64,000 nt of DNA from a virus, in the IMG/VR virus record IMGVR_UViG_3300025009_000051, positions 1 through 64,000 of that record. One strand, written 5' to 3'. The position numbers and the translations under genes were made by a program. The notes beneath the pieces were generated by a model. It searched no databases. It was given only the letters and a program-made list of their open reading frames with translations, and had not been told where the DNA came from. Positions 1-64,000 of this stretch are shown piece by piece; the first letter of the stretch is position 1, and the number at the start of each line of letters is the position of its first letter.

Positions 1-667
1 ATTTAGTAATGTTTTTACTTGTCGAGTGAATATCAATTTCTAAAAACATTTCTGCAACGCTTACTATCGTAACACTACAATCAAACCCACCTCCAGGTTT
101 TAAATTCCAACTAAAATTTGATACCGGCCCTTGCATGGCATCATAATGTCCTCCAGATTGTTTTACATTATCTAAAATATTTTTAATTAATTCCCTATCT
201 GATTTAGGAGGATAATTAGATAAATTAATATCTACATTCTCATTAGAAATTCCTTTGCTCCATCCCCATTCTAATAATAAATGGATACCGCAAGTCATGT
301 ACAATAATTCTAAAGTATTTAATTGTTCTAAATCCCAGCAAGTAAAACTAATTGTGGCTTCTCTGGTAGACCCCATTGCTCCTTTATTTGATACTGAAAC
401 ATCTGTTATACCTGGCATCGGTCTTCCTGAATAACTATCATACATTTCTTGAAACCCACTTCTAATGGTATTGTTTAATGATAACCCACCAAATAAAATC
501 CATTTCTTTCTTAAATTGTCATTATTGTCCACCGATGCCATAGAGGTTAATCTGACCCATGGCTGCTTTTCGCTGAACCATTTGATGTTGTCAGCATCTA
601 AATTGTCTTGTCTTTTAGATAAAGTATTTTTTATTTCTGAATTGACTTCTGATAGGAATAGTCCCAT
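1..667 (-). CDS. Phage tail/baseplate structural protein, C-terminus cut by the window edge
   Basis: The minus strand is open from an ATG at 667 to the left edge, so about 222 N-terminal residues are present and the C-terminus is missing. The protein starts MGLFLSEVNSEIKNTL and contains WVRLTSMASV, then SREATISF-like beta-rich text, a TCGIHLLLEWGWSKG stretch and GGFDCSVTIVSVAEMF. This style is typical of conserved virion proteins of contractile-tail phages. It lies downstream of the baseplate/tube-cap-like gene and the LysM-like gene on the same strand, which supports a baseplate or hub role. A candidate late promoter ends 15 nt upstream. The exact T4 counterpart is not recognised; a gp27/hub-type protein is only one possibility. 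Confidence 0.5.
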   Translation of the reverse strand, partial: MGLFLSEVNSEIKNTLSKRQDNLDADNIKWFSEKQPWVRLTSMASVDNNDNLRKKWILFGGLSLNNTIRSGFQEMYDSYSGRPMPGITDVSVSNKGAMGSTREATISFTCWDLEQLNTLELLYMTCGIHLLLEWGWSKGISNENVDINLSNYPPKSDRELIKNILDNVKQSGGHYDAMQGPVSNFSWNLKPGGGFDCSVTIVSVAEMFLEIDIHSTSKNITK

Positions 668-670
668 TTT

Positions 671-693
671 TTATATTTATTAATAAATATAAA
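671..693. promoter_or_regulatory. Palindromic late-promoter-like element
   Basis: TATATTTATT and its inverse AATAAATATA meet head to head at 672-691. The minus-strand copy ends 15 nt before the ATG at 667. The same 10-mer precedes many virion genes in this window, so it is read as a late promoter core; the plus-facing copy may serve 776. Confidence 0.45.
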
Positions 694-775
694 TCATTTT
701 TAAATATAATTTTTTTGTTTCATTTATTTTTTGTATAATTTCAATATTTATTTAAACTAACACAATTAAATTAAG

Positions 776-1303
776 ATGAAAAAAATAGTAACCATTTTTG
801 TATTATTCTTTTTACTGAATAATATGCATGCACAAATTCAAAATATCGATAATTCCAAAGATCTCCTAATCTTTCGATTTTATGAACAAGACACTTTATT
901 AATAAATATTGATACTGCATATATATTCAATAAAAGAACTTTTAATTTATACAACAAAGCATACGACGCATACAGAACAAACAAGACCTGCTCCTTATTT
1001 TATGAACCCATTTTACTGGATCTGAATAATCAAATAGCTTTCCACGAATCGGAATATAAAAAACTCAATAAATTATTTGATGAACAACTTATAAGTAATG
1101 AATTTTATTTAGCGGAGTCAAATAAAAATATTGAATTTCTTAAAAATAATAATAGACTTCTCTCAGATAACAATATTAAATTAAACGACGAAATAAAGGC
1201 TCTTAATAAAAGCTATAAATGGAAAATGGTTAAGGTAGGCGCAATTTCTTTTGGGATAGGTTGTACTGCAACCACAATAGCGTGGCTATTATTGAAAAAA
1301 TAA
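776..1303 (+). CDS. Secreted/membrane-anchored coiled-coil protein, unknown function
   Basis: The 175-residue protein opens with a signal-peptide-like segment, MKKIVTIFVLFFLLNNMHAQ, which ends in the AQ cleavage context common in Bacteroidota. A long helical, coiled-coil-like region (about residues 60-145) follows, then a hydrophobic segment near the C-terminus (VGAISFGIGCTATTIAWLLL). It would be exported and anchored in the inner membrane with the coiled coil in the periplasm, a layout compatible with an envelope or lysis-related (spanin-like) role. That role is inference only; no family is recognised. It stands alone on the plus strand between minus-strand tail genes. Confidence 0.6.
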   Translation: MKKIVTIFVLFFLLNNMHAQIQNIDNSKDLLIFRFYEQDTLLINIDTAYIFNKRTFNLYNKAYDAYRTNKTCSLFYEPILLDLNNQIAFHESEYKKLNKLFDEQLISNEFYLAESNKNIEFLKNNNRLLSDNNIKLNDEIKALNKSYKWKMVKVGAISFGIGCTATTIAWLLLKK

Positions 1304-1308
1304 AATCT

Positions 1309-1872
1309 TTAATTTAGCCTATCTATAATACCAATAATTAAGGAATCAAAAGATATATTTAAATAATCTTCTAACTTTTCATCTAACTTTTCATCTTCAT
1401 AATAGGTTAAAAGAAATTCAAGGATATTAGAACTAAGAATATATGTATCACCAATATATTCAGATAATTCAATATCTTTATATTTAAATTTGTGCAGTTT
1501 ATTTCTTGATTCTTTAGATAGATTTGCTATTTTCATTTCTATCTTTTGTTCAATCTGTTCTTTATTTTCTTTAATATTATTAATATAAATTATTCTTCTA
1601 AGATAAGATAACAGATTGTATTTGTTATAATTCAAAGTATGTTCTAACAAGGTAATAGCAGCATCTGAAGTTAAATGGTTTTTATATTGATCTATTAACA
1701 TATCCAATTTATATGATATAGCAGATAAAATCGTATTCTGTTTTGCTTTGTCTTTTTTAGATGATTTACCAACAATTATTTCTTTAACAATTAAAAAAGA
1801 TAAAATTAAAACAAGACCAATTATCTTTAACCAGTCATTTTCTATTTCTGTAAAAAAATTCTCGAAGTTCAT
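1309..1872 (-). CDS. Membrane protein of unknown function
   Basis: A 187-residue protein with one transmembrane helix near the N-terminus (about residues 15-30, IIGLVLILSFLIVKEIIVG), followed by a Lys-rich stretch and a soluble helical C-terminal domain of about 150 residues. It sits directly upstream of, and converges on, the plus-strand gene ending at 1303. It is 8 nt downstream of another small membrane coiled-coil gene, so the two are probably co-transcribed with the baseplate genes. The pair of N-terminally anchored proteins next to tail genes could be part of a lysis or envelope module, but nothing in the sequence proves it. Confidence 0.55.
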   Translation of the reverse strand: MNFENFFTEIENDWLKIIGLVLILSFLIVKEIIVGKSSKKDKAKQNTILSAISYKLDMLIDQYKNHLTSDAAITLLEHTLNYNKYNLLSYLRRIIYINNIKENKEQIEQKIEMKIANLSKESRNKLHKFKYKDIELSEYIGDTYILSSNILEFLLTYYEDEKLDEKLEDYLNISFDSLIIGIIDRLN

Positions 1873-1880
1873 GTTATGAT

Positions 1881-2246
1881 TTAAAACGTGGTTTGTAATT
1901 TTTTATTTTCTTGTTTTAATTTAATTTTTTCGTCTGTCAAATCTTTTATAATATCATGTAACTCATTCATCTTATTATTTAATTTTAATATTTCTTGTTT
2001 ATAGATTTTATTTTCTTGATATATTAAATCTACTTTATCTTTTAATTCCTTTAATTTTTTGGCGCTATTTTTTTCTATTAATTTACTTAATGTATCACTC
2101 GCAATTATTTTTTCGATATTATTGCAAATAAATAAAGAAATATATTCGTCTAAAGATTTTTCTTTTTTAATTAATTTATTATGAGAATAAAAAATATACA
2201 AGAATGATAAGACTAATCCTATCACCATTAAAATGTCAAACACCAT
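1881..2246 (-). CDS. Small membrane-anchored coiled-coil protein
   Basis: 121 residues: an N-terminal transmembrane helix (MVFDILMVIGLVLSFLYIFY) and then an almost continuous Lys/Glu/Leu-rich helix with heptad-like spacing to the end. The topology (N-in anchor, periplasmic coiled coil) resembles inner-membrane spanins, but no lysis gene is recognised beside it. It lies 9 nt after the LysM-like baseplate gene on the same strand, so it is likely in the late operon. Confidence 0.55.
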   Translation of the reverse strand: MVFDILMVIGLVLSFLYIFYSHNKLIKKEKSLDEYISLFICNNIEKIIASDTLSKLIEKNSAKKLKELKDKVDLIYQENKIYKQEILKLNNKMNELHDIIKDLTDEKIKLKQENKKLQTTF

Positions 2247-2255
2247 ATCAATTTA

Positions 2256-2558
2256 TTATAGATTTTTTAAGACGTCATTTTTTATGATTGTATCCGTGTT
2301 CATTGGTATTCGAATTTGTAAATTAGGTTCTACAGACATAGTTCCTTTTCCTAAAAAATTGGCTCTGGCAATATAAACCCATTTGGTTACATCTCCATCA
2401 TAATATTTTTCTGCATATAAATCTAATCTGTCGCCCTGTTTACTTATTATATAAATATCATTTATATCGTACTCGACTTCAGAAAATTTTACTGTAGATA
2501 AATATTCTTTACCAGATTTTGTTTTTAATTTTTTATTATTTGAATACCTATTTATCAT
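2256..2558 (-). CDS. LysM-like baseplate protein (gp53 / tail protein X type)
   Basis: 100 residues. The central part reads QGDRLDLYAEKYY, then DVTKWVYIARANFLGKG and ends VEPNLQIRIP. This is the LysM-like fold seen in T4 gp53 and in phage tail protein X: a GDRLDLLA-type start, a W..IA.AN helix and a final hydrophobic IRIP strand. In T4-like virions gp53 joins baseplate wedges. The gene overlaps the upstream 2558-2866 gene by one base at the start codon, indicating coupled translation in a tail operon. The assignment between gp53 and gpX-like proteins is not settled by sequence alone. Confidence 0.6.
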   Translation of the reverse strand: MINRYSNNKKLKTKSGKEYLSTVKFSEVEYDINDIYIISKQGDRLDLYAEKYYDGDVTKWVYIARANFLGKGTMSVEPNLQIRIPMNTDTIIKNDVLKNL

Positions 2559-2866
2559 TAAATCAATTCTGTCAATTTAGTTATTTTACTACCATCTGAT
2601 TTAAAATAAAATCTTCTTGCATTTAACATCTTTAATTTTGCATCTATACTGTTAAATAAATTTTGTAATTGTAAACTTGATAATTTATCAAAATCTTCTT
2701 TTACATATATCCTATAAGCAGCAAATGCAGATTCAATAGTTAATTTTTCATGTTCTTCTAAAAGTTCATGTTGATTTTCTAATACTCTTGTTAGAAAATC
2801 TTTCATTTTATTTTGAAATTCTTCTGAAGCTAATATTTCGTTGAGTGATTTTTTTTGATTTTTCAT
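2558..2866 (-). CDS. Hypothetical late-operon protein
   Basis: 102 residues starting MKNQKKSLNEILASEEFQ. I chose the ATG at 2866; the two-codon longer reading begins with TTG. It is mostly helical, charged and soluble, ending in SKITKLTELI. A late-promoter-like AATAAATATA (2882-2891 on the plus strand) lies 15 nt upstream of the ATG. It sits between the large tail protein and the LysM-like baseplate gene, so a tail-assembly role is plausible. No known family recognised. Confidence 0.55.
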   Translation of the reverse strand: MKNQKKSLNEILASEEFQNKMKDFLTRVLENQHELLEEHEKLTIESAFAAYRIYVKEDFDKLSSLQLQNLFNSIDAKLKMLNARRFYFKSDGSKITKLTELI

Positions 2867-2881
2867 AAACAATTTTTTACT

Positions 2882-2891
2882 AATAAATATA
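2882..2891 (-). promoter_or_regulatory. Late-promoter-like element
   Basis: TATATTTATT on the minus strand, 15 nt before the ATG at 2866; same 10-mer as before other virion genes. Confidence 0.45.
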
Positions 2892-2905
2892 AAAATATTT
2901 TTTTT

Positions 2906-4717
2906 TTAAAATTTATTTAGATTTACATTTTTGATTTTTGATTCTCCTTCTTTGAATTCAAATTCATTTTCTTTATCAAAATTTTCTTTTTCTGATTTTT
3001 CTGAGTTAAATGAAGTTTGGCTTGAATCTGTAGTATTAAAATTATTCCAATGGCTACTCGCAATATAAATATTTTTAGAGTTGGGTGATTTATTACCAAT
3101 TACATCAAATGATATTGTCACTTTCACAATCATAGGTAATTCCATAATAATATCCCAAGGATAATTTGCATCTATATCATATGATAAACTTGTTATAACC
3201 ACCGGCAAAGTATTTGTTTTAGAATTATCTGATAATAAATTTCCTAATTTTAAATCTACAACTTTACCATTCATTAATCCACTATCACTTATATCAGGAG
3301 AAACAAGTTGAGCTAATCTATTCAATTTTAAATAAATTCCTCTCATTTCTTTTTCTGATGTAGCTGCAACAATAAAATTAAAATTAATTGTTCTTTTTAA
3401 TCCTTCATATACCTTTACATCATCTGCTCTTCCTATATATTTTGTATCTGTCCAAGAAGGGTCAAAACTATAAGTCAAACCTTCAATAGTACATCTGAAT
3501 TGAATACCTCCAATAATTAATTTAACAAAATCTTGACTATCGTCTACTCCATCTAAACCTTTATCTACATTACCATATATCACATCTGTATCACCAGAAC
3601 CAACTTCTGGAATTCCTAATCTTTTAAAATAATTCCAATTCTCATTATAAGTTAAATTGCTATCATATGTAGAATAGACAGTTTGAAATTTATCTACAAA
3701 ATTATCTTTAAATTTTTTGGATTCAAAATTATTCCATTTCTTTTCTGCCATTTCTGATAATGATTGATATGTATTATAACCTTGCAAATTTTGAATTGTC
3801 ATTGTCTCTCCGCCCGCAACAGACGAAAATCCAGGTTGTTCACCTCCTGCTACATATAATCTATCATATACAGAATATTTTTTAGAACTTTCATCTTCTA
3901 GATATATTACATCACCATTATCCAAATGTTGTTCGGCCTGATTAATTGGCTCGGCAGTTCTAATAAGAGTTGTTCCCAATCCATAAATAGATTTAGGTCC
4001 ACCAAATCCAGAAATAGTTTTTAAAGTTCTATCAGTTGCAATAAAAGAAATAAATTTATTTTGTGGGATTAATTTTAATAATTCATCTAACCCACCTTGA
4101 GCTTTTATTTTTTTTAAAAATGAATTATTTTCTTTAGAATTTTGTGCTTCTGCAACTCCTCCCATTTCTTCTGCTTTGTCGTATCCTCTTTCACGATATA
4201 CTTGAAGTAATCTATTTTGAAGTTTATAATTATCATCATTATTATTTATTTTCATTATATCATAATAATTCCCATCTGAAATTAATCCATGATTTTCTAT
4301 ATGTAATCCTATGGATTTTCCGGCTACATTCATTAAAAACTTTGCGGGATTATATATTCTTCTTTCATTTGCTAATCCTAATAATGTTTCAGATTTTGGA
4401 TTCATTAAATATAATCCTGCTTGCTTAGTATTAAATAATAATCCGGTAGGAGATTTCATAAAATTACCAATTCTTTTAATGTCTGCTATTTCCCTATCTA
4501 AAAATACAGATGTACCCGCAACTTGAAAATCTAATAAACTTTTTTTTGAGTTACCCCAATATTTTCCTTTTTCTCTCAACTCAGGTAATCCGGTAGTATC
4601 ATATGAATAATCTATTTTTGATGCATCAATAGGAGTTTTATTAGACTCAGATTTTGTAGTATTTAAATCAGATTCTAAAAAAATATCTAAAAGAGGTTTA
4701 TTTTTGAATAATGCCAT
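2906..4717 (-). CDS. Large tail/baseplate structural protein (tube-cap or hub-like)
   Basis: 603 residues. The region around residues 395-545 is the most recognisable: an IGGIQFRCTIEGLTYSFDPSW stretch, then TKYIGRADDVKVYEGLKRTINFNF, a KLNRLAQLVSPD segment and an LPVVITSLSYDID strand followed by PWDIIMELPMIVKVTISF. This pattern is frequent in baseplate/tail-tube-cap type proteins of T4-like and marine contractile phages. The C-terminal 60 residues are Ser/Asn/Lys/Glu-rich and probably disordered. It starts the minus-strand baseplate block with its own late element, back to back with the tail-fibre gene at 4781. Which T4 protein it corresponds to (gp48, gp54 or a hub) cannot be decided here. 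Confidence 0.55.
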   Translation of the reverse strand: MALFKNKPLLDIFLESDLNTTKSESNKTPIDASKIDYSYDTTGLPELREKGKYWGNSKKSLLDFQVAGTSVFLDREIADIKRIGNFMKSPTGLLFNTKQAGLYLMNPKSETLLGLANERRIYNPAKFLMNVAGKSIGLHIENHGLISDGNYYDIMKINNNDDNYKLQNRLLQVYRERGYDKAEEMGGVAEAQNSKENNSFLKKIKAQGGLDELLKLIPQNKFISFIATDRTLKTISGFGGPKSIYGLGTTLIRTAEPINQAEQHLDNGDVIYLEDESSKKYSVYDRLYVAGGEQPGFSSVAGGETMTIQNLQGYNTYQSLSEMAEKKWNNFESKKFKDNFVDKFQTVYSTYDSNLTYNENWNYFKRLGIPEVGSGDTDVIYGNVDKGLDGVDDSQDFVKLIIGGIQFRCTIEGLTYSFDPSWTDTKYIGRADDVKVYEGLKRTINFNFIVAATSEKEMRGIYLKLNRLAQLVSPDISDSGLMNGKVVDLKLGNLLSDNSKTNTLPVVITSLSYDIDANYPWDIIMELPMIVKVTISFDVIGNKSPNSKNIYIASSHWNNFNTTDSSQTSFNSEKSEKENFDKENEFEFKEGESKIKNVNLNKF

Positions 4718-4735
4718 TTTTTATTATGTGTTTAT

Positions 4736-4745
4736 AATAAATATA
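4736..4745 (-). promoter_or_regulatory. Late-promoter-like element for 2906-4717
   Basis: TATATTTATT on the minus strand, 18 nt before the ATG at 4717, divergent with the plus-strand copy at 4755-4764. Confidence 0.45.
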
Positions 4746-4754
4746 AAACATGGT

Positions 4755-4764
4755 TATATTTATT
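4755..4764 (+). promoter_or_regulatory. Late-promoter-like element for the tail fibre gene
   Basis: TATATTTATT on the plus strand, 16 nt before the ATG at 4781. Confidence 0.45.
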
Positions 4765-4780
4765 TAAAAAATAGAATTAT

Positions 4781-7624
4781 ATGAGTAACTTTGTACCAAT
4801 AGGAAGAAAAAAAATATTCAAACAAAATTTAATAGAATTTCAAACAAAAATAGTTGACAGTTCTATAAATTCTAAAAATTATTTTAATGTTGAGTTTCCT
4901 TCTATTTTAAAAGCAGGAAAAAATTTAATTAAATTAAAACCTACTGGTAGCATCAACGCAGATAAAATATTAATAGAAATTTTAGATTCTAATAATAACC
5001 CAATAGTATATGAATTTTCTGAATATAAAGATAAAGATAATGCAATATTAATTAACGCCATTATTTATCCAGAAACAGCAAACGGAATCGGATCTATAAC
5101 ATTAATAGGAGTTGCTTCTATTGATTTAATAACTTTTTTACCTATAACAAATTTAAATGATTATAATATTAAATGGAGTTCAGAAATTGAAATAAATAAA
5201 TATTCTATAACCGAATCTACAATTATATTTGATGAATATCCAGAAATTACAATAAATAAAAATTTTGTGCCCTATAATAATTTAGATTTTATTTCTGGTA
5301 GAAATGTTACAATATCAGGATCTATAGACGAATATTATTATTTGCCTTCTATGAAACTGACAACAGAAAACGAATTTGATATAAAAAGAAAATCTTTAGC
5401 TTCAGATTCATCTCAATCTACAATTTCAGAGAATGCACAAATTAATTTAGATAATGTTGAAAATATTGAAATAAAATTTGTACAGAAAAAAGATACAAGA
5501 ATAGTTGCACCAAATGGGTTTGCATTTGAAGAATTTAAAAGACCGGTGGTATCTATAGACGGTACTTTTGGATATACCTTTACAAAAGAAATGATTGGAG
5601 CCGAAATAACTATTTCAAATATCACACAACCATCTTTACCTGCAAATCATTATTTTAGTTCAAGTATAGATTTAAATTATGAAACTACAATTACCAGAGT
5701 ATTAAATTCTACCACTATAGAATTAGCCGAGCCATTTGTGAGAAGAATATATAAATTGAACTCAACTACAAATAAAAAATTATATTCAAATTATGTATTT
5801 CATTCTTTTTCTGGTGGGACTGCTACAATTGTTTATAATGGTGAACCTACGTACACTGCGAGCGAATATTATAATAATAATGCAAGCATAAATATACAAA
5901 CATTAAATCCGTTTTCTGGATTAATTGATAAAATTAAAATATATGAAAAAAGCTCGGCTGCTCAAGTACCATATAAATTAATCCATGAAGAAGAAATTTT
6001 AAGTAAGAATATATTCATAGATAGCAATAATATTATTCCGGATTATAGTGTCGGCGATTTTAAAAGTTTGGCTCACTTCAATACATATTGGGATTATAGT
6101 GGAAGTGGGCCTGTAGACCCAACATCAAATGCATATCTTTTAAATTCGATTTATTTATATAAATCAAGAATATTGCCCAAGACAGGTATAAATGTATATG
6201 CAAATCATAAATATCAAATAATTTTTAATTTGATAGGAAGCAATGAAACAAATGAGGATAATTTAGATGTAGATGCCACCGGAACTTGTGTAAATTCTAC
6301 AACGAATATTGCAACAATAACAATATCAGAAGATAAAGAATTAAAATATAATAATCTTTCATTTTTATTTGAACCAGAAAAAGACGGTACCTTTTTTATT
6401 AATTTTAATACTTCTTCTGGATTTTGGTATATTTCAGATGTGAGAATTTTATCATTTGCTGAATATGGGTTTAATCCTAAACTATACAATTTTAAAATTC
6501 CAATTAATCCTTTATGGCCAAATGAAATTGTAAATTTTAAATTTGAATTTTATAATTCTAAAAACGAAAAATCTAATCAATTTGTAGAAATAAAGAATAT
6601 TATATTTGATTCATATACTCCAACTATAATCGCTGGGGATTATAATTTGCTTTCGGGCAGTTTAAAATTTGGATCCATTTCAGATGTGGGCATTGAATTA
6701 TTTGGTTCCGCAACCGGATCATATATTAAATCAAAAGGATACGAGGGTCAAGCCGGAACTGTTCCGGGTTTCATGCTATGGTCAGGCTCCGTTTCTGCGG
6801 GCAGCGAGTCCTATTCTGATGTAGGTATTGAAATATATGTATCAGACACAAAAAAAATTGTATTATCATCAGATCCTTTGAAAGAAGATATTGTGCAAGT
6901 TGAATCTGGATCTTTTAATAGCAGTGATTTTTTATTTGGAGATTCAACAAAAGCTCTCGGATTTATCAGTGGAAGTAATGGAACAGTAGAAGCAAGAATT
7001 TATAAAAGCGGTAGTTATCAAGATTCTATTTTTCATATAACTGCATTTAATGATATGTATCCGGCAGATCAAGAACCATTGATATATATAGATGTTAGAT
7101 CATCTGCTGCTTATCATTTAACTGGTATGTATTTACAAGTGATAAACACTCGTGGTACAGGTTCTTCTTATAATTATGGATTAGATAATTATACATCTGC
7201 AGGATCTGGGGACGTTAGAGGAGTTAATATAGATGCATCGGCGAATGGTTCTGGAGACAATGCATATGGTATTTATAGCAAAGGTAGAACAGGAAGCAAT
7301 GGATATGCATATGGAGGATATTTTATAGGACAAGTAACAAATTCTACACTATATAAACCGTTTGGTATTTATGCATCTGCAGTAGATACTGTAGGAACTT
7401 CTACCGGATATGCAGGGTATTTTGATGATGGAGATGTATATATAGCAAATAATGTTGAAATACAAGGTAGTATGGACATCGAAAGTAATATAATTTGTAG
7501 TGGTTCGGTCGATTCTTATTTAGGTTTTGCTTGTGCGGGATATTCTGGTATTACATCTACATTTGAAGATAATATTGGTAGAACTGTTAGAATTAGGGGC
7601 GGAATAATTTATGATATTACATAA
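4781..7624 (+). CDS. Tail fibre / receptor-binding-like structural protein
   Basis: 947 residues, long and beta-rich with very few Cys. The N-terminal part (MSNFVPIGRKKIFKQNLIEF) may be the virion attachment domain. The middle is built of Ser/Thr/Asn-rich beta stretches. The C-terminal third carries Gly/Ser/Ala/Tyr-rich segments such as GSGDVRGVNIDASANGSGD and GIYSKGRTGSNGYAYGGYF, typical of phage fibre shafts and tips. It is transcribed divergently from the baseplate block under its own late element. Base composition is slightly less AT-extreme in the C-terminal segment than in the neighbours, as expected for a module exchanged between phages. No enzymatic motif was seen. Confidence 0.6.
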   Translation: MSNFVPIGRKKIFKQNLIEFQTKIVDSSINSKNYFNVEFPSILKAGKNLIKLKPTGSINADKILIEILDSNNNPIVYEFSEYKDKDNAILINAIIYPETANGIGSITLIGVASIDLITFLPITNLNDYNIKWSSEIEINKYSITESTIIFDEYPEITINKNFVPYNNLDFISGRNVTISGSIDEYYYLPSMKLTTENEFDIKRKSLASDSSQSTISENAQINLDNVENIEIKFVQKKDTRIVAPNGFAFEEFKRPVVSIDGTFGYTFTKEMIGAEITISNITQPSLPANHYFSSSIDLNYETTITRVLNSTTIELAEPFVRRIYKLNSTTNKKLYSNYVFHSFSGGTATIVYNGEPTYTASEYYNNNASINIQTLNPFSGLIDKIKIYEKSSAAQVPYKLIHEEEILSKNIFIDSNNIIPDYSVGDFKSLAHFNTYWDYSGSGPVDPTSNAYLLNSIYLYKSRILPKTGINVYANHKYQIIFNLIGSNETNEDNLDVDATGTCVNSTTNIATITISEDKELKYNNLSFLFEPEKDGTFFINFNTSSGFWYISDVRILSFAEYGFNPKLYNFKIPINPLWPNEIVNFKFEFYNSKNEKSNQFVEIKNIIFDSYTPTIIAGDYNLLSGSLKFGSISDVGIELFGSATGSYIKSKGYEGQAGTVPGFMLWSGSVSAGSESYSDVGIEIYVSDTKKIVLSSDPLKEDIVQVESGSFNSSDFLFGDSTKALGFISGSNGTVEARIYKSGSYQDSIFHITAFNDMYPADQEPLIYIDVRSSAAYHLTGMYLQVINTRGTGSSYNYGLDNYTSAGSGDVRGVNIDASANGSGDNAYGIYSKGRTGSNGYAYGGYFIGQVTNSTLYKPFGIYASAVDTVGTSTGYAGYFDDGDVYIANNVEIQGSMDIESNIICSGSVDSYLGFACAGYSGITSTFEDNIGRTVRIRGGIIYDIT

Positions 7625-7641
7625 AAATAAATTAAAATAAA

Positions 7642-7673
7642 TTTGTTTAATTCATTTATTCGTTGTATATTTG
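7642..7673 (+). promoter_or_regulatory. Bacteroidota-type promoter (TTTG-N20-TATATTTG)
   Basis: TTTG at 7642-7645 and TATATTTG at 7666-7673 are separated by exactly 20 nt, matching the -33/-7 elements of Bacteroidota vegetative promoters. The intervening ATTCATTTATTCGTTG text is nearly identical to that in other copies in this window. It drives the T9SS-type secreted protein at 7703. Confidence 0.75.
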
Positions 7674-7702
7674 TAATATAAAAACAATTAAATATATTAA
7701 CA

Positions 7703-8623
7703 ATGAAAACAAAACTTTTTTTAATTTTAATGATATTTGTTCAAGTAACTTTTGGACAATTGCAAATTCAAAATTTGAGTTGGGAGTATGAAGATGAACA
7801 ATTAAATGTTAATATGTCTGTTTCAGATCCTATTAATAATTTTAAGCCTTATTTAGTAATGTATCATTCATACAACGAAATTTTAGATGGTGGGGATATT
7901 ATGATGACATCATTTAATACTGGGTCTAACACAATTTTAACTTCTGGTGAGACATTTTTGTTTAATATATCTGAAGAAATTGAATGGCCACTAATAGAAT
8001 ATATAATATTTCAATTGGGGAGTTCAGTAGATCCGACCGGACCAAGTGATACAATAGCAATAAAAATTTTCAAAAAAAGAGGAACAGTATATGTTTCAGA
8101 TATAAATATAACAGTCAACAATGATATAATTCAATTTAATTATGATTATCAAAATCAAACTACAAATCATCTGACATTTAATCATTTAGTTTATTTATCA
8201 AATGATAGTATTCTATCGGAAGAAGATGAATTGTTATTTAATGAAGAAGAAGAAATAGGCATTGGCGAAACTGAAACTATTAATTCAAATGTTACTGCAA
8301 ATGTAACAAATAAATATTTAATATTTGAAATGAAATATTCATTAAATGATCCTTATTATTGTGATAAAAAATACATTTATTTTGGACAAACAGAAATAGA
8401 AGAAATTCAAATTTCTAAAATATATCCAAATCCAACCAAAGATATCATTAATATTCCTACTGAAATAAATAAAGTATTGATATTTGATATAACAGGTAAA
8501 TTAATTCAATCAGTAACTAATACAAATCAAATAAATTTAATTGATTATACTTCTGGGGTATATTTTGTAAAAGGATATAAAGATGATGTATTATTAACTG
8601 AAGAAAAAATTATAAAACTTTAA
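7703..8623 (+). CDS. Secreted protein with type IX secretion C-terminal sorting domain
   Basis: 306 residues. A clear signal peptide (MKTKLFLILMIFVQVTFG, Q19 first mature residue) is followed by two beta-rich repeats of about 95 residues (starting near LSWEYEDEQLNVNMSVSD and near INITVNNDIIQFNYDY). The last about 70 residues form a type A T9SS sorting domain: ISKIYPNPTKDIINI, then VLIFDITGKLIQS, then LIDYTSGVYFVKGY and a final EEKIIKL. In Bacteroidota such proteins cross the outer membrane by the type IX system and are usually attached to the cell surface. A phage copy points to host-surface modification during infection or lysogeny (for example blocking other phages), which is inference. It has a host-type promoter and its own terminator, like a moron gene. 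Confidence 0.8.
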   Translation: MKTKLFLILMIFVQVTFGQLQIQNLSWEYEDEQLNVNMSVSDPINNFKPYLVMYHSYNEILDGGDIMMTSFNTGSNTILTSGETFLFNISEEIEWPLIEYIIFQLGSSVDPTGPSDTIAIKIFKKRGTVYVSDINITVNNDIIQFNYDYQNQTTNHLTFNHLVYLSNDSILSEEDELLFNEEEEIGIGETETINSNVTANVTNKYLIFEMKYSLNDPYYCDKKYIYFGQTEIEEIQISKIYPNPTKDIINIPTEINKVLIFDITGKLIQSVTNTNQINLIDYTSGVYFVKGYKDDVLLTEEKIIKL

Positions 8624-8692
8624 CTAATATAACAATTTAATTCGAAGTTATTTCCAACATCGTTGCCTCGATTAAATATTTGAATGTGAAGG

Positions 8693-8713
8693 GCCTTATT
8701 TTTTAAGGCTTTT
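8693..8713 (+). terminator. Rho-independent terminator after the T9SS-type gene
   Basis: A GCCTTA / TAAGGC stem with a T-rich loop is followed by TTTT. It overlaps the end of the convergent gene 8696-8956. Confidence 0.6.
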
Positions 8714-8956
8714 CCATTTTTTTGTCAACAATATCATATATCTATTAGTTTTACCTTCAGAAGGTTTCTTTGGCCCCATTCCTATTTTTTGAGCAGTTTC
8801 TTCATCATCATATTCATACCCTTGTTTCTTAGCATACTCTAATGCAGCGTTTATAGCAGAAGTAAATGATGAATGATATAGAGGATATTTTTCTTCTTTT
8901 AAAACTTGTTTGATTAAATCTTTTATTTCTGTCAAGGTGATTTTAGAATTTGCCAT
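8696..8956 (-). CDS. Small protein with N-terminal KDLIKQVLKEE helix (virion-associated candidate)
   Basis: 86 residues. The N-terminus, ITLTEIKDLIKQVLKEE, is an amphipathic helix like those at the starts of 55648 and 56059 and inside 57179 and 57993. The rest (HSSFTSAINAALEYAKKQGYEYDDEETA... GPKKPSEGKTNRYMILL) is a conserved small phage protein type. The C-terminal GKTNRY segment suggests contact with another component. A late-promoter-like element lies 13 nt upstream, so it is probably made late and may be packaged in or on the capsid. Function unknown. Confidence 0.6.
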   Translation of the reverse strand: MANSKITLTEIKDLIKQVLKEEKYPLYHSSFTSAINAALEYAKKQGYEYDDEETAQKIGMGPKKPSEGKTNRYMILLTKKWKSLKK

Positions 8957-8969
8957 AGTTATTTTTTTA

Positions 8970-8979
8970 AATAAATATA
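8970..8979 (-). promoter_or_regulatory. Late-promoter-like element
   Basis: TATATTTATT on the minus strand, 13 nt before the ATG at 8956. Confidence 0.4.
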
Positions 8980-9045
8980 AAAAATATTTTTTTATTTTAA
9001 ATTAATTTTGTAAATTTGTATAATGAATTAATAAATAAAATAATC

Positions 9046-9324
9046 ATGAATATAAAACTAAATTCCAACGAACAAATAAGAATTGAAACTTCTTATACAA
9101 GAATAGACAATAATTTTATAAATATTACTTCTTTAAATGATTGTATTGGATTAAGAATTACCAATTGGTCTAATATAAGACAATATACCGAAATCAGAAA
9201 AAAAGATAATCAAATAGCAATGTTCATTTTTAAGAAAAAAAGAGATAAAAAATATGCTAATTTGGGTTGGTGGGAAGATGCTGAAGTAGTATATAGCTGC
9301 AACGAAGTTAAACTCGAAGAATAA
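9046..9324 (+). CDS. Hypothetical small protein
   Basis: 92 residues beginning MNIKLNSNEQIRIETSY. I chose the ATG at 9046 because the upstream TTG (9016) falls inside a TAAATTTG promoter -7-like element at 9011-9018. It is basic in the middle (IFKKKRDKKY) with aromatic residues after it (NLGWWEDAEVVYS). No family recognised. A weak host-type promoter precedes it and it is a lone plus-strand gene. Confidence 0.5.
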   Translation: MNIKLNSNEQIRIETSYTRIDNNFINITSLNDCIGLRITNWSNIRQYTEIRKKDNQIAMFIFKKKRDKKYANLGWWEDAEVVYSCNEVKLEE

Positions 9325-9394
9325 ATTTGAAAAAATTATTAAAATAAATTAAAAATAATTTTTTTATATTAAAATAAGTTGTATATTTGTATAG

Positions 9395-9420
9395 TAAAAT
9401 AAAAAAATCATATAAAAGAG
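9395..9420 (-). other. 3' end of tnpB: candidate guide segment matching 27247-27271
   Basis: Read on the minus strand, 9420 to 9402 is CTCTTTTATATGATTTTTT, covering the last codons and stop of the TnpB-like gene. The same 19 bases, and after one extra T the next six, occur at 27271-27247 in front of the DnaB gene. In TnpB systems the guide follows the 3' end of the gene, so this is the place where a guide would lie. Confidence 0.35.
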
Positions 9421-10742
9421 TATAAATCTATATAACTCTTCTTGCTTTGATTTAATCTGAAAACACTTACCAGATGCTCTTGAATAGCCTCTTCGAGTGA
9501 AACTCGATATTTAAATTTCAAGTTTTTTACAAGCGTGAACAATTTCTTCCAATCTTCAACCCATTCAATTCCCATTTCCTTCCATTGGTGTTGAATTGAA
9601 CTTTTTGGGCTGAAGACTGGATAGAAACCATTCTTGTTTTTCTTTACCTTCCACTCATAGCCTCTCCTTGCAATTTCAATGCTTGCATTCACCGAATCAG
9701 TGAAATCATATTGGAGATTTCCAATGAAAGATGAATATGCCGGATTGACTGAATGAAGATTGATTTGAAAGATGTTTAATCTCTTATTTAGATTTGAGAC
9801 GAATAATTCTCGCTTCCATAAATTTCTATTCTTCCTATTTCCAAGATGATTATATTTTTGGTTCAAACTTAATTTCATTTTGAATTTAAGATCTTCAATG
9901 AAAACATTTTTACATTGAAAATGCTTCGCAAGAATTGAAATTGATTTTGAGATTTGAATTGTTTCAAATTGAAGCTTGTCCTGAAAATATTTCATCTTAG
10001 ATGAATTTGAACTCAAATCCGAATTTAAAATTTTATCAAAAATAGGTTGAAGTGAATATTCTTGTGTATGAATTATATTCCCATCTTCAAGGATTGAAAC
10101 TCCTATGTTATCGGGATTTAGATCAATTCCAAGATATCTCTCATTCTTCAAATTTAAATTCTCTCCATCTTTAAATTCTTCAAATGAAATATAAAGTTCT
10201 TTTTCTGTCAATCTGACCGAGTAGGTATAACCGTCATTTTCATTCAACATTTCTAATTTTTCTAACACCTTCTTATAATTATTTCTTAGATTTGGTAATT
10301 TCAAAAAATAATGTTCTTTTCTATTCACCTTAAATTCGATCATACTATCATTCAATAAATGCAAGTTGCACATTCTATTACCATGATAATTAGCTTCACC
10401 TTGAATATTCAAAGGAAGCAATCTCTTTTCTTTCAATTCTTCTTTTGTCATCTTTCCTTTCATTCTTTCAATAAAATTTTTCTTTCCTCCAAAAACAATC
10501 TTCTTTTCTTTAAATCTTGAATGAAGTTGATTGGCCTCCATAATCGCACATTGTTGCAACCAGCTGTTAGCATTTTCAATTCCCCTCAATTCTTTCAGGC
10601 TATGTCTAATATTAATTTGTTTCATCTTCTCTTGGTATCTATTAAATGCATATCTAACAATCAATGAATATTCTCTTCGAAGCTCTTTCAGCTTCTCATA
10701 AAATCTTTCATTTGCAGTATATGGAATTTTAATAGTTATCAT
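9408..10742 (-). CDS. tnpB: TnpB-like (IS605 OrfB / Cas12-type RuvC) RNA-guided nuclease
   Basis: 444 residues. RuvC motifs are in order: GIDLNPDNIGVSIL (about 205-218, catalytic D), VFIEDLKF (about 290, catalytic E) and, near residue 355-370, DSVNASIEIARRG (catalytic D), preceded by the VNPAYSSFIG block of this family. The zinc-ribbon CxxC pairs usual between motifs II and III are absent. TnpB proteins are guided by an RNA from the 3' end of their own gene and cut next to a short TAM. No tnpA transposase was found nearby, so the gene is either an isolated IS1341-type element or a domesticated nuclease. It has no late element, and a plus-strand TATATTTG at 9382-9389 faces its 3' end. All three acidic residues are present, so it is probably active. 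Confidence 0.75.
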   Translation of the reverse strand: MITIKIPYTANERFYEKLKELRREYSLIVRYAFNRYQEKMKQINIRHSLKELRGIENANSWLQQCAIMEANQLHSRFKEKKIVFGGKKNFIERMKGKMTKEELKEKRLLPLNIQGEANYHGNRMCNLHLLNDSMIEFKVNRKEHYFLKLPNLRNNYKKVLEKLEMLNENDGYTYSVRLTEKELYISFEEFKDGENLNLKNERYLGIDLNPDNIGVSILEDGNIIHTQEYSLQPIFDKILNSDLSSNSSKMKYFQDKLQFETIQISKSISILAKHFQCKNVFIEDLKFKMKLSLNQKYNHLGNRKNRNLWKRELFVSNLNKRLNIFQINLHSVNPAYSSFIGNLQYDFTDSVNASIEIARRGYEWKVKKNKNGFYPVFSPKSSIQHQWKEMGIEWVEDWKKLFTLVKNLKFKYRVSLEEAIQEHLVSVFRLNQSKKSYIDLYSFI

Positions 10743-10829
10743 TTTTTATTTCTATACTATAATTATATATAATTATAAATATAAAAAATAAAAAAAGAAC
10801 ACATTTTTTTAAAAATAAATTAAAATAAA

Positions 10830-10861
10830 TTTGTTTGTTTCATTTATTCGTTATATATTTG
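10830..10861 (+). promoter_or_regulatory. Bacteroidota-type promoter (TTTG-N20-TATATTTG)
   Basis: TTTG at 10830-10833 and TATATTTG at 10854-10861, 20-nt spacer. It drives the DUF932 gene at 10891 and is a near-copy of the promoters at 7642 and 17835. Confidence 0.75.
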
Positions 10862-10890
10862 TATATGAAAACAATTAAAAACAAGAAACA

Positions 10891-11730
10891 ATGTTACAAA
10901 AGACACAAGAAGATTTAAAAATGAGTTTGGGGTGGGAAGTATTAAGAACTCCAAACTATGTAAAGATAGGTGAAGAATTTAAAAATATTGGGACAGAATC
11001 TTTACTAAGAAATGACACGTTTAATAAAATTCATAAGACGGCGGTGGGGGAAAGTTTTCAATTTACATCTATTAAGCAAATGGAAGAAGTAGTTGAAAAT
11101 TTTAGTTTAATTTCGGGTTACCCCATTGTGGGGTTTGATGAATTTTACGGAGGCTCAAAAGTTATTGCTTATTTGAAATCAGACAAAGAACAAATTTGTG
11201 GATATGATTTTAAAGAATTCTTAACAGTTATTGGAGGGTTTGATGGGCAGACTTCATTCTCGATTGGAACTACTTCAATCTTGTTAAGATGCCAAAATCA
11301 ATGGTCAAAAATTTTAATGCACGCTACGGTTAAAAATACAAGACATCACATCGAAAAAAGAAAAGATTTAATGAAGGAATTTGAAACATACATTGTAAAT
11401 AAAAATCAATTGTATGATCAAATTGAAAATTTTCAAAACATTAAGGTTGATCGAGGACTTGCATTACAGTTAGTTGAAAAAATGATTTTCAACCCAGAAC
11501 TTCCAAAAGAAGAACAATCCACAAGAGCGTTAAATAAAGTTTCTGACATTATGATATCGGTAGATGGAGAAATGTTAGATCTTGGAAACAACGGATTTGG
11601 ATTTTTTAATGGGGTTACTCACTTCACTACCTACCAACAGAAATCAAAAGATGTAGTTTTTGGAAATTTGTTTGGAACAAAACAAAAGATGAACCAAAAA
11701 GCATTTGAATTAGTAGCGAACTTACAATAA
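10891..11730 (+). CDS. DUF932 family protein
   Basis: 279 residues with the DUF932 pattern, a family found on phages and plasmids. It has an N-terminal KMSLGWEVLRTP start, the central YDFKEFLTVIGGFDGQTSFSIG block, then LLRCQNQWSKILMHATVKNTRHH and a helical C-terminal half. The molecular role of the family is unknown; it is often an early-expressed accessory gene of mobile elements. A strong host-type promoter 30 nt upstream and a terminator after the stop make this a one-gene early unit. Length is in the normal family range. Confidence 0.7.
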   Translation: MLQKTQEDLKMSLGWEVLRTPNYVKIGEEFKNIGTESLLRNDTFNKIHKTAVGESFQFTSIKQMEEVVENFSLISGYPIVGFDEFYGGSKVIAYLKSDKEQICGYDFKEFLTVIGGFDGQTSFSIGTTSILLRCQNQWSKILMHATVKNTRHHIEKRKDLMKEFETYIVNKNQLYDQIENFQNIKVDRGLALQLVEKMIFNPELPKEEQSTRALNKVSDIMISVDGEMLDLGNNGFGFFNGVTHFTTYQQKSKDVVFGNLFGTKQKMNQKAFELVANLQ

Positions 11731-11745
11731 AACTTTTTTAAAAAT

Positions 11746-11787
11746 AGAGATATTAAGAGTTAGAATTTTCTTTTAATATCTCTTTTA
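11746..11787 (+). terminator. Rho-independent terminator after the DUF932 gene
   Basis: AGAGATATTAA (11746-11756) pairs with TTAATATCTCT (11773-11783), followed by TTTT. The hairpin overlaps the 3' end of the convergent gene 11753-11905 and may serve both strands. Confidence 0.7.
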
Positions 11788-11905
11788 ATTTATTTTCAAT
11801 TAGAATAGAATTTAATTTTGATATACTATAACCATTATTATCACAATATTCTTTAAATTTTGTGTATAATTCTATAGAAATTGAAATTGTAGCGTGTTTT
11901 TTCAT
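11753..11905 (-). CDS. Small ribbon-helix-helix-like DNA-binding protein
   Basis: 50 residues from the ATG at 11905: MKKHATISISIELYTKFKE, then YCDNNGYSISKLNSILIENKL. A short beta strand followed by two helices with a GYSISKL turn is the layout of Arc/MetJ-type ribbon-helix-helix repressors. A longer reading would start inside the neighbouring gene, so the internal ATG is preferred. It lies just downstream of the repeat-containing GIY-YIG nuclease and could repress it or other early genes (inference). Confidence 0.55.
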   Translation of the reverse strand: MKKHATISISIELYTKFKEYCDNNGYSISKLNSILIENKLKEILKENSNS

Positions 11906-11915
11906 AATATTCAAT

Positions 11916-12965
11916 TTAATTTGTAAATGTTTTTCTAAAATGTATAAATTCTCCACTTATTATTCTCGGATCATTCAAAGATAATCTTTTTTTGATGCCA
12001 TCTTTATTTTTGCATAATATAGTACCTTTATTTACAGATACTAATTCTCCAGAAATATATCTTGAATCAGTTTTAAAAATATTAAAAGTATTTCCATCTT
12101 TATCTTTTACTGTGAGTCGTCCTGTGGCAGCGTGTTTCAATTCTCCAGAAATATATCTTGGATCATTAACTAAAACTTGAAAAGTATTTCCATCTTTATC
12201 TTTTACACTTATTTTTCCTTTAGACAATGCTTTAACTTCTTTATTTAAAAATCTTGGATCGTCTGTCTTAATTCTAAAACATTTATTTTTATCATCTACC
12301 ACAAGAACAGTATTTACAAATGGAGATTTCAATTCTCCAGACAAATATTTATCATTATCACATCTTATATAAATATTTTGATTTTTTTCATTTTTAACCA
12401 ATACACCTATAATCAATTCTTTTGTAATTAATCTTAAATCATTTTTATGCACATAAATCTTTTTATCATTTTTATCGAATGCTATTAGCATATTTTTGTG
12501 TATGCTTTCTAATTCTTTATTTTTATCGTTGCACTCTATTCTTGAAATGTTCCCATCTTTATCTCTTACACAATATGTTCCTGTCACAATACCTTTAAAT
12601 TCGCCAGATTCTAATCTAATATCATCGTTATATGCATGAATTTTTTCTCCTTTATTATTTTTATAAGTGTGTTTTCCTTTTTTTCCTTTATTTATTCCAA
12701 CAAATTCTCCAGATAAATATCTCGGATCATTGTTATCTGTTTGAAAGGTATTTCCATCTTTATCTTTCACAACAATTCTATCTTTAAAAATACTGATTAA
12801 TTCACCTGATAAATATCTTGGATCTGTTTTATCTACTTGGAACGTATTACCTTTTTTATCTTTTACTGGAATTTTTCCTTTGGTTATACTAATCAATTCT
12901 CCAGACAAATATCTTGGATCATTGATAGAGACAGAAAAAGTATTTCCTTCTTTATCTCTCACCGG
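11916..12965 (-). repeat. Coding tandem repeat, about 11 copies of 90 bp
   Basis: This DNA encodes the repeated module with core DPRYLSGEL of the GIY-YIG protein. Copies differ in many positions, so this is an old protein-level repeat and not a recent DNA expansion. Confidence 0.7.
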
Positions 12966-13265
12966 TAATAATCCGGTTGTATTAAACCCTCCCCCGTGTA
13001 TGATATTATATGTATCTTCTTGTTTTACAAATTCTTCGTCTACCATTTCTTTTTCTTTCTCTATCATTTCTTCTTTAGTATCAAAATCAAACAAAATTTC
13101 TTTTTTAAAATTTTCTATACCACATTCTTGAATTGCTTCTTTTATTAATCTGCCAGATCCCATATATTCATCATTTATATTACTGGTTGCATGCTGCCCA
13201 ATATAAATTTTACCATTCAAAATATTAGTTATCTTATAAATTAAATAATGTTTTCTTTTTTCCAT
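11916..13265 (-). CDS. GIY-YIG endonuclease with 11 tandem C-terminal repeats
   Basis: 449 residues. The N-terminal about 95 residues are a GIY-YIG nuclease: LIYKITNILNGKIYIGQH holds the two signature strands, EYMGSG... and a conserved Glu follow, and the domain ends in TYNIIHGGGF. From residue 101 to the end are 11 copies of a roughly 30-residue module whose best form is VKDKDGNTFQV-x-DPRYLSGEL followed by a basic KGK turn. Copies 4-7 are the most divergent. Such modules follow GIY-YIG nucleases in phages and probably read DNA along the target. The gene is free-standing, interrupts nothing visible and is most likely a homing endonuclease. Confidence 0.8.
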   Translation of the reverse strand: MEKRKHYLIYKITNILNGKIYIGQHATSNINDEYMGSGRLIKEAIQECGIENFKKEILFDFDTKEEMIEKEKEMVDEEFVKQEDTYNIIHGGGFNTTGLLPVRDKEGNTFSVSINDPRYLSGELISITKGKIPVKDKKGNTFQVDKTDPRYLSGELISIFKDRIVVKDKDGNTFQTDNNDPRYLSGEFVGINKGKKGKHTYKNNKGEKIHAYNDDIRLESGEFKGIVTGTYCVRDKDGNISRIECNDKNKELESIHKNMLIAFDKNDKKIYVHKNDLRLITKELIIGVLVKNEKNQNIYIRCDNDKYLSGELKSPFVNTVLVVDDKNKCFRIKTDDPRFLNKEVKALSKGKISVKDKDGNTFQVLVNDPRYISGELKHAATGRLTVKDKDGNTFNIFKTDSRYISGELVSVNKGTILCKNKDGIKKRLSLNDPRIISGEFIHFRKTFTN

Positions 13266-13309
13266 GTTTTTTATAATATATATAAAATAAAAAAATTTTT
13301 TACTTTATT

Positions 13310-13341
13310 TTTGTTTGTTTCAATAATTATTATTATATTTG
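13310..13341 (+). promoter_or_regulatory. Bacteroidota-type promoter for the 13365-17823 operon
   Basis: TTTG at 13310-13313 and TATATTTG at 13334-13341 with a 20-nt spacer, 24 nt before the ATG at 13365. It is the only strong promoter seen before the next ten genes. Confidence 0.75.
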
Positions 13342-13364
13342 TACAAAGAAACTAAAACAAAGAA

Positions 13365-13697
13365 ATGAAAACAAATAAATTTAAAAACTTCTTAAGAATC
13401 TTATTCGCAAGAATCTTTAATCTATCATATGAAGTAGACAATAAACTTGTCAGAAAACACATATATACATTCTTATACATCATAAAAGAATGGAAATACC
13501 TGGATACAATCTCATATGTCAAAGTTTACAGAAAAAATGAAAAATTAATTGTAGAAATTGAAACACATCGTCCAGAAATATTAATTGGTATGCGAGGTTC
13601 GCTTATCAATGAATTAACAGAATTTTTAAAGAAAGAACTTAACACCGATTTAGAAATTAAACTTAAAGAATGCCAACTTTGGCACAAATTGTTTTAA
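13365..13697 (+). CDS. KH-domain (type II-like) RNA-binding protein
   Basis: 110 residues. The C-terminal half reads IVEIETHRPEILIGMRG followed by SLINELTEFLKKEL and LEIKLKE. This resembles the type II KH fold of ribosomal S3 and Era, with the GxxG loop as IGMRGS and a flanking beta strand on each side. KH domains bind single-stranded RNA or DNA. The first about 45 residues are basic (KFKNFLRILFARIF) and could add nucleic-acid affinity. It is the first gene of an early-type operon, so host RNA or translation is a reasonable target, but that is inference. Confidence 0.6.
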   Translation: MKTNKFKNFLRILFARIFNLSYEVDNKLVRKHIYTFLYIIKEWKYLDTISYVKVYRKNEKLIVEIETHRPEILIGMRGSLINELTEFLKKELNTDLEIKLKECQLWHKLF

Positions 13698-13707
13698 TAA
13701 ATATACT

Positions 13708-13929
13708 ATGACAGCAGAACAAAAAGAAATATTTCGATTATTACAAGAAATTTTAGAAAAATACCCAGATTTTAGATTTGGGCAATTATTATATGTTTTA
13801 AATGTGACTCAATTCTCTGATATAACTAATCCAGAACATAAAGATTTTGATTTACGAGATATATTTTATGATTCTGATGAATATATATTAAAAAGAATTA
13901 AAGAAGCCATTGAAAAAGCAAAACTATGA
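13708..13929 (+). CDS. Conserved small hypothetical protein
   Basis: 73 residues, acidic and helical: MTAEQKEIFRLLQEILEKYP, then DFRFGQLLYVLNVT and a C-terminal LKRIKEAIEKAKL helix. Small proteins with a YPDxRFGQLL core are common in phages and mobile elements, but their role is unknown. It ends in ATGA overlapping the deaminase-like gene, so the two are translationally coupled. Confidence 0.6.
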   Translation: MTAEQKEIFRLLQEILEKYPDFRFGQLLYVLNVTQFSDITNPEHKDFDLRDIFYDSDEYILKRIKEAIEKAKL

Positions 13930-14258
13930 TAATATCAAATTTTAAAATAGAAAATCGATGTGCAAGACAAACCACCATAGCTATAATAGTTAATAATGGT
14001 AAACATTGGATCGGAACCAATAATTGTGAGTCACCCCAAGAATCTTGTCCAAGAAAAGATTTGCCTACTGGAGTAGGGTATGAGTTATGTAAAAATATTT
14101 GTAGGCAGCCAGGGCACGCTGAAGAAAATGCTTGCAAGATTGCAGGTAAGAATGCTGAAGGAGGGATTCTATTTTTACTTGGTCATACTTATTGTTGTGA
14201 TAACTGTATCAAGAGTATGGCAGAACATAAAATAAAAGAAGTAATAATTATATCTTAA
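13926..14258 (+). CDS. Cytidine/dCMP deaminase-like zinc protein
   Basis: 110 residues. The zinc and catalytic signature of the deaminase superfamily is present: GHAEENAC (H-A-E) and, about 26 residues later, YCCDNCIKSM (CxxC). A strand before it (IAIIVNNGKHWIGTNNC) matches the start of the fold. Extra cysteines (CARQ, CPRK, CKNICRQPGH) may bind a structural zinc. Phage relatives act on dCMP, nucleosides or RNA; the substrate cannot be told from this sequence. It could feed the pyrimidine pool together with the dUTPase at 18772. Confidence 0.6.
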   Translation: MIISNFKIENRCARQTTIAIIVNNGKHWIGTNNCESPQESCPRKDLPTGVGYELCKNICRQPGHAEENACKIAGKNAEGGILFLLGHTYCCDNCIKSMAEHKIKEVIIIS

Positions 14259-14269
14259 AAAATTCAAAA

Positions 14270-14545
14270 ATGAAAAAAATTAATTTAGTTATATTATTAT
14301 TGTTATTAATTTCTATATTTTCTTGCGTTGAATCAAAAGAAGATAATGAAAAATTAATAGACGGTAATGTTGAAATTGACTATGTGAAAAGCAATACTAC
14401 ATTAACAAATGCAAAAATAATTGAGATGGATTCTTGTGAATATATTCAATATCATGTATATTTTTATGAAGCTATTACTCATAGAGGCAGATGTAAATAT
14501 TGTGCAGAAAGATTAAAAAAAGCATTAAACAATTTAGAAAAATGA
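14270..14545 (+). CDS. Small lipoprotein
   Basis: 91 residues with a lipoprotein signal, MKKINLVILLLLLISIFSC, the Cys at residue 19 being the lipid-modified one. The mature part is acidic and contains further cysteines late in the chain (CEYIQYH, CKYCAERLKKAL). Its stop overlaps the ATG of the phosphoesterase gene. Membrane-anchored small proteins in early operons often act in superinfection exclusion, but there is no direct evidence here. Confidence 0.55.
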   Translation: MKKINLVILLLLLISIFSCVESKEDNEKLIDGNVEIDYVKSNTTLTNAKIIEMDSCEYIQYHVYFYEAITHRGRCKYCAERLKKALNNLEK

Positions 14546-15129
14546 TATTAATAGGAGATACTCATGGAAAGGTCAATCAATATTGGAAACTAATTCAAAA
14601 AAATAAAAAAGAAGATTCAATTCAGGTTGGAGATTTTGGATTTCTTAGTCAACATAATTGGTTTAGAAATAATTTAAATACCATTCAACATAATATCTGC
14701 TTTGGAAATCATGACTGGCTCCCATTTGTAAATGAACAATATTCTTGTGGAGATACAAAGTATTATCCAGAACAAAATTTATGCACTATTCGTGGAGGAT
14801 ATTCATATGATAAACATTTAAGAACAATTGGAATAGATTGGTTTCCAGATGAAGAAATGGAATATTCAAGATTAAAAGAAGTGATAGAAGAAATTATTGC
14901 AATTAAACCTAAGATAATTGTTTCTCATACTTGTCCAAAGAAAATTGCTTTAGAATTATTTAAATATCCACATCAAGATCCGTCTATTACAGAACAAGCT
15001 ATGCAATTTTTATTTGAAGATTATCAACCAGAATTCTGGATATTTGGACATCATCATAGATCAGTTAATAAAGTAATTAACAATACAAATTTTATTTGTT
15101 TGAAAGAATTAGAAATTTATAAAATATAA
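14542..15129 (+). CDS. Calcineurin-like metallophosphoesterase
   Basis: 195 residues from the ATG at 14542. The five metal and active-site motifs are in order: GDTHG (residues 5-9), GDFG, GNHD, SHTCP and GHHH. The fold uses two metal ions to hydrolyse phosphomono- or diesters. Phage members include serine/threonine phosphatases and polynucleotide end-processing or cyclic-nucleotide enzymes. This one is near the small end, with no added domain. The start is inside the preceding lipoprotein gene (ATGA overlap); the longer alternative lacks a reason to be preferred. Confidence 0.7.
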   Translation: MILIGDTHGKVNQYWKLIQKNKKEDSIQVGDFGFLSQHNWFRNNLNTIQHNICFGNHDWLPFVNEQYSCGDTKYYPEQNLCTIRGGYSYDKHLRTIGIDWFPDEEMEYSRLKEVIEEIIAIKPKIIVSHTCPKKIALELFKYPHQDPSITEQAMQFLFEDYQPEFWIFGHHHRSVNKVINNTNFICLKELEIYKI

Positions 15130-15141
15130 AAGAAAAGAATT

Positions 15142-15879
15142 ATGAAAAAATTATTATTGTTTGTTGTTTTTGCATTATTTTTTATTAATGTGTTTTCTCA
15201 AAACGATACATTAAATTATTATGATTTAAATAATAATCCTAAAGGAAATTTTAACACTTATATTTCCGAAGATAGTTCAATTTTCCATGTGGGAGATACA
15301 ATAAATGGAAAGATAATATCGAAAATTATAATTGGTGGTACGCGAGGAGATTATAAAGCTCAATACTTGACAAATGATCACAATTTATATTTTTTTGACG
15401 ATATTAACAATTCTATTACCTTTTCTACTCAAAATGGTGAAATATATTATTCGGAAATAATTGTTAATAATAAAAGTAAAGAAGATTTATATTTTTTAGC
15501 AAAAGAGTGGTTTGTCGTGGCATTTAAATTCCCCAAATATGTAATTCAGATAGATGATAAAGATAGGGGAATAATTTTTGTTAAAGGTGCATTCGAAGTT
15601 TTTACCTGTTTTAATAACTATAAAGAATTGGGGCAAGTAAATTTTACAATTTCTATAGAAGCCGAAAATAACAAATATAGATATACAATTACAAATGTAT
15701 GGCACGAATGTGACAATGTGCCTACTCCCGGCAATCTATTAAAAGACTCCCCGGGCGGGCATTGGTCTAATACTATGGGAGAAAAGAATTGGAATTGTAT
15801 AAAAAAACAAACTCAGCAAAACATACAAGATTTAAAATTAAGTATTATTTCGCACATGGATAAAGAAATAAAATGGTAA
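15142..15879 (+). CDS. Exported DUF4468-like protein
   Basis: 245 residues. The signal peptide MKKLLLFVVFALFFINVFS is followed by a Bacteroidota-style QND start. The mid to C-terminal region (VIQIDDKDRGIIFVKGAFEV, then FTISIEAENNKYRYTITNVW) matches the DUF4468 beta fold found in exported Bacteroidota proteins. Residues 205-222 are Gly/Pro-rich (PGNLLKDSPGGHW). The function of the family is unknown. Its presence in a phage early operon again ties this phage to a Bacteroidota host and suggests an envelope-directed product. Confidence 0.6.
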   Translation: MKKLLLFVVFALFFINVFSQNDTLNYYDLNNNPKGNFNTYISEDSSIFHVGDTINGKIISKIIIGGTRGDYKAQYLTNDHNLYFFDDINNSITFSTQNGEIYYSEIIVNNKSKEDLYFLAKEWFVVAFKFPKYVIQIDDKDRGIIFVKGAFEVFTCFNNYKELGQVNFTISIEAENNKYRYTITNVWHECDNVPTPGNLLKDSPGGHWSNTMGEKNWNCIKKQTQQNIQDLKLSIISHMDKEIKW

Positions 15880-15901
15880 TGTTAATTAAAATATAAAAGA
15901 A

Positions 15902-16135
15902 ATGGATAATGAATTGAGAATTTTAGTAGAAAGATTGGACAGAATTTTTCCTCACTTAAAATTATACTATGAAGGAGAATGTTTTTTAGATGAGAAAAGG
16001 CAAAAGAATGGCAAACAATCTGATATTGAAAAAATGCCTATGGATAATTTTGCTCCGCCAAGAGAATATGATTGGTATGATGTCATAAGAATTCTTAAAG
16101 AAAACGGTTTAGAAATAAAAAATAAATTAACATAA
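15902..16135 (+). CDS. Hypothetical small protein
   Basis: 77 residues, soluble and charged: MDNELRILVERLDRIFPHLK... MPMDNFAPPREYDWYDVIRIL. No family recognised. It is 22 nt after the DUF4468 gene and 14 nt before the PTH2-like gene, so part of the same transcript. Confidence 0.5.
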   Translation: MDNELRILVERLDRIFPHLKLYYEGECFLDEKRQKNGKQSDIEKMPMDNFAPPREYDWYDVIRILKENGLEIKNKLT

Positions 16136-16149
16136 AAATATAAAAAGAA

Positions 16150-16644
16150 ATGGAAAAATTTAGAATGTATGGATTCGTTCCGTTCAATATATCGGAAATC
16201 CAAAAGGGGATTCAGTTTGGGCATGCAGTTGTAGAATATGGATTAACATATGGAACAACAGACGAATATAAACATTGGGCAAATCACGATAAAACATTTA
16301 TCATATTAAATGGTGGCACAACTCGATATGTCTATTTTGATATGAGAGCTCCAGGAATGCAGCCAGGAGCAATGAATCAAATAGTAGAAACTTTAACTGA
16401 CATGAAAATTAAATTCTCAACTTTTCATGAACCAGATTTGAATTATGCTTTAACTGCAATTGTATTTTTAGTTCCTGATAAAGTGTTCGATAAAGAAACT
16501 TATCCAGATTTCGATTTTGGTGCAGACTTTTTAGATGACGAAAAAGCATATGAAGAAGGATGGCATAAAAAATGGTTAGAATCAATAGGAGGAGAAACAA
16601 ATGAACTATTAAGAAAATTTTTATCTAAATACAGGTTAGCATGA
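16150..16644 (+). CDS. PTH2-like (peptidyl-tRNA hydrolase 2 fold) protein
   Basis: 164 residues. IQKGIQFGHAVVEYGLTYG resembles the GKxxAQxxHA region of PTH2-type proteins. FSTFHEPDLNYALTAIVFLV matches their conserved Glu-Pro-Asp-Leu strand-helix. Archaeal and eukaryotic PTH2 cleaves peptidyl-tRNA, while many phage relatives are of unknown role. The C-terminal part (KAYEEGWHKKWLESIGG) is an extension. The start of the next gene overlaps its stop (ATGA). Assignment by pattern only. Confidence 0.45.
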   Translation: MEKFRMYGFVPFNISEIQKGIQFGHAVVEYGLTYGTTDEYKHWANHDKTFIILNGGTTRYVYFDMRAPGMQPGAMNQIVETLTDMKIKFSTFHEPDLNYALTAIVFLVPDKVFDKETYPDFDFGADFLDDEKAYEEGWHKKWLESIGGETNELLRKFLSKYRLA

Positions 16645-17351
16645 AAGAATATAATAATTTATACATACCAGAAGATGGATCTACAATTGAATTGCTTGAA
16701 CCTTGGAAATTAAAAGAAAAGACCAGTTGGGAATTTAAACAATTGAATAATGAAATACCAAGATGGGCAAACAAAGATTTTTCATTTACATTTCCAATAG
16801 GAACAAAGATAAGATTCTCACGTATGTTTGTATATCATGATTCAAATTGCAATATTGATATAAAACATTCTGAATTAAGAAAGATGCTTAAAATATGTGT
16901 ATCAATATCAGATTTAAATAATATTACCAAGTTTAAGGTTATAGATAATTTTAGCAATAAAAAACCAAATCAACCTAAATTTATCTTGACATGGAATTGG
17001 ATTCCTGAACCACATATAGGTAAAGAATTTACTTATTTTGAATATCCAGATGTATATAAATATATAGATGAAAATATTATTGAATATGCAAGTAAAAATG
17101 TTTCTACTTCTTGGTGCAATGAAATTGTCAATGGATTACTTCCTACTGCAAGATTAATATTTAAATCTACAATTAAAAAACAGGAAGCAGAACTATTTGG
17201 ACAGAAGCATATAGAAATTGTCTTGACATTAAGAAGTTTTAAATATGAAATTTTAGACGGGAGCGAAAATCATTTAGGATTTGCTAACAATCAAAAAGGT
17301 GTTAGAAAAATTGCAAGAAATTATGTTGAACAATTAATTAAAACAAAGTAA
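16641..17351 (+). CDS. Hypothetical protein
   Basis: 236 residues, rich in Trp and aromatic residues (WKLKEKTSWEFKQL, WNWIPEPHIGKEFTYFEYP), soluble, ending in a basic helix (GVRKIARNYVEQLIKTK). Translation is coupled to the preceding gene by an ATGA overlap. No family recognised. Confidence 0.5.
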   Translation: MKEYNNLYIPEDGSTIELLEPWKLKEKTSWEFKQLNNEIPRWANKDFSFTFPIGTKIRFSRMFVYHDSNCNIDIKHSELRKMLKICVSISDLNNITKFKVIDNFSNKKPNQPKFILTWNWIPEPHIGKEFTYFEYPDVYKYIDENIIEYASKNVSTSWCNEIVNGLLPTARLIFKSTIKKQEAELFGQKHIEIVLTLRSFKYEILDGSENHLGFANNQKGVRKIARNYVEQLIKTK

Positions 17352-17352
17352 T

Positions 17353-17823
17353 ATGACAGATTCAATAATTCAATTTAAATATTCCGACGATGTTCATATG
17401 GTTGGAATTTATATAAAAAGTGATACACATCAACATACTTTTATTCCGTTGTTATATGATATTGTAAAATCATGCGAATATACAAATAGAAATAGAAGTT
17501 GGTCTTATGTGGTAGCAGAAATTGTGACAAAAATAACAAATAAATATGAATCATTGGTTAGTTTTGTTTTAGAGTCTCAATTTGACCTACGGATGGTAAT
17601 TCATAAATATTCAATCACAATTACAGAAAATATGTATGAAACAACAGAAAATAAACTTTTAGATTTTTGTAAAATTAAGTATATAGATAAAGAACAATCG
17701 TTTGATGGATTATTGAAAGATTTTTATGAAAAAATAATTAAAGAAAATAATAGATATAGAATTACCGAACTTGAAGAAGAGATTAAGGAAAAACAAGAAG
17801 AATTAAAAGAATTATTAAAATAA
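17353..17823 (+). CDS. Hypothetical protein with C-terminal coiled coil
   Basis: 156 residues. The N-terminal about 115 residues are mixed alpha/beta (VHMVGIYIKSDTHQHTFIPLLY). The last 35 form a charged coiled coil (ELEEEIKEKQEELKELLK). It follows 16641-17351 by one base and ends just before a new promoter, so it closes the operon begun at 13365. Confidence 0.5.
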   Translation: MTDSIIQFKYSDDVHMVGIYIKSDTHQHTFIPLLYDIVKSCEYTNRNRSWSYVVAEIVTKITNKYESLVSFVLESQFDLRMVIHKYSITITENMYETTENKLLDFCKIKYIDKEQSFDGLLKDFYEKIIKENNRYRITELEEEIKEKQEELKELLK

Positions 17824-17834
17824 ATTAAAATAAA

Positions 17835-17866
17835 TTTGTTTGTTTCATTTTTTCATTGTATATTTG
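17835..17866 (+). promoter_or_regulatory. Bacteroidota-type promoter (TTTG-N20-TATATTTG)
   Basis: TTTG at 17835-17838 and TATATTTG at 17859-17866, 20-nt spacer. It precedes the broken gene at 17896 and then 18079. Confidence 0.75.
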
Positions 17867-17895
17867 TTTTATAAAAACAATTAAAAACAAAGAAC

Positions 17896-18077
17896 ATGAC
17901 ACATTTAACATTAATCGAAATTTTAGAGCATTTAAAGAACGAGCGAGATGATATGATTTGTGATATTAATAGTGAATGGATCGAAGAACCAGAAAGAGAA
18001 AATTGCAAACTCAATTATTATTATTGAATTCAGCCATTTCTAATTTAGAAGTTATTCAAAATTTAAAAAATAAATAA
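17896..18077 (+). pseudogene. Small gene broken by a 1-base deletion
   Basis: The first frame reads MTHLTLIEILEHLKNERDD... up to about base 18000. After GAAAGAG and a run of A the reading continues sensibly only in another frame (KLQTQLLLLNSAISNLEV, then IQNLKNK and a stop at 18075-18077). One missing A in the run would restore a 60-codon coiled-coil gene with a good promoter and 1-nt spacing to the next ATG. This is either a real mutation or a homopolymer sequencing error. Confidence 0.5.
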
Positions 18078-18078
18078 T

Positions 18079-18513
18079 ATGCAACCATACCTAATACAAC
18101 GAGCAAAATTTAATATTCAAGAAGATAAAAAAGGAATTGATTCAGTTATATCATTGGATTATATGGGTAGCTCTGAATTTGAATGGGGGGGGGCATTACC
18201 AAAATCTTTACTTGGTATAAGAGGAGAAATAAAAAAGTATATTTATTTAGATGTTGCAATAAAAGGTAAAATGATTACTGTATTTTTTAATGGTAATCTA
18301 AAAAATGAAATTGAGCAGTATTTAATCGAACTTTCAGAAAATAAACATCATTTAAAAGAGTTTTCTGCTTTTGATAAATATATTAATGAAGACGGGTATT
18401 TTAAAGATAAGTTTGATTTTTGGTGGGACATTGAAAATAATGTAATGTTCTGGAAAAAGAATTTGGAATTTGAAGAAAAATTTAAATTGGTAATTGTTAA
18501 GAAACCAGAATAA
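18079..18513 (+). CDS. Conserved phage protein with YMGSSEFEWG motif
   Basis: 144 residues. SLDYMGSSEFEWGGALPKSL is a motif seen in small phage proteins; the usual form is EFEWGALP with a single Gly. Here a run of nine G bases (18185-18193) encodes the extra Gly. The rest is mixed alpha/beta with KHHLKEFSAFDKYI. Function unknown. It is followed by a terminator shared with the convergent minus-strand genes. Confidence 0.55.
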   Translation: MQPYLIQRAKFNIQEDKKGIDSVISLDYMGSSEFEWGGALPKSLLGIRGEIKKYIYLDVAIKGKMITVFFNGNLKNEIEQYLIELSENKHHLKEFSAFDKYINEDGYFKDKFDFWWDIENNVMFWKKNLEFEEKFKLVIVKKPE

Positions 18514-18532
18514 GTATTTTTTTAAAAATAAG

Positions 18533-18562
18533 AAAGGATAAAAATTAATTTATCCTTTTTTT
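18533..18562. terminator. Terminator between convergent operons
   Basis: AAAGGATAAA (18534-18543) pairs with TTTATCCTTT (18549-18558), followed by T residues on the plus strand. The left flank is A-rich, so it may also act on the minus strand. Confidence 0.7.
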
Positions 18563-18568
18563 TATCTT

Positions 18569-18763
18569 TTATTCTTCATCCTCATTATCGGAATGTTCTA
18601 CCACATATGCTTTCAATTCTCGCTTAGCTTTCAAATAATTCTTTCTCAATTCATGAAATTTTTCATCATATACATCTTCCCAGCTTGAATATCCATCAAA
18701 ACAATAATCAAACCCTTCTTCCGACATTTTATAATTTACAATATTGAATATATTTTCTTCCAT
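18569..18763 (-). CDS. Hypothetical small acidic protein
   Basis: 64 residues: MEENIFNIVNYKMSEEGFDY, then CFDGYSSWEDVYDEKFHEL and a helix ending in acidic NEDEE. It is 8 nt downstream of the dUTPase on the same strand and is the last gene of the minus-strand metabolism operon. No family recognised. Confidence 0.5.
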   Translation of the reverse strand: MEENIFNIVNYKMSEEGFDYCFDGYSSWEDVYDEKFHELRKNYLKAKRELKAYVVEHSDNEDEE

Positions 18764-18771
18764 AGTTTTTT

Positions 18772-19326
18772 TTAATTTTTATATCCACCCGAATTTCCAA
18801 ATCCTCCTCTATCTTTATCATCTAAATTATCTACTTCTACAAATTTAATTTTAGAATTAAATAACCATCTTAATTTAACATACCAAGGAGCGTTCATGCT
18901 GATTCTAATACTAAATTGGCATATTCGTTCTCCTTCTGAAATTATAGTATCGTTTAAAGCTATGACAGAATATTTCCAGATATCAAATGTACCCGAGTAC
19001 GCATCATCAATAACAGCATAATGATTTCCTTGTATCAATCCTTTCTTTAAAAATAGACTACTTCTTGGAACAATATTAGCTTCAAAATATTTTGGTAATT
19101 TCATTGATACACCAAGTGGAACTAATTTAGAATCAAATTCAGTAATATAAAATCTATTTTCTTCTATACTATTGTATGAACTTTTCATTAAATCAAACCC
19201 AACAGGATATTTTTCTATTTGTTTAGGATAATTTAACTCAATTGTTTCTGCACTTTTTAAATCTATCCAATTTCCGTGCTGTTCAATTTTACAATTCTGA
19301 TTATGATACTTGATTTTTATTTTCAT
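18772..19326 (-). CDS. dut: dUTP diphosphatase (trimeric type)
   Basis: 184 residues. Motifs of trimeric dUTPases are visible in order: VPLGVSMKLPKYFEANIVPRSS (motifs I-II, the last residues being PRSS), GNHYAVIDDAYSGTFDI (motif III, with the catalytic Asp and the uracil-binding Tyr region), ERICQFSI (motif IV) and RGGFGNSG (motif V, the Gly-rich C-terminal arm). The enzyme converts dUTP to dUMP and PPi, keeping uracil out of DNA and supplying dTMP synthesis. An N-terminal extension of about 30 residues and an insertion near WYVKLRWLFNSKIKF before motif V are unusual. It lies in the nucleotide-metabolism operon with RNR. Confidence 0.85.
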   Translation of the reverse strand: MKIKIKYHNQNCKIEQHGNWIDLKSAETIELNYPKQIEKYPVGFDLMKSSYNSIEENRFYITEFDSKLVPLGVSMKLPKYFEANIVPRSSLFLKKGLIQGNHYAVIDDAYSGTFDIWKYSVIALNDTIISEGERICQFSIRISMNAPWYVKLRWLFNSKIKFVEVDNLDDKDRGGFGNSGGYKN

Positions 19327-19335
19327 ATATTTCTT

Positions 19336-20025
19336 TTAGTTTAAAATTTCTATGTATTCTGGTTGAATGTTATCTAATGTATATATTCCATCAATAAAAT
19401 TTGGGTCTTTAAAAAATCTAATATTTGATAATAAATCACTGACTCTCATTTTTAAAATGATTAAAGGTTCTGCAGAATAACTCCCTAAATTTTTAATTAA
19501 TTTTTCTGTATTCTTTAAATCGGTTATAAAATAAATTCTATTTAGATGTTTGTCTCTTTTACTTTTTGATTTTGGATATAATCCTTTTTCTTTTATTTTC
19601 TTAAGATTTATTTCAGAAGTGATATGATAAATAAAATTTAATTTATCTTTATTTATTTCAATATCATATTTTGCTTCTAAGATTAAAATTAAATATTCAT
19701 AGTCTGATAACAATACCTTATTAAATAGTTCTTCATTAAATTTTCTTTTTTGAATATCTTTATTTCCTAAATATTTTATTTGAAATTGAGATACAAACCA
19801 TCCCAAATTATTAATCAAAGGAAATAATTTATCAATATTATCTAATTTAATTATTTTTAATTCTATTGTGTTTTTATCTTTGTCTACTTTAAAAATCTTA
19901 TAATCATTGTTTTGAAGAATAGAAATTGAATTTTCTATAGAATGAGTTATAATTAATCCTTCATATAATTTAGTATTGTTATATAAAGATAAATCAGATA
20001 ATATTTCTTTTAATTTAATTTCCAT
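19336..20025 (-). CDS. ART-fold-like protein, copy A (paralogue of 23678-24436)
   Basis: 229 residues. The C-terminal half holds IYHITSEINLKKIKEKGLYPKSKSK... HLNRIYFI, the YHxT...I...GL.P...RIYF pattern of the KptA/DarT-type ADP-ribosyltransferase fold. The N-terminal half (KLYEGLIITHSIENSISIL, then NNLGWFVSQ) is shared with the protein at 23678-24436, which also matches in EAKYDIE and in DPNF.DG.YTL. An NAD-dependent transferase or RNA 2'-phosphotransferase-like role is possible, but the catalytic Glu is not evident. It overlaps the upstream gene by 16 nt. Confidence 0.5.
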   Translation of the reverse strand: MEIKLKEILSDLSLYNNTKLYEGLIITHSIENSISILQNNDYKIFKVDKDKNTIELKIIKLDNIDKLFPLINNLGWFVSQFQIKYLGNKDIQKRKFNEELFNKVLLSDYEYLILILEAKYDIEINKDKLNFIYHITSEINLKKIKEKGLYPKSKSKRDKHLNRIYFITDLKNTEKLIKNLGSYSAEPLIILKMRVSDLLSNIRFFKDPNFIDGIYTLDNIQPEYIEILN

Positions 20026-20291
20026 TTTCTTGTAATTCTTAAATATTTTGGACCTTTATTTAAATATTTATATTCTTTACCATTATATCCAGATAAAGGT
20101 TTTACCCAATATTGAATACTATACCAATATATAGTTTGAATCTTTCCAATTGCTCTGGCAGAAAGCACTCCTCCTTCCATTAAATCGTAACTTACTGGTT
20201 CATATTTTATAATACAATTTTCTTCACATTTGGTTAATCTGATAAAAAACCACTGTAAGATAATTCTGTTTAATAATTTCATTGGTTTCAT
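20010..20291 (-). CDS. Conserved small hypothetical protein
   Basis: 93 residues: LLNRIILQWFFIRLTKCEEN, then SYDLMEGGVLSARAIGKIQT and IYWYSIQYWVKPLSGY. It is aromatic-rich and may lie at a membrane surface, but has no clear transmembrane helix. This type of protein recurs in phage genomes, role unknown. It begins 32 nt after the RNR C-terminal gene and its end overlaps the start of the ART-like gene, so the three are co-expressed. Confidence 0.5.
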   Translation of the reverse strand: MKPMKLLNRIILQWFFIRLTKCEENCIIKYEPVSYDLMEGGVLSARAIGKIQTIYWYSIQYWVKPLSGYNGKEYKYLNKGPKYLRITRKWKLN

Positions 20292-20322
20292 ATGTTTATA
20301 TTTTAATTTTTAATTAATATTT

Positions 20323-22008
20323 TTATCCGCACAAGCTGGCCCCGCAATCCAAGCATCTAAGGCAACCGTCTGTATAAATTAAATTTGAACTACCACAATT
20401 CTCGCACGTTTGTCCTTTAGCTTCTACTCCATCTTTAACAAATTTTTTCAATATCCTTATAACTCCTTTTTTCCAAGTTGTCATAATAAATTGTTCATCA
20501 TTTTCAAATTTTAAACTTGCTACCAATTTAATTACATATTCCATTGGATGCCGGTGTCGTAACAATGAACTAATTAATTTAGCCATGTTCCAAGCCTCTC
20601 TATCAAATACTCTATTTAATCCTTGCATTATTACTTCATATCCTTGTTTGTCTTTATAAATGAAGTCATACCTACTTCCATGTCCATTATCTTTAATTTT
20701 TTTAATAATGCCTTCTTCTACATAACCTGGTACATTAAAATCATCTAATTTACCAGTAAAAATTTCATATGGATAAGTTTCTTTTTCTGATTCTTTATAT
20801 ACTCCTATAAATCCAATCCATTGTTCTTTATTATTTTGAAACTGTATAACTTTAGCAACTAATTCAGAAGGTCTTCGTTGAGCATTATTTGTAATAAATT
20901 GCTTTAATTCTGGTTTTTCTGATTCTTTATTTATTAATACTCCAGATCTACTTCCGTCTCGATATATGGTAAATCCTTTACAACCTACTTCCCAGGCTTT
21001 TTTATATAATTCATCTACTGTTTCTACTGTTACATCATTAGGAAGATTATGGGTAACGGATAGGCTATGGGAGACATATCGCTGGATTATTCCTTGCATT
21101 TCTACTTTCTTAATCCAATCTATTTCGTTTGCAGTTGCTTTATAGTATGGTGATTTACTAATAATAAAATCTAAAGTTTTTTCATCTATTGATGTTAAAT
21201 CTGGTTTATAATCTATATCGAACCATTTAGTATTTAATTTAAACCAATTTGAATCATACCATTCAACAAATTTAGGATGAAATACATTATACGTTTCCCA
21301 ATAATCTCCGTTTGCATCTGGCTCCGACGCTCTTGTATCTTTATCGTTTGGATTAATTTTTCTTTTTCTCTTATAAGATATATTAAATGCTGGTTCTAAT
21401 CCTGAAGTTGTTTGTGTCATGAGGGAAACGGAACCTCCAGGAGCTATCGTAGAGATACTAATATTTCTTCTACCATAATATGAATGTAGAGTTTTTAGTT
21501 CTTCATCTAAGCCAAATAAGAAATTCATAAATTCATCATCTTCCTCTAATTCAGGAGTATAATCAGGAAATGCTCCTCTTTCTTTTGCTAATATACAACT
21601 TTGTTTATATTCATTTATTGCTTTTATTTCAAATACTTTTTTTGTAAATTCATTTGCTTCGTCTGTTCCATATCTCAGGTTCATCGCTGCTATCATATCT
21701 CCTAATGCGGTAATTCCTAACCCAGTTCTTCTTGCGTTGAGAGCGTTAGATTTTATTTTTTTCCACAAATTAATTTCTGTTTGTTTTACTATGTCATCCT
21801 CAGGGTCATCTTTTATTTTCTTTAAAATTGAATTTATTTTTTCAATTTCTAAATCTATCACATCATCTAATATTTTTTGTGCATATCCAACATGCAATTT
21901 AAATAAATCGAAATCAAATTTAGAATCATTTTGAAATTTATTAATTACATAATTAAATAAATTTATTGATAATAGAATGCATTCAGAAAAAGGAGACATG
22001 CCAATTTC
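20323..22008 (-). CDS. nrdJ: Class II ribonucleotide reductase, C-terminal half (exon 2)
   Basis: From the intron junction this exon encodes EIGMSPFSECILLSINLFNYV and 540 more residues. The family's barrel core follows: RRTGLGITALGDMI, then RNISISTIAPGGSVS and TTSGLEPAFN, and later SHSLSVTHNLP. It ends in a zinc-ribbon tail (CENCGSSN... CLRCLDCGASLCG), typical of B12-dependent NrdJ, which makes dNTP precursors from NTPs. The catalytic Cys and the Gly after it come from exon 1 at 22262-22342. If unspliced, translation could start only at the ATG at 21999, giving a protein without that Cys. The N-terminal half is a separate gene at 24433-25830; joining them appears to need RNA and protein splicing. 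Confidence 0.8.
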   Translation of the reverse strand, partial: EIGMSPFSECILLSINLFNYVINKFQNDSKFDFDLFKLHVGYAQKILDDVIDLEIEKINSILKKIKDDPEDDIVKQTEINLWKKIKSNALNARRTGLGITALGDMIAAMNLRYGTDEANEFTKKVFEIKAINEYKQSCILAKERGAFPDYTPELEEDDEFMNFLFGLDEELKTLHSYYGRRNISISTIAPGGSVSLMTQTTSGLEPAFNISYKRKRKINPNDKDTRASEPDANGDYWETYNVFHPKFVEWYDSNWFKLNTKWFDIDYKPDLTSIDEKTLDFIISKSPYYKATANEIDWIKKVEMQGIIQRYVSHSLSVTHNLPNDVTVETVDELYKKAWEVGCKGFTIYRDGSRSGVLINKESEKPELKQFITNNAQRRPSELVAKVIQFQNNKEQWIGFIGVYKESEKETYPYEIFTGKLDDFNVPGYVEEGIIKKIKDNGHGSRYDFIYKDKQGYEVIMQGLNRVFDREAWNMAKLISSLLRHRHPMEYVIKLVASLKFENDEQFIMTTWKKGVIRILKKFVKDGVEAKGQTCENCGSSNLIYTDGCLRCLDCGASLCG

Positions 22009-22261
22009 CTTTTTTTGTTATAAGTATTATTTTAAAAATACTATCTTAAATTTCTTTAAGTGTCGGACTATATCTTCATTTAAAATGTTAAATGCCGGGC
22101 GCTCGTGTTTGGTTTATTGTTAAAACTACTCACCAATTAGTCTCTGAACCTTATTTGATACTATTATGTTTATTCTCAAATTTTGGCTGCTGATTGCCTT
22201 GTATAAAAATATTTAGGTTTCCAGCAATTCACCCGATGTTTTAATTGAGGCAAAATTATCT
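22009..22261 (-). ncRNA. Group I intron (253 nt, no ORF) in the RNR gene
   Basis: On the minus strand the conserved core appears in order: P-like GAATTGCTGGAAACC, Q-like AATCAGCAGCC, R GGTTCAGAGACTAA and S GAAGATATAGTCCG. A P9 hairpin CTTAAA-GAAA-TTTAAG follows. The 5' exon end UUGUGGU pairs with GCCUCAA inside the intron (one U-U mismatch), giving the U-G wobble at the splice site. The last intron base is G. Splicing joins codons for Cys-Gly to Glu-Ile-Gly, rebuilding the NrdJ active-site context. The intron has no internal ORF; the nuclease at 22302-23579 lies just outside its 5' side. Confidence 0.85.
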
Positions 22262-22342
22262 ACCACAATCTACTGATAAAATAGATTTATCAATATAATT
22301 TTTAATTTTCTGCTTTGAGCGTGTTATTTTTTTTATTACCAT
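22262..22342 (-). other. Candidate exon 1 of the RNR C-terminal half (intein C-end plus Cys-Gly)
   Basis: An ATG at 22342 opens a 27-codon frame ending ...NYIDKSILSVDCG at the intron border, in a different frame from the overlapping nuclease gene. Cys-Gly is the start of the C-extein; the residues before it would be the intein C-terminus. SVD-Cys replaces the usual HN-Cys, so splicing activity is uncertain. No clear ribosome binding site is visible before the ATG. The P1 pairing of the intron fixes the exon end well; the exon start is a guess. Confidence 0.45.
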
Positions 22343-23579
22343 AATAGTATTGTTTAAATTGGTTAAAATTATTAAAATATTTATTTATTGTATCTTCACT
22401 AATTCCTAAATTTTTTGGAATTATTTTTTGAGATTTTAATTTCTTAATTTCTATCAAAAATTCCTGCATTTCAATATTTGGATAGTGAGTAAAAATTTGC
22501 GTGCTGGCGTTCACTAATTTATTTTTAAAAACTTTTTTCACCCTTTCTGGAGACATTGTTTTTCTTTTTGTTTTTCCTGTTTGGAGATTATATTTTAAAG
22601 TGCAACCTGAAGAACAAGTTTTTTTATCATTATTTTGTCTATCTTTAAATTCTTTACCGCACATAATACAATTTTTATTTATTATTGGATTTATATTGTT
22701 ATATTTTTCTTGATTCTTTCTACTTCGTTCTTTAGCCTTTTCAGATAATTTTTTAATAATTTCTGGATTATTTTTATAAGTTTCTTTTATTGCGTCGCCA
22801 ATTTTTTTCCTATATAGCGGATCCTCACATCTTTTTTTAGCCTTTTCTCCAATTAATTTTTTTGTCTGTTCACTGCATTTTATACCATACCTTGGATTAT
22901 TTTCTCCTCTGGTATCGATTTGGATTGTAGCAATATTATTCTTCCATTCATTTACATTTTCTTTTATATTTGGATATTGCTTTAAAATATATGCATAACT
23001 TGTTAATATTTCAAATTCGATGTTTAAAGTTTTAAAATATTTTTTAAATATGGTATATTTTTTTAGCAACTCTTTATTTTTTATTTTTCCCGCTTTTATT
23101 TCGTAAATTTTTATTAATTCATTATCTTTATAAATAAAAATGTCCGGTTTATAATTTAATTTATTAACATGATAAATTTCACATTCTGTTTTAATTTTAT
23201 ATTTGGGAGAAGTATATATGTTTAAATAAAAATTTAATAAATGAATATATTCTGCTTGGCTTCTACAAAAATGCTTATTATTGTGTATTGTCAAATAGCC
23301 GGAATATCCTCTACTGTGATTATTTTTATTTATATTTTCATAAATTTTTCTTTGCTTTTCAATTTCAATTATATATTCGCTTTCAATTAAATTTGTCTTC
23401 AATATCCAATACGATTTTGATAATTTTGTATTGGAGGAATTAATAAATTTTATAATTATCTTTGCTTCATTGTCTTCTATTTTATCAAAATTAAAATATT
23501 CTAAAGTCTTTGTTATATGTTTGTCAAATCCAGTTCTTACAGTCAAATTAGATAATTGTTCAAGTTCAATTTTTGTCAT
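22302..23579 (-). CDS. PD-(D/E)XK homing endonuclease with NUMOD3 and zinc motifs
   Basis: 425 residues. KPDIFIYKDNELIKIYEIKAGK (about residues 157-178) has the PD...E-x-K metal site of the PD-(D/E)XK fold. It is followed by a NUMOD3-like DNA-binding motif (GENNPRYGIKCSEQTKKLIGE) and a zinc module (CIMCGKEF... CSSGC). A helical C-terminus follows. It is lodged between the two halves of the RNR gene, next to the ORF-less group I intron and the intein site. This is the position expected of a nuclease that spreads the whole interruption into empty RNR alleles. A late-type element precedes it. Its 3' end overlaps the candidate exon 1. Confidence 0.7.
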   Translation of the reverse strand: MTKIELEQLSNLTVRTGFDKHITKTLEYFNFDKIEDNEAKIIIKFINSSNTKLSKSYWILKTNLIESEYIIEIEKQRKIYENINKNNHSRGYSGYLTIHNNKHFCRSQAEYIHLLNFYLNIYTSPKYKIKTECEIYHVNKLNYKPDIFIYKDNELIKIYEIKAGKIKNKELLKKYTIFKKYFKTLNIEFEILTSYAYILKQYPNIKENVNEWKNNIATIQIDTRGENNPRYGIKCSEQTKKLIGEKAKKRCEDPLYRKKIGDAIKETYKNNPEIIKKLSEKAKERSRKNQEKYNNINPIINKNCIMCGKEFKDRQNNDKKTCSSGCTLKYNLQTGKTKRKTMSPERVKKVFKNKLVNASTQIFTHYPNIEMQEFLIEIKKLKSQKIIPKNLGISEDTINKYFNNFNQFKQYYYGNKKNNTLKAEN

Positions 23580-23603
23580 ATATATTTATTTAAAATTATT
23601 ATA

Positions 23604-23613
23604 AATAAATATA
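23604..23613 (-). promoter_or_regulatory. Late-promoter-like element for the nuclease gene
   Basis: TATATTTATT on the minus strand, 24 nt before the ATG at 23579. Confidence 0.4.
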
Positions 23614-23627
23614 TACAAAATACCTTT

Positions 23628-23681
23628 TTACAGAAATGAAGCTTGTTTTACTTCAGGTTTAATTATTTTTGTAATTTTCAT
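23628..23681 (-). other. 17-codon reading frame, possible intein C-piece remnant
   Basis: MKITKIIKPEVKQASFL starts in the stop codon of the ART-like gene (ATGA overlap). Its start resembles the first residues of known split-intein C-halves (short basic M-x-K-K-I-x-K-I text), but there is no Asn-Cys end. It may be the left remnant of the C-intein displaced by the nuclease gene. This is weakly supported. Confidence 0.2.
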
Positions 23682-24436
23682 AATTCTATAATTTCAATGA
23701 TTTTTATATTTTTTGGGTGTATATTTTCTAAGGTATAATATCCATTTGAAAAATTGGGATCTTTAAATAATCTATCTATCCCATCAGTATTTATTTCATA
23801 TATCACAAATTTATTTTCTTTAACTTTTAGATATTTTTGTATTGGGCGCCCGAGTAATTTTGCATCTTCTATTGTCTTGGAAAAATAAATTCTATCTGGA
23901 TGAGTAGATATTTTATTTTTTGCCTTTGGAGTTAAACCATATTTTTGAATTTTATCTTTGTTATAATAAGGAGAAATATGATATACTTTATTAGGTATAT
24001 CTACTTCTAAATCATATTTAGCTTCTAACACAATTTGAATATAAGAATAGGTATCGACTAATTCTAATATTTGATTTACAATTAATGCGGACCATTTTTT
24101 TCTTTGTACTTTATCTGTAAGGTATATTATTTTTGCGGGAAACCATCCAAGATTATTTATTGTAGATAATATAAGATTAAAATTAGATAAAATAAATTTA
24201 ACATTTTTTTTATTGATTAATAATTCTATAGTATTGTTTTTTTTAGAACAAGATAAATAATTATAAGTAGAATTTAAAATTCTAATACTGGAAGATATAT
24301 CAGTTGTATGAATTAATCCTTCATATAATTTTTGTACTTTATAATCATATTCCATTTCAGATATTAAACTCTCATCTAAGCAGGATCGTTTAAATCTTTT
24401 CAGCCATGATTTAGTAATATTGGTTTGATTTATCAT
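23678..24436 (-). CDS. ART-fold-like protein, copy B, between the RNR halves
   Basis: 252 residues. Shared blocks with 19336-20025 are KLYEGLIHTTDISSSIRIL, INNLGWFPAK, VLEAKYDLEV, KVYHISPYYNKDKIQKYGLTPKAK with HPDRIYF, and LFKDPNFSNGYYTLENIHP. The H of YHIS and the Tyr of RIYF match the His and Tyr of KptA/DarT-type ART folds; a catalytic Glu is not certain. The start overlaps the stop of the RNR N-terminal gene (ATGA), so the two are translated together. Its place inside the fractured RNR suggests it arrived, or was captured, with the interruption. Confidence 0.5.
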   Translation of the reverse strand: MINQTNITKSWLKRFKRSCLDESLISEMEYDYKVQKLYEGLIHTTDISSSIRILNSTYNYLSCSKKNNTIELLINKKNVKFILSNFNLILSTINNLGWFPAKIIYLTDKVQRKKWSALIVNQILELVDTYSYIQIVLEAKYDLEVDIPNKVYHISPYYNKDKIQKYGLTPKAKNKISTHPDRIYFSKTIEDAKLLGRPIQKYLKVKENKFVIYEINTDGIDRLFKDPNFSNGYYTLENIHPKNIKIIEIIEL

Positions 24437-24957
24437 ATTAATTCGTGTTTTTCTGTTAATTCATACGCAAATAATTGCCCTTTATCTGTGTTCACTATAT
24501 CAAAATATTTAAATCTAATATTATCATTTATAATAATATCTTCATCTACAATAAATTCTTCTTTATTTAAAATACTAAAAAAATTATAATTGGGAGATGC
24601 AGTTAAATCATATACATCTTCTTTCATATCTGTTTCTATACAATTTAATACTTCTACCAATCCTTCTCCAGATATAATAAATTTACCTATTATATTGTCA
24701 ATTACTACTTCTTCAAAATTTTCATTATAAAATTTATGTTTTGAATTAATTAACATAAATTCACCATTAGAAAATTCAATTTTATACAATTCAGCTTGTT
24801 CTTCTGTTAATAATACATCTTGTAAATCTGAATTATATAATTTACCTTCTTTATCTCTTGTTATTATTTTATAATTGATTTTTTTAAAAGTTTCTAATAA
24901 ATTTTTAATCTTAATCCATCCTAGATTAGTTAATACCAATGTATCTCCAATTACGCA
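24433..24957 (-). mobile_element. N-terminal intein segment in RNR (174 residues)
   Basis: This segment begins at residue 292, just after TTSTNP: CVIGDTLVLTNLGWIKIKNLL is intein block A. NSKHKFYNENFEEV resembles block B, and EDVYDLTASPNYNFFSI is a good block F. No block G (HN before Cys) follows; the frame runs on for 45 residues to a stop. It is therefore either a split intein whose last strand is supplied in trans or an intein fragment left after an insertion. Confidence 0.65.
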
Positions 24958-25830
24958 AGGATTTGTGCTTGTGGTTTTATATTGAGGATAACTATCAGAA
25001 GGACTATAATTGACAAGTTTATCCCAAAACAATATTCCTGGTTCTGCACTCTTCCAATTATTTTCTATTAATTTATTCCAAATTTTTCTTGCATCTACTT
25101 CTTTAGTATAAATCGGATTATCTGAATCTATAGGATATTGCTGAGTATAAGTAGTACCATTTATAACCGCATTCATAAATTCATTATCGATTTTAACCGA
25201 AATGTTAGCACCGGTTATTTTATTTGTATCTAATTTTGCATTTATAAAATCTTCTGCATCCATATGTTTAATATGAATTGAAAGCATAAGAGCTCCTCTT
25301 CTTCCATCTTGTGCAACTTCTCTTGTACTATTAGAATATCTTTCCATAAAAGGAACCACTCCTGTAGATGTTAAAGCTGAATTTTTAACAGGTGTACCTT
25401 TTGGTCGTATGTGAGACAAATCATGTCCAACTCCACCTCTTCGTTTCATCAATTGCACTTGTTCTTGATCTGTCATTAATAATCCACCATAACTATCAGC
25501 TTGATTACCTATAACAAAACAATTGCTTAAACTTGTATATTGATTATTATTTCCAACTCCAGACATTGAACCTCCTGCAGGTACTATGTATTTGAATTCT
25601 TTTAATAGTTGATATATTAATTCTTCTGATAATGGATTTTCATATTTTGATTCTATCCTATGTAATTCTTTAGCTAATCTTTTATGCATGTCATCTGGGT
25701 TAGTTTCGAATAAATTTCCTAAACTATCTTTCAAACAATATTTGTTAATCCAGACATTTGTTGCGAGTTCGTCGCCTTTAAAATATTCTAAAGTTTTATT
25801 AAATACTTCTTCTCGAGTATATGATTTCAT
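24433..25830 (-). CDS. nrdJ: Class II ribonucleotide reductase, N-terminal half fused to an intein segment
   Basis: 465 residues. Residues 1-291 are the N-extein: VPAGGSMSGVGNNNQYTSLSNCFVI, then KRRGGVGHDLSHIRPKG and EVAQDGRRGALMLSI, features of the NrdJ N-terminal barrel with the redox Cys104. The extein stops at TTSTNP, exactly before the radical-bearing Cys of the Asn-Pro-Cys-Gly-Glu motif. Residues 292-465 are intein-like. The C-terminal half is encoded about 2.4 kb downstream on the same strand. Without protein splicing this half has no catalytic Cys. It overlaps the ART-like gene by ATGA and follows the DnaB gene by 5 nt. Confidence 0.8.
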   Translation of the reverse strand: MKSYTREEVFNKTLEYFKGDELATNVWINKYCLKDSLGNLFETNPDDMHKRLAKELHRIESKYENPLSEELIYQLLKEFKYIVPAGGSMSGVGNNNQYTSLSNCFVIGNQADSYGGLLMTDQEQVQLMKRRGGVGHDLSHIRPKGTPVKNSALTSTGVVPFMERYSNSTREVAQDGRRGALMLSIHIKHMDAEDFINAKLDTNKITGANISVKIDNEFMNAVINGTTYTQQYPIDSDNPIYTKEVDARKIWNKLIENNWKSAEPGILFWDKLVNYSPSDSYPQYKTTSTNPCVIGDTLVLTNLGWIKIKNLLETFKKINYKIITRDKEGKLYNSDLQDVLLTEEQAELYKIEFSNGEFMLINSKHKFYNENFEEVVIDNIIGKFIISGEGLVEVLNCIETDMKEDVYDLTASPNYNFFSILNKEEFIVDEDIIINDNIRFKYFDIVNTDKGQLFAYELTEKHELI

Positions 25831-25835
25831 ATTAG

Positions 25836-27233
25836 TTAAAATTTAGATTGAATTTTTTGGTGCATTTGAAATAATGAATTCACCTTTTTTGAATTATTTT
25901 GATTGTGTTGCTCTACAATTTTTCCTGTTTGTCTATTTAATTCTATTTCTTGACCTTCTTCTGATTCTTCATCATACACCTGTATTTGACCATATTTTAA
26001 ATCTATTGACATTGGATAAGACATTCCGTCGGGACCTACTCTACTTTTTATTATGTGTCCTTTTCCTGTTTTTGAAATTTTATCTTTATTAGTTCTATTT
26101 TGAGACATAACAAAATCAGCATGAAATAATTTCTCCCACGCACCGGATATAGATTTATCTTGAATTATATCTTGCTCATCGGCACTTCCCCTATTTCCTT
26201 GGCTAACGCTGATACAAGGAATATTATATTTTTGTGCAATTTCACCTTTAGCTTCAATATACAACTGTCCTAATATTTGATCGTCTCTTTTATTCTTTCC
26301 AACATTTATTGCTTTCATTAAATCTAAATAATCGATAAATACTTCATCTGGCTCGAATTCAATTGCTCTTGTTTTTTCTATATGTGCTATTAAAGTATTC
26401 ATTGATGCCGACCCCGCAGGATATTCTTTTATTATTAACATTCCTGGAATGTCTTTCAATTTAATTTTTATATCATCTTTATATTTTGTTAATTGTTCTA
26501 CAGGAATACCAGAAAAATAAGTATCAAATCTTTTTGCCACATATTGCGCACTCAATTCAAGAGTATAATAAATTACATTTTTTCCAAGTGTCATTGAATG
26601 TGCAGCCATATTTATCATTGTCCATGATTTTCCACCCCCAGGTTTCCCCACAAAAATCCACAATTCTCCCGCACCCGGCCCTCCTTGTGTGACATCATTT
26701 ATAATAGGCCAAGGAGTTGGAATTGGGTTTCGTAAATCTACTGCATATCTGCTATCTATATCTTTTTTATAATCGTGCCCCAAATTCTTATCTGTTCCAG
26801 CTTGACCGGCTTTCTTTATTATTTCTTGTATTTCATCATATTTTCCTATCTGCAATAAATCTACAGAATCAAGAATAGCTTGTTTTAAAACTTGATTTTT
26901 ACAAAAAGTAATGGTTTCGTCTCTGATAATTTTTAAATCATCTGACTCCATCATTTTATAACTTTCTAATAAATTTATTCTTACAGATTCTTTTAATTGT
27001 TCGTTAGTAATCTTTTCCAAATAAATTTTCATAGCATCTGCCGTGGGTGCTTTATTATACTCGGTGTAATATTCTAAAATTTTAGAAATGATATAACGAT
27101 TTCCTTCATTATCAAAATATTCAGGTAATAAAATATCTGACACTTGAATCAAATAATTTACATCCATCAATAATGAACTTATAACTTTTATTTGGAAACT
27201 GCTACCATAATCTGATAACTTGTCTACTGTCAT
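25836..27233 (-). CDS. dnaB: Replicative DNA helicase, DnaB/gp41-like
   Basis: 465 residues. After a helical N-terminal domain (residues 1-150) comes the RecA-like core: GELWIFVGKPGGGKSWTMI is Walker A and VFIDYLDLM is Walker B. VSQGNRGSADEQ resembles motif H3, and the KSRVGPDGMSYPM arginine-finger/loop region follows. It unwinds DNA at the fork as a hexamer. The C-terminal tail is Gln/Asn/Lys-rich. A 25-base sequence 20-38 nt upstream matches the 3' end of the tnpB gene and is preceded by TTGAT. Confidence 0.85.
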   Translation of the reverse strand: MTVDKLSDYGSSFQIKVISSLLMDVNYLIQVSDILLPEYFDNEGNRYIISKILEYYTEYNKAPTADAMKIYLEKITNEQLKESVRINLLESYKMMESDDLKIIRDETITFCKNQVLKQAILDSVDLLQIGKYDEIQEIIKKAGQAGTDKNLGHDYKKDIDSRYAVDLRNPIPTPWPIINDVTQGGPGAGELWIFVGKPGGGKSWTMINMAAHSMTLGKNVIYYTLELSAQYVAKRFDTYFSGIPVEQLTKYKDDIKIKLKDIPGMLIIKEYPAGSASMNTLIAHIEKTRAIEFEPDEVFIDYLDLMKAINVGKNKRDDQILGQLYIEAKGEIAQKYNIPCISVSQGNRGSADEQDIIQDKSISGAWEKLFHADFVMSQNRTNKDKISKTGKGHIIKSRVGPDGMSYPMSIDLKYGQIQVYDEESEEGQEIELNRQTGKIVEQHNQNNSKKVNSLFQMHQKIQSKF

Positions 27234-27246
27234 ATTTTTTATACTT

Positions 27247-27271
27247 TAAAATAAAAAATCATATAAAAGAG
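27247..27271 (-). promoter_or_regulatory. Leader of dnaB matching the tnpB 3' end, with TTGAT beside it
   Basis: Minus strand 27276-27272 is TTGAT, followed at 27271-27253 by CTCTTTTATATGATTTTTT, identical to 9420-9402. TTGAT is the TAM of the ISDra2 TnpB. The site lies 20-38 nt before the DnaB start codon, where a promoter or leader is expected. Confidence 0.4.
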
Positions 27272-27290
27272 ATCAATATCTTTTGTAAGA

Positions 27291-28310
27291 TTAAACTTTG
27301 ATATAATTGGTTAGATTAGAAAATACTTCTGTCACCCATTTTTGAGTATATTTAATTATTGTTCCTTCTAATCCATCTACTGTCGAATATTTTAAAAATG
27401 AAAATGTATTTAATTTTGGTACTTCACTTTCTAATATCTTTTTTATTTCTTCTTTTTGACTTTCAAATAATAATGGTTCTTCTAACTGCATTATTTTATA
27501 ATTCAATTGCATTCGTTCTTTACTATTTTTCATATCAGAAAGAATTTTATATTTATCTAAATCTGCACAAGTATCTAAATAATTGTATATATCATCTACT
27601 GTTCTTCTTTTATCTTCAAATAAAAATGGTATTCTTTTTTGTAATGTTTTTAATCCTACTCCACTAACTCCTGGAATATTATCTGAATTGTCACCATTAA
27701 ATATTTTATGAATTATAAAGTTTTTTGGTATTAAATCAAAATTTTCTTTAATGTAATTTTCATCAATTATGATTTTTTTTGTTGGAGAATAAACGAAAGT
27801 ATCTTCATCTATTAATTGATAAAAATCTTGATCTGTACTCATTATATATTTTTTAGAATTTTTATGAGTATGAACAATATGTGCAATTACATCGTCTGCT
27901 TCTGCATTATCTATCATTACAATGTGAATAGGAAATAATTTTAAATAATCTAATAATCTATTCAACTGTAATTTTATTGCAAAATTTTCTTCTTCTACAG
28001 AATTATATATTGAATTTTTAGGAGCGGTCTTGACAACATTTCTATTAGCTTTATAATCTGGAAATATTGCTTTCCTTTGAGATGAACCATTTACTCCATC
28101 AAATACAACTATACAATGAGTAGGTTTTAATAATTTTATTGCATAACCAAGAGATAATAAGAAACCACCATATCCACCAATAGGAACACCGTTATCATTT
28201 ACAATGTGTGATATAGATGTTCCTCTGATGAATGTATTCATACCATCTACTAATAAGATGTTAGAATCTAGAGTTCTAATTTGATTTGTAAGATTAGAAA
28301 AGAAACTCAT
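27291..28310 (-). CDS. 5'-3' exonuclease / flap nuclease (T4 RNase H type)
   Basis: 339 residues with the FEN/PIN fold. ILLVDGMNTFIRG holds the first Asp, CIVVFDGVNGSSQRKAIFPDYKANR the helical arch start, and DNAEADDVIAHI and STDQDFYQLI further metal ligands. HKIFNGDNSDNIPGVSGVGLKT is the Asp pair plus the helix-hairpin-helix DNA-binding motif. It removes RNA primers and flaps during lagging-strand synthesis. It sits between RecA and DnaB in the replication operon, 2 nt after the RecA C-terminal gene. Full length for the family. Confidence 0.8.
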   Translation of the reverse strand: MSFFSNLTNQIRTLDSNILLVDGMNTFIRGTSISHIVNDNGVPIGGYGGFLLSLGYAIKLLKPTHCIVVFDGVNGSSQRKAIFPDYKANRNVVKTAPKNSIYNSVEEENFAIKLQLNRLLDYLKLFPIHIVMIDNAEADDVIAHIVHTHKNSKKYIMSTDQDFYQLIDEDTFVYSPTKKIIIDENYIKENFDLIPKNFIIHKIFNGDNSDNIPGVSGVGLKTLQKRIPFLFEDKRRTVDDIYNYLDTCADLDKYKILSDMKNSKERMQLNYKIMQLEEPLLFESQKEEIKKILESEVPKLNTFSFLKYSTVDGLEGTIIKYTQKWVTEVFSNLTNYIKV

Positions 28311-28311
28311 A

Positions 28312-29733
28312 TTAATCTTCTTCTGCGTAAGTATCTTCTAAAAATCCAGATTCATCTACTCTCTCGAATATGATGTTTTCTTCACTTAATTCTGAAGTTT
28401 TGTATTGCATAATTAATGTATCCGCCATAGCATTGTAGATTTGTTCTTTTAGATATGGATTTGTAACTGTAATATATTCTTCAAAAGTTTTTCTTTGAAA
28501 TTTATGTTCTAAAGGTAAATCATCTTTATCAGATTTTTCTAAATCTATCCATGTGTACCAAGCTCCACCTTTTTTAATTAATCCATATAAATCCAAGGTA
28601 TCTAACCAATTTTCATATTCATTAATACCTGAATCATAATAGATATTAAATTCAGTTTTTCTTAAATTTGGACCACATCTGTTTTTCTTTACCTGTGCTA
28701 AAGTAGTAATACCAATGACTTGTTCTACTCCATTTACTTTACCTTTTATTTGTCCTGCAGGTTTTAATCTTATTCTTACAGAAGCATGAAATCCAATAGC
28801 TTGACCTCCTGAAGTGGTGTTGTGATTTAACCAACCATTTGCATAATAATTATGAATGTCTTTAATATCAAAATCTACAACATTCATTTTTTCAGATACT
28901 TTCGTAAATTTAGAAGAAAAATCTTTAGCGTGCACCCAATCCGTTCCGTCCCAAACTCTATGATTTCCTGAGCATTTTAAATTTCCATCTGTATAATGTT
29001 CTAAAACAGATTCTTTAATGATAAAAGATTTTATAGGTTTATATACATCTTCACCTGTTTTTAAATCTTGACCTAAAATCTCACAATTTAATTCTGGATC
29101 TATATCAAATATTTCAGGATTTTCAAAATCATCATTATTAGCAAATCTATCACTGAAATCTTTTATTGATATTTCTTCTTCAGTATATTTTTTTGAACGA
29201 TATCCTTTATCATTTGATTTCCAATCTGATTTATATCTAATTTTGATATTAGTAGAATATGGATCAACACAATAAGGATCTCCAAAAGAAGTATTATGAG
29301 AAACAATATCATTAGATAAATATGAATGATCCCCATCTAATTCAAAATCTACAATTGGTATTATATAATTTGTAGCATCTACACAAAAAGGAATCCATAA
29401 ATTATTATTCTTTAATAAAAAATTTCTATAATTATTATTTTCACATAAAAATCGAGTTTCTAAAAACCCTTCAGACAAATCATTTATATTTCTACATAAA
29501 ATTTTATGTTCGTCTGCAACTTCTAAAGATTTATTTTCATATGTAATAATATACATTTTTGTATCTGGCTTTCTAATTAAATTTATAACTCTATTCCATT
29601 TTCCGTCTTGAGTTAAAATTTCGTAATTTTTTGAGGATACATCATAAGGTTTGTTAATTTCCATTTTGGTATAATCATACCCCAATTCAGCAAAAAAATC
29701 TTTAATATTTATTTCTAATTCTGTGCTATACAT
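28312..29733 (-). CDS. recA: RecA/UvsX C-terminal half with split-intein C-piece and a second intein
   Basis: 473 residues in five parts. Residues 1-147 are a C-intein (VIPI-type strands, block F IVDFELDGDHSYL, end NDIVSHN). 148-154 are the extein TSFGDPY. 155-305 are a complete mini-intein (CVDPYSTNIKIRYKSD to IHNYYANGWLNHN) with no nuclease domain. From 306 TTSGGQAIGFHASVRIRL continues the RecA core. An acidic C-terminal tail (ESGFLEDTYAEED) follows. Joined to the N-half the core reads RVKLG-TSFGDPY-TTSGG, as in bacterial RecA around loop L2. Mature RecA thus needs one trans and one cis protein splicing event. The start ATG lies inside the end of the nuclease gene. Confidence 0.85.
   Translation of the reverse strand: MYSTELEINIKDFFAELGYDYTKMEINKPYDVSSKNYEILTQDGKWNRVINLIRKPDTKMYIITYENKSLEVADEHKILCRNINDLSEGFLETRFLCENNNYRNFLLKNNNLWIPFCVDATNYIIPIVDFELDGDHSYLSNDIVSHNTSFGDPYCVDPYSTNIKIRYKSDWKSNDKGYRSKKYTEEEISIKDFSDRFANNDDFENPEIFDIDPELNCEILGQDLKTGEDVYKPIKSFIIKESVLEHYTDGNLKCSGNHRVWDGTDWVHAKDFSSKFTKVSEKMNVVDFDIKDIHNYYANGWLNHNTTSGGQAIGFHASVRIRLKPAGQIKGKVNGVEQVIGITTLAQVKKNRCGPNLRKTEFNIYYDSGINEYENWLDTLDLYGLIKKGGAWYTWIDLEKSDKDDLPLEHKFQRKTFEEYITVTNPYLKEQIYNAMADTLIMQYKTSELSEENIIFERVDESGFLEDTYAEED
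28819..29271 (-). mobile_element. Contiguous mini-intein 2 in RecA (151 residues)
   Basis: C155 to N305 of the C-terminal half: block A CVDPYSTNIKIRYKSD, block B CSGNHRVWDGTDW, block F VVDFDIKDIHNYYA and block G NGWLNHN followed by Thr. No nuclease domain. Its block A resembles that of intein 1, so the two inteins look like relatives. Confidence 0.85.
29293..29733 (-). mobile_element. C-terminal piece of split intein 1 in RecA (147 residues)
   Basis: It starts MYSTELEINIKDFFAEL, which aligns with the second part of block A (EEISIKDF) in intein 2. VADEHKILCRN is the block B His region, and NDIVSHN is the C-terminal His-Asn before Thr148. The matching N-piece is the 16-residue tail of 30735-31442. 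Confidence 0.8.
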
Positions 29734-30680
29734 AATATTTCTTTTATTTGTTTTTTAAATTTATTTGTTTCGTTTATAATGTCGTGTTCCCATATTTCAA
29801 AATAATGAATATCTTGACCGTATTTAGTGTATATCTGTGCTTTCTTTCTTTTGTCCCTATTTATATTGCTCCTTTGTACTCCTTGTAAATTATTGTAATT
29901 ATAAATTTCTGGATTTGCATGCCAATAATCTCCTTGTACTTCGATAAAAATATTTTCCCTAATCCTGAAATCTACAGAATACCAATAATCTTTATTATTA
30001 TAGTCTTGCACACATACCATTTCATTATATCTATATTGAATATTGTTTTCTTCTAAAATATTTTGAATTTTTAATTCCGGTCTTGTTATTCCGCCCGCAA
30101 ATTTCCAACCCTCTCGTTTAAATGTCTTTCCAAAATATTTTTTAAACCAAGGGGCATAAGGAACACTAATTACTTCTTTAAATAAAGATTTAAATTCATT
30201 TTTTGTATATTTTTCAATATTATTTTCTAACCAATCCAAAGTTTCTTTTCTAAATAACATATTTGAATTAAAATATGCTTTTACTCTAATTTTATTTGCT
30301 TTTAATATTTCTGCATCTGTTAAGGTATTAGAATAAGAGTTAATATGCCATTCCCTTATATTTAAATATTCTGATATTAATCTATATGAATAGTAAGGTT
30401 TTTTTAACATTTCAAATATAATTTTTTTATCTTCTTCTGAAATTTTAAATTTGCGTGATTCTGATATTTTCTTTTTTGTTTCTTCACTTGTAAAATGCCC
30501 CATTAAACTTTTCTGTCGTTTTAAAACAGATTCTGGCGATTTTGGTACTCCCGGCTTACATCTATTAAAATGTTTAAGTTTGCAAGTTTCAGAACAAAAA
30601 TATCTTGTTTGTTTTTTTGATATTATAAAAATATTTTCATTGGGTATTTCATTTTTACAAGGAAAAAAATTGCATTTCAT
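29715..30680 (-). CDS. Vsr-like (EDxHD-type) homing endonuclease between the RecA halves
   Basis: 321 residues. There is an N-terminal zinc motif (CKNEIP... FCSETCKLKHF) and a NUMOD3-like SEETKKKISESRKF segment, followed by a helix-turn-helix-like region. The C-terminal nuclease carries YSVDFRIRENIFIEVQGDYWHANP (acidic residues and His) and GQDIHYFEIWEHDI, the pattern of the Vsr-related homing nucleases known from fractured genes with split inteins. It lies exactly at the split of RecA and overlaps the C-terminal half by 19 nt. A late-type element is 11 nt upstream of its ATG. It most likely cuts uninterrupted recA alleles and spreads the arrangement. Confidence 0.8.
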   Translation of the reverse strand: MKCNFFPCKNEIPNENIFIISKKQTRYFCSETCKLKHFNRCKPGVPKSPESVLKRQKSLMGHFTSEETKKKISESRKFKISEEDKKIIFEMLKKPYYSYRLISEYLNIREWHINSYSNTLTDAEILKANKIRVKAYFNSNMLFRKETLDWLENNIEKYTKNEFKSLFKEVISVPYAPWFKKYFGKTFKREGWKFAGGITRPELKIQNILEENNIQYRYNEMVCVQDYNNKDYWYSVDFRIRENIFIEVQGDYWHANPEIYNYNNLQGVQRSNINRDKRKKAQIYTKYGQDIHYFEIWEHDIINETNKFKKQIKEILCIAQN

Positions 30681-30691
30681 AAGTTTTTTAT

Positions 30692-30701
30692 AATAAATAT
30701 A
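30692..30701 (-). promoter_or_regulatory. Late-promoter-like element for the nuclease gene
   Basis: TATATTTATT on the minus strand, 11 nt before the ATG at 30680; it would let the nuclease and the RecA C-half be expressed late, apart from the N-half. Confidence 0.4.
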
Positions 30702-30734
30702 AAAGAACTTAAAAAATAAAGTTTATTTTAGTTG

Positions 30735-30785
30735 TTACGTTATTTTCTTCCGAATAATAATATTAGTTGTTTCTGGATTTACACA
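30735..30785 (-). mobile_element. N-terminal piece of split intein 1 (16 residues plus stop)
   Basis: CVNPETTNIIIRKKIT. Residues C, V, P, T, N, I and R-x-K match the start of intein 2 (CVDPYSTNIKIRYK), which supports it being a genuine intein start and not random read-through. Confidence 0.75.
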
Positions 30786-31442
30786 ACCAAGCTTAACCCG
30801 TAATTGTTGGTTTATAATTAATATAGCATTTGTCTTACCAATTAAACTTGTAATTTTTCTCATTGCTTTAGAATTGATAATAGCTTTATCAGTGTTCCAT
30901 CCTTCTTTCTTATAATCTCCTTCATATTCATTTAAAGCTACTGCACCAGATTGAGAATCAAATACAATTGTTACTGGAACATCTTTCTTTTCAGATTGAA
31001 TTTTAATTAAAATATCTTCAATAGTTTGATAAATATCTTCTAATATATTCATTTCAACATAAACCATTTTTGATAAATCGACTCCAATAGCTTCCAAGAA
31101 TGTTGTATCCGATGCATGCTCTGTGTCAATGTAAACTCCAATTCCACCGAGTTTTTGAGTATTTTTTATTGCGTGAGCAGCTAATAGAGACTTCCCCGAC
31201 GCCTCCAAACCTGATAACTCGATAATCTTCCCGCGGGGCCATCCTCCTTCCCTTTTATTTGAAATAGCAATGTCAAGTGTCGGACTACCTGTAGAAATCC
31301 AACCTTTAACTTCTTCTTGTGCATTCAAAAATAATGCTACATCTTTATCTTTAAATTTGCTATTAATATTTTGTTTAATAATTGATGCTAAATCAAGATT
31401 ACTTTCTTTTAAAGGTTCTTCACCCTTTGATTTTTTTGCCAT
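30735..31442 (-). CDS. recA: RecA/UvsX N-terminal half ending in a 16-residue N-intein
   Basis: 235 residues. IIELSGLEASGKSLLAAHA is Walker A, VPVTIVFDSQSGAVAL Walker B, and ILIINQQLRVKLG the strand before loop L2. At residue 220 the RecA sequence stops and CVNPETTNIIIRKKIT begins, followed at once by TAA. This is intein block A only, much shorter than most natural N-inteins. The partner is the C-terminal half at 28312-29733. The protein catalyses strand exchange in phage recombination and repair, but this half alone lacks the C-terminal core strands. It is separated from the SSB gene by a terminator. Confidence 0.85.
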   Translation of the reverse strand: MAKKSKGEEPLKESNLDLASIIKQNINSKFKDKDVALFLNAQEEVKGWISTGSPTLDIAISNKREGGWPRGKIIELSGLEASGKSLLAAHAIKNTQKLGGIGVYIDTEHASDTTFLEAIGVDLSKMVYVEMNILEDIYQTIEDILIKIQSEKKDVPVTIVFDSQSGAVALNEYEGDYKKEGWNTDKAIINSKAMRKITSLIGKTNAILIINQQLRVKLGCVNPETTNIIIRKKIT

Positions 31443-31466
31443 ATAACTTCTTTATTAAAAATAGTT

Positions 31467-31498
31467 AAAAAAAGAGTGACAAAAATATCACTCTTTTT
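31467..31498. terminator. Terminator between SSB and RecA
   Basis: AAAAAGAGTGA pairs with TCACTCTTTTT around an 8-nt A/T loop; symmetric A and T tails make it usable on both strands. On the minus strand it ends the SSB transcript. Confidence 0.75.
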
Positions 31499-31516
31499 AA
31501 TTAAAAATAAATTATT

Positions 31517-32521
31517 CTAACCAAACAATTCTTTGAATTTATCGGTTGCTGCACTAACAGCGTCTGTATTCTTTGGTTCTTCTTTTGGAGCTTCTACTTT
31601 TTGTTCAACCTTTGTTTCAGATTGAGTAGACGTCGTTGCAGGAGCATTGTATTTAATTTCTTCTTTCTTATCTGTCTTTCTATTATCTTCTTTTTCTTTC
31701 TTATTCAAATAAATATCTAAATCTCTTTGCAATTCTTCAAAAGTAGGTTTTCTATAAATATCATAAATATCAATTTGATTATGTAGAATTTCATAAGCCA
31801 AATCTTTATCAGTTGTTAAAACTGAAGATTTATTTTCAAATTTAACATTTGTTTCTCCAAAAGTTTTAGTACTCCACGGACCTTTATAGTTAGGATATTT
31901 TTTCATAGTTTGTTCCTTATTCTTTTCTGAAGGAGTATAAGTAACTTCTAAATCATAACCTTTCTCAGGATCTGTAAAATCTACATCTTCACCAGGTTTA
32001 ATTACATTAAAATCTAATAGATTCTTTTGAAGTGTTAAAGCAGCTTTCACAATTTCGGTAAAAATTCCTTCACTGTGAGTCCACCATTTTAATTCTTTTT
32101 CATTTTCTCTATCTACCATGATACAATTATATCTTGGAATTGCTTGTTCTTGAGCAGCATTTTGTTTTCCTCCTAAGATTTCGGTACCAAGAAAATACAT
32201 TTTTTTGCCTTCTTCCGGTTGTGGGTTTGTTTTATTGAAAGTTAATTCGTTACCAGCTTTAATTTGTTGAACTGCAAAATCTACAATTGGATCTTGTTCG
32301 TTAAAATTCTTTAAGCTTAGTTTCCCGCCCGGACAAACTGCATAGTGCATGTTTAATTTAAGAAATGGATCTTGAGGAGTGTCCTTTAAAGGAATAATTC
32401 TAATTCGATTTAATCCGGGTTTAGGTGCCCATAATCTTGGATCCCTTTCAAATGATTTGCCTTCGTTTTTACTCTGAAGGTCTTCGAGTTTTTTTCGTAA
32501 ATTGTCTAAATTTAATCCCAT
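31517..32521 (-). CDS. Single-stranded DNA-binding protein, gp32-like
   Basis: 334 residues. SFERDPRLWAPKPGLNRIRIIPL is the characteristic gp32-type start of the OB core. The central part has YNCIMVDRENEKELKWW and GYDLEVTYTPSEKNKEQT. The last 55 residues are Lys/Glu/Ala-rich linker followed by an acidic-hydrophobic tip (AATDKFKELFG), as used by gp32 to recruit replication partners. The protein coats ssDNA at forks and in recombination together with RecA and the helicase. It has its own terminator. Confidence 0.75.
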   Translation of the reverse strand: MGLNLDNLRKKLEDLQSKNEGKSFERDPRLWAPKPGLNRIRIIPLKDTPQDPFLKLNMHYAVCPGGKLSLKNFNEQDPIVDFAVQQIKAGNELTFNKTNPQPEEGKKMYFLGTEILGGKQNAAQEQAIPRYNCIMVDRENEKELKWWTHSEGIFTEIVKAALTLQKNLLDFNVIKPGEDVDFTDPEKGYDLEVTYTPSEKNKEQTMKKYPNYKGPWSTKTFGETNVKFENKSSVLTTDKDLAYEILHNQIDIYDIYRKPTFEELQRDLDIYLNKKEKEDNRKTDKKEEIKYNAPATTSTQSETKVEQKVEAPKEEPKNTDAVSAATDKFKELFG

Positions 32522-32598
32522 GTTGTAAAAATTTAAATTTGGTTAATAAAAAATTGTTAAGATATTATAGTAAAAAAATTAATATAATCAAAAAATAT

Positions 32599-32931
32599 TT
32601 AATGTTTTTTTAAAAAGATTTTTTTCAATTGTTCTTCGTTAGTTAAAATCAATAAATTATTAGGAAACTCGTTCCAATCTATTACATAATTATTATTTAT
32701 TTCGATTAATCGATTTAATGAATTTATTGTAAAGTATATATTATAAGGTGTCTTTCTTTGAATTACTATTGTCTTTGGTATTTTGATATCTATATAATTA
32801 TAAATTAAAAATACTTCGTCTGAATTATCTTTGTTATAATAAGAATAAATATTATTTTCTGTATGTTTTTTAATTGTATTGTAAGAATCTATTCTTGTTT
32901 CCTCGGTGGAGAAAGTGCATAACATCCTCAT
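32599..32931 (-). CDS. Hypothetical protein
   Basis: 110 residues: MRMLCTFSTEETRIDSYNTI, then SYYNKDNSDEVFLIYNYID and a basic end (KKIFLKKH). Soluble, mixed alpha/beta. It lies between SSB and the polymerase-like gene, so a replication-linked role is possible, but nothing identifies it. A late-type element is 12 nt upstream. Confidence 0.45.
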   Translation of the reverse strand: MRMLCTFSTEETRIDSYNTIKKHTENNIYSYYNKDNSDEVFLIYNYIDIKIPKTIVIQRKTPYNIYFTINSLNRLIEINNNYVIDWNEFPNNLLILTNEEQLKKIFLKKH

Positions 32932-32943
32932 ATTCTTTTTTAT

Positions 32944-32953
32944 AATAAATATA
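32944..32953 (-). promoter_or_regulatory. Late-promoter-like element
   Basis: TATATTTATT on the minus strand, 12 nt before the ATG at 32931. Confidence 0.4.
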
Positions 32954-32981
32954 AGAAATATTTATTTTTTAAAAGAATTTT

Positions 32982-34337
32982 CTATTTCAATTCATTATAA
33001 TTTGTAGAACTTTGTTTAGTTTTTAAACTGAATACTTTATTAGATAAGATATTTTTTATTTCTTCAATATGCTGCATTTCATCTTTATGAATATCTAACA
33101 ATAAAGAATCATAAGTGTATAATAAAATATTTATTTTTTTGTTTTGAATAAATTCTAATAGATTGTCAATGAGCATTAAGGTCAATTCAAATTCAGACAA
33201 CTGTAAAGAATAATTTAAAAGCTTGCTTGCAGTAACTCCTTCTACATTTTGAATTTTCCTTCCTGTTAGCATTGAATTAATGAATCCATTAGATTGATAG
33301 GTATCAAAATCTTGAATAGTTAATTGCTTTACTTTTTTAAAATAAGGTATAGATAACAAAGTGTCAGGAATGCCTCCATACAAATAATTAAAATTTTTAC
33401 TTTTTGTTTGTTTATATTCTTCTTCATTTAATGTTTCTTTATTAAAATAATATCTACCTAAATATTCATGCATATTAATTCCATTTGGAATTTCATACCC
33501 GACCATTTTTGCTAATATTGCCAAGTGATATGCAGTATAATCAAATTCAATTAATAATCCATTTTCTTTATATTCACTAACAATCCATTTTCTTTTATTG
33601 CTGTTCTTATCTAATGCTGAAAAATTTATTCCTCCAAATTTATTAGAAGCCCTACCAGTAGAAGTATAAATATTATATTCAGAATAGATTTTTGTTTGTT
33701 GTTCATTTAAAATATGATTTTCTATTTTATCTGGAAATGCTGTTATTAATGCTTCTTTATCAAATGGTATTCCAAAAGATTCAATTTTAAATAAATTTAG
33801 AATAATAGAATTATTATAGTATTCGTAATCGGTATCAAATAGATGAGAATTTAATTTTTCTAACTGAATAAGACTTTTATTTATTATAGGAATTAATGAT
33901 TGATAATGAATAGATATAGGAATTATATCACATTTTATTTTTTTATATTTTGAATATTGATTATGATTGTGCTCTACTTCTATCTTTTCAAATTTATCTT
34001 CTTTCAAATAACTCAATAAATTAATATCAAAAATATTTTCAGTATTGCTTACATTTAATTTTAGAAATGATTTTTTGTCTAAAACAAATATATTTTTCTT
34101 TTCATCTATATCTAATTTATCAATTGTAAATTCAATATCATAATGACTGACATTTATGATATAATCAAACTCTAATTCATATGAACTATTTAATAATCCA
34201 ACATAATAGAATAAAATAGAATTTATTTGATAATGAATTTCAGAATAACGATATACAGGTAATATTAATATATTATCGAATTTAGATAACTTATCAATAT
34301 ACTCTTGATAATTTTTATGATTTAAGATTATTTGCAT
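32982..34337 (-). CDS. Divergent family A DNA polymerase (palm domain)
   Basis: 451 residues. The C-terminal half has the three polymerase motifs: YTSTGRASNKFGGINFSAL leading into LLIEFDYTAYHLAILA (motif A, catalytic Asp), KSKNFNYLYGG (motif B, O-helix Lys and Tyr-Gly) and LYTYDSLLLDI (motif C, catalytic Asp). The N-terminal about 170 residues show no recognisable DEDD exonuclease motifs. The protein is about half the usual PolA length, so it is either a compact polymerase without proofreading or part of a split enzyme. It is the only polymerase candidate within the replication operon here. Confidence 0.65.
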   Translation of the reverse strand: MQIILNHKNYQEYIDKLSKFDNILILPVYRYSEIHYQINSILFYYVGLLNSSYELEFDYIINVSHYDIEFTIDKLDIDEKKNIFVLDKKSFLKLNVSNTENIFDINLLSYLKEDKFEKIEVEHNHNQYSKYKKIKCDIIPISIHYQSLIPIINKSLIQLEKLNSHLFDTDYEYYNNSIILNLFKIESFGIPFDKEALITAFPDKIENHILNEQQTKIYSEYNIYTSTGRASNKFGGINFSALDKNSNKRKWIVSEYKENGLLIEFDYTAYHLAILAKMVGYEIPNGINMHEYLGRYYFNKETLNEEEYKQTKSKNFNYLYGGIPDTLLSIPYFKKVKQLTIQDFDTYQSNGFINSMLTGRKIQNVEGVTASKLLNYSLQLSEFELTLMLIDNLLEFIQNKKINILLYTYDSLLLDIHKDEMQHIEEIKNILSNKVFSLKTKQSSTNYNELK

Positions 34338-34432
34338 ACCAGAATTATAAATAAAAAAAAGAAAATAAAAAATTAATTCTTACTTTCTTTTAAAAAAACC
34401 TACACATATGTAATATATAATTATTATTTTTT

Positions 34433-36811
34433 TTATTTTGGATATACGTTCATTTCATCTATCTTATAAGCAACCCATTTTCCCATTGCTTTACCGTCCA
34501 TTTGAACTGTTCCACCTTCTTCTAATAAAGTAATTAATTTATCTAATCTAGATAATAATGCATCTTCCTCTTTACTCTTACCTTTTTCTTTATTGCCACC
34601 AATTGTCCCTGATGTTAAACTTGTAATTGCACCTAATATTGGAATCAATGGAGCCATAACTGCTAATCCAGCTGCTAATCCTATTAAACCAACTCCCATA
34701 CTTGCAAATCCTGCTCCTATTAAAAATAATTGAGGAGTAATAGAAGCTAATTCAGAAACCATCGGAACAATTGCACCTAAATTATCTTTCATAGAACCCA
34801 TTGCTTCTGATATTGATGATAACCCCGCTCCTAATACCATTAGAGCTCCGCCAAGTGCAATAAATCCTATTACACCCGCTCCAAATATTATTGCTCCTGG
34901 TCCGGCTATTAATGCTCCTAAACCAAATACCATTCCAGTAAATATTACTAAAGCTGCTCCAGCAGTTAATAATGCTTCTCCGTTTATATTTTTTGTAAAC
35001 ATTGATAATCCAAATCCTAAAGGAATTAATGCTGCAGATAATATAGCCATTCCAATTGCACCTTGAATTAATCCTTTTGTATCTTTTCCTATTAATCTCA
35101 TAATTCCTACCATAGCTGCTAACGAACCCATTCCAATTATAGCTGATTGCCATTCTACTTTATTGAACATCATTAATCCAAGAGCTAATAATGGTAATGT
35201 AGCGACTAATACTCCAGTAGCCAATGCAAAATTAACCAATGCTCCTTTATCCATAAATTTCCAACTATTTATCCAATTTACTATTGGATTTCCCATTGCC
35301 ATTCCTTTTACTTTTCCGGCTGCTCCCATTCCTTTACTAATTGCTCCACCTGGTGCAGATGCCGCTAAATTTCTTGAAGATACTCCTGGACCTAACGCTC
35401 CCCCAATTCCTCCGGCTGCTCCGGTTGCTGCTCCTGATATATCTGTTGCTTTTTGTATTGTTTTAATTCTTAATAATTGTTTAATCATTCCCCATAAACC
35501 ACCTACAACAGATTTAATTCCTTTTGCCATTGCACTGAATACATTCAATTGTTTCATATTTACTAACATCAATAGAGTAGAACCAATTGTATCTTTATAT
35601 TCCCACGCCGATTTTCCTATTCCTTTAATAGCTAACCAATTTCTTCCTAACCAACTGTGATGAATAGATTGTTGATTATTTAATTCTTCTTGATTTTTAA
35701 GCATGGTAGAAAATTCATCTAAATCCATTCCGAACATTTCTGCCATTTTCTTTCTTGCTATTATATTTTGATTTTGGAATTCCTCATAAGAACCCATTTG
35801 ATTTAATACTTCTTTTAACATGCCTGCTTCATCTTCCATGAACATTAATTCTCTGGCCTTTCCTAAATTAATATTTTTACCTGTTAATACAGATAATTCT
35901 TGTTCATTTGCCATTGAAGTTTCTACATCTAATAATGATTCCGACATGCTTTTTAACGAAGCCATTTCTATTCCTAATTTATTTGCACTTACAGCTGCAC
36001 TAATTAAATTTTTTGTTGATTCTTTTGTTCTACCCGCAAACATGCTTGAATTTTCTGCTATTTGGCTCATTACTTTTCCTGGAGCGACTCCATTTGCAAT
36101 AGCTAAACTCTCAGCAAATTTTATAGTGTTTAATTCTGTCTTATGTGATAATTCAACTAATTCTGCTCCTGATTCAGCACTGACATTATACCAAGAACTT
36201 AATCTTCCAACTTCTTTAATATTTTCTTTTGTTGCTAATCTTAAAGTATTTGCTTCGCTTACCAAAGCAGCTGCGGCCTCTCTTGATTCTGATAATGATA
36301 CTCCCAAAGCAATTCCTTCTAATGAAGCACCCCCTAAATTTCCAGCTAATGTGAAAGCTTGTTCCCCAGATAAACCTAATTCTTTACTTGCTCCTGCCCA
36401 TTCTTTAACAAATTCTCCAACATGATGACTTAATGAAGTAAGTAATAATGCACTCGAAACTCTCCAATCAGATAATAATGCTTTAATATTTATGTGTACA
36501 GCTCTTAATTTATCTGACCATTCATTAAATATATTATTTTTCTTTAATTCTGCTACTTTGTCATTTATTTCTCCTTGTAGTGTTAATTGTTTTTTTAATT
36601 GAGAGGTAAAAGATTCTAAATCATTTAATTCTGATCCTGTGGCTTTTCCTTTTTCTTTTTGTATTTTTGACAGTTGTCTTGCAATATCTTCTTGAATTCC
36701 CATTTGTTTGGTCAATTCTTCGTTATCACTTAAATATTCGGCTAACTGAGAAGATAAAGAACTAAATTCTTCAAAATAATCATATTTTTGACCTGGAGTT
36801 GGACCTGCCAT
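34433..36811 (-). CDS. Tail tape-measure protein
   Basis: 792 residues. The N-terminal about 110 residues are coiled coil (EELTKQMGIQEDIARQLSKIQKEKG). There follows an Ala/Ser/Glu-rich helical region typical of tape measures, and a C-terminal half with several hydrophobic segments (about residues 525-740, for example GALVNFALATGVLVATLPLLALGLMMF in two parts). It sets tail length and is ejected with DNA. This is fairly short for a large myovirus, so either the tail is short or another protein shares the role. The gene is directly behind the small gene at 36814. No lytic transglycosylase domain was seen. Confidence 0.7.
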   Translation of the reverse strand: MAGPTPGQKYDYFEEFSSLSSQLAEYLSDNEELTKQMGIQEDIARQLSKIQKEKGKATGSELNDLESFTSQLKKQLTLQGEINDKVAELKKNNIFNEWSDKLRAVHINIKALLSDWRVSSALLLTSLSHHVGEFVKEWAGASKELGLSGEQAFTLAGNLGGASLEGIALGVSLSESREAAAALVSEANTLRLATKENIKEVGRLSSWYNVSAESGAELVELSHKTELNTIKFAESLAIANGVAPGKVMSQIAENSSMFAGRTKESTKNLISAAVSANKLGIEMASLKSMSESLLDVETSMANEQELSVLTGKNINLGKARELMFMEDEAGMLKEVLNQMGSYEEFQNQNIIARKKMAEMFGMDLDEFSTMLKNQEELNNQQSIHHSWLGRNWLAIKGIGKSAWEYKDTIGSTLLMLVNMKQLNVFSAMAKGIKSVVGGLWGMIKQLLRIKTIQKATDISGAATGAAGGIGGALGPGVSSRNLAASAPGGAISKGMGAAGKVKGMAMGNPIVNWINSWKFMDKGALVNFALATGVLVATLPLLALGLMMFNKVEWQSAIIGMGSLAAMVGIMRLIGKDTKGLIQGAIGMAILSAALIPLGFGLSMFTKNINGEALLTAGAALVIFTGMVFGLGALIAGPGAIIFGAGVIGFIALGGALMVLGAGLSSISEAMGSMKDNLGAIVPMVSELASITPQLFLIGAGFASMGVGLIGLAAGLAVMAPLIPILGAITSLTSGTIGGNKEKGKSKEEDALLSRLDKLITLLEEGGTVQMDGKAMGKWVAYKIDEMNVYPK

Positions 36812-36813
36812 AA

Positions 36814-37107
36814 TTAATCTTTATGTAATTTACCGGTTTTCAAAAAGTTTTTATAAAAATCCATTGCATCATTACTTGACATATCTTTAGTATCTTCTCT
36901 TGCTTTAGCTAATCGTTTTTTAAATTCTTTAGATGATTCATCGAAATCAGGATTCTTTTTTTTCATTTGTTTTAATGCTTCTTTCTCTCTTGCTTTCTTT
37001 CCTATATCGTCTAGATAATTCATTAAGCTATCAAAAATACCTTCATTTATTTTTTTATTTGATTGTATCTCTTCAGTGACTAATTTAGATATGATGGTTT
37101 GTTTCAT
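36814..37107 (-). CDS. Small protein before the tape measure (helix-tag candidate)
   Basis: 97 residues, highly charged: MKQTIISKLVTEEIQSNKKINEG, then a helical Lys/Asp/Glu-rich body (FDESSKEFKKRLAKARED). The first helix resembles the I-x-x-L/I-x-x-EE tag seen in other late proteins here. It may be a tail-assembly chaperone by position, but has no sign of a frameshifted second product. A late-type element is 14 nt upstream and the tape-measure ATG is 2 nt downstream. Confidence 0.5.
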   Translation of the reverse strand: MKQTIISKLVTEEIQSNKKINEGIFDSLMNYLDDIGKKAREKEALKQMKKKNPDFDESSKEFKKRLAKAREDTKDMSSNDAMDFYKNFLKTGKLHKD

Positions 37108-37121
37108 GTATTTTCTTTATA

Positions 37122-37131
37122 AATAAATATA
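37122..37131 (-). promoter_or_regulatory. Late-promoter-like element for the tape-measure operon
   Basis: TATATTTATT on the minus strand, 14 nt before the ATG at 37107. Confidence 0.45.
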
Positions 37132-37211
37132 AAAAAATTTTTTTATTAAAAAATAATTGTTACATTTGTGTTGTGAAACTTAAATATTATGAAAACTAAA
37201 GAAAAAAGATT

Positions 37212-37346
37212 ATGACACCAAATATAGGAGGATGGTATAAACGCAAATGGAAATCATATATACCAACAGATGAAGAAGCAAAATGGGGAATAGAAACATG
37301 GATAGCATTAGTAATTCTGATAGTTGCAATATTACTAACTTTATAA
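37212..37346 (+). CDS. 44-residue membrane protein with coupled leader peptide
   Basis: The sequence reads MTPNIGGWYKRKWKSYIPTD, then an acidic link, then one C-terminal transmembrane helix (TWIALVILIVAILLTL). An 8-codon frame (MKTKEKRL, from the ATG at 37189) stops in ATGA that contains this start codon, so translation is probably coupled. A TACATTTG -7-like element at 37161-37168 precedes it. A tiny Trp/Lys-rich protein with a C-terminal helix could be a holin-like or toxin-like product; this is inference. Confidence 0.5.
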   Translation: MTPNIGGWYKRKWKSYIPTDEEAKWGIETWIALVILIVAILLTL

Positions 37347-37406
37347 CTTTTGGGTATAAGCGTATGTTTACACAAAAATTAATCAACAAACTAAAATTTA
37401 AAATAT

Positions 37407-37553
37407 ATGAAAAGTTTAATTGAAAAACTAAAAGCATTACGCTTATACTTTGTTATGAAACGTTCAAAGATTTCTCCATGTGTAAATGATGCTATGTTTG
37501 AAAATAATAGAAGATATTTGGAATTATATAACGATGTTATGAATGTTTCATAA
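37407..37553 (+). CDS. 48-residue hypothetical protein
   Basis: MKSLIEKLKALRLYFVMKRS, then ISPCVNDAMFENNRRYLELY and a short tail. It has a basic amphipathic N-terminal helix and a possible membrane contact. An 11-base inverted repeat (GTATAAGCGTA at 37354-37364 and its complement at 37438-37448) brackets the start codon and could fold the mRNA around it. No family recognised. Confidence 0.4.
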   Translation: MKSLIEKLKALRLYFVMKRSKISPCVNDAMFENNRRYLELYNDVMNVS

Positions 37554-37574
37554 CAATAAATTAAAAATAAACAT

Positions 37575-37772
37575 ATGAAAAAATTTAGAATAATATCATC
37601 TACTCCGGGCGAAAAGTAGACAGCATATAAAGCACAGGTTAGGTGTAAATTTATTTTTTGGACCTTTTGGGTAGATGTTTCTGATATTTGGAGATCATCC
37701 ATTTCTACTTGTGAAAACGATATAAAATTTTACAAAGGTGAGATTAGTAATGTAGTTAAAGAAATATCTTAA
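37575..37772 (+). pseudogene. Small gene with an in-frame TAG at codon 15
   Basis: The frame reads MKKFRIISSTPGEK, TAG (37617-37619), then TAYKAQVRCKFIFWTFWVDV... to a TAA at 37770-37772. The downstream part (KAQVR...FW.DVS..W) looks like a conserved phage small protein, so the TAG interrupts a once-intact 65-codon gene, or is read through. A sequencing error is possible. Confidence 0.45.
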
Positions 37773-37844
37773 AAATAATCGTAAAAATATTTTTTATTTC
37801 AAAATATTGTTTTAACTTTGTAATAAGAAACTAAAACGAATTTT

Positions 37845-38087
37845 ATGATAAACGAAGTATTTTATCCAGAAATGAATCAAACTAATTTATTAGATTCAGA
37901 TTTAATCGTAGAAAGATTATATAAACAATATAAAGTCAAATGTAAAGAAGGAATTGAATTAGTTGAAAATAAATCAATTAAATTTCAATATAAGAAAGAT
38001 AATAGAAATGTTTATTATGTTTCTGAAAGTGGATTAAAAAAACTTGAGAAAAAATATAACATTTCTTATTCCGCTTTATTAGATTAA
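37845..38087 (+). CDS. Hypothetical small protein
   Basis: 80 residues, soluble: MINEVFYPEMNQTNLLDSDL, then a Lys-rich region (KQYKVKCKEGIEL) and a GLKKLEKKYN helix. It is preceded by a degenerate host-type promoter (TTGTTTTAACTTTG around 37810). It is the first of a run of plus-strand genes. No family recognised. Confidence 0.5.
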   Translation: MINEVFYPEMNQTNLLDSDLIVERLYKQYKVKCKEGIELVENKSIKFQYKKDNRNVYYVSESGLKKLEKKYNISYSALLD

Positions 38088-38092
38088 GTTAA

Positions 38093-38611
38093 ATGAAAAA
38101 TGATATGAAAATGAATATAACAGAAAAAAATCAATCTACTACACCGCAAGATACTCCCCAAATTTATTTGGCTGTATTAAATATAACATCATATGTGGGT
38201 CAATGTGGAGATGCCGAACACGTCTACGGACATTTAATTTTATCCAATCATGCTGAGGTTACTGTAGATAATGTCGAGGAATGGAATGTGAAATATTTGG
38301 GTGAAACCATCGAAATAACAAGGCCACTTACTTTAGAAATAGCAAAAGCATTAGATAAAAAGGACGGTCATAAAACACACCAAAGACATTTCAGGATGAT
38401 GCAAGACAAGGATAAATTTATCGAAGAATACCCCGAAATTCAGGTAACAATCCGTTTTGATACGTTTGAAGAAGTTGTTAATGCGGGAATTGAAAAGTGG
38501 AAAGAATTGAATATAGAATGTCCGTTCATAAGTCTTTATGAAGGTAAAAAATATAAGGCAAATAGTTATGAACCAACAAGCACGGTTATTCTTCAATATG
38601 AAAAGTTATAA
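38093..38611 (+). CDS. Hypothetical protein
   Basis: 172 residues with a flexible N-terminus (MNITEKNQSTTPQDTPQIY) followed by a mixed alpha/beta domain (LNITSYVGQCGDAEHVYGHL, then ITRPLTLEIAKALDKKDG, and VTIRFDTFEEVVNAGIEKW). GC content is a little higher than in the neighbours. It is 5 nt downstream of 37845-38087. No family recognised. Confidence 0.5.
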   Translation: MKNDMKMNITEKNQSTTPQDTPQIYLAVLNITSYVGQCGDAEHVYGHLILSNHAEVTVDNVEEWNVKYLGETIEITRPLTLEIAKALDKKDGHKTHQRHFRMMQDKDKFIEEYPEIQVTIRFDTFEEVVNAGIEKWKELNIECPFISLYEGKKYKANSYEPTSTVILQYEKL

Positions 38612-38652
38612 ATGAAAATTAATTAACCAATAAATAAAAATAAATTTAAACA

Positions 38653-40797
38653 ATGAAAGAATTCACAAGGTTAATTCAAGCACAGTTTGATAAAATGTGT
38701 GCTACAGGAAAACTGTTCAGAAGCTCATTAAGTGGGCAAGAAGTTTGGGATTTATATATTAAAGGATTTTTACCTAAGTATAATCCAATATTTAGAGACC
38801 CAGACAGTTCTACGCATAATTGCAATCTTTGCAAAAACTTTATACGAAGATATGGTAATATTGTAGCAATAGATGAAAAATATGATATTGTTACTATGTT
38901 TGATATTTATCCTCCGGAAGAATTTGAAATGGTTGTAAAAAGTTTGTCAACTGCTATTAAGAAAGCTAAAATAAGTGAAGTATTTTTTGAAACATTTGAT
39001 GAATTGAATTCTCTTCCTTATGAACGATGCACTAAAAGCAACGAAAAATTCAAATTGGGAGTAGATGTGAATTACAAACAATACACAAAAGAAGAAGCCG
39101 AAAAATTTGGTGTCACATTCATTAAGCCAGAAGAAATAAGAACATTTGATCATTTACATTTATATTTACCAAAACAATATGTAGATATGAGTGGAAAATC
39201 AATTGAATCCATTATGGCTGAATATCGAGATGCTAAAGAAGTATTTAAAAGAGCAATGGATGAAATTCCGGTAGATACTTTGAATCTTGTAGTTGATTTA
39301 ATTAATCAAGGAAGTTTGTTAAATGGTCAAACACATTTATATAAGATACAACAAATCTTACCATTGAAGAAAAATTACGATGAACTTGCAAAATCAAAAA
39401 CAGATACTTGGTGCTGGGTTAATTCATATAAACTTCCTTTCGCAAAATTTAAAAACGAATTGATAGGAGTATTATGTACTGAGTTAGCTGAAGGGAAAGA
39501 ATTAAACGACGCCTGCCAAGCATGGAATAAAAGAGTTGATCCTGCAAATTATATGAAGGCTACTGCTCCAATCACTAAAAATCAAATTGAAGAAGCAAGA
39601 AAATTTGTAGAAGAAAATGGTTATACCGAATCATTTGATAGAAGATTTGCATCTATAGATGATATTAAAGCTTCTGAAATTAAGCATATTAATGTTGGGG
39701 ATGGAAGAATGAAATCAGTTTCTATTTTTGATAATGTTAAATCAACTTCTACAAGACATAAAAGAAGTGAATTCGATGGAGTTGAAGAAGTATCGATAGA
39801 AAAATTTATGCAAGACATTTTACCTGGTTGTACTTCGGTAGAAGCGTTTTTAGCAAATAAATTTGGTGAAAATATGGTTTCACTCACTACTTCAAACAAT
39901 AAAGAAGGCAAACCCATTTTTAAATGGTCTAATAATTACAGTTGGACATTCAATGGAAATTTGGCAGGTAAAAGTATGATTAAAGAAGCTGTCCAAACCA
40001 AGGGTGGAAAAGTAGATGGAGTTTTGAGATTTTCAATAATGTGGGCAGAAGGTGAAACAAACGATAATTCAGATTTAGATGCTTGGGCGGCAGAACCAAA
40101 TGGAACAGCAATTGGATATTCGTCGGGATATAGAAAAGATCGAGGAAACACCAGAACTTCGATGTCAGGACAATTAGATGTTGATATCACAAATCCAGAT
40201 AGCTATTATCATAAAAACATTGTTGAAAATATAGCTTGGACAGATTTAAGTAAAATGAAAAATGGAAGTTATAGATTTTGGGTTAATCAATTTTCTGCAA
40301 GAAATTCTAAAGGATTTAAAGCCGAAATAGAATTTAATGGAGAAATTTATTCTTATGTTTACGACACGCCAGTTTCAGGGAATGTCAATGTTGCAGAAGT
40401 TACTTTGAATAATGGTGAATTTACAATTAAACACATTTTACCAGAAAGTGAAACTTCATCAAAAGAAATTTATGGATTACAAACAAATGAATTTCACAAA
40501 GTCAATTTAGTATGTTTAAGTCCGAATCATTGGGATGATAATAAAGTTGGAAACAAACATTATTTCTTTATGTTAGAGGGTTGTAAATGTCAGACAAGCA
40601 TTAGAAGTTTTCACAATGAAAATTTAATACCAGACTTATTATTGCACAGAAAAGTATTGGAAGTATTAGGTGCAACGAATATGATTAATCCTACAGAAAA
40701 ACAATTATCAGGATTAGGATTTAATGCTACAGTTCGAGACGAAGTCATTTTAAGATTACAAGGTACATTTAAAAGAGTAATAAAAGTAAAATTTTAA
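38653..40797 (+). CDS. Large conserved protein with DUF2135-like C-terminal domain, first gene of the VWA cluster
   Basis: 714 residues. The N-terminal part has a Cys pair (HNCNLCKNFIRRYGNIVAI) that may bind metal. The middle is helical. Around residues 430-575 is a beta-rich domain, GGKVDGVLRFSIMWAEGE then SDLDAWAAEPNGTAIGY. This is the SDLD...W...P.G..I pattern of DUF2135/YfaP-type domains, which are often partners of von Willebrand A proteins. The C-terminal region (NEFHKVNLVCLSPNHWDDN) is also conserved-looking. It leads a group with the VWA gene at 42754. Function unknown; a role in a VWA-dependent assembly or defence process is inference. Confidence 0.55.
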   Translation: MKEFTRLIQAQFDKMCATGKLFRSSLSGQEVWDLYIKGFLPKYNPIFRDPDSSTHNCNLCKNFIRRYGNIVAIDEKYDIVTMFDIYPPEEFEMVVKSLSTAIKKAKISEVFFETFDELNSLPYERCTKSNEKFKLGVDVNYKQYTKEEAEKFGVTFIKPEEIRTFDHLHLYLPKQYVDMSGKSIESIMAEYRDAKEVFKRAMDEIPVDTLNLVVDLINQGSLLNGQTHLYKIQQILPLKKNYDELAKSKTDTWCWVNSYKLPFAKFKNELIGVLCTELAEGKELNDACQAWNKRVDPANYMKATAPITKNQIEEARKFVEENGYTESFDRRFASIDDIKASEIKHINVGDGRMKSVSIFDNVKSTSTRHKRSEFDGVEEVSIEKFMQDILPGCTSVEAFLANKFGENMVSLTTSNNKEGKPIFKWSNNYSWTFNGNLAGKSMIKEAVQTKGGKVDGVLRFSIMWAEGETNDNSDLDAWAAEPNGTAIGYSSGYRKDRGNTRTSMSGQLDVDITNPDSYYHKNIVENIAWTDLSKMKNGSYRFWVNQFSARNSKGFKAEIEFNGEIYSYVYDTPVSGNVNVAEVTLNNGEFTIKHILPESETSSKEIYGLQTNEFHKVNLVCLSPNHWDDNKVGNKHYFFMLEGCKCQTSIRSFHNENLIPDLLLHRKVLEVLGATNMINPTEKQLSGLGFNATVRDEVILRLQGTFKRVIKVKF

Positions 40798-40828
40798 AAA
40801 AAATATAAACAATTTAAATCAAAAAGTC

Positions 40829-41203
40829 ATGTATAAACAAGCAAGTCAATTAAAATTAAGAGTGCAAACTCGAGTAGGCGGATTATCCGTAGAACAATTG
40901 TGGGATTTAAATCAATCTGATTTATCCAATGCCATTAAAGCTGTTAAGAAAGTATTAAAGAAAACTGATGACGATGAATTATCATTTTTGGAAGATACGA
41001 AAGTAGTAGATGTTGAAAACCAACTTAGGTTTGATATTTTGAAAGATATTTATCTTACCAAGAAGAAAGAAGCTGACGAACTCAGAACTGCCGCAGAAGT
41101 TAAAGAACACAATCAAAAGATTTATGCAAGAATGGCAGCAAACAACGAAAAACAATTGGATAATTTATCTAATGAAGAACTTCAAAAGTTGATTAAGCAA
41201 TAA
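40829..41203 (+). CDS. Helical hypothetical protein of the VWA cluster
   Basis: 124 residues, almost fully helical and charged: ASQLKLRVQTRVGGLSVEQL, WDLNQSDLSNAIKAVKKVLK, then coiled coil to the end (NEEQLQKL-like text). It follows the 714-residue protein by 31 nt and is ended by a terminator. It could be its structural partner. No family recognised. Confidence 0.5.
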   Translation: MYKQASQLKLRVQTRVGGLSVEQLWDLNQSDLSNAIKAVKKVLKKTDDDELSFLEDTKVVDVENQLRFDILKDIYLTKKKEADELRTAAEVKEHNQKIYARMAANNEKQLDNLSNEELQKLIKQ

Positions 41204-41212
41204 ACTTTGTTA

Positions 41213-41253
41213 TTTTGAGGAGTGTGATATTAATTGCACTCTTCAAATTTTTA
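41213..41253 (+). terminator. Rho-independent terminator after 40829-41203
   Basis: TTTGAGGAGTG (41214-41224) pairs with CACTCTTCAAA (41237-41247) with one G-U, followed by TTTTT. Confidence 0.75.
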
Positions 41254-41268
41254 TTTAAATTATTTGAA

Positions 41269-41484
41269 ATGATTAAGAAATTAAATATCAATCTAAATGA
41301 TTATGAATACAAATGTGGTGATGGATGTTGCGATAATTATGGCACAATAACCACAATAGATGGAATTGAATTATCGTGCCATAATCAAGATCCAGGAACA
41401 ATAGTAAAACAAATTTTAGAGCATCTTGGATATGAAGTAAAAGTTACTCTAAGCTATAATGGAGAATTAATTGCAGAATGTTAA
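41269..41484 (+). CDS. Small Cys-containing hypothetical protein
   Basis: 71 residues from the ATG at 41269; the longer TTG reading would start inside the terminator. It contains YKCGDGCCDNYGTITTIDGI and a second Cys later (LSCHNQDPG), a possible metal site. It is acidic and soluble. No family recognised. Confidence 0.5.
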   Translation: MIKKLNINLNDYEYKCGDGCCDNYGTITTIDGIELSCHNQDPGTIVKQILEHLGYEVKVTLSYNGELIAEC

Positions 41485-41507
41485 AATAAAAAAAAATCAT
41501 AAATAAA

Positions 41508-41867
41508 ATGGCAAAATTAAGAAGAACAAGAGATGGAGAAGGTGAAGAAGGTTCTATGACAGAAGCAATTGCTTGGAATGAAGACGGAACATTTAAAGAA
41601 ATAGTAGGTGAATCACCTGTAGTGGGTTGTTCTATGAGAGTAGGAAGTCCATTTGCAAGATCTTATTCAACCAGAGATTGGTGGATGACCACAGTAATTA
41701 CAGAAATATTGGAAACAATAAAAAATGAAGAAACTCATTATGTTAGGTTTAAAACTCAAAATTCAGAATATGAATGGTGGATTGGAAAATATCCAAAAGA
41801 AAAATTAAAAAGAAACATTTCTTTTGAAAATATAAAAGATACATCTTTTTTCAACTCAGACAAATAA
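41508..41867 (+). CDS. Hypothetical protein
   Basis: 119 residues with a charged N-terminus (LRRTRDGEGEEGSMTEAIAW) and a beta-rich core (VGCSMRVGSPFARSYSTRDW, then VRFKTQNSEYEWWIGKYP). The core layout suggests a small beta barrel. It lies in the VWA cluster. No family recognised. Confidence 0.5.
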   Translation: MAKLRRTRDGEGEEGSMTEAIAWNEDGTFKEIVGESPVVGCSMRVGSPFARSYSTRDWWMTTVITEILETIKNEETHYVRFKTQNSEYEWWIGKYPKEKLKRNISFENIKDTSFFNSDK

Positions 41868-41889
41868 AAAATAATTAAAATAAAAAATT

Positions 41890-42039
41890 ATGACCACCGA
41901 AATTATTAACATTGCTCTTATACTTGTTATCATTCTTAATTTAATTTCTGTATATAGAAATTATAAAATTAAACAATATGATATTGCAAGTGTAAATTTA
42001 TTTGTAGCAATTTTTTGTATTATTGCATTATTTATATGA
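41890..42039 (+). CDS. 49-residue two-helix membrane protein
   Basis: MTTEIINIALILVIILNLIS, a short basic loop (YRNYKIKQ) and a second hydrophobic segment (VNLFVAIFCIIALFI). Two transmembrane helices with a short loop fit a small inner-membrane protein. Its stop overlaps the next ATG (ATGA), so the pair is co-translated. The Shine-Dalgarno is weak, as usual in this host group. Confidence 0.5.
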   Translation: MTTEIINIALILVIILNLISVYRNYKIKQYDIASVNLFVAIFCIIALFI

Positions 42040-42293
42040 AATATCCAAAATTGACGACTCAATTTGGAAGATGGACTTGTAATGATTGTGGTAAAGACTG
42101 TATGGAAGATAATAAGGACTATTATATGGTCAAACATGAAATATGGAATGAACACGGAGTCGGAGAAGGAATGCTGTGCATGGATTGCATGGAAAGAAGG
42201 ATGGGCCACAAACTAACCAAAGAAGATATTCTAGAATGTTTTGTAACGACCATATTTAATTCATACACTTCTAAAATATTAAGACAAAAATAA
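42036..42293 (+). CDS. Small zinc-binding phage protein
   Basis: 85 residues from the ATG at 42036. FGRWTCNDCGKDCMED and MLCMDCMERRMGHKL give two CxxC pairs, most likely a zinc ribbon, around a DYYMVKHEIWNE segment. This type of short treble-clef protein is widespread in phages, role unknown, some being HNH-like without the catalytic His. An earlier non-ATG start is not preferred because of the ATGA coupling to the membrane protein. Confidence 0.55.
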   Translation: MKYPKLTTQFGRWTCNDCGKDCMEDNKDYYMVKHEIWNEHGVGEGMLCMDCMERRMGHKLTKEDILECFVTTIFNSYTSKILRQK

Positions 42294-42373
42294 AGAGTCA
42301 TTAAATAAAAAATATTTGAAAATTAGAAGAAAATAACTTATAATTCTATTTATTAATTAAATTTTTAAAAAAT

Positions 42374-42751
42374 ATGTCAACAGAAATTTTAACCAACAAA
42401 GGTGCATTTGTTTCATCCTTAATGAGAAACAACAGAAAGATAAAAGAAGACAGAGCGCAAGCTATTGCAGAAGACGTCGAATTAAAGTATAAACGTCAGA
42501 TCGAAGATTTGGAAATGGAAATCAAACAACAATATCGAAATTTGAATTCCATGATGGATTTATCTCCAGACGATGCTAACAGTTTAGTTCCAGCTAAGAA
42601 TTTTGATGCAAGTAAATATGTTGCAGAAGATCAAGAAATTGCATTGAAAATTCGTAATTTAGAAATTAAATTAGAATTGGCAAGATCAAGATATAAAAAA
42701 TTATTTGTAGAAGAAGCTACTGAAGAATTAATTTCAACTAAAGAAGAATAA
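42374..42751 (+). CDS. Coiled-coil protein directly before the VWA gene
   Basis: 125 residues, helical throughout: an N-terminal TNKGAFVSSLMRNNRKIKED, a KYKRQIEDLEMEIKQQYRNL coil, a Pro-containing break (DLSPDDANSLVPAKNFD) and a second coil. Its stop is 2 nt before the VWA start, so the two are made together and may bind each other. No family recognised. Confidence 0.5.
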   Translation: MSTEILTNKGAFVSSLMRNNRKIKEDRAQAIAEDVELKYKRQIEDLEMEIKQQYRNLNSMMDLSPDDANSLVPAKNFDASKYVAEDQEIALKIRNLEIKLELARSRYKKLFVEEATEELISTKEE

Positions 42752-42753
42752 TC

Positions 42754-43641
42754 ATGGGAGGAGGATTTTATTCGTTGGCGAGTAGAAGTACTCGAGCTAC
42801 TTCTTCTGGTTATTATACTAAATCAGCAAATGAGATATTTTCTCATTCAATGAAAGAAAGTATGAACCCAAAGAATGCCAAATTAAGAGAGTCAAGGGAT
42901 TCAACAGATAATCCAAAATCTCTTGCAATTATTGTTGCATTAGATTTAACTGGTTCCATGGGGCATATTCCGCACGATTTGGTTAAAGATGGTTTGCCCA
43001 CAATGGTAGATACAATGTTACAAAAGAAAGTGGTTTCTCCACAAATTTTATTTCTTGGGATAGGAGATCATGAATGTGATAGGGCACCATTACAAGTTGG
43101 TCAATTTGAAACAAGCGATGAATTAATGGATAAATGGCTAACTGACATTTGGATTGAATTCGGAGGAGGCGGTAATACCGGAGAAAGTTATTTATTAGCT
43201 TGGTACTTTGCTGCTTATCACACTGCAACAGATTGTTTTGAAAAAAGAGGACAAAAAGGATTTCTATTTACAATTGGAGATGAAGCAACATTAAAAACTC
43301 TTCCTACACATGCTTTAGATAATATTATGGGATTGGGACAATATCAAAACTTTACTGCAGAGGGATTATTGAAAGAAGCTCAAAAGAAGTATAATGTATT
43401 TCACATTCATGTTACAGAAACCGGAGCAGGAAGAGATGAAAGAGCCCAACAAAGTTGGAAACAATTGATAGGACAGAATGTAATTTTTGTGAATGATTTT
43501 AAAGATATACCAATTACAATTGCAGATTTAGTAGCAAAGAATAATAAAACAAATCATTCTGAAATTATTGATGGGGTATCAACTAAAGAAGAAGTTAAAA
43601 TAAATTCAGACACTGAGCAAATTGAAGAAGAAATATTGTAA
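42754..43641 (+). CDS. von Willebrand factor A (VWA) domain protein
   Basis: 295 residues. The MIDAS metal site is seen as DLTGSMG (DxTxS, about residue 61), the Thr of FGGGGNTGESYL and the Asp of FTIGDEATL. The N-terminus is Gly/Ser/Arg-rich (GGGFYSLASRSTRATSSGYY). The C-terminus is acidic. VWA domains in bacteria and phages commonly work with AAA+ ATPases in protein assembly or metal insertion. No MoxR-type ATPase was found in this window, so the partner is elsewhere or absent. Its neighbours are a DUF2135-like protein and coiled-coil proteins. Confidence 0.75.
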   Translation: MGGGFYSLASRSTRATSSGYYTKSANEIFSHSMKESMNPKNAKLRESRDSTDNPKSLAIIVALDLTGSMGHIPHDLVKDGLPTMVDTMLQKKVVSPQILFLGIGDHECDRAPLQVGQFETSDELMDKWLTDIWIEFGGGGNTGESYLLAWYFAAYHTATDCFEKRGQKGFLFTIGDEATLKTLPTHALDNIMGLGQYQNFTAEGLLKEAQKKYNVFHIHVTETGAGRDERAQQSWKQLIGQNVIFVNDFKDIPITIADLVAKNNKTNHSEIIDGVSTKEEVKINSDTEQIEEEIL

Positions 43642-43654
43642 ATTTTAAAATGTT

Positions 43655-44773
43655 ATGCAAAAAGTCCAATCAGTAATTGGATTAGGTTTTGGAGACGAAG
43701 GTAAAGGTATAACTACCGATTACCTTTGCTCTAAAGCTGATAATCCATTAGTAATAAGATTTTCAGGAGGCCAACAAGCAGGGCATACTGTTTATCTAAA
43801 TGATAAGAAGCATGTGTTTTCTAATTTTGGCTCTGGTACTCTTCGTGGAGTTCCAACTTATTGGTCTAAATATTGTTCATTTGATCCTGAAGGGGCATTA
43901 AATGAATTAAAAGTTTTAAAAGAAATTGGAATAGAACCGATCTTATATATAGACTGCAAATGTCCTATCACTACACAATTCGAAAAATTCTTTAATCAAA
44001 AAAATAATTTTGCTCATGGTACCGTGGGAGTCGGAGTTGGCCCAACATTCAAAAGAGAAGAAGAGTTTTATTCTTTATTAGCAGAAGATATATTCTTTCC
44101 AGAAGTGGTTAAAATTAAATTAAAATTATTTTATAGCTATTATAATTCTACAGGATCTTTAGAGGAATATTCAAATTATTTTTTAAATTTACTTGAACAG
44201 ATAAAAAATTCATTTATAGTCACAAAGAATATGAATATGAATTTTATCAAGTATGATTTAATTGCAGAGGGTTCTCAAGGATTATTATTAGATCAGCATC
44301 ATGGATTTTTTCCTCATGTTACTCGTTCTAATACCGGAACAAAAAATTTAATTGAAATGGGATTAGAACCAGAATTATTTCTTGTCACAAGAGCGTATCA
44401 AACTCGGCACGGAAATGGTCCAATGTCAAATATAGGATTAGATTTAAATTTAATTAAAAATAAAGATGAAACAAATGTGTATAATGAATATCAAGGAGAA
44501 TTCAAAAAAACTGTTTTGGATTTGAGTCTCTTACAATATGCAACATACAAAGATGAATATATTAGAGATAATATTTTAAATGCTACTCTTGTTATCACTT
44601 GTATAGATCAATTAAATACAAGATTTCCTATAACCTTAACCTTAAAAAATGATATAAAATATTTTGATAATAAAAATGCGTTTGTTAAATTTATTAAAAA
44701 TCAATTAAATGTTAAAGAAGTATATATTTCAGAATCTCACTATGCAGACGATATTAGAAAATTTGAAGAATAA
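43655..44773 (+). CDS. Adenylosuccinate synthetase family enzyme (PurA/PurZ-type)
   Basis: 372 residues, shorter than bacterial PurA (about 430). VIGLGFGDEGKGITTDYLC is the GTP loop with the catalytic Asp kept and the second Lys of GDEGKGK replaced by Ile. GGQQAGHTVYLNDKKH holds the catalytic His. GTVGVGVGPTFKREE, EGSQGLLLDQHHGFFPHVT and SNTGTKN follow the family order. The C-terminal part (YQGEFKKTVLDLSLLQYAT) differs from the usual GRPRR-GWFD text. PurA joins IMP and Asp with GTP; phage PurZ does so with dGMP to make aminoadenine. Which substrate applies here is open. It follows the VWA gene by 13 nt. Confidence 0.7.
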   Translation: MQKVQSVIGLGFGDEGKGITTDYLCSKADNPLVIRFSGGQQAGHTVYLNDKKHVFSNFGSGTLRGVPTYWSKYCSFDPEGALNELKVLKEIGIEPILYIDCKCPITTQFEKFFNQKNNFAHGTVGVGVGPTFKREEEFYSLLAEDIFFPEVVKIKLKLFYSYYNSTGSLEEYSNYFLNLLEQIKNSFIVTKNMNMNFIKYDLIAEGSQGLLLDQHHGFFPHVTRSNTGTKNLIEMGLEPELFLVTRAYQTRHGNGPMSNIGLDLNLIKNKDETNVYNEYQGEFKKTVLDLSLLQYATYKDEYIRDNILNATLVITCIDQLNTRFPITLTLKNDIKYFDNKNAFVKFIKNQLNVKEVYISESHYADDIRKFEE

Positions 44774-44978
44774 ATTATATAGATTTTTCTTTCCTTACAA
44801 AGCTTGGATTAAATTAAGAGAAGAAAGTAAAGATGAATTTGGCGATAGAATATGCTATTGTGGACATACTGATAGATGTTCATGTTTAAATCCAGATAAA
44901 ACATTATTTAAAGAATCTCTGAAAAGAGGAGATATAATTTTATGGGATAAAGAAAATGGTTGGAAACAAATGGAATAA
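44742..44978 (+). CDS. Small Cys-rich hypothetical protein
   Basis: 78 residues from the ATG at 44742, which overlaps the end of the PurA-like gene. It contains FPYKAWIKLREESKDEFGDR, then ICYCGHTDRCSCLNPDKTLF, a likely zinc-binding knot with four Cys and one His. It ends in an aromatic GDIILWDKENGW segment. The longer upstream start is unlikely because it would lie deep inside the preceding gene. No family recognised. Confidence 0.45.
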   Translation: MQTILENLKNKLYRFFFPYKAWIKLREESKDEFGDRICYCGHTDRCSCLNPDKTLFKESLKRGDIILWDKENGWKQME

Positions 44979-44993
44979 AAATATATTAAAAGA

Positions 44994-45025
44994 TTTGTTT
45001 GTTTCGTTTTTTTAGTTTATATTTG
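44994..45025 (+). promoter_or_regulatory. Bacteroidota-type promoter (TTTG-N20-TATATTTG)
   Basis: TTTG at 44994-44997 and TATATTTG at 45018-45025, 20-nt spacer, 21 nt before the ATG at 45046. It starts the 45046-48390 operon. Confidence 0.75.
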
Positions 45026-45045
45026 TAGTATAAAAACAAAATAAA

Positions 45046-45270
45046 ATGAAATCAATATTTAATGGAGGTTTAGAACTTGGAATTTTTAAAATTGTTGGAG
45101 ATGAAAATTTATCTGAACAAGACTTAGAAAGAAAAAAATATTTAGAATCTCTCCCAAAAAATAAATGGGTAACTTTAGATGAAAATGGGCAAGCAATATC
45201 AGATCAAGAAGCAACTGAATTAGCCAAGAAAGAAATTAAAAAATATGCTATTATTAAAAACAAAAAATAA
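45046..45270 (+). CDS. Hypothetical small protein
   Basis: 74 residues: MKSIFNGGLELGIFKIVGDE, then an acidic-basic helical body ending KKYAIIKNKK. It is the first gene after a strong promoter. Its stop overlaps the next ATG (TAATGG). No family recognised. Confidence 0.5.
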   Translation: MKSIFNGGLELGIFKIVGDENLSEQDLERKKYLESLPKNKWVTLDENGQAISDQEATELAKKEIKKYAIIKNKK

Positions 45271-45467
45271 TGGAAATACAAATTGCAAAAACTGATTATT
45301 TTAAGAAAGGAAATGAATATTCTTCTAAAGAAGACATTACAAGAATAAATTTAATTTCAACTTTATCTGGCGCGAATCTTTTCAATTATTTTGAAATAGA
45401 TTCCATAGGAACCTACATTTGCATTAAAGATTTAATTTTCAAACAACAAATTTATAATTTGAATTAA
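45270..45467 (+). CDS. Hypothetical small protein
   Basis: 65 residues with TDYFKKGNEYSSKEDITRI and a hydrophobic-aromatic C-terminal part (LFNYFEIDSIGTYICIKDL). It is overlapped at its start by the preceding stop and is 2 nt before the nucleotidyltransferase gene. No family recognised. Confidence 0.45.
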   Translation: MEIQIAKTDYFKKGNEYSSKEDITRINLISTLSGANLFNYFEIDSIGTYICIKDLIFKQQIYNLN

Positions 45468-45469
45468 CC

Positions 45470-46780
45470 ATGAACCAACCCTTAATTTTCAATTTTTTAA
45501 CTTCTCAAGCATGGATTAACTCTTTATATTCCTTTTCTAATAAAGTTGAAATATATCTTGTTGGAGGATATATTAGAGATATGTTAATGGGGAAAGAAGG
45601 TCATGATATAGATTTATTAATTACCAATATTTCTCATGAAGACATTCAAGAAAAAATAAAGGAATTTGGTCATTTAGTTGAAACAAATGGTCATTTCAAA
45701 ACAATAAAATTCAGACCGTTTAATTGGGATTCTAAATATGAAGACATTGACATAGTAATTCCAAGAATCGATGTTACAATGTCAGATGAAGAGTTTAAAA
45801 TTGCAAAAGAAAAAGATCCTGCCCTAAACAAACATCAAGCATTTAAGATTATTTGGGATATGAATCTCGACGCTAAACATGATTTAATTCGGAGAGATTT
45901 TACTATTAATTCAATGGCAGTAGATATTAAGACACATGAATTAATAGATCCTTTCAATGCTCAAAAAGATTTGTATAATGGCAGAATTAAAATGACTAAT
46001 GCAGATACATTTAAAGATGATCCAGTAAGAATGTTGAGAGCGTTTAGATTTGCATGTAGATATAATTTTGTAATTGAAGCAGATACACTTAATGAAATAA
46101 TCGCCAATAAAGAACTTATAGCGGGGATTTCACCTGAGAGAATATTAATGGAATTTAAGAAAAGTTTCGAACAAATTAATACTGATCCTTTATTAAAAAA
46201 ATACATTAAATTAATTCAACAAACCAAAATATTAGATGAATTAATTTCAAGAGATGAAGAATTAATATCTGACTCTTATAAATGTTATATGCTCAATAGA
46301 CCAATAACATCATTCGCTTGGTTTGTGTATTTAATTTTAGGTACTCACAATTATGTGATTTCTCCTTCAGTCAGTTACTCTGAAATATTAAAAGGAGATA
46401 AAGAAACTGAACTCGAAATTGACACAATAGATAAGATAAATAAATTTATAATTGATAAGAGTAGAGAAGATAATGATTATGTTTATAGAAAATTAGCATT
46501 TTACGTTTATAATAAATGTAAAGCTTGCACCAATTATTTTTTTAATGATAAAATAAACAATGCATTTCGAGAAATAATATCATCTAATTTTATAAAGTCT
46601 ACAAAAGATTTAGCTTTAGATGGAGAGGAAATAAAAAAATTATTAGGAATAAATGATTCTAATTTAAAAATGAGAGCTAAAGAAATTGGTGAAATGCAAA
46701 GAAAATTAATAGATTTGATTTTACAAAACATCGCAAAAAATACAAAAGAAAGTTTAACCTATTTTATTAAAACATTATGA
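45470..46780 (+). CDS. tRNA nucleotidyltransferase / poly(A) polymerase family protein
   Basis: 436 residues. VEIYLVGGYIRDMLMGKEGHDIDLLI holds the Gly motif and the DxD catalytic pair. RRDFTINSMAVDI and DDPVRMLRAFRFACRY are the conserved R-D-F-T-N-A and neck motifs of class II CCA-adding enzymes. The C-terminal HD-less helical half is divergent. Such enzymes repair tRNA 3' CCA ends or add poly(A). A phage copy could keep tRNAs functional when the host cleaves them, or process phage RNAs. The next gene overlaps the stop by ATGA. Confidence 0.8.
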   Translation: MNQPLIFNFLTSQAWINSLYSFSNKVEIYLVGGYIRDMLMGKEGHDIDLLITNISHEDIQEKIKEFGHLVETNGHFKTIKFRPFNWDSKYEDIDIVIPRIDVTMSDEEFKIAKEKDPALNKHQAFKIIWDMNLDAKHDLIRRDFTINSMAVDIKTHELIDPFNAQKDLYNGRIKMTNADTFKDDPVRMLRAFRFACRYNFVIEADTLNEIIANKELIAGISPERILMEFKKSFEQINTDPLLKKYIKLIQQTKILDELISRDEELISDSYKCYMLNRPITSFAWFVYLILGTHNYVISPSVSYSEILKGDKETELEIDTIDKINKFIIDKSREDNDYVYRKLAFYVYNKCKACTNYFFNDKINNAFREIISSNFIKSTKDLALDGEEIKKLLGINDSNLKMRAKEIGEMQRKLIDLILQNIAKNTKESLTYFIKTL

Positions 46781-46983
46781 AAGAAAATAAATTTACAGAC
46801 ATTAAGAAATTTGAAAATGTTGAATTCGATGGAGTAGATCCGAAAGACGCTCCCGATTATTCAGATGCATTTATTGTAAGTGCAGATTATGATGGAATTG
46901 CATTGACAGAAGAAGAACTTGATGAAATAGATGCAAGTTTAATGTATGAACTGTTAATGATTCATTTTTATGGATGTGTATAA
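46777..46983 (+). CDS. Hypothetical small acidic protein
   Basis: 68 residues, strongly acidic (DGVDPKDAPDYSDAFIVSAD, then TEEELDEIDASLMYELLMIH). Coupled to the nucleotidyltransferase gene through an ATGA overlap, so possibly its regulator or partner. No family recognised; acidic anti-host mimics are known in phages but there is no evidence here. Confidence 0.45.
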   Translation: MKENKFTDIKKFENVEFDGVDPKDAPDYSDAFIVSADYDGIALTEEELDEIDASLMYELLMIHFYGCV

Positions 46984-47044
46984 CAGAAAAATATCAATTT
47001 CTAGACGGTAGGAAATACGAAACTCAAATTAAAAAAAGAAAATT

Positions 47045-47251
47045 ATGGAATATAAATTAAACGCACAAGACGAAAATCCATATTGGAGAAACTATATGGA
47101 TAATGTAAATAATGATGAACAATGGATGAAGGAAGTTAAATTGAACTTACCCATACCATCAAAAAGTTATGTAACATATTCAGAAGAAGAATTTGAACAA
47201 ATGTTGATAAGTGATATTCAATTTAACGATAAATGGGGAAACTGTATTTGA
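47045..47251 (+). CDS. Hypothetical small protein
   Basis: 68 residues, acidic: MEYKLNAQDENPYWRNYMDN, then EQWMKEVKLNLPIPSKSYVT and a C-terminal FNDKWGNCI. No family recognised. Confidence 0.45.
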   Translation: MEYKLNAQDENPYWRNYMDNVNNDEQWMKEVKLNLPIPSKSYVTYSEEEFEQMLISDIQFNDKWGNCI

Positions 47252-47260
47252 TTATGGCTT

Positions 47261-47458
47261 ATGAAAACAATTGTATCTAAAACAAATATTTATGAATATT
47301 ACGAATTAAATGACTATGGGCGACGCCAAGCAATAGAAAATTTTGTAAATAGTAAAATATACCAATATTCTTATGCTTGGAGTGATGAAAAACGTATAAG
47401 AACTATTATAAACGACAAAATGTATTTTACATATACAGGAGATATAGTTCCAACTTAA
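47261..47458 (+). CDS. Hypothetical small protein
   Basis: 65 residues: MKTIVSKTNIYEYYELNDYG, then RRQAIENFVNSKIYQYSYAW and a short beta end. Aromatic-rich. No family recognised; kept because it is in the operon and has an ATG nine bases after the preceding stop. Confidence 0.4.
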   Translation: MKTIVSKTNIYEYYELNDYGRRQAIENFVNSKIYQYSYAWSDEKRIRTIINDKMYFTYTGDIVPT

Positions 47459-47514
47459 TACGTCATATTGGCATTGAATTAAATAAAAAAATTATTAATT
47501 AAAAATAAATAAAA

Positions 47515-48027
47515 ATGAAAAAATTAAGGATTATTGTGTTATTATCATTTATGGTAATGTTATTTGGATTTGGATGTGGAGAAAGCGGGTCTCCATCAGA
47601 TACAGAAATGAGCAAACAAAATGAACTAATTCTTCAAGAATCAATCAGACAATTGGGTATGCCGGCAATTGTGAATTTTCAAGAAAAGAAAAACTTGAAA
47701 TGGATATACGAATTATGTGATCAAGAAAAATTTATTTGCCATGTATATCTTTATAATGCTATGACAGGTGAAGTAGGTCAATATTTGGGTGAATGTATTG
47801 GATATGGAATTCCTTATTCTACTCAATATAGTAATCCACAAAAAGTAGATATTTGGAATTATTCATCTGAAGGAATTTATACACTACCACAAGCAGAACC
47901 TAATGGATTATTTAAAGCTGAAGGACAAAGTGCCACATGGGTTATTATGATTGATCCAGTAAGCAAAGAACCAAGACCAGTGTATATTGAACCGGATATT
48001 ATTGTATCACCATTTAAATTGAAATAA
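47515..48027 (+). CDS. Conserved phage lipoprotein
   Basis: 170 residues. The lipoprotein signal is MKKLRIIVLLSFMVMLFGFGC with a Gly-Cys lipobox at residues 20-21. After a Ser/Thr/Asp linker comes a conserved-looking domain: RQLGMPAIVNFQEKKNLKWI, then IPYSTQYSNPQKV and ATWVIMIDPVSKEPRPVYIE. It resembles small exported proteins carried by other large phages with unknown role. It pairs with the membrane protein at 48058. Confidence 0.6.
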   Translation: MKKLRIIVLLSFMVMLFGFGCGESGSPSDTEMSKQNELILQESIRQLGMPAIVNFQEKKNLKWIYELCDQEKFICHVYLYNAMTGEVGQYLGECIGYGIPYSTQYSNPQKVDIWNYSSEGIYTLPQAEPNGLFKAEGQSATWVIMIDPVSKEPRPVYIEPDIIVSPFKLK

Positions 48028-48057
48028 TATTAAATTACCATTTAAATTAAAATAACT

Positions 48058-48390
48058 ATGAAAAGAGAAATTGGAATTGGAATCTTTGTATTTGTAATCG
48101 TAATTGTCGTTGGAATAGGATTATCATACGCATTCGGGTGGATTGGAGTTCATCAGACAAAGACAATTTATAAAGAAAAAGAAAATGCAAAGAGAGAAGT
48201 GTTTGAACAAACTCAATCTTATGTAGAAGGTAAAAGACAAGAAGCATTAAAGTTTTATCAAGAATATCAAGCAGCATCATACGATGATAAACAAACAATT
48301 GAAAAAATGGTATCACTTTCGTTTGCTAATTTTGATGAAACTAAATTAGAATCTCCACTTCGAGAATTTGTTTATAATTGTAAATATTAA
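48058..48390 (+). CDS. Single-span membrane protein
   Basis: 110 residues. An N-terminal transmembrane helix (IGIGIFVFVIVIVVGIGLSY) is followed by GWIGVHQTKTIYKEKENAKR and a helical tail (REVFEQTQSYVEGKRQEALK). Proteins of this layout recur in large phages next to the lipoprotein type above. The spacer before it (48016-48052) partly repeats the end of the preceding gene. The role is unknown; it may form an envelope complex with 47515. Confidence 0.55.
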   Translation: MKREIGIGIFVFVIVIVVGIGLSYAFGWIGVHQTKTIYKEKENAKREVFEQTQSYVEGKRQEALKFYQEYQAASYDDKQTIEKMVSLSFANFDETKLESPLREFVYNCKY

Positions 48391-48401
48391 TTGAATAATT
48401 T

Positions 48402-48440
48402 GAAAAGAGTAAATTAAATTGTTTTTACTCTTTTCTTTAT
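48402..48440 (+). terminator. Rho-independent terminator ending the 45046-48390 operon
   Basis: GAAAAGAGTAAA (48402-48413) pairs with TTTACTCTTTTC (48424-48435), followed by a T-rich tail. Confidence 0.75.
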
Positions 48441-48450
48441 TTTTAAAAAC

Positions 48451-48867
48451 ATGACAATGAAATATAGAATTAAACAAAAGACATTCCTAAATTCAGATGA
48501 AAAGATTATATCTAATATTTTTTATATTCAGAAAAAAATGTTATTTTTGTGGGTAAGAGTAAGTACCAGAGTAATACCGAATGACAATAAAGTGCATACA
48601 ACATTTAAAAAAAGTTATTTAACATTTAATTCTTATGAAAACTGTGAATCCCATTATAAAGAATTTTTTGAATGTGAAAATGTGATTACATTTAGAAACA
48701 AAAAAATATTTAAGGTATATGATATATATTTTGATTGTAGTAGATATTTTGTAATGTTTGGTGGAATTTGGGTTACATTTTCTACACCTCAAGAAGCGAA
48801 TAGAGCAATCAAAAAAGATAATGATAAAAAAGTTAAATCGACCAAAATAACCATACTCAATTTATAA
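48451..48867 (+). CDS. Hypothetical protein, tandem copy 1
   Basis: 138 residues. KYRIKQKTFLNSDEKIISNI and FYIQKKMLFLWVRV match the neighbouring gene 48875-49276 almost residue for residue. Later parts (FEDC-type, E-N-C-ESHYKEFFECENVI) match more weakly. A basic, beta-rich small domain is likely. The start could also be the second ATG at 48457, which aligns with the start of copy 2. Role unknown. Confidence 0.5.
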   Translation: MTMKYRIKQKTFLNSDEKIISNIFYIQKKMLFLWVRVSTRVIPNDNKVHTTFKKSYLTFNSYENCESHYKEFFECENVITFRNKKIFKVYDIYFDCSRYFVMFGGIWVTFSTPQEANRAIKKDNDKKVKSTKITILNL

Positions 48868-48874
48868 CAATAAA

Positions 48875-49276
48875 ATGAAATATAGAATCAAACAAAAAAT
48901 ATCCCTGGATTCAACTGAAAAGATAATATCTAACATTTTTTATATTCAGAAAAAAATATTATTTTTGTGGGCACGAGCCAAGAGTAGAACTGGTATTTCA
49001 AACTATAATGTCTTGACATTTTCTAACTTTGAAGATTGTAAAGAACATTATGATGAAATGTTTACTTGCAAAAATGAAATATCATATAAAAATAAAAAAA
49101 TATTTACAATTTATAATGAATTTAAGATATTTGATTGGAAGTCACATTGCAATTTTGCTGTGTGTTTTTCTAATTGCTGGTTTTATTACGGTAGCATTGA
49201 AAAAGCCAAACAAGCAATAGACAAAAATTTAGATGAACAAGTTAAATCGACTAAAATAAAAATAATCGATGTATAG
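48875..49276 (+). CDS. Hypothetical protein, tandem copy 2
   Basis: 133 residues, paralogue of the gene just upstream (MKYRIKQKISLDSTEKIISN, then FYIQKKILFLWARA). The end overlaps the start of the VWA gene by 8 nt. Tandem duplication with divergence suggests selection for variation or dosage. Ends with TAG. No family recognised. Confidence 0.5.
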   Translation: MKYRIKQKISLDSTEKIISNIFYIQKKILFLWARAKSRTGISNYNVLTFSNFEDCKEHYDEMFTCKNEISYKNKKIFTIYNEFKIFDWKSHCNFAVCFSNCWFYYGSIEKAKQAIDKNLDEQVKSTKIKIIDV

Positions 49277-51008
49277 TGATAAATGGTTTCCTCAAAATTT
49301 TTTATTTGATAATAATAATCCTTTTCATTTATATATTTTAAAACAGAATATTTCTAATATCATAAAAATTATTTTTGGTAAAGAATATTCTGTCGATTAT
49401 TATTCTGTAGATGATATTATGAATAAAAACAATAATATTATTTATATAGATCATAATATTAAAAATATAGATAATCAAATTGGTTATGTATTATTATCTG
49501 CATTTCGTAAAAAATGTGATTTTAATATTCATCAAATTATTTCTAATAGTGGTATATCTGATATAGAATATGAAAAATTAGAATTGATATGTCATGTGTT
49601 GAGTTTTCACAATGCGTTAGCTGAAATTAAAAAAGTAGTCCCCGGTTATCTAAAATTTATTAAAAAATATTTAGATTATAATTTCAAAATTTTAAGTCAA
49701 TATACTTCAGAAACAATATCAACAAATAAAATTTTATTACATCAACTATTTAAAAAAGTATTAACAGAAAATAATTGGGATACTTTTTCTTATCATTTAT
49801 TAAAATTTCATTTAGAAGAATCTTCTATATCAGAAATCAAAAATATCCAAGATAAGTTAAAAAAAGAAAAACAATTAGATGAAGAATTATTTTTTAAATA
49901 TTTTACTGAACTTTATACTGTTTTACAATCTATAAACACCAATAAAGAAAATGATTATTCAACTTTAGAAGAAGCAGAAATAAAAAAACTAACTAACACA
50001 ATTGAAAGATATGAATCAATAATTTTCAATAAATTAAAATTAGCTTCTATCAGATATTCATTAAAAAGTAATATTATAAAGTATGATACATTAAAAATAA
50101 AACAAGAGAAAGTCAATTATAAATTAAATGAACCAGTAAATATTTTATATTTAGATGAATTAAATTCAGCTTCTTTAGATAATAAATTATTTGATTTATT
50201 TGAAACAAATCCAACATTATTAAATTACAATCAAAAAATAATCTTACCTGATGGAATTAAAATAGGTAGAAAAATTTTATCTCAGTTGAAATATCGAGAC
50301 AATAATAAGATAGAAAAAAATAATTATTTATTATCAGGAAAACTGAATAAAAGATTTCTATATAAAATACCATTGGAAGATAAAAACATTTATTATCGTG
50401 AAATAGATCAAACAAAGAAACATAGAACCGTTTATATTGTTGTAGATGCATCTAAATCAATGCAGGATGATAAATGGGATAAGACTCAAAAATTTGTAAT
50501 CAGTCTTATTTATGCAATATCAAATATTAGATCATTAGATATTGAAGTGTATTATAGACGAACATTACAGAATCAAAATAAATCTGTAAAAAATTTAGAT
50601 ATTAATCCTTTTGTTTTAAAAGCATATGATAGTAAGAAAGATAAATTTGAAAAGGTTAAAAAATATTTTAAATATCTAAAACCAAGTGGAGGATCTCCTG
50701 AAGGAATTGTATTGGATTATTTATCAAATAAATTAAAACAAGATTCGATAGTAATTAATATCTCAGATGGGTTACCTGAATTTTATAATCATTCAATTTC
50801 ATATACTGGTACTGAAGCAAATGATCATACTAAAAAACAAATAAAAAAATTAATGGATAAGAATATAAATTTCATATCATATTTTATAGGAGATAGAAAT
50901 GATTATGAAAAATATAAAACTATATATAAGCATAAGCATTTCTATGTTCCTGAAGAAATTGATAAATTAGGATTGACCCTAAATGAAGTTTTATTCGACG
51001 AGGTATAA
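49269..51008 (+). CDS. VWA-domain protein (CobT/YehP-type layout)
   Basis: 579 residues. The N-terminal about 370 residues are helical and charged, without recognised domain. The VWA domain at about 380-579 has the MIDAS triad: HRTVYIVVDASKSMQDDKW (DxSxS), the Ser/Thr of KPSGGSPEGIVLDY and the Asp of VINISDGLPEF. Bacterial relatives with this layout (CobT, YehP-type) partner AAA+ ATPases. It is the second VWA gene in this operon region. The stop overlaps the end of the convergent minus-strand gene 50991-51239. Confidence 0.7.
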   Translation: MYSDKWFPQNFLFDNNNPFHLYILKQNISNIIKIIFGKEYSVDYYSVDDIMNKNNNIIYIDHNIKNIDNQIGYVLLSAFRKKCDFNIHQIISNSGISDIEYEKLELICHVLSFHNALAEIKKVVPGYLKFIKKYLDYNFKILSQYTSETISTNKILLHQLFKKVLTENNWDTFSYHLLKFHLEESSISEIKNIQDKLKKEKQLDEELFFKYFTELYTVLQSINTNKENDYSTLEEAEIKKLTNTIERYESIIFNKLKLASIRYSLKSNIIKYDTLKIKQEKVNYKLNEPVNILYLDELNSASLDNKLFDLFETNPTLLNYNQKIILPDGIKIGRKILSQLKYRDNNKIEKNNYLLSGKLNKRFLYKIPLEDKNIYYREIDQTKKHRTVYIVVDASKSMQDDKWDKTQKFVISLIYAISNIRSLDIEVYYRRTLQNQNKSVKNLDINPFVLKAYDSKKDKFEKVKKYFKYLKPSGGSPEGIVLDYLSNKLKQDSIVINISDGLPEFYNHSISYTGTEANDHTKKQIKKLMDKNINFISYFIGDRNDYEKYKTIYKHKHFYVPEEIDKLGLTLNEVLFDEV

Positions 51009-51239
51009 TTTATTATCCAAATCCAAGTCTCCTTCTCCGTGCTGTTTTCTTAAATCATTTATAATTGTTAATTCTTCATTTCGTATTGATTTATATTCAG
51101 AATCTAATTCATTGACTTCTTCTTGAATTTGTTTCTTTCTGATTTCCATATAACCCAATTTTAAAGATATAACATCATATTTTTCTTGTATGCCTTTAAT
51201 TTGATTAATTGTTTCGTCTGATAAATTTATTTGTTTCAT
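50991..51239 (-). CDS. Small coiled-coil protein
   Basis: 82 residues: MKQINLSDETINQIKGIQEK, then a long helix (KKQIQEEVNELDSEYKSIRN) with heptad spacing. Its 3' end overlaps the VWA gene tail to tail by 18 nt. It begins the minus-strand block of tail genes from the downstream side. No family recognised. Confidence 0.5.
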   Translation of the reverse strand: MKQINLSDETINQIKGIQEKYDVISLKLGYMEIRKKQIQEEVNELDSEYKSIRNEELTIINDLRKQHGEGDLDLDNKLYLVE

Positions 51240-51253
51240 AACTCAGTATTAAT

Positions 51254-51442
51254 TTATTTTGCTTGAGCGTGAGATCCTTTTGCTACATAAGGAGGCATTT
51301 CAGCTTGTACTAATGTTTCTACATCTGCTTCACTTGTTATTTGATAATAATCTTCTATTGCATATACCTTAGAGTCTACTTCGCTATATCCATATACAGT
51401 ATGATATTCTTCCGCAATCCATTGTAAAACTTGTTCGTTCAT
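51254..51442 (-). CDS. Hypothetical small acidic protein
   Basis: 62 residues, acidic: MNEQVLQWIAEEYHTVYGYS, EVDSKVYAIEDYYQITSEAD and an Ala/Gln/Lys tail. A late-type element lies 28 nt upstream. No family recognised; probably a virion or late protein by context. Confidence 0.45.
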   Translation of the reverse strand: MNEQVLQWIAEEYHTVYGYSEVDSKVYAIEDYYQITSEADVETLVQAEMPPYVAKGSHAQAK

Positions 51443-51470
51443 TTTTTAGTATTTAGGTGAATAATTTTAA

Positions 51471-51480
51471 AATAAATATA
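51471..51480 (-). promoter_or_regulatory. Late-promoter-like element
   Basis: TATATTTATT on the minus strand, 28 nt before the ATG at 51442 and beyond the stop of 51495-52232. Confidence 0.35.
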
Positions 51481-51494
51481 TAATATTTTTATTT

Positions 51495-52232
51495 TTACAT
51501 ATTTTCATCTTCAGTAAGAATGATTTTTGTGGCGCTGTAAGTAACTTCACTCGATTGAATTAATTGTTGTTGCAAGTTTTGAGCTACAATAAATCCATTC
51601 ATATTAATTGTAAATGTACTTTTAACTGCTCTATCTTCACCCATATTCAATTCAATGCTTGTATCAAATCCAGGTATTCTTGCCGCAAACTTAAATTTAT
51701 TTGGTTCTCCCCAATAACTACTCTCGGCAAAATTTATTATTTCTTGAAGTTTATTCATTTGTTGCAATAACCTTGTCCATATAACACAATCATAAGTCAC
51801 TTCGATATATTTAGGTATTATTACATTGTGAAATTGTTTCTGCTTGGTTTTATTATACAACGCACTAAAATGATCATATCTATTATGTTCAGAATATTGT
51901 GAAGCGTGAGTGACATAAATTTCTGGTTTGTTTGCATCCAATTGTCTCGGATATTCTCTTGAATTTGTAAATCCAGTTCTTCTGAACATTATTAATGGAA
52001 CTTGAACCTTATTTTGTTCATCTCTAAAAAAACCATCGTGTCTTGTACTTTTCCATTTATCTGGTGAACCATATATAACAGGAACAGTTATTAGAGTATC
52101 ATTATCAATAACTCTTGGTTTTATCACTTCATTAAAATAATATTGTATTGCCCAATCTATATCATATAAATCATGAGTAACTGGTGCAATATTATCTGAT
52201 GTTCTTTTAGTATCTTTTTCTCGATTTTCCAT
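51495..52232 (-). CDS. Tail completion / neck-type structural protein
   Basis: 245 residues from the ATG at 52232. THDLYDIDWAIQYYFNEVIKP, TVPVIYGSPDKWKSTRHDGFF, VPLIMFRRTGF and FAESSYWGEPNKFKFAARI form a conserved pattern known from virion proteins of marine T4-like phages. It fits a tail terminator or sheath-completion role, though the T4 number is not fixed. A late-type element is 13 nt upstream. The longer upstream start would include that element and is not used. Confidence 0.5.
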   Translation of the reverse strand: MENREKDTKRTSDNIAPVTHDLYDIDWAIQYYFNEVIKPRVIDNDTLITVPVIYGSPDKWKSTRHDGFFRDEQNKVQVPLIMFRRTGFTNSREYPRQLDANKPEIYVTHASQYSEHNRYDHFSALYNKTKQKQFHNVIIPKYIEVTYDCVIWTRLLQQMNKLQEIINFAESSYWGEPNKFKFAARIPGFDTSIELNMGEDRAVKSTFTINMNGFIVAQNLQQQLIQSSEVTYSATKIILTEDENM

Positions 52233-52245
52233 AAATTTGTTTTTA

Positions 52246-52255
52246 AATAAATATA
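52246..52255 (-). promoter_or_regulatory. Late-promoter-like element
   Basis: TATATTTATT on the minus strand, 13 nt before the ATG at 52232. Confidence 0.45.
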
Positions 52256-52266
52256 AGAACATTATT

Positions 52267-53703
52267 TTAATTTATAGATAGAGCAGGAAATAAGTTTATT
52301 TTTTCAAATTCTTCTTTTATTGTATCAATTACAATATCTTTATAAATACTTTCACATAAAATGCTATCATGAATTGTAGCTAATAAAATATTAGGATTTT
52401 TTTCATTTATTTTTTTACATATTTTTCTTATAATTAAATCACTTTCTTCTTTTTGTAGTAGAATAGATAATTGTTTATAATCTTTTATTTTATATGAATT
52501 TATGATACTATATATTAATGGATATTTCTTTAAGAATTTTAATTCAATATCACTTATATATTTTTTCCAATATCTTCCAAAGAAAAGGTATTTGAAAAAT
52601 ATTTCTTTGAATTCATTTCTATTTTCATTTTCTGATATTAACCTATCATAAAATACTCCTTTTTCTGTTTCTTTTTTATATCTACTCCATTCTTCAATTA
52701 TAAATTCTTTCTTTTTTTCTTCCGGTAGAATATCAAGAAATGTAGTTGCTACATAGATCAATTCATCATATAGCAAAGGTTGCAAATTATTATAAAACGA
52801 ATCATAATCATAGATATTATTAATCACTTCATTTAATTTATTTACATTTAATTCTTCTGGATTTATTACTATACCTTGATATTGTAAAGAATTATTTTCT
52901 AAATATTTTTGAATTAGAATGTTGAATAAAAGAGGTTGACTATTCTTTATATCAATATTAATTAATTTATGATTGTTAGATATTTCTAAATTATTATCTT
53001 TTTCATATTGTATTCTATCGAAGTATAAATATTTTCTATAATATCTTGATAGACTGGTTAATTGAGTATAATGTCTAAAACCAGGATTAATCCATGTAAA
53101 GAAAGTATCATCTAATTGATTAAAAGATTTAATCATATAAGTATGATATTTATATTGATAATCTGTTAATATGTCAGAAATAGAATCACAAAAAATTATT
53201 GCTTCATCTTCTTTAATTTTTAAATATTTGTATTGTTTATACATTCTATTTGCATCTTCATCTTTTTCTAAATTATTATTAAATAATTTTTGATTCTTTT
53301 CTTTTAATTTTCCGATATAATCATTAGTTATTACTTTCGTTGAAATATCATCTATATAATCTTTATGCAATCGATATTGTTTAGATTTTGTTCCAACTGA
53401 ATAGGGTTCTACTAATTTTCCTTCTTTATTTTTTTTAGTGAATACATTTATTAAATTATTATCAAGTAAAACAGATCTGATATGATAATATATTCCTGGA
53501 TCATTGCCCAAATCAAAACTCATTTTATTCTTATTTATTGGAACAAAATCATGATAAGATAATTTCTTATATGTTTGTTGATAAATAATGTTATGAACAA
53601 ATAACTGATATTTGAATAATAATTTTGGTTTGTAGTCTGAAAGAGTGATTAATGTGTCTTCTAATTTTCTTGAGTAAAAAATTCTTTTTTGATTATTAGA
53701 CAT
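52267..53703 (-). CDS. Second divergent family A polymerase-like protein
   Basis: 478 residues from the ATG at 53703. KLINIDIKNSQPLLFNILI fits motif A (Asp plus the SQPLL helix of a divergent PolA-like group). FKYLFFGRYWKKYI resembles motif B, and ILLATIHDSILCESI is motif C with the His-Asp-Ser triad. The N-terminal about 200 residues carry no exonuclease motif; they include HxDFVPINKNKM-like text near a GNDPGIYYHIRSVL segment. It differs from the polymerase at 32982 and lies among tail genes, so it may be a plasmid-type or repair polymerase. Divergent from a small plus-strand gene. Confidence 0.55.
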   Translation of the reverse strand: MSNNQKRIFYSRKLEDTLITLSDYKPKLLFKYQLFVHNIIYQQTYKKLSYHDFVPINKNKMSFDLGNDPGIYYHIRSVLLDNNLINVFTKKNKEGKLVEPYSVGTKSKQYRLHKDYIDDISTKVITNDYIGKLKEKNQKLFNNNLEKDEDANRMYKQYKYLKIKEDEAIIFCDSISDILTDYQYKYHTYMIKSFNQLDDTFFTWINPGFRHYTQLTSLSRYYRKYLYFDRIQYEKDNNLEISNNHKLINIDIKNSQPLLFNILIQKYLENNSLQYQGIVINPEELNVNKLNEVINNIYDYDSFYNNLQPLLYDELIYVATTFLDILPEEKKKEFIIEEWSRYKKETEKGVFYDRLISENENRNEFKEIFFKYLFFGRYWKKYISDIELKFLKKYPLIYSIINSYKIKDYKQLSILLQKEESDLIIRKICKKINEKNPNILLATIHDSILCESIYKDIVIDTIKEEFEKINLFPALSIN

Positions 53704-53706
53704 TGA

Positions 53707-53738
53707 TTTGTTTTTGAATTTTATTCTATGTATATTTG
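53707..53738 (+). promoter_or_regulatory. Bacteroidota-type promoter (TTTG-N20-TATATTTG)
   Basis: TTTG at 53707-53710 and TATATTTG at 53731-53738, 20-nt spacer; it drives the interrupted gene at 53784. Confidence 0.7.
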
Positions 53739-53783
53739 TGTGATGAATATATAAAAAATTCTGCACTTAAACAAATAAAAATT

Positions 53784-53996
53784 ATGAATGAATTAAATTT
53801 AACCAAAGAAAATGTTGGTGGATGGGTCGAATAAGTTCCATCTCATAAAAGAGGAGAAAAAGGTAGAATTAAATCTTATAATAATGAAATCCAATCTGCA
53901 TTTGTTGTTTTTCACTGCAATGATGAATGGGATAAGTATGTGAATTATACTGGACAATTAGTAAGCTATTCAGACTTAAGATTTTTACAAATTTAG
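53784..53996 (+). pseudogene. Small gene with in-frame TAA at codon 17
   Basis: MNELNLTKENVGGWVE, TAA (53832-53834), then VPSHKRGEKGRIKSYNNEIQ and AFVVFHCNDEWDKYVNYTGQ to a TAG at 53994-53996. The stop stands where a Tyr codon (TAT/TAC) would give a GGWVEYVPSH motif seen in small phage proteins. A good promoter is present. This is a nonsense mutation or a sequencing error. The 3' end overlaps the gp25-like gene. Confidence 0.5.
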
Positions 53997-54401
53997 TTCA
54001 ATTACTACATCTTCAGTATCTGCGGGAACATGAGATAAATTATAGTTTATGCTTATATACACAATATGCTTATCACTATCTACTTCTAAAGTAATGCTAT
54101 TAACAGTAAGATAAGGTAACCAAGTAGCTATTGCAGATTTTATATCTTCTTGAACATTTAATACCAAATTTGAATTATCTGGTTCGAATAAAATTTTTCT
54201 TACATTTGTTCCATAAGAAGGTCTCATTACTCTTTCACCCTTTACAGTATTGATAAGCATTTTTAAATTAGTTCTCGCTTGATCTTTAGTTGTATAATTT
54301 AATTTAAAGAAGTTTTGATTATTACTATTTAAAGGTAAAGCTATACCAACTGCTTTGTTAGCATCTATATCTAATGGGTGTATTTTGGCGGTTAAAGACA
54401 T
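53985..54401 (-). CDS. Baseplate wedge protein, gp25-like
   Basis: 138 residues. VKGERVMRPSYGTNVRKILFEP is the signature of the GPW/gp25 family of baseplate and type VI secretion proteins. It is preceded by a TTKDQARTNLKMLINT helix and followed by IKSAIATWLPYLTVNSITLEV. T4 gp25 forms the inner wedge core and contacts the sheath initiator. The length agrees with T4 gp25 (132). A late-type element is 12 nt upstream. It heads a small group of baseplate-region genes. Confidence 0.8.
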   Translation of the reverse strand: MSLTAKIHPLDIDANKAVGIALPLNSNNQNFFKLNYTTKDQARTNLKMLINTVKGERVMRPSYGTNVRKILFEPDNSNLVLNVQEDIKSAIATWLPYLTVNSITLEVDSDKHIVYISINYNLSHVPADTEDVVIELNL

Positions 54402-54413
54402 TTAGTTTTTTTA

Positions 54414-54423
54414 AATAAATATA
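54414..54423 (-). promoter_or_regulatory. Late-promoter-like element for the gp25-like gene
   Basis: TATATTTATT on the minus strand, 12 nt before the ATG at 54401. Confidence 0.45.
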
Positions 54424-54431
54424 ATCTTTAT

Positions 54432-54761
54432 TTAAATTCTATTAAAATCTTCTGGAATTGGCTTCGTAATTATAAAATCATATTTTGGTTTTTCATCTCC
54501 TTCTGACATAGAAGAACATACACCGAGTTCATAAAGATTTATATTTTCTTTACCAATTCGATAAGTCAAAAAATCTTTTAAATTTATTTCTTCTATTTCA
54601 TCAAATTCTTCTGATATACCATATATAGAAAGAGTATGATGATTATGTCGATCTTGTTCGATTAGAATTGGCTGAATTTTATCATACATTAACGATAATA
54701 AATTTTCATTAATTACATCTTCAAACATTTCTACAGTTGCTTTAATGTGTCCAATTTTCAT
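54432..54761 (-). CDS. Hypothetical late-region protein
   Basis: 109 residues, acidic: IKATVEMFEDVINENLLSLM, then ISEEFDEIEEINLKDFLTYR and a DFIITKPIPEDF end. It is located between gp25-like and 54774-55022 on the same strand, so it is likely a structural or assembly protein. No family recognised. Confidence 0.45.
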   Translation of the reverse strand: MKIGHIKATVEMFEDVINENLLSLMYDKIQPILIEQDRHNHHTLSIYGISEEFDEIEEINLKDFLTYRIGKENINLYELGVCSSMSEGDEKPKYDFIITKPIPEDFNRI

Positions 54762-54773
54762 TTTATTTTAAAT

Positions 54774-55022
54774 TTAATTTAAATGCTTCGTTAATTTTGC
54801 CACATATTCATATTCTTCTTTTTTTATAAATTCTTGATATATCTCTTTCAATAGTTTTTTAGTATAATTTATCTTGATGATAGAATATATTGAAGGCACT
54901 TCTATTAAGAAATAATCAAACGATAAAGATGAATCGATAATATGCTTAAATATTTTATTTTTATTTGTTATTAATTCTTTAAATTCTTTTCTATCTTCTA
55001 TGATAAGTGGTTTTGGTTCCAT
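54774..55022 (-). CDS. Hypothetical late-region protein
   Basis: 82 residues: MEPKPLIIEDRKEFKELITN, then KHIIDSSLSFDYFLIEVPS and a basic-acidic helix. A palindromic late-type element is 18 nt upstream. No family recognised. Confidence 0.45.
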   Translation of the reverse strand: MEPKPLIIEDRKEFKELITNKNKIFKHIIDSSLSFDYFLIEVPSIYSIIKINYTKKLLKEIYQEFIKKEEYEYVAKLTKHLN

Positions 55023-55040
55023 AACTCTAAATTTTTATTT

Positions 55041-55060
55041 TATATTTATTAATAAATATA
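55041..55060. promoter_or_regulatory. Palindromic late-promoter-like element
   Basis: TATATTTATT (55041-55050) meets AATAAATATA (55051-55060). The minus-facing copy is 18 nt before the ATG at 55022; the plus-facing copy points to 55103. Confidence 0.45.
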
Positions 55061-55102
55061 TTGAAAATATAAATAAAAAAAAATTAATAAACAAATTTTT
55101 TT

Positions 55103-55606
55103 ATGCCGTACACAGATTTAGCCCTTGGATTCAAATACAAAAGTAAAGAAGAGAGAAATACAGAAATACAAATAATAAAAGAATCTCATCATTTAGAATT
55201 ATCAGAAGATAGATATTATGTGTATGCGTATCTTCATCCTAAATTTCCTGGTGAATATATTTATGGCAATTTTAAATTTGATTATGCGCCCTTCTACATA
55301 GGGAAAGGGGTAAATTCTAATATCAGTTCTTATCAAAGATTATTTTCACATTTGTATTATAATCCAAAGAAAATGAAAAGTGATAAACATAAAACAATTG
55401 ATAAAATAAAGAAAGAAATGAATAGATTACCAATTATTATTAAAGTTATAGAAAATGTTTCTGAGGAAATATCATTTGATGTAGAAAACTTTTTAATAGA
55501 AAAAATAGGTAGAATTGAGAATAGAACCGGAATGTTGACTAATATTCAACGCGGTCATAAGACGAAATGGGAAAAAGAATACGAAAAAATTAAAATAAAA
55601 AAATAA
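55103..55606 (+). CDS. GIY-YIG nuclease-like protein
   Basis: 167 residues. YYVYAYLHPKFPGEYIYG and APFYIGKGVNSNISSYQRLF contain the paired tyrosines and the YIGKG strand of the GIY-YIG fold. HLYYNPKKM adds a basic helix. SFDVENFLIEKIGRIEN supplies the conserved Glu, and TNIQRGHKTKW closes the domain. It has no repeat module, unlike 11916. Probably a free-standing homing nuclease inserted at the border between early-like and late genes. Target unknown. Confidence 0.65.
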   Translation: MPYTDLALGFKYKSKEERNTEIQIIKESHHLELSEDRYYVYAYLHPKFPGEYIYGNFKFDYAPFYIGKGVNSNISSYQRLFSHLYYNPKKMKSDKHKTIDKIKKEMNRLPIIIKVIENVSEEISFDVENFLIEKIGRIENRTGMLTNIQRGHKTKWEKEYEKIKIKK

Positions 55607-55611
55607 TTTCT

Positions 55612-55621
55612 TATATTTATT
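55612..55621 (+). promoter_or_regulatory. Late-promoter-like element for 55648
   Basis: TATATTTATT on the plus strand, 26 nt before the ATG at 55648. Confidence 0.4.
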
Positions 55622-55647
55622 ATAAAAATTTTATTAACTTTGTAAAT

Positions 55648-56052
55648 ATGAAAAAAGAACTTAAAATCAAACTTCAACAGATAATCAAAGAAGAATATCA
55701 GAAATTAATATCTGAAAAAATAAATCCTTCTCAACTTTTAAACTGGAAGCCCGGCCTGCGTAGCCCGAAATTTGAGGCTATTTATGCAAGATTACTTAAA
55801 CCTATAGATCAAGGAAAAAAAATAAAAATTAAATATAAAGACAAAGCAGGATTTGACCGCATGACTCAAATTGAAGTAAATAATAATATTTCCAATGAAG
55901 CCAAAATTGTTGTGATTGATTTAGAAATAGGTTATTATGCACAAAATGAACTTTTTTTTATTAAAGATTTGGGCTTCTTTCATGTAAATAAACCTTATGC
56001 CGAAGAACTTAAAGATTTCCCAGAAGAATATAAAAAATATTTAAACAAATAA
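55648..56052 (+). CDS. Late protein with KIKLQQIIKEE helix (capsid-targeting candidate)
   Basis: 134 residues. The N-terminus KKELKIKLQQIIKEEYQKLI is an amphipathic helix shared at DNA level with the next gene. Then comes SEKINPSQLLNWKPGLRSPK and a beta-rich C-terminal domain (KIKIKYKDKAGFDRMTQIEV). The helix followed by SEK resembles prohead-core tags cut by a protease after Glu in T4-like phages, so the protein may be packaged. GC is locally higher around AACTGGAAGCCC. Function unknown. Confidence 0.5.
   Translation: MKKELKIKLQQIIKEEYQKLISEKINPSQLLNWKPGLRSPKFEAIYARLLKPIDQGKKIKIKYKDKAGFDRMTQIEVNNNISNEAKIVVIDLEIGYYAQNELFFIKDLGFFHVNKPYAEELKDFPEEYKKYLNK
55663..55698 (+). repeat. 36-base direct repeat, copy 1 (copy 2 at 56074-56109)
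   Basis: An identical 36-base stretch encodes KIKLQQIIKEEY in both genes. This is far more similar than the rest of the two genes, indicating recent copying or conversion of the tag. Confidence 0.8.
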
Positions 56053-56058
56053 AAACAT

Positions 56059-56613
56059 ATGAAACCAGAATTAAAAATCAAACTTCAACAGATAATCAAA
56101 GAAGAATATAATTCAATAATGAAAGAAAGTGAATTACAAGATGAATACAATAAATTCTTTGATACATTACTTTCTAAATACAATGTAAAAAGTCCAGAGG
56201 AATTATCAGATGAAAAGAAAAAATCATTCTTCAATAATATTGAAACATATTGGAAAGAGGGTGAAGGAGCAACTGAAGGATGGGAAGATAAGATAACAGT
56301 ATCTGAGAATAAGAAGACTAAATTACATCCTTTTCAAAAAGAAGCATTGAATAAGTTTAAAGAAAATAAATTTAAATTAACTTCATTATTATCAGAATTA
56401 GATATTCAAGATCCCAAAGAAGCGTATAAATTTATAAAAAGAGCTCAAGTATATTGTAAAGAAAATGATGAAGAAGGATATAAGAATATTATGGAAGCAT
56501 TTAATAAATATAATTGTGATAATCCTGAAGAAATAAATTGGGTTAAATTATATGATCAATTAAAACCAGTTTTACAGAAATGTAAGATATATGAAAAATT
56601 AAAAATAAAATAA
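56059..56613 (+). CDS. Late protein with KIKLQQIIKEE helix and SPEEL domain
   Basis: 184 residues. After the shared KPELKIKLQQIIKEEYNSIM helix comes YNKFFDTLLSKYNVKSPEEL followed by SDEKKKSFFNNIETYW. The same domain opens the protein at 57179 (KYGVESPAKITPEEKKKAFF). The C-terminal 80 residues are helical. The domain and the tag recur in this cluster, so the proteins probably go to the same place, perhaps the capsid interior. Exact role unknown. Confidence 0.5.
   Translation: MKPELKIKLQQIIKEEYNSIMKESELQDEYNKFFDTLLSKYNVKSPEELSDEKKKSFFNNIETYWKEGEGATEGWEDKITVSENKKTKLHPFQKEALNKFKENKFKLTSLLSELDIQDPKEAYKFIKRAQVYCKENDEEGYKNIMEAFNKYNCDNPEEINWVKLYDQLKPVLQKCKIYEKLKIK
56074..56109 (+). repeat. 36-base direct repeat, copy 2
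   Basis: Identical to 55663-55698, 411 bases apart. Confidence 0.8.
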
Positions 56614-56626
56614 TAAATAATCAGTT

Positions 56627-57157
56627 ATGTCGTACAAAAAAATATTTAAAAAAGTTTTTTTAAAAGGTGAAAGAATAGAAGTATCGTTTTTAAAAGAACA
56701 TCAAGAAAGAAAAGAGGGAGATATTTGGGAAGAAAACGGAAAGAAGTGGACAATAGAAAATGGAATTAAAAAGACAGTATCAAGATTCAAAGAATTAAGA
56801 AAAGAAATTTTAATACCATTAACTTGTCCGAAATGTAATGAACCAATGGTAAAGACTAAAGATCCAGAATTCTATCGACTATTTAATATGTGTTTAATAT
56901 GTAAAATAGAAGAAGATGAACAAAGAAAAAAAGATGGAACTTATGAAGAATATGAAAAAGAATTGATTAAAAAGAATAAGAAAGAATGGGTGAATGAATT
57001 AGAATCAGTTCTACATGAATTTGTAGAAAAACATGACAGTGAATATATTCATAATGAATTTGGAGACGTTGAGACGGTTGAACAGAATATGAGTAAAGAA
57101 GAATTGAAAGAACTGTTAGATAAACAATTGAAAGAAATAAAAGAAAATATAAAATAA
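56627..57157 (+). CDS. Conserved phage zinc-ribbon protein
   Basis: 176 residues. KKVFLKGERIEVSFLKEHQE, RKEGDIWEENGKKWTIENGI and LTCPKCNEPMVKT... NMCLICKIEEDEQ form a pattern seen in conserved proteins of T4-like and marine phages, with two CxxC pairs likely binding zinc. The C-terminal part is a coiled coil (EELKELLDKQLKEIKE). It sits among virion-associated candidates. Function unknown. Confidence 0.6.
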   Translation: MSYKKIFKKVFLKGERIEVSFLKEHQERKEGDIWEENGKKWTIENGIKKTVSRFKELRKEILIPLTCPKCNEPMVKTKDPEFYRLFNMCLICKIEEDEQRKKDGTYEEYEKELIKKNKKEWVNELESVLHEFVEKHDSEYIHNEFGDVETVEQNMSKEELKELLDKQLKEIKENIK

Positions 57158-57178
57158 ACAATTAAAATTAAAATAAAA

Positions 57179-57985
57179 ATGGCAAAATTATCTCCACTTC
57201 AAAAAGCATATAGAAAATATTTTAAATCTATGCTTAAAAAATATGGTGTTGAATCACCTGCGAAAATCACTCCTGAAGAAAAAAAGAAAGCATTCTTTAA
57301 CAATATTAGAAAATATTGGGAAAATGGAGTTGGTTCGAAAGATAAATGGGAAGAAAAAATTAATTTAGTTGAAGAAGCTAAATCAAATAAATCTTTTCCT
57401 GATGTAGTCTTAGAAAATAAAGAACTTATTGAAAAATCAGTTGTTAAAGAAAATACAATTCGAAGAATAATAGGTGAAGAATATAAGAAATTATTGAAAG
57501 AAGAAAATGAATTGTTAAAAGCACAAGATGCTGCAAAAGCAACAATGTTCAAGATTAAAAAATTATATGATGACTTTTATAATAAAATGATAAATTTAAA
57601 ATTAATAGGATCATATAAATCTACAGTTAGACCATATAATAATGGATATGAATTAGATGTTAGAGTAAGAGAAAGTGAAGATTTATGGGATAAAAATTTT
57701 AAAGAAAAATACAATGCCTTACCAAATGTAATTCAAACCATGCTATATTCTTTACCTTCGATTACATTTCAACCTGGACCTTTCCTTCAATCAGATTTAG
57801 ATAAAGGAGAAACTAATAAAATGGAAGGATATTGCTCGGTGATAAAAAATGGTAAAGGAGCTACTTCTTCTTTTAATTATGAAGTTAAAGATAAAAATGA
57901 TATTAAGAAAGCAGCAGATGAATTCTATAAAATAAATGTCGATTTTATTAAAGATGCTACTGCAGAATTAAATAAAGTGAAATAA
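57179..57985 (+). CDS. Late protein with SPxxL domain and internal IIGEEY helix
   Basis: 268 residues. YFKSMLKKYGVESPAKITPE is related to the N-terminal domain of 56059. Around residue 95 comes ENTIRRIIGEEYKKLLKEEN, the cluster's helix tag, here internal. A C-terminal domain of about 140 residues follows (STVRPYNNGYELDVRVRESE, then LPSITFQPGPFLQSD). If the tag is a protease-cut delivery signal, the C-terminal domain would be released into the capsid. That is inference. Role unknown. Confidence 0.5.
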   Translation: MAKLSPLQKAYRKYFKSMLKKYGVESPAKITPEEKKKAFFNNIRKYWENGVGSKDKWEEKINLVEEAKSNKSFPDVVLENKELIEKSVVKENTIRRIIGEEYKKLLKEENELLKAQDAAKATMFKIKKLYDDFYNKMINLKLIGSYKSTVRPYNNGYELDVRVRESEDLWDKNFKEKYNALPNVIQTMLYSLPSITFQPGPFLQSDLDKGETNKMEGYCSVIKNGKGATSSFNYEVKDKNDIKKAADEFYKINVDFIKDATAELNKVK

Positions 57986-57992
57986 AAAATTA

Positions 57993-58691
57993 ATGCAAAA
58001 AAACTCTTTAATAGAATATTTTATCATTTTCAATAAAAACCAAATCAAAAAGATAATTTCTGAGATAAGTAATTCAAATGCTATTGAAGTTGAATCTCTT
58101 GGAAAGTATATGGTAGATGATGGTCCACAAGCTTATTTTCAAAAAATGGCAGATTATAAAAATGTAACAAAAGGAAGAGCGGAATTTTTTGGATATCAAG
58201 TTATAAACTATCTTGTACCAGATATGGAATTAGAACAACATAAAACAAATTATCCAGATGGACCAATAGAAGGATCAAGTTATTTTTATGATCAAATAAA
58301 TGATGAAGGAATAGGTAGACCAGAATGGATTAATATTTTATCAAGTAAGCATCCAGCATTAAGAAGATGGAAATGGCATATAGATAGAATTGTTAAAACA
58401 GTTGGAATGGAATATGTATCAACTATTAAAGAAAATAAAGATATTAATTTAAATAATTTCTATATTACTTATAAAGATAATCAACTTAAGATTACCGACG
58501 ATATTAAAAATAAAAAATTATACAACATTGTTTCTATTATAAATGAAAAAACTTCTCCAATTCTTATTTCTAAATTGATCTTAATTAATAATTATCAGAA
58601 TAAAAATAAATTATTCAATAAAGGTAAAAATTTTATATTGTGTGAATTTAAACAAGAAAAATTAAAGATAAAAAAAATGATTAAAGACTAA
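57993..58691 (+). CDS. Hypothetical late protein
   Basis: 232 residues. NKNQIKKIISEISNSNAIEV near the start is a variant of the cluster helix. The middle, KYMVDDGPQAYFQKMADYKN and RAEFFGYQVINYLVPDMELE, looks like a conserved domain. The C-terminus is basic (NKLFNKGKNFILCEFKQEKL). It is the last gene of the 55648-58691 operon, followed by a terminator. No family recognised. Confidence 0.45.
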   Translation: MQKNSLIEYFIIFNKNQIKKIISEISNSNAIEVESLGKYMVDDGPQAYFQKMADYKNVTKGRAEFFGYQVINYLVPDMELEQHKTNYPDGPIEGSSYFYDQINDEGIGRPEWINILSSKHPALRRWKWHIDRIVKTVGMEYVSTIKENKDINLNNFYITYKDNQLKITDDIKNKKLYNIVSIINEKTSPILISKLILINNYQNKNKLFNKGKNFILCEFKQEKLKIKKMIKD

Positions 58692-58714
58692 TTTTTAACC
58701 ACTTTTTCTTTTAT

Positions 58715-58749
58715 AATCCAATAAGATTAATTTTTTATTGGATTTTTTT
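58715..58749 (+). terminator. Rho-independent terminator after 57993-58691
   Basis: AATCCAATAA (58715-58724) pairs with TTATTGGATT (58735-58744), followed by TTTTT. Confidence 0.75.
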
Positions 58750-58751
58750 GT

Positions 58752-58916
58752 CTATAATAGTAATGTCTTTATAGTAGCAATCTTATTGTTATTTGTTCTT
58801 CTATTTAATTTGTCTTCTTCAATTAGAAGTAACAACTCTTCTAAATCTTCTTTAGAAAGATTCTTCCACATTCTAATATATTTTTGTGTTTCTTTATTAT
58901 CCGCTTTTGATTTCAT
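58752..58916 (-). CDS. 54-residue hypothetical protein
   Basis: MKSKADNKETQKYIRMWKNL, then SKEDLEELLLLIEEDKLNRR and a Thr/Asn/Lys tail, ending at a TAG. The helix with LEELLLLIEED could dimerise. It fills the gap between the terminator and the downstream minus-strand gene. The reading frame is too short for certainty. Confidence 0.4.
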   Translation of the reverse strand: MKSKADNKETQKYIRMWKNLSKEDLEELLLLIEEDKLNRRTNNNKIATIKTLLL

Positions 58917-58929
58917 TTTATTAGTTTGT

Positions 58930-59337
58930 TTATGTGAACAATTCCGAAATATCTATTTTTTCTACAATGGATTCTTTTTTAAATACCACTTGAAATTTAG
59001 ATGTGTGATAATCTGTACAAGTAATTGCATAAACTCTAAAGCCAAATTTATCAATTAATTCTTTGATTTCTTCTAAAGTCAATGCTTCTTTTATTTGATC
59101 CATAGAAAGAAAAGCAAAATGATAAAATTGTATTGCAAAATTATTTATTTTTGAGTTTAATTCGGTGTCTTGTGAATGACTTGGAAATTTTGTTGCATCA
59201 TTGTGCCTATCACTTATTGCTTCATATCTAGAATGATTTAAAAGTTTTAATCCATTATAAAATCCATTAGTAGAACTTCTCCAAAATCCATCTCCTGTTT
59301 CAGGATCTTCTATTCTATAAATTGTTCTTTTTTCCAT
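58930..59337 (-). CDS. Conserved hypothetical protein
   Basis: 135 residues. TIYRIEDPETGDGFWRSSTN, then KLLNHSRYEAISDRHNDATKFPSHSQD in pieces, resembles small proteins found in phages and their hosts (YRIEHPETGxGxYR start followed by an R..HP.P..D segment). C-terminally it has a helix-strand LTLEEIKELIDKFGFRVYAI. Function unknown. A lone minus-strand gene group with 58752. Confidence 0.5.
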   Translation of the reverse strand: MEKRTIYRIEDPETGDGFWRSSTNGFYNGLKLLNHSRYEAISDRHNDATKFPSHSQDTELNSKINNFAIQFYHFAFLSMDQIKEALTLEEIKELIDKFGFRVYAITCTDYHTSKFQVVFKKESIVEKIDISELFT

Positions 59338-59378
59338 AATTTTTTATTTTGCTTAATAAAAATTATATATCTATTATC

Positions 59379-59588
59379 TTATCGTAAATATTGTGGAGTT
59401 GTTAAAGAAATACCTAATAAGAATTTTCGTGCTTTATCTACATCTTCTATATTATTTATAAAGATGTTTTTACCATATTTTGAACTGACCTCAGTATAAG
59501 ATATATTCATTTTTTCTAATCCTTTCCTTAGAACATCATTATATTTTGCTCTTTGTTTTGTTAATTGAATGTAGGTTAAATGTGTCAT
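59379..59588 (-). CDS. Hypothetical early small protein
   Basis: 69 residues from the ATG at 59588: MTHLTYIQLTKQRAKYNDVL, then KYGKNIFINNIEDVDKARKF and a short end. A longer reading would overlap the promoter at 59633-59664, so the internal ATG is used. It is basic and soluble. No family recognised. Driven by a host-type promoter of the same cassette as at 10830. Confidence 0.5.
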   Translation of the reverse strand: MTHLTYIQLTKQRAKYNDVLRKGLEKMNISYTEVSSKYGKNIFINNIEDVDKARKFLLGISLTTPQYLR

Positions 59589-59632
59589 AATTATTAATTT
59601 TAATTGTTTACCCTTATAATTATTTATATAAA

Positions 59633-59664
59633 CAAATATACAACGAATAAATGAAACAAACAAA
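59633..59664 (-). promoter_or_regulatory. Bacteroidota-type promoter (TTTG-N20-TATATTTG), minus strand
   Basis: On the plus strand CAAATATA (59633-59640) and CAAA (59661-59664) are 20 nt apart. On the minus strand this is TTTG-N20-TATATTTG, and the spacer GTTTCATTTATTCGTTG matches the 10830 copy. Confidence 0.75.
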
Positions 59665-59693
59665 TAATTTTTAATTAATTTTTAAAAAAATTC

Positions 59694-59703
59694 TATATTT
59701 ATT
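59694..59703 (+). promoter_or_regulatory. Late-promoter-like element for terL
   Basis: TATATTTATT on the plus strand, 20 nt before the ATG at 59724. Confidence 0.45.
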
Positions 59704-59723
59704 TGTATAAGAAGTTAAGAGTT

Positions 59724-61385
59724 ATGGCTAAAAAATCAGAAGTAATATTAGATAAAAAAACATTCATAAAATTAAAGAGGAAAGAAGAGTTTGCAAAGTG
59801 CAAAAAAGATCCAATTTATTTTATGAAAAAATATTGTAAAATTGCTCACCCTCAAAGAGGAATCATTCCGTTTGAATTATATCCATTTCAAGAAAATGTA
59901 GTACAACAATTAGAAGAACATAGATTAAATATTATATTAAAAAGTAGACAATTAGGTATTTCTACTCTTACTGCTGGATATGCATTGTGGAAATGTTTAT
60001 TTGTTTCTGGATTTAATGTAATTGTAATTGCTACTAAATCTAAAGTTGCTTCTGCATTAGTTAAGAAAGTACGAGTTATGTATAATGGTTTGCCTGATTG
60101 GATGAAAGATTCAAAATTGGGAACTAATAGAACATATGATAATGTTCAATCTCAAGAATTCGGAAATGAATCAAAAATAACTGCAGAAACTTGTTCAGAA
60201 GATGCTGGGCGATCGGGCGCCGCTTCCCTTCTTCTGATAGATGAGGCGGCCTTCATTAAAGAAAGATTAATCAATGATTTATGGTCCGCTGCTTGGCCCA
60301 CTTTGTCAACAGGAGGTAGCGCAGTAATTTTATCTACTCCAAATGGCGAAGGAGGATTTTTTCATAAAAAATGGACAGAAGCAGAAGTAGGAGATAATGA
60401 TTTTAATCCAATAAAATTGCACTGGACAGTTCATCCAGAACGAGGACAAGATTGGAGAGATGCACAGACAAGACAATTGGGAGTAAAATTAGCAAATCAA
60501 GAATGTGAATGTGAATTCACGAGTTCTGGCGAAACTGTAATAGAAGGAGACATTGTCAAATGGTATGAAGAACATGAAAATATAATAGAGCCATTATTAA
60601 AGAAATTAAGAAAAAAGTTTTTCCAATATACCGAAATAGATCCAACTAAATCTTACATAATTCCTGCCGATGTAGCGAGAGGAGATGGAACAGATAGTTC
60701 AGCATTTCATATATTAGATGCAGAAACATTAGAACAATGCGCAGAATTTAAAGATCAATTACCCCCTACTGAATATGCTTTATTATTATATTCAATAGCT
60801 AAAGATTGGAATAATGCTTTATTAATTGTAGAAAATACAGGATTAGGATGGTCAGTAATAGAAAAATTAATTGAATTAGATTATGAAAATTTATACTATT
60901 CTATAAAAGGTAACCCACACCCAGATCCAAATATGTATTTAAGAAAAGGAATAGATTTATTAAATAATGATAGTATGGTTCCTGGATTTTCTAATACATC
61001 TAAATCAAGACCATTAATCATAGAAAAATTTATATCTATAATAGAAAGTAAAGAAGTAATAATTAGATCTAAAAGATTATTAAATGAAATAAAAGTATTT
61101 GTCTGGAAAAACGGTAAAGCTCAAGCAAGAAGTGGTTATAATGATGATTTAATTATGTCATATGCTATTGGAGTATTTGTTCAAGCCTATGCACTTAAAA
61201 TAAAGCAAGCGAGTATAGATTTAACTAAAGCAACTTTAAATAGTTTTGGTAAAGATGTGGTAGAACAGAAAGAACAAATTCCATTGATATTTTCTTCTGG
61301 TTATAATAGAGCAAATCCTTGGAAAATGAATAATGGTAGAGGAACTGAAGATATTACTTGGCTGTTGAATAAAAAATCCAATTAA
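59724..61385 (+). CDS. terL: Terminase large subunit (gp17-like)
   Basis: 553 residues from the ATG at 59724. ATPase: FELYPFQENVVQQLE is the adenine-binding Q region, IILKSRQLGISTLTAG Walker A, and SLLLIDEAAFI Walker B with the catalytic Glu. VILSTPNGEGGFFHKKW is the coupling motif. Nuclease: IIPADVARGDGTDSSAFHIL holds the first Asp, LLIVENTGLGWSVIEKL the Glu, and RSGYNDDLIMSYAIGVF the last Asp. It cuts concatemers and pumps DNA through the portal. No intein is present in this copy, in contrast to portal and RecA. The upstream non-ATG start is rejected because it overlaps the late element. Confidence 0.9.
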   Translation: MAKKSEVILDKKTFIKLKRKEEFAKCKKDPIYFMKKYCKIAHPQRGIIPFELYPFQENVVQQLEEHRLNIILKSRQLGISTLTAGYALWKCLFVSGFNVIVIATKSKVASALVKKVRVMYNGLPDWMKDSKLGTNRTYDNVQSQEFGNESKITAETCSEDAGRSGAASLLLIDEAAFIKERLINDLWSAAWPTLSTGGSAVILSTPNGEGGFFHKKWTEAEVGDNDFNPIKLHWTVHPERGQDWRDAQTRQLGVKLANQECECEFTSSGETVIEGDIVKWYEEHENIIEPLLKKLRKKFFQYTEIDPTKSYIIPADVARGDGTDSSAFHILDAETLEQCAEFKDQLPPTEYALLLYSIAKDWNNALLIVENTGLGWSVIEKLIELDYENLYYSIKGNPHPDPNMYLRKGIDLLNNDSMVPGFSNTSKSRPLIIEKFISIIESKEVIIRSKRLLNEIKVFVWKNGKAQARSGYNDDLIMSYAIGVFVQAYALKIKQASIDLTKATLNSFGKDVVEQKEQIPLIFSSGYNRANPWKMNNGRGTEDITWLLNKKSN

Positions 61386-61409
61386 AATTAATTAACTGGA
61401 TTTTAAAAA
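61373..61409 (+). terminator. Terminator at the end of terL
   Basis: AAAATCCA (61373-61380) pairs with TGGATTTT (61397-61404); the left arm lies in the last codons of terL. The tail is A-rich, so this is weaker than the other terminators, but the convergent portal gene ends 20 nt away. Confidence 0.5.
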
Positions 61410-61428
61410 TTATTTCTTAATGTATTTT

Positions 61429-64000
61429 TTACAAAGATTTTTTAACTGTATCTATCTTATGAATAATTTCTTCTTCAGTCAATATATTCTTTTCGTTTAA
61501 TAAATTAGTATTCTTCATTCTTTTAATCATTTCTTTTCTATATTGTTTTTTTCTTTCTACCAATCTTTTATTTGATTTTTCTTTATTTTTATCAAACTGT
61601 TCAAAAGTAGCTTTAATTAATCTTTGTTTTTTAGTATCTAAATCTTCTGCAGTATCTGATTTCTTTAATTTAGATTCTGACCAAGTATCTTCATCAGTTT
61701 TAGTATTAGAAGTTTCTTTAGTAACAGCTGGATCATTACCTTCTTCAGCAATTTGATTATATCTAAACATTCTTTTCAAATCTTCTGGAATATCTTTTTC
61801 TTGCCATTTTTTATAATCGTCTTCTGTCATATTAAATAACTCGGTATAAATCCATTCCATTGGAACTAATCTTGCTTCTATAAAACTCTTAGCTAATTCT
61901 AATTTACTTGTCCATAATTCAACTCTTTCTTGTTCTGCTAATTTAGAAGAAGTAGTTAATTTTAGTTCAAATTGAGTTAATTGTTCATCTGTAAATCCTT
62001 GAGAATATAAGTGTATTAAAGCAAGTTTTGTTAATTCAGTTTCTACTACTCTTTGAACTCGTTCTATTGATCTACTAAATCTAACATCTTCACTCGCGAG
62101 ATTCGATTTCGCATTCATGGATTCTTCGAAAGTTAGGAACGATTTTGGAATCTTTAAACTTGCTAATAAATTATTCATCTCATATTGAATATCTTCTAAT
62201 CCTGTGAATTCCATTCCTGGTAATGTATCAAATTCAGTTCCGCTTTTATCTCCTCGAACGGGTAAAAAGAAATCCTCCAAGCTTGAATTTTTAACAAATA
62301 TACCGTTTCTCGATTCTCCTTCATGAGTAATAGTAGCAAAATTATGATATTCGGCTACCGTCATACAATATACATCTTCTTTTTTTGTTAATAATTCAAT
62401 TTTTTTAATTTTATGATTTATTTTTGATGTAGAAACCTTTTTCATGAATTCATCTACATTTATATATCCTCTTTCTCGAATTGCTCTTTTAATTGTATGC
62501 ATCATAAATTCTTTAGGTTTTTTTCTACCTGCGTTTAATTTCAAATAATATTCATATAATCCATTAATATTATTCATCTCATCACATATTTTTCTTATTG
62601 TCATATTTTCATTTTCTGAAACGATTATCTTAATAGTATTAAATAAATAATCATCAAATTTATCTTTCATTGCATTTGTTACTTTTTCTTTATAATTTTT
62701 ATCTTCCCATCTTCGTTTATTTTCTTGTTTCATAAAATTCCTTTTCTTTAATCTTTCTTCCTTAGACATAGGATTTAATTTTAAAGTTAATTTTATTTTA
62801 TTTTTTATTTCGTTTGCTTTTTCAATTCCAAATACTTCTTCGTAAGATTTTCCCTTTAATTTATTTTCGAATTTTGATTTTTTTCCTTTTTTACTATCGC
62901 TTAATTTTTTTATTGTTTCCTCAGTTCTTATATAGGGTATCATATTTTCTTTCATCCATTTTGAATGTTCCGGTCGTTTTTTATCTTGAAAAGTTGCAAC
63001 CCTACCATTTTTAAATTGTTCAGAAACAACACCAGATATTTTTTCTCCTAATTTTTTTAATCTGATATCTGTTTCTTTAGTCTTGCCTTTGCTCCAAATT
63101 TTTAATTCTCCTGAACTAAACATTTCTTTTAATGTTGCTTTTCTTTTCTCATTAATAATATTTAATTCTTCTTGAGATTTATTATTCCACATCGTATTAT
63201 TTCTATGATATCTAATATGTTCTGAAGATGTCATAGAACAATCTAAATTATCTGGAGAATTGTTTAATTTTTTAAAATCCTTATGATGAACTACATTTTT
63301 GTTTGCATTATACTCATTTAGATTTAAAGCAGATGCAACTAATCTATGAGTATATTCATATTTTTCTGTTTTTGGATTAAAAATTAATTCATAATCTGCA
63401 ATGTTTTTTTGAGTTGATAAAGTAGTATAAAACGGCATTATAGATTCTTCTTCTTTTAAATCTTTAGCCATTTTATAATCTCCATTTCTTAACATTACTG
63501 GATGTGATGGCTCAACATCTAAATAACTACTATCATCTAAAGTTATTCTTATTATATCTGCTTCTTTAATAGTTAATCCGCACCATTCAACTTTTCCGGG
63601 TACAATTTTATTATTATCATTTTTATCTATAGAATATACATAATTTATTTTTCCTTGTTCATATTCTTCTGATAATTCTTTTATTGTTATTTCTCTTCCA
63701 TCTAATAAAGGAATTATTGAATACCATGCAATTGGCATAAGGTTAAATCTCATATTGTATTCACCCGTTTCCGGATCCATATAAGGAACCTTTTTCATAT
63801 TATTTATTACTAAATTCATATGAGCGGCTACTTCATTAGGTGGAATATTTCCTACATCAACTTTAATTACTCTTCTTTCAGGTGCTCTCATTATTCTTGC
63901 TAATAACATTGCATCTTCTAATAAAGTAATTCTTTTCCAAGTTCTTCTACCATTTTCTAAAATACTCTTACCATAAGGAATAAGATTAAAATCAGATAAT
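61429..64000 (-). CDS. Portal protein (gp20-like) with intein, N-terminus cut by the window edge
   Basis: The frame is open through the right edge (NGRRTWKRITLLEDAMLLA upstream of the first ATG at 63907-63909), so the true N-terminus is outside. Portal text: PERRVIKVDVGNIPPNEVAA and PYMDPETGEYNMRFN, then after the intein SSLEDFFLPVRGDKSGTEFD, TLPGMEF, LKIPKSFLTFEESMNAKSNL and FSRSIERVQRVVETELTKLA. It forms the dodecameric DNA entry ring. A Lys/Glu-rich C-terminal tail follows. The intein occupies about residues 61-541 counted from the first ATG. Splicing is needed for a normal portal. Confidence 0.85.
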   Translation of the reverse strand, partial: LSDFNLIPYGKSILENGRRTWKRITLLEDAMLLARIMRAPERRVIKVDVGNIPPNEVAAHMNLVINNMKKVPYMDPETGEYNMRFNLMPIAWYSIIPLLDGREITIKELSEEYEQGKINYVYSIDKNDNNKIVPGKVEWCGLTIKEADIIRITLDDSSYLDVEPSHPVMLRNGDYKMAKDLKEEESIMPFYTTLSTQKNIADYELIFNPKTEKYEYTHRLVASALNLNEYNANKNVVHHKDFKKLNNSPDNLDCSMTSSEHIRYHRNNTMWNNKSQEELNIINEKRKATLKEMFSSGELKIWSKGKTKETDIRLKKLGEKISGVVSEQFKNGRVATFQDKKRPEHSKWMKENMIPYIRTEETIKKLSDSKKGKKSKFENKLKGKSYEEVFGIEKANEIKNKIKLTLKLNPMSKEERLKKRNFMKQENKRRWEDKNYKEKVTNAMKDKFDDYLFNTIKIIVSENENMTIRKICDEMNNINGLYEYYLKLNAGRKKPKEFMMHTIKRAIRERGYINVDEFMKKVSTSKINHKIKKIELLTKKEDVYCMTVAEYHNFATITHEGESRNGIFVKNSSLEDFFLPVRGDKSGTEFDTLPGMEFTGLEDIQYEMNNLLASLKIPKSFLTFEESMNAKSNLASEDVRFSRSIERVQRVVETELTKLALIHLYSQGFTDEQLTQFELKLTTSSKLAEQERVELWTSKLELAKSFIEARLVPMEWIYTELFNMTEDDYKKWQEKDIPEDLKRMFRYNQIAEEGNDPAVTKETSNTKTDEDTWSESKLKKSDTAEDLDTKKQRLIKATFEQFDKNKEKSNKRLVERKKQYRKEMIKRMKNTNLLNEKNILTEEEIIHKIDTVKKSL
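62287..63729 (-). mobile_element. Intein with HNH nuclease in the portal gene (about 481 residues)
   Basis: It begins near AWYSIIPLLDGREITIKELS; block B is DVEPSHPVMLRNG, block F EDVYCMTVAEYHNFAT and block G NGIFVKN before Ser. The first residue is not Cys or Ser (Ala is the best fit), the block F Asp is Cys, and the penultimate residue is Lys. The insert has an HNH nuclease (NVVHHKDFKKLNNSPDNLDC, then SSEHIRYHRNN) and NUMOD-like helices. It should home into empty portal genes. Confidence 0.75.

Follow-up and report, generated by a model that had tools for sequence, protein, structure and literature searches.

A phage recA gene that appears to be fractured by an atypically split intein, with a second intein seven residues away

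The window is a stretch of 64,000 nucleotides of viral DNA (IMGVR_UViG_3300025009_000051:1-64000). It comes from a metagenomic contig, is AT-rich (26% GC), and the virus is a virus of bacteria. Its recA gene, on the minus strand, is broken after the residues RVKLG into two open reading frames, and a nuclease open reading frame lies between these. No further RecA matches are present elsewhere in the 183,716-bp viral record. The features, in the direction of reading, are as follows (L002, L008 and L013 are related viral loci described below).

30735-31442, minus strand: recA N-half open reading frame; 219 RecA residues, then CVNPETTNIIIRKKIT and TAA
30786-31442, minus strand: RecA N-extein, 219 aa, with Walker A and B, ending RVKLG; Pfam RecA E 6e-33; aligns with E. 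coli RecA after predicted splicing
30735-30785, minus strand: intein 1 N-piece, 16 aa (CVNPETTNIIIRKKIT) plus TAA; aligns with residues 1-16 of the unsplit intein of L008 and with the 16-aa N-piece of L013
30681-30734, minus strand: spacer of 54 nt between the N-half and the nuclease; a weak hairpin (z -1.7) pairs the bases immediately 5′ of the ATG
29715-30680, minus strand: nuclease gene, 321 aa, with EVQGDYWHANP and a NUMOD3-like stretch; homing-endonuclease candidate; L013 counterpart 45% identical
28312-29733, minus strand: recA C-half open reading frame; intein 1 C-piece, TSFGDPY, intein 2 and RecA C-extein
29293-29733, minus strand: intein 1 C-piece, 147 aa, ending NDIVSHN; TIGR01443 intein_Cterm above cut-off; homologous to L008 and L013; gp41-1 profile match
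29272-29292, minus strand: micro-extein TSFGDPY, seven RecA residues between the inteins; the spacing in intein-free relatives is 7, in a few 8
28819-29271, minus strand: intein 2, contiguous, 151 aa, CVDPYSTN...WLNHN; Pfam Intein_splicing E 0.0027 (weak); contiguous intein 2 of L002 52-54% identical
28315-28818, minus strand: RecA C-extein, starting TTSGGQAIGF; Pfam RecA E 8e-10, TIGR02012 E 5e-16

The ATG of the C-half overlaps the nuclease 3′ end by 19 nt. An initial annotation of this DNA had drawn the RecA N-half up to RVKLG with the 16 residues and TAA behind it, and a C-half whose first 147 residues end in NDIVSHN ahead of TSFGDPY; all of these pieces lie where it placed them. Its reading of one split intein is supported, but it missed the second intein, 151 residues long and seven residues further on.

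The joined exteins (219 + 7 + 168) give 394 residues, and they align with E. coli RecA free of gaps across both junctions. The intein 1 site falls between the equivalents of E. coli G200 and V201, and the intein 2 site between those of E207 and T208. Both sites are inside the DNA-binding loop L2 of RecA, residues 195-209 by established structure. The RecA intein of Mycobacterium tuberculosis also interrupts RecA and gives a HINT fold match (E 3e-6), but it is contiguous and has its endonuclease inside the intein. Judging by the NCBIfam model, it lies about 40 residues further on, outside L2.

Cys1 of intein 1 is present in CVNPETT, right after RVKLG. The C-piece ends in VDFELDGDHSYLSNDIVSHN and is followed by T, and so the block-F Asp, the block-G His-Asn and the +1 nucleophile are all in place. 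An alignment of 17 inteins drawn from the two sites shows no variation at the block-B His, the block-F Asp or the penultimate His, and almost none at the terminal Asn. A profile of these 17 inteins matches the gp41-1 intein (E 1.3e-7). It should be pointed out that block B of the window's intein 1 reads ADEH instead of TxxH: the His is kept and an Ala stands at the position where the aligned relatives have Thr or Ser. This Ala may slow the first splicing step. The window's intein 1 diverges most within the family and its block B is unusual; it is therefore possibly slow, and function can be argued most strongly for the intein family, less so for this particular intein.

Structural modelling was performed with the unsplit intein 1 of L008, which is 42% identical to that of the window, as a stand-in for the window's 16 + 147 pair. 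The model (pLDDT 95) has top PDB matches that are all inteins with the HINT fold; the best is the VidaL intein 6vgv (E 2.8e-9, identity 17%), followed by gp41-1, DnaB and other inteins. On this model, the window break falls in the turn that connects strand 8-13 to strand 16-21, which is the S1 site. S1 denotes a split after strand 2 and belongs to the atypically split inteins, which have N-pieces of 15-37 residues (PMC13014065). The window's intein 1, with its S1 site and 16-residue N-piece, fits this class. The initial annotation's idea of an N-piece shorter than any described is not supported, as PolB16 OarG with 15 residues and VidaL with 16, both split at S1, are published (PMC13014065); a length of 16 is no record. 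The split position is the same as in VidaL and PolB16, and VidaL is the best fold match of the unsplit homologue, whereas identity to VidaL in the structural match is 17% and the insertion context is another one.

Searching IMG/VR with a RecA profile yielded 80 loci; 83 loci were examined. Both intein sites are empty in 72 of the 83, with a spacing between them of exactly seven residues (TSFGDPY-like) or one extra. The same fracture is found in L013, on a different contig: a 16-residue N-piece CVNPETTDVIFRTQIN, a homologous nuclease, a C-piece, TSFGDPY and a whole intein 2, with proteins about 45-55% identical to those of the window. Chance is excluded because L013 repeats both the architecture and the N-piece length, and because those 72 loci are uninterrupted at the same place. 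L008 has a whole intein 1 and an intein 2 split by a nuclease gene. Five loci of the RecA profile search (L022, L028, L040, L048 and L055) have an empty site 1 and a split site 2, and L002 has an empty site 1 and a whole intein at site 2. In all relatives examined, recA keeps its synteny with gp32-like and exonuclease genes. The reading of the locus as a phage RecA with a naturally split intein and an intervening nuclease gene is supported, and L008 supplies the unsplit copy whose search had been suggested.

When all viral contigs (2.9 million) were searched at the DNA level with the degenerate pattern LG-CVNPE(T/S)T, only L013 and L008 came up. The arrangement that the initial annotation had named as evidence against its reading, the same N-piece without a C-piece, was found in none of the 2.9 million. 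With the RecA N-half alone as query, the search for close relatives gave no confirmed match. The 484-kb phage LR756508, for which a tblastn match ended at N-half residue 219, was rejected as a fractured relative, for its RecA is uninterrupted. The intein 1 C-piece and intein 2 gave no match in 50,697 GenBank phage records, and thus no phage of that collection is seen with either. Similarly, the intein 2 profile found no relative in bacterial and archaeal genomes, one per GTDB species.

A second profile search, with intein 2, gave 32 contigs. Counting the fully read contigs and the loci from the RecA profile search, intein 2 is split in 22 contigs and whole in eight (seven plus the window). The split forms have N-pieces of 15-20 residues, except for 28 in L093 and L094 and 39 in L117, and in most cases a nuclease open reading frame of the GDYWHANP type lies between the halves. 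In L055, a second nuclease open reading frame, of the GTYWHLDP type, is found immediately past the split recA (L055:7495-8535). Intein 1 and intein 2 form separate clades in the intein tree (support 100/99), and whole and split forms are intermingled; there are at least six state changes, and the tree gives no direction. The two inteins share the gene, the loop, the split position and the GDYWHANP-type nuclease between the halves, but they differ in clade and in nuclease, with about 25% identity between the window nuclease and that of the intein 2 site, which are clearly different.

Some split intein-2 genes are without the nuclease. In L093 and L094 it is deleted, with deletions of different extent that leave 106 and 65 nt, and part of its 3′ end is still recognisable in the residual nucleotides (E 1.5e-7, small database). 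The intein N-piece, the C-piece and the RecA C-part are all still open. In L117, the two intein-2 open reading frames overlap by 14 nt and the nuclease is absent between them. A few codons past site 2, the recA C-part of L117 also contains a probable group I intron, which has an endonuclease open reading frame of its own (L117:1707-3677). Two RF00028 matches (32.7 and 29.8 bits, each below the Rfam gathering score) flank that open reading frame. Among the most closely related split intein-2 pairs, dN/dS is 0.05-0.20, and by this measure the split halves are shown to be under purifying selection. These observations speak for a functional split form, since with a broken intein nothing would select for both halves once the nuclease is gone.

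The 321-residue open reading frame between the recA halves lies where the initial annotation placed it; its Vsr assignment is weakly supported, with a profile E value of 0.008 against the Vsr endonuclease 1cw0, next to 0.002 against T7 endonuclease I, both in the C-terminal region. The NUMOD3 motif is a weak match, and nothing above cut-off was found in Pfam, NCBIfam or PHROGs. The structure model is poor (pLDDT 58), and a fold search with this poor model gave no significant match. By position and motif the nuclease is regarded as a Vsr/EDxHD-like homing endonuclease, an assignment to family that is weak at the sequence level. I-Bth0305I comes from a phage recA intron. It is one of the EDxHD homing endonucleases, which are phage homing enzymes with a Vsr-like core (PMC3943268). 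Here, the nuclease gene is inside a split intein instead, and its membership in this group is weakly supported by sequence.

Three relatives have strong hairpins in the interval from the N-piece stop to the start of the nuclease (L013:1767-1846, z -5.0; L008:6139-6222, z -4.0; L040:5737-5798, z -5.2); the window hairpin at the equivalent place is weak (z -1.7). The translation of T4 intron endonucleases is controlled by hairpins, and by analogy those 5′ of the nuclease start could control nuclease translation. Timing by a separate late element, which had been proposed for the window, finds no support: the T4-type late promoter motif TATAAATA occurs 26 times in the window against an expectation of 27.6, which is no enrichment, and is absent upstream of the nuclease start; the hairpin there is weak as well. 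Sigma-70-like and terminator-like sites are near shuffle expectation.

A free-standing nuclease gene between split-intein halves, the mark of a fractured gene, is present in the window, in L013 and in further relatives. The states of the relatives, together with the VidaL fold match, therefore point to a fractured gene with atypically split inteins. We consider it highly probable that intein 1 is split at S1 by a homing-endonuclease gene and trans-splices, that intein 2 cis-splices, and that a single RecA of 394 residues results. A homing-endonuclease gene would have entered the hairpin turn after strand 2 of a small intein at site 1, so that intein 1 would be made as two proteins: the RecA N-part with the 16-residue N-piece, and the C-piece with the remaining RecA. 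After translation, the two chains would associate. The splicing reaction of both inteins we infer from their sequences. Intein 1 would splice in trans, using C1, the block-B His, the block-F Asp, the terminal His-Asn and Thr+1, and intein 2 in cis, with C1...HN and Thr+1. The two splices would rebuild the L2 DNA-binding loop, and the spliced peptide across the junctions VKLG-TSFGDPY-TTSGG would read VKLGTSFGDPYTTSGGQAIGFHASVR. We also infer the activity and the target of the nuclease, which as a separate protein probably cuts the intein-free recA of co-infecting phages and would thereby spread the element; mobility is suggested only by the distribution.

The nuclease gene might alternatively have broken recA and left two decaying remnants, with dead intein halves and host RecA in use. 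The Ala at the block-B Thr position would be in keeping with this, as would the unremarkable dN/dS of the window's intein 1, which is not low (dN 0.50-0.52; dS 0.64-0.90, likely saturated). Against decay, every open reading frame is open, the other catalytic residues are kept, and dN/dS of the exteins, window versus relatives, is about 0.2-0.3. In addition, L013 keeps the same arrangement, and split halves stay intact after nuclease deletion. Decay is thus improbable.

RecA might also work as two non-covalent pieces that are never spliced, as is known for a ribonucleotide reductase, NrdA of phage Aeh1 (cited in PMC10448857). Such genes-in-pieces are without intein sequence, whereas here both pieces have complete intein ends with catalytic residues; moreover, a whole intein 2 sits inside L2 of the C-half, and a normal L2 requires its removal. 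We give this very little credence. Removal at the RNA level by a group I or II intron, with an incidental intein resemblance, has in its favour the probable group I intron of L117, a few codons further on in recA, and that of the window's own nrdJ; it is exceedingly improbable, as Rfam yields no match at E<=1 for 27000-33000, and it leaves unexplained the complete intein ends, the contiguous L008 intein 1 and the nuclease-deleted split genes. An assembly chimera or frameshift artefact joining unrelated pieces, conceivable in an AT-rich metagenomic contig, has next to no probability, given the same order and piece lengths on another contig in L013, with proteins about 45-55% identical, and the gp32-like and exonuclease synteny kept in all relatives examined.

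Given a fractured, trans-splicing recA, we lean towards a broader reading, in which phage RecA preserves in its loop L2 the natural history of atypically split inteins, their origin as well as their persistence. Entry of endonuclease genes into the strand-2 turn would split a mini-intein, the split would outlive the nuclease because recA then needs trans-splicing, and two separate intein lineages, together with the L117 group I intron, would have converged on a single stretch of a few dozen bases; in one case a seven-residue micro-extein would be all that separates two splicing events. To our knowledge, the origin of atypically split inteins with tiny N-pieces has so far been inferred, not observed. 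All the states are found at the same two sites in related phages, and therefore split-intein birth and fixation become directly testable.

Fractured genes with split inteins (gp41, NrdA, NrdJ, IMPDH) were reportedly described by Dassa and co-workers in 2009. The present case is alike in that a phage gene is broken by a free-standing endonuclease gene between split-intein halves, and the C-piece has a profile match to the gp41-1 intein, which is of that type. It differs in the split after strand 2, with a 16-residue N-piece, in place of the canonical endonuclease site, and in the host gene, RecA, with a second intein seven residues away. Further split inteins in UvsX-type recombinases are said to be listed from Lake Vida metagenomes, and therefore a RecA-like host may be no first. 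As far as our searches reach, what is new is the occurrence in RecA L2 of two inteins, one of them split and the other whole, with seven residues between them; the fact that either intein may be the split one, depending on the phage; the complete range of states (empty, whole, split with nuclease, nuclease-deleted); and the absence from GenBank phages and from one genome per GTDB species. The many new natural split inteins with N-pieces of 15-17 residues are short enough on that side for peptide synthesis, and the window offers a predicted natural example in which a trans and a cis splice would take place at a distance of seven residues within a recombinase DNA-binding loop.

Other interrupted genes and mobile-element-like sequences occur elsewhere in the window, all on the minus strand. 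Open reading frames of 229 and 252 aa at 19336-20025 and 23678-24436 are paralogue-like, both with YEGLI..T..I..SI.IL, and have no Pfam match. A 444-aa open reading frame at 9408-10742 resembles the TnpB/OrfB type by eye, also with no Pfam match. At 11916-13265, a GIY-YIG (SegE-like) endonuclease is followed by about ten DPRYLSGE-type repeats. The nrdJ-like ribonucleotide reductase (20323-25830) is interrupted as well: its N-part ends in an intein-like stretch CVIGDTLVLTNLGW... with no clear C-terminal splice site, an endonuclease-like open reading frame lies at 22302-23579, and a group I intron (22044-22271, 99.7 bits) precedes the C-part. The T4-like portal gp20 (61429-63909) contains a full intein that includes an HNH/NUMOD3 region; the match to Pfam Intein_splicing scores 58.6 bits.

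What the first reader, a model, noticed from the sequence alone, without database searches (positions are those of the whole stretch)
28312..29733. Two related inteins only seven residues apart in RecA
Seen: the C-half holds C-intein, TSFGDPY, a complete 151-residue mini-intein, then TTSGGQAIGFH. The two block A texts (CVNPETTNIIIRKK and CVDPYSTNIKIRYK) look homologous, and IN-type IKDFF / ISIKDFS follow in both. Both end before Thr. Known: inteins sit at conserved loops, and RecA loop L2 is such a site. Inference: one element duplicated into an adjacent site, one copy splitting while the other stayed whole. The 7-residue extein island is then handled by two splicing events, which may be ordered.
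Basis: partly seen in the sequence, partly recalled or inferred. Interest (0 to 1): 0.85.

Follow-up and report, generated by a model that had tools for sequence, protein, structure and literature searches.

The report
Two stacked inteins in phage RecA
A virus of bacteria carries its DNA-repair recombinase gene in two pieces that should be rejoined by one split self-splicing protein element, while a second, whole one sits only seven residues away; relatives show that these are two separately travelling elements stacked in one loop of the protein, not a local copy of each other.

Summary
A 183.7-kb phage contig encodes UvsX/RecA in two genes (28312-31442, minus strand). The N-half ends in a 16-residue N-intein. 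An EDxHD/Vsr-like endonuclease gene follows. The C-half holds the 147-residue C-intein, the island TSFGDPY, a whole 151-residue mini-intein, then TTSGG. Key catalytic residues are present. Endonucleases group by site too. The sister phage L002 has intein 2 but not intein 1, so intein 1 most likely arrived later. Three phages carry both; in each exactly one intein is split, with one endonuclease: intein 1 in the window and L004, intein 2 in L005. At site 1 the +1 residue is Thr in 4 of 4 occupied genes and 0 of 131 empty ones, as splicing requires. Best reading: two site-specific homing cassettes stacked in one loop; one splices in cis, the split one joins the halves in trans. New variant of a known kind; splicing is untested.

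The parts
30786..31442 (-). UvsX/RecA N-extein (219 aa, Walker A ... QQLRVKLG)
   Evidence: Pfam RecA 6e-33, PHROG_97 UvsX-like 2e-44
30738..30785 (-). N-intein of split intein 1 (16 aa, CVNPETTNIIIRKKIT); stop codon 30735-30737
   Evidence: sequence; homologous N-intein in L004, contiguous in L005
29715..30680 (-). Free-standing EDxHD/Vsr-like homing endonuclease between the halves (321 aa; ...VDF..IEVQGDYWHANPE...); overlaps the C-half start by 19 nt
   Evidence: core profile of 14 such ORFs hits Vsr 1odg E 1.4e-4 and I-Bth0305I 3r3p E 1.6e-3; site-1 lineage with L004
29293..29733 (-). C-intein of split intein 1 (147 aa, block B His, block F Asp, ..SHN)
29272..29292 (-). Extein island TSFGDPY between the two inteins (part of RecA loop L2); Thr is the +1 nucleophile of intein 1
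   Evidence: +1 Thr in 4/4 occupied, 0/131 empty site 1
28819..29271 (-). Whole mini-intein 2 (151 aa, CVDPYST...LNHN)
   Evidence: predicted HINT fold, residues 155-305 of the C-half, VIA Z about 15 to solved inteins incl. VidaL 6vgv
28312..28818 (-). UvsX/RecA C-extein (TTSGGQAIGFH...) with stop
   Evidence: Pfam RecA 8e-10

Best explanation
Loop L2 of phage UvsX is a hotspot entered by separately mobile intein cassettes, each tied to its own site and its own EDxHD endonuclease lineage. Here two are stacked. Intein 2 (site 2, GDPY^TTSGG) was resident. Intein 1 (site 1, KLG^TSFGDPY) came in later by homing from a related phage, bringing its endonuclease and its own +1 Thr codon with flanking codons. 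The endonuclease gene lies at the S1 split point of intein 1 and divides uvsX into two genes. Working model: intein 2 excises itself in cis within the C-half; the 16-residue N-intein on the N-half then docks on the 147-residue C-intein and trans-splicing joins KLG to TSFGDPYTTSGG, giving full UvsX with Thr in place of the usual Val or Ala at one L2 position. Shown: anatomy, conserved catalytic residues, site-wise phylogeny, reciprocal split states, +1 Thr rule. Inferred: that both splice, the cis-before-trans order, the direction of arrival, and homing by this endonuclease.
For: Trees group inteins by site and endonucleases by site. Window-pair sisterhood rejected. The extein tree places the window beside L002 (support 100) and intein 2 follows it (95/75), while L002 has an empty site 1. 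Site 1 needs 4 changes on the extein tree, and the three tandem phages are not one clade (AU 0.002). C1, block B His, block F Asp and terminal His-Asn are invariant in 36 of 36 inteins. +1 Thr in 4/4 occupied, 0/131 empty. Same three-gene order in L004; reverse split in L005. Intein 2 model is HINT-like. The longest exact DNA match between the window N-half and L005 (24 nt) spans the site-1 splice junction.
Against: No experiment shows splicing. Site-1 clade support is modest (82/52) because L135 is distant. Block B Thr is Ala in the window's intein 1. The predicted model of a contiguous intein 1 (from L005) has low confidence in its N part. Only three tandem phages are known, so 'exactly one is split' may be chance. 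Loss of intein 1 in L002 rather than gain in the window is possible.
Confidence: 0.8

Rival explanations
1. Ancient duplication: a site-2 intein (or the reverse) moved to the neighbouring site once, long ago, founding the site-1 family, which then spread by homing.
For: Site-1 and site-2 profiles align end to end (hhalign score 99, E 1.7e-16), better than either with the UvsX P-loop inteins (72 and 65). One clade of both is not rejected (AU 0.587). Same split point in both families.
Against: The joining clade is unsupported and the outgroup inteins are few with long branches. The endonuclease lineages do not pair up specifically: s1+s2 together is neither rejected nor favoured (AU 0.452).
Confidence: 0.25
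2. One reading: recent in-place duplication in this phage lineage, after which one copy split.
For: Adjacent, related, similar block A.
Against: Rejected by the tree (AU p 8.6e-49). Intein 2 is 54% identical to L002's and intein 1 is 44% identical to L004's, but they are about 36% identical to each other in a gapped global alignment.
Confidence: 0.01
3. No splicing at site 1: the two halves form a two-chain UvsX, as reported for the split NrdA of phage Aeh1 without a split intein, and the intein pieces are relics.
For: Phages do use split proteins that assemble without splicing (PMC2988022). Block B Thr is lost in the window.
Against: All other catalytic residues are invariant, and +1 Thr appears only with the intein. 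The halves divide inside DNA-binding loop L2.
Confidence: 0.07
4. Assembly or chimera artefact.
For: Metagenomic contig.
Against: The same gene order in the divergent contig L004.
Confidence: 0.01

Closest known systems
Atypically split S1 inteins, above all VidaL (16-aa IntN; PDB 6vgv)
   Same: Split right after strand beta-2 with a 15-17 aa N-intein; Cys1 (PMC13014065). Intein 2 model matches 6vgv with Z 15.1.
   Different: No sequence-profile match to 6vgv from either site family. Here a second intein sits 7 residues away.
Fractured genes with split intein and a new endonuclease family (Dassa et al. 2009, cited in PMC13014065; paper itself not readable here)
   Same: N-half, free-standing endonuclease, C-half (arrangement from my own knowledge of that paper).
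   Different: Short-N split rather than canonical; two inteins in one loop; reciprocal split states among relatives.
Neighbouring inteins in one gene, e.g. haloarchaeal MCM-a/MCM-d (PMC10643990), M. smegmatis DnaBi1/DnaBi2 (PMC6195587)
   Same: Two inteins in one essential DNA enzyme, each site with its own family; in T. kodakarensis MCM and M. smegmatis DnaB one of the two lacks an endonuclease (PMC10643990).
   Different: In those cases the endonucleases are domains inside the inteins; here the sites are 21 bp apart in one loop and the endonuclease is a free-standing gene in the split.
I-Bth0305I (EDxHD intron endonuclease, 3r3p)
   Same: Same nuclease family by profile. Related endonucleases sit beside a group I intron at a third L2 site in L128 and L135.
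   Different: Intron-borne, not in a split intein.

Membership tests
Class 1 inteins (HINT) | Cys/Ser at position 1 | tested here: met
   C1 in both, 36/36 in the family
Class 1 inteins (HINT) | Block B His, block F Asp, C-terminal His-Asn, +1 Cys/Ser/Thr | tested here: met
   +1 Thr for both
Class 1 inteins (HINT) | HINT fold, intein 2 | tested here: met
   model residues 155-305, pLDDT mostly 80-95, Z 15 to solved inteins
Class 1 inteins (HINT) | HINT fold, intein 1 | tested here: inconclusive
   model of contiguous L005 homologue matches inteins E about 1e-4 but TM 0.3-0.4 and low pLDDT at its N end
Class 1 inteins (HINT) | Excision and ligation in fact occur | not testable with these tools
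   needs protein work
Atypically (S1) split inteins | N-intein of about 15-37 residues encoded apart | tested here: met
   16 aa, separate ORF; range from PMC13014065
Atypically (S1) split inteins | Sequence kinship with VidaL | tested here: inconclusive
   6vgv not matched by sequence profiles; matched by fold
EDxHD homing endonucleases | Vsr-like nuclease core with conserved D, E, D, H | tested here: met
   invariant D28 E38 D42 H45 in 14 ORFs; Vsr and 3r3p matched
EDxHD homing endonucleases | Cuts uvsX and drives homing | not testable with these tools
   indirect only: site-wise lineages
   AU p 8.6e-49

The most novel reading that the evidence does not exclude
The stacked pair behaves as one compound mobile element with a single engine. 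Because the sites are 21 bp apart, two active endonucleases would cut too close together, so only one intein keeps a split with an endonuclease while the other fuses into a cis mini-intein and hitch-hikes. Which of the two carries the engine, and hence the order of splicing, switches between lineages.
Probability: 0.2. Interest if true: 0.8.

Novelty: new variant of a known kind. Interest (0 to 1): 0.6.

Why it matters
It is a natural series (no intein, site 1 only, site 2 only, both with either one split) in a single protein loop, so one can test how selfish protein elements stack, interfere and gain or lose endonucleases. It also offers natural cis-plus-trans splicing around a 7-residue segment, and two related short-N split inteins that may be orthogonal, which is useful for protein engineering. 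It bears on the open question of whether neighbouring inteins co-home (PMC10643990).

Tried and rejected
Recent duplication: rejected by the tree. Mimicry of RecA 'NPETT' by the intein start 'CVNPETT': this is ordinary block A (C-V-x-P/G-x-T), also seen at site 2 in L126 and L128. 39-nt identical run with L003 inside intein 2: plausibly a conserved peptide plus AT-rich codon choice, not pursued. Named isolates: neither intein 1 nor the site-2 family found in 50,697 phage records. Bacterial and archaeal genomes: the intein-1 query found no relative; the later junction query returned 24 recA-like loci, in which my context scan picked up no site-1 intein. Rfam at gathering threshold gave nothing for five loci; a laxer search over another set found group I introns. 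Original papers on VidaL and fractured genes were not held; my recollection that a UvsX split intein from Lake Vida was reported is memory only.

Full report
OBSERVATION. On the minus strand the order is: single-strand binding protein (31517-32521), UvsX N-half (30735-31442), endonuclease ORF (29715-30680), UvsX C-half (28312-29733), RNase H-like exonuclease, gp41-like helicase. The missing N-part of intein 1 is only 16 residues, at the end of the N-half gene. Local alignment of intein 1 with intein 2 scores far above shuffles (85 against 33.9 +/- 6.2, 0 of 500). The record is a 183.7-kb virus contig.

RELATIVES. Targeted scans of IMG/VR gave a rich series (parsed). L002: uvsX in one piece, site 1 empty, whole intein 2. 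L003: the same plus a P-loop intein. L004: same three-gene arrangement as the window. L005: intein 1 whole, followed by TSFGDPY and a 17-residue N-intein 2, then another endonuclease ORF, then the C-half with C-intein 2. L135: intein 1 only (split, no endonuclease in the gap; TMYGDPTTTPGG). Of 32 site-2 inteins 24 are split at the same point, mostly with an endonuclease between the halves, and 8 are whole. Many uvsX genes have neither.

ORIGIN. A maximum-likelihood tree of 43 inteins groups them by site (site 2: 94/98; site 1: 82/52). Holding the window's two inteins together costs 62 log units, AU p 8.6e-49. The extein tree joins window and L002 with full support, and intein 2 follows it (95/75); L002 lacks intein 1. 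Presence of intein 1 needs 4 changes on the extein tree, and the tandem trio is not one clade (AU 0.002), which fits repeated transfer or loss. Twenty-five endonucleases group by location: site-1 gap, site-2 gap, intron at a third site, elsewhere. So each site has its own intein-endonuclease cassette. Whether the two cassettes share an old ancestor is open: profiles are somewhat nearer to each other than to P-loop inteins, but the clade is unsupported.

IS INTEIN 1 A WORKING ELEMENT? C1, block B His, block F Asp, penultimate His and last Asn are invariant in all 36 site-1 and site-2 inteins. At site 1 the residue after the junction is Val, Ala or rarely Ile, Asn, Gln in all 131 distinct empty genes, never Thr, Ser or Cys; it is Thr in all four occupied genes (window, L004, L005, L135). 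An intein needs Cys, Ser or Thr there, so this is the mark of a splicing element, and it predicts a Thr scar in mature UvsX. The counts are not corrected for kinship, but the four fall in separate extein lineages. A 24-nt run identical to L005 spans KLG|CVNPE, the longest match in the N-half, while sister L002 differs there; this suggests flanking codons came along, but is not proof.

SPLIT STATE. At site 2, split and whole swap at least 5 times on the tree (3 forced by well-supported branches). In the three tandem phages exactly one intein is split and exactly one endonuclease lies in the gap; the window's genome shows no second endonuclease with this motif. With n = 3 this may be chance. It does match the finding that two active neighbouring homing endonucleases hinder homing (PMC10643990), and a target near 60 bp reported for I-Bth0305I (PMC3943268) would, if shared by these enzymes, span both sites.

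MECHANISM. Intein 2 lies whole in the C-half and its fold is confidently predicted (Z about 15 to solved inteins, incl. VidaL). It can excise in cis at once. The 16-residue N-intein must find the 147-residue C-intein in trans. I therefore infer cis first, trans second here, and the opposite intein in each role in L005. Splicing, order and homing are untested.

NOVELTY. Short-N split inteins, fractured genes with EDxHD endonucleases, and neighbouring inteins are each known. What I did not find described in the papers I could read is two inteins seven residues apart, each with its own endonuclease lineage, with reciprocal split states in relatives, in a loop that in other phages also bears a group I intron. 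I call it a new variant of a known kind.

Noticed in passing
window 20323-25830 (-): NrdA is also in two genes: the N-half (24433-25830) ends in an intein-like stretch (CVIGDTLVLT...) followed by a non-NrdA tail, and the C-half (20323-21999) starts MSPFSEC with no visible C-intein; 22302-23579 between is weakly HNH-like. How NrdA is made whole is unclear.
   Followed up: partly
window 61429-63909 (-): The gp20-like portal gene carries a large intein (Pfam Intein_splicing 8e-16) with an HNH-like endonuclease region.
   Followed up: partly
L126 3184-3506; L135 1424-1870; L128 6568-6859: Group I introns right after TTxGG in uvsX, a third L2 insertion site; RF00028 79.2, 41.9 and 34.7 bits (gathering 50). 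In L128 and L135 an EDxHD endonuclease ORF lies beside it.
   Followed up: partly
L003, L138 (whole); L098, L118 (split): A further UvsX intein in the Walker A motif (GLEA^SGKS), split after about 13 residues in L098 and L118.
   Followed up: partly
L004 5165-8616: The gp41 helicase has a P-loop intein and a second, canonically split intein with another ORF in its gap.
   Followed up: no
L005 6697-6699: In-frame TAG near the C-terminus of the UvsX C-half, with the conserved C-terminal residues continuing in frame; truncation, read-through or sequencing error.
   Followed up: no
window about 29100-29160 (-), L002, L003: FSDRFxNNDDFENPEIFDI inside intein 2 is nearly invariant in these three phages although the inteins are only about 50% identical; reason unknown.
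   Followed up: partly
window 11916-13265 (-): 449-aa protein with a weak SegE-like GIY-YIG domain, another candidate mobile endonuclease.
   Followed up: no
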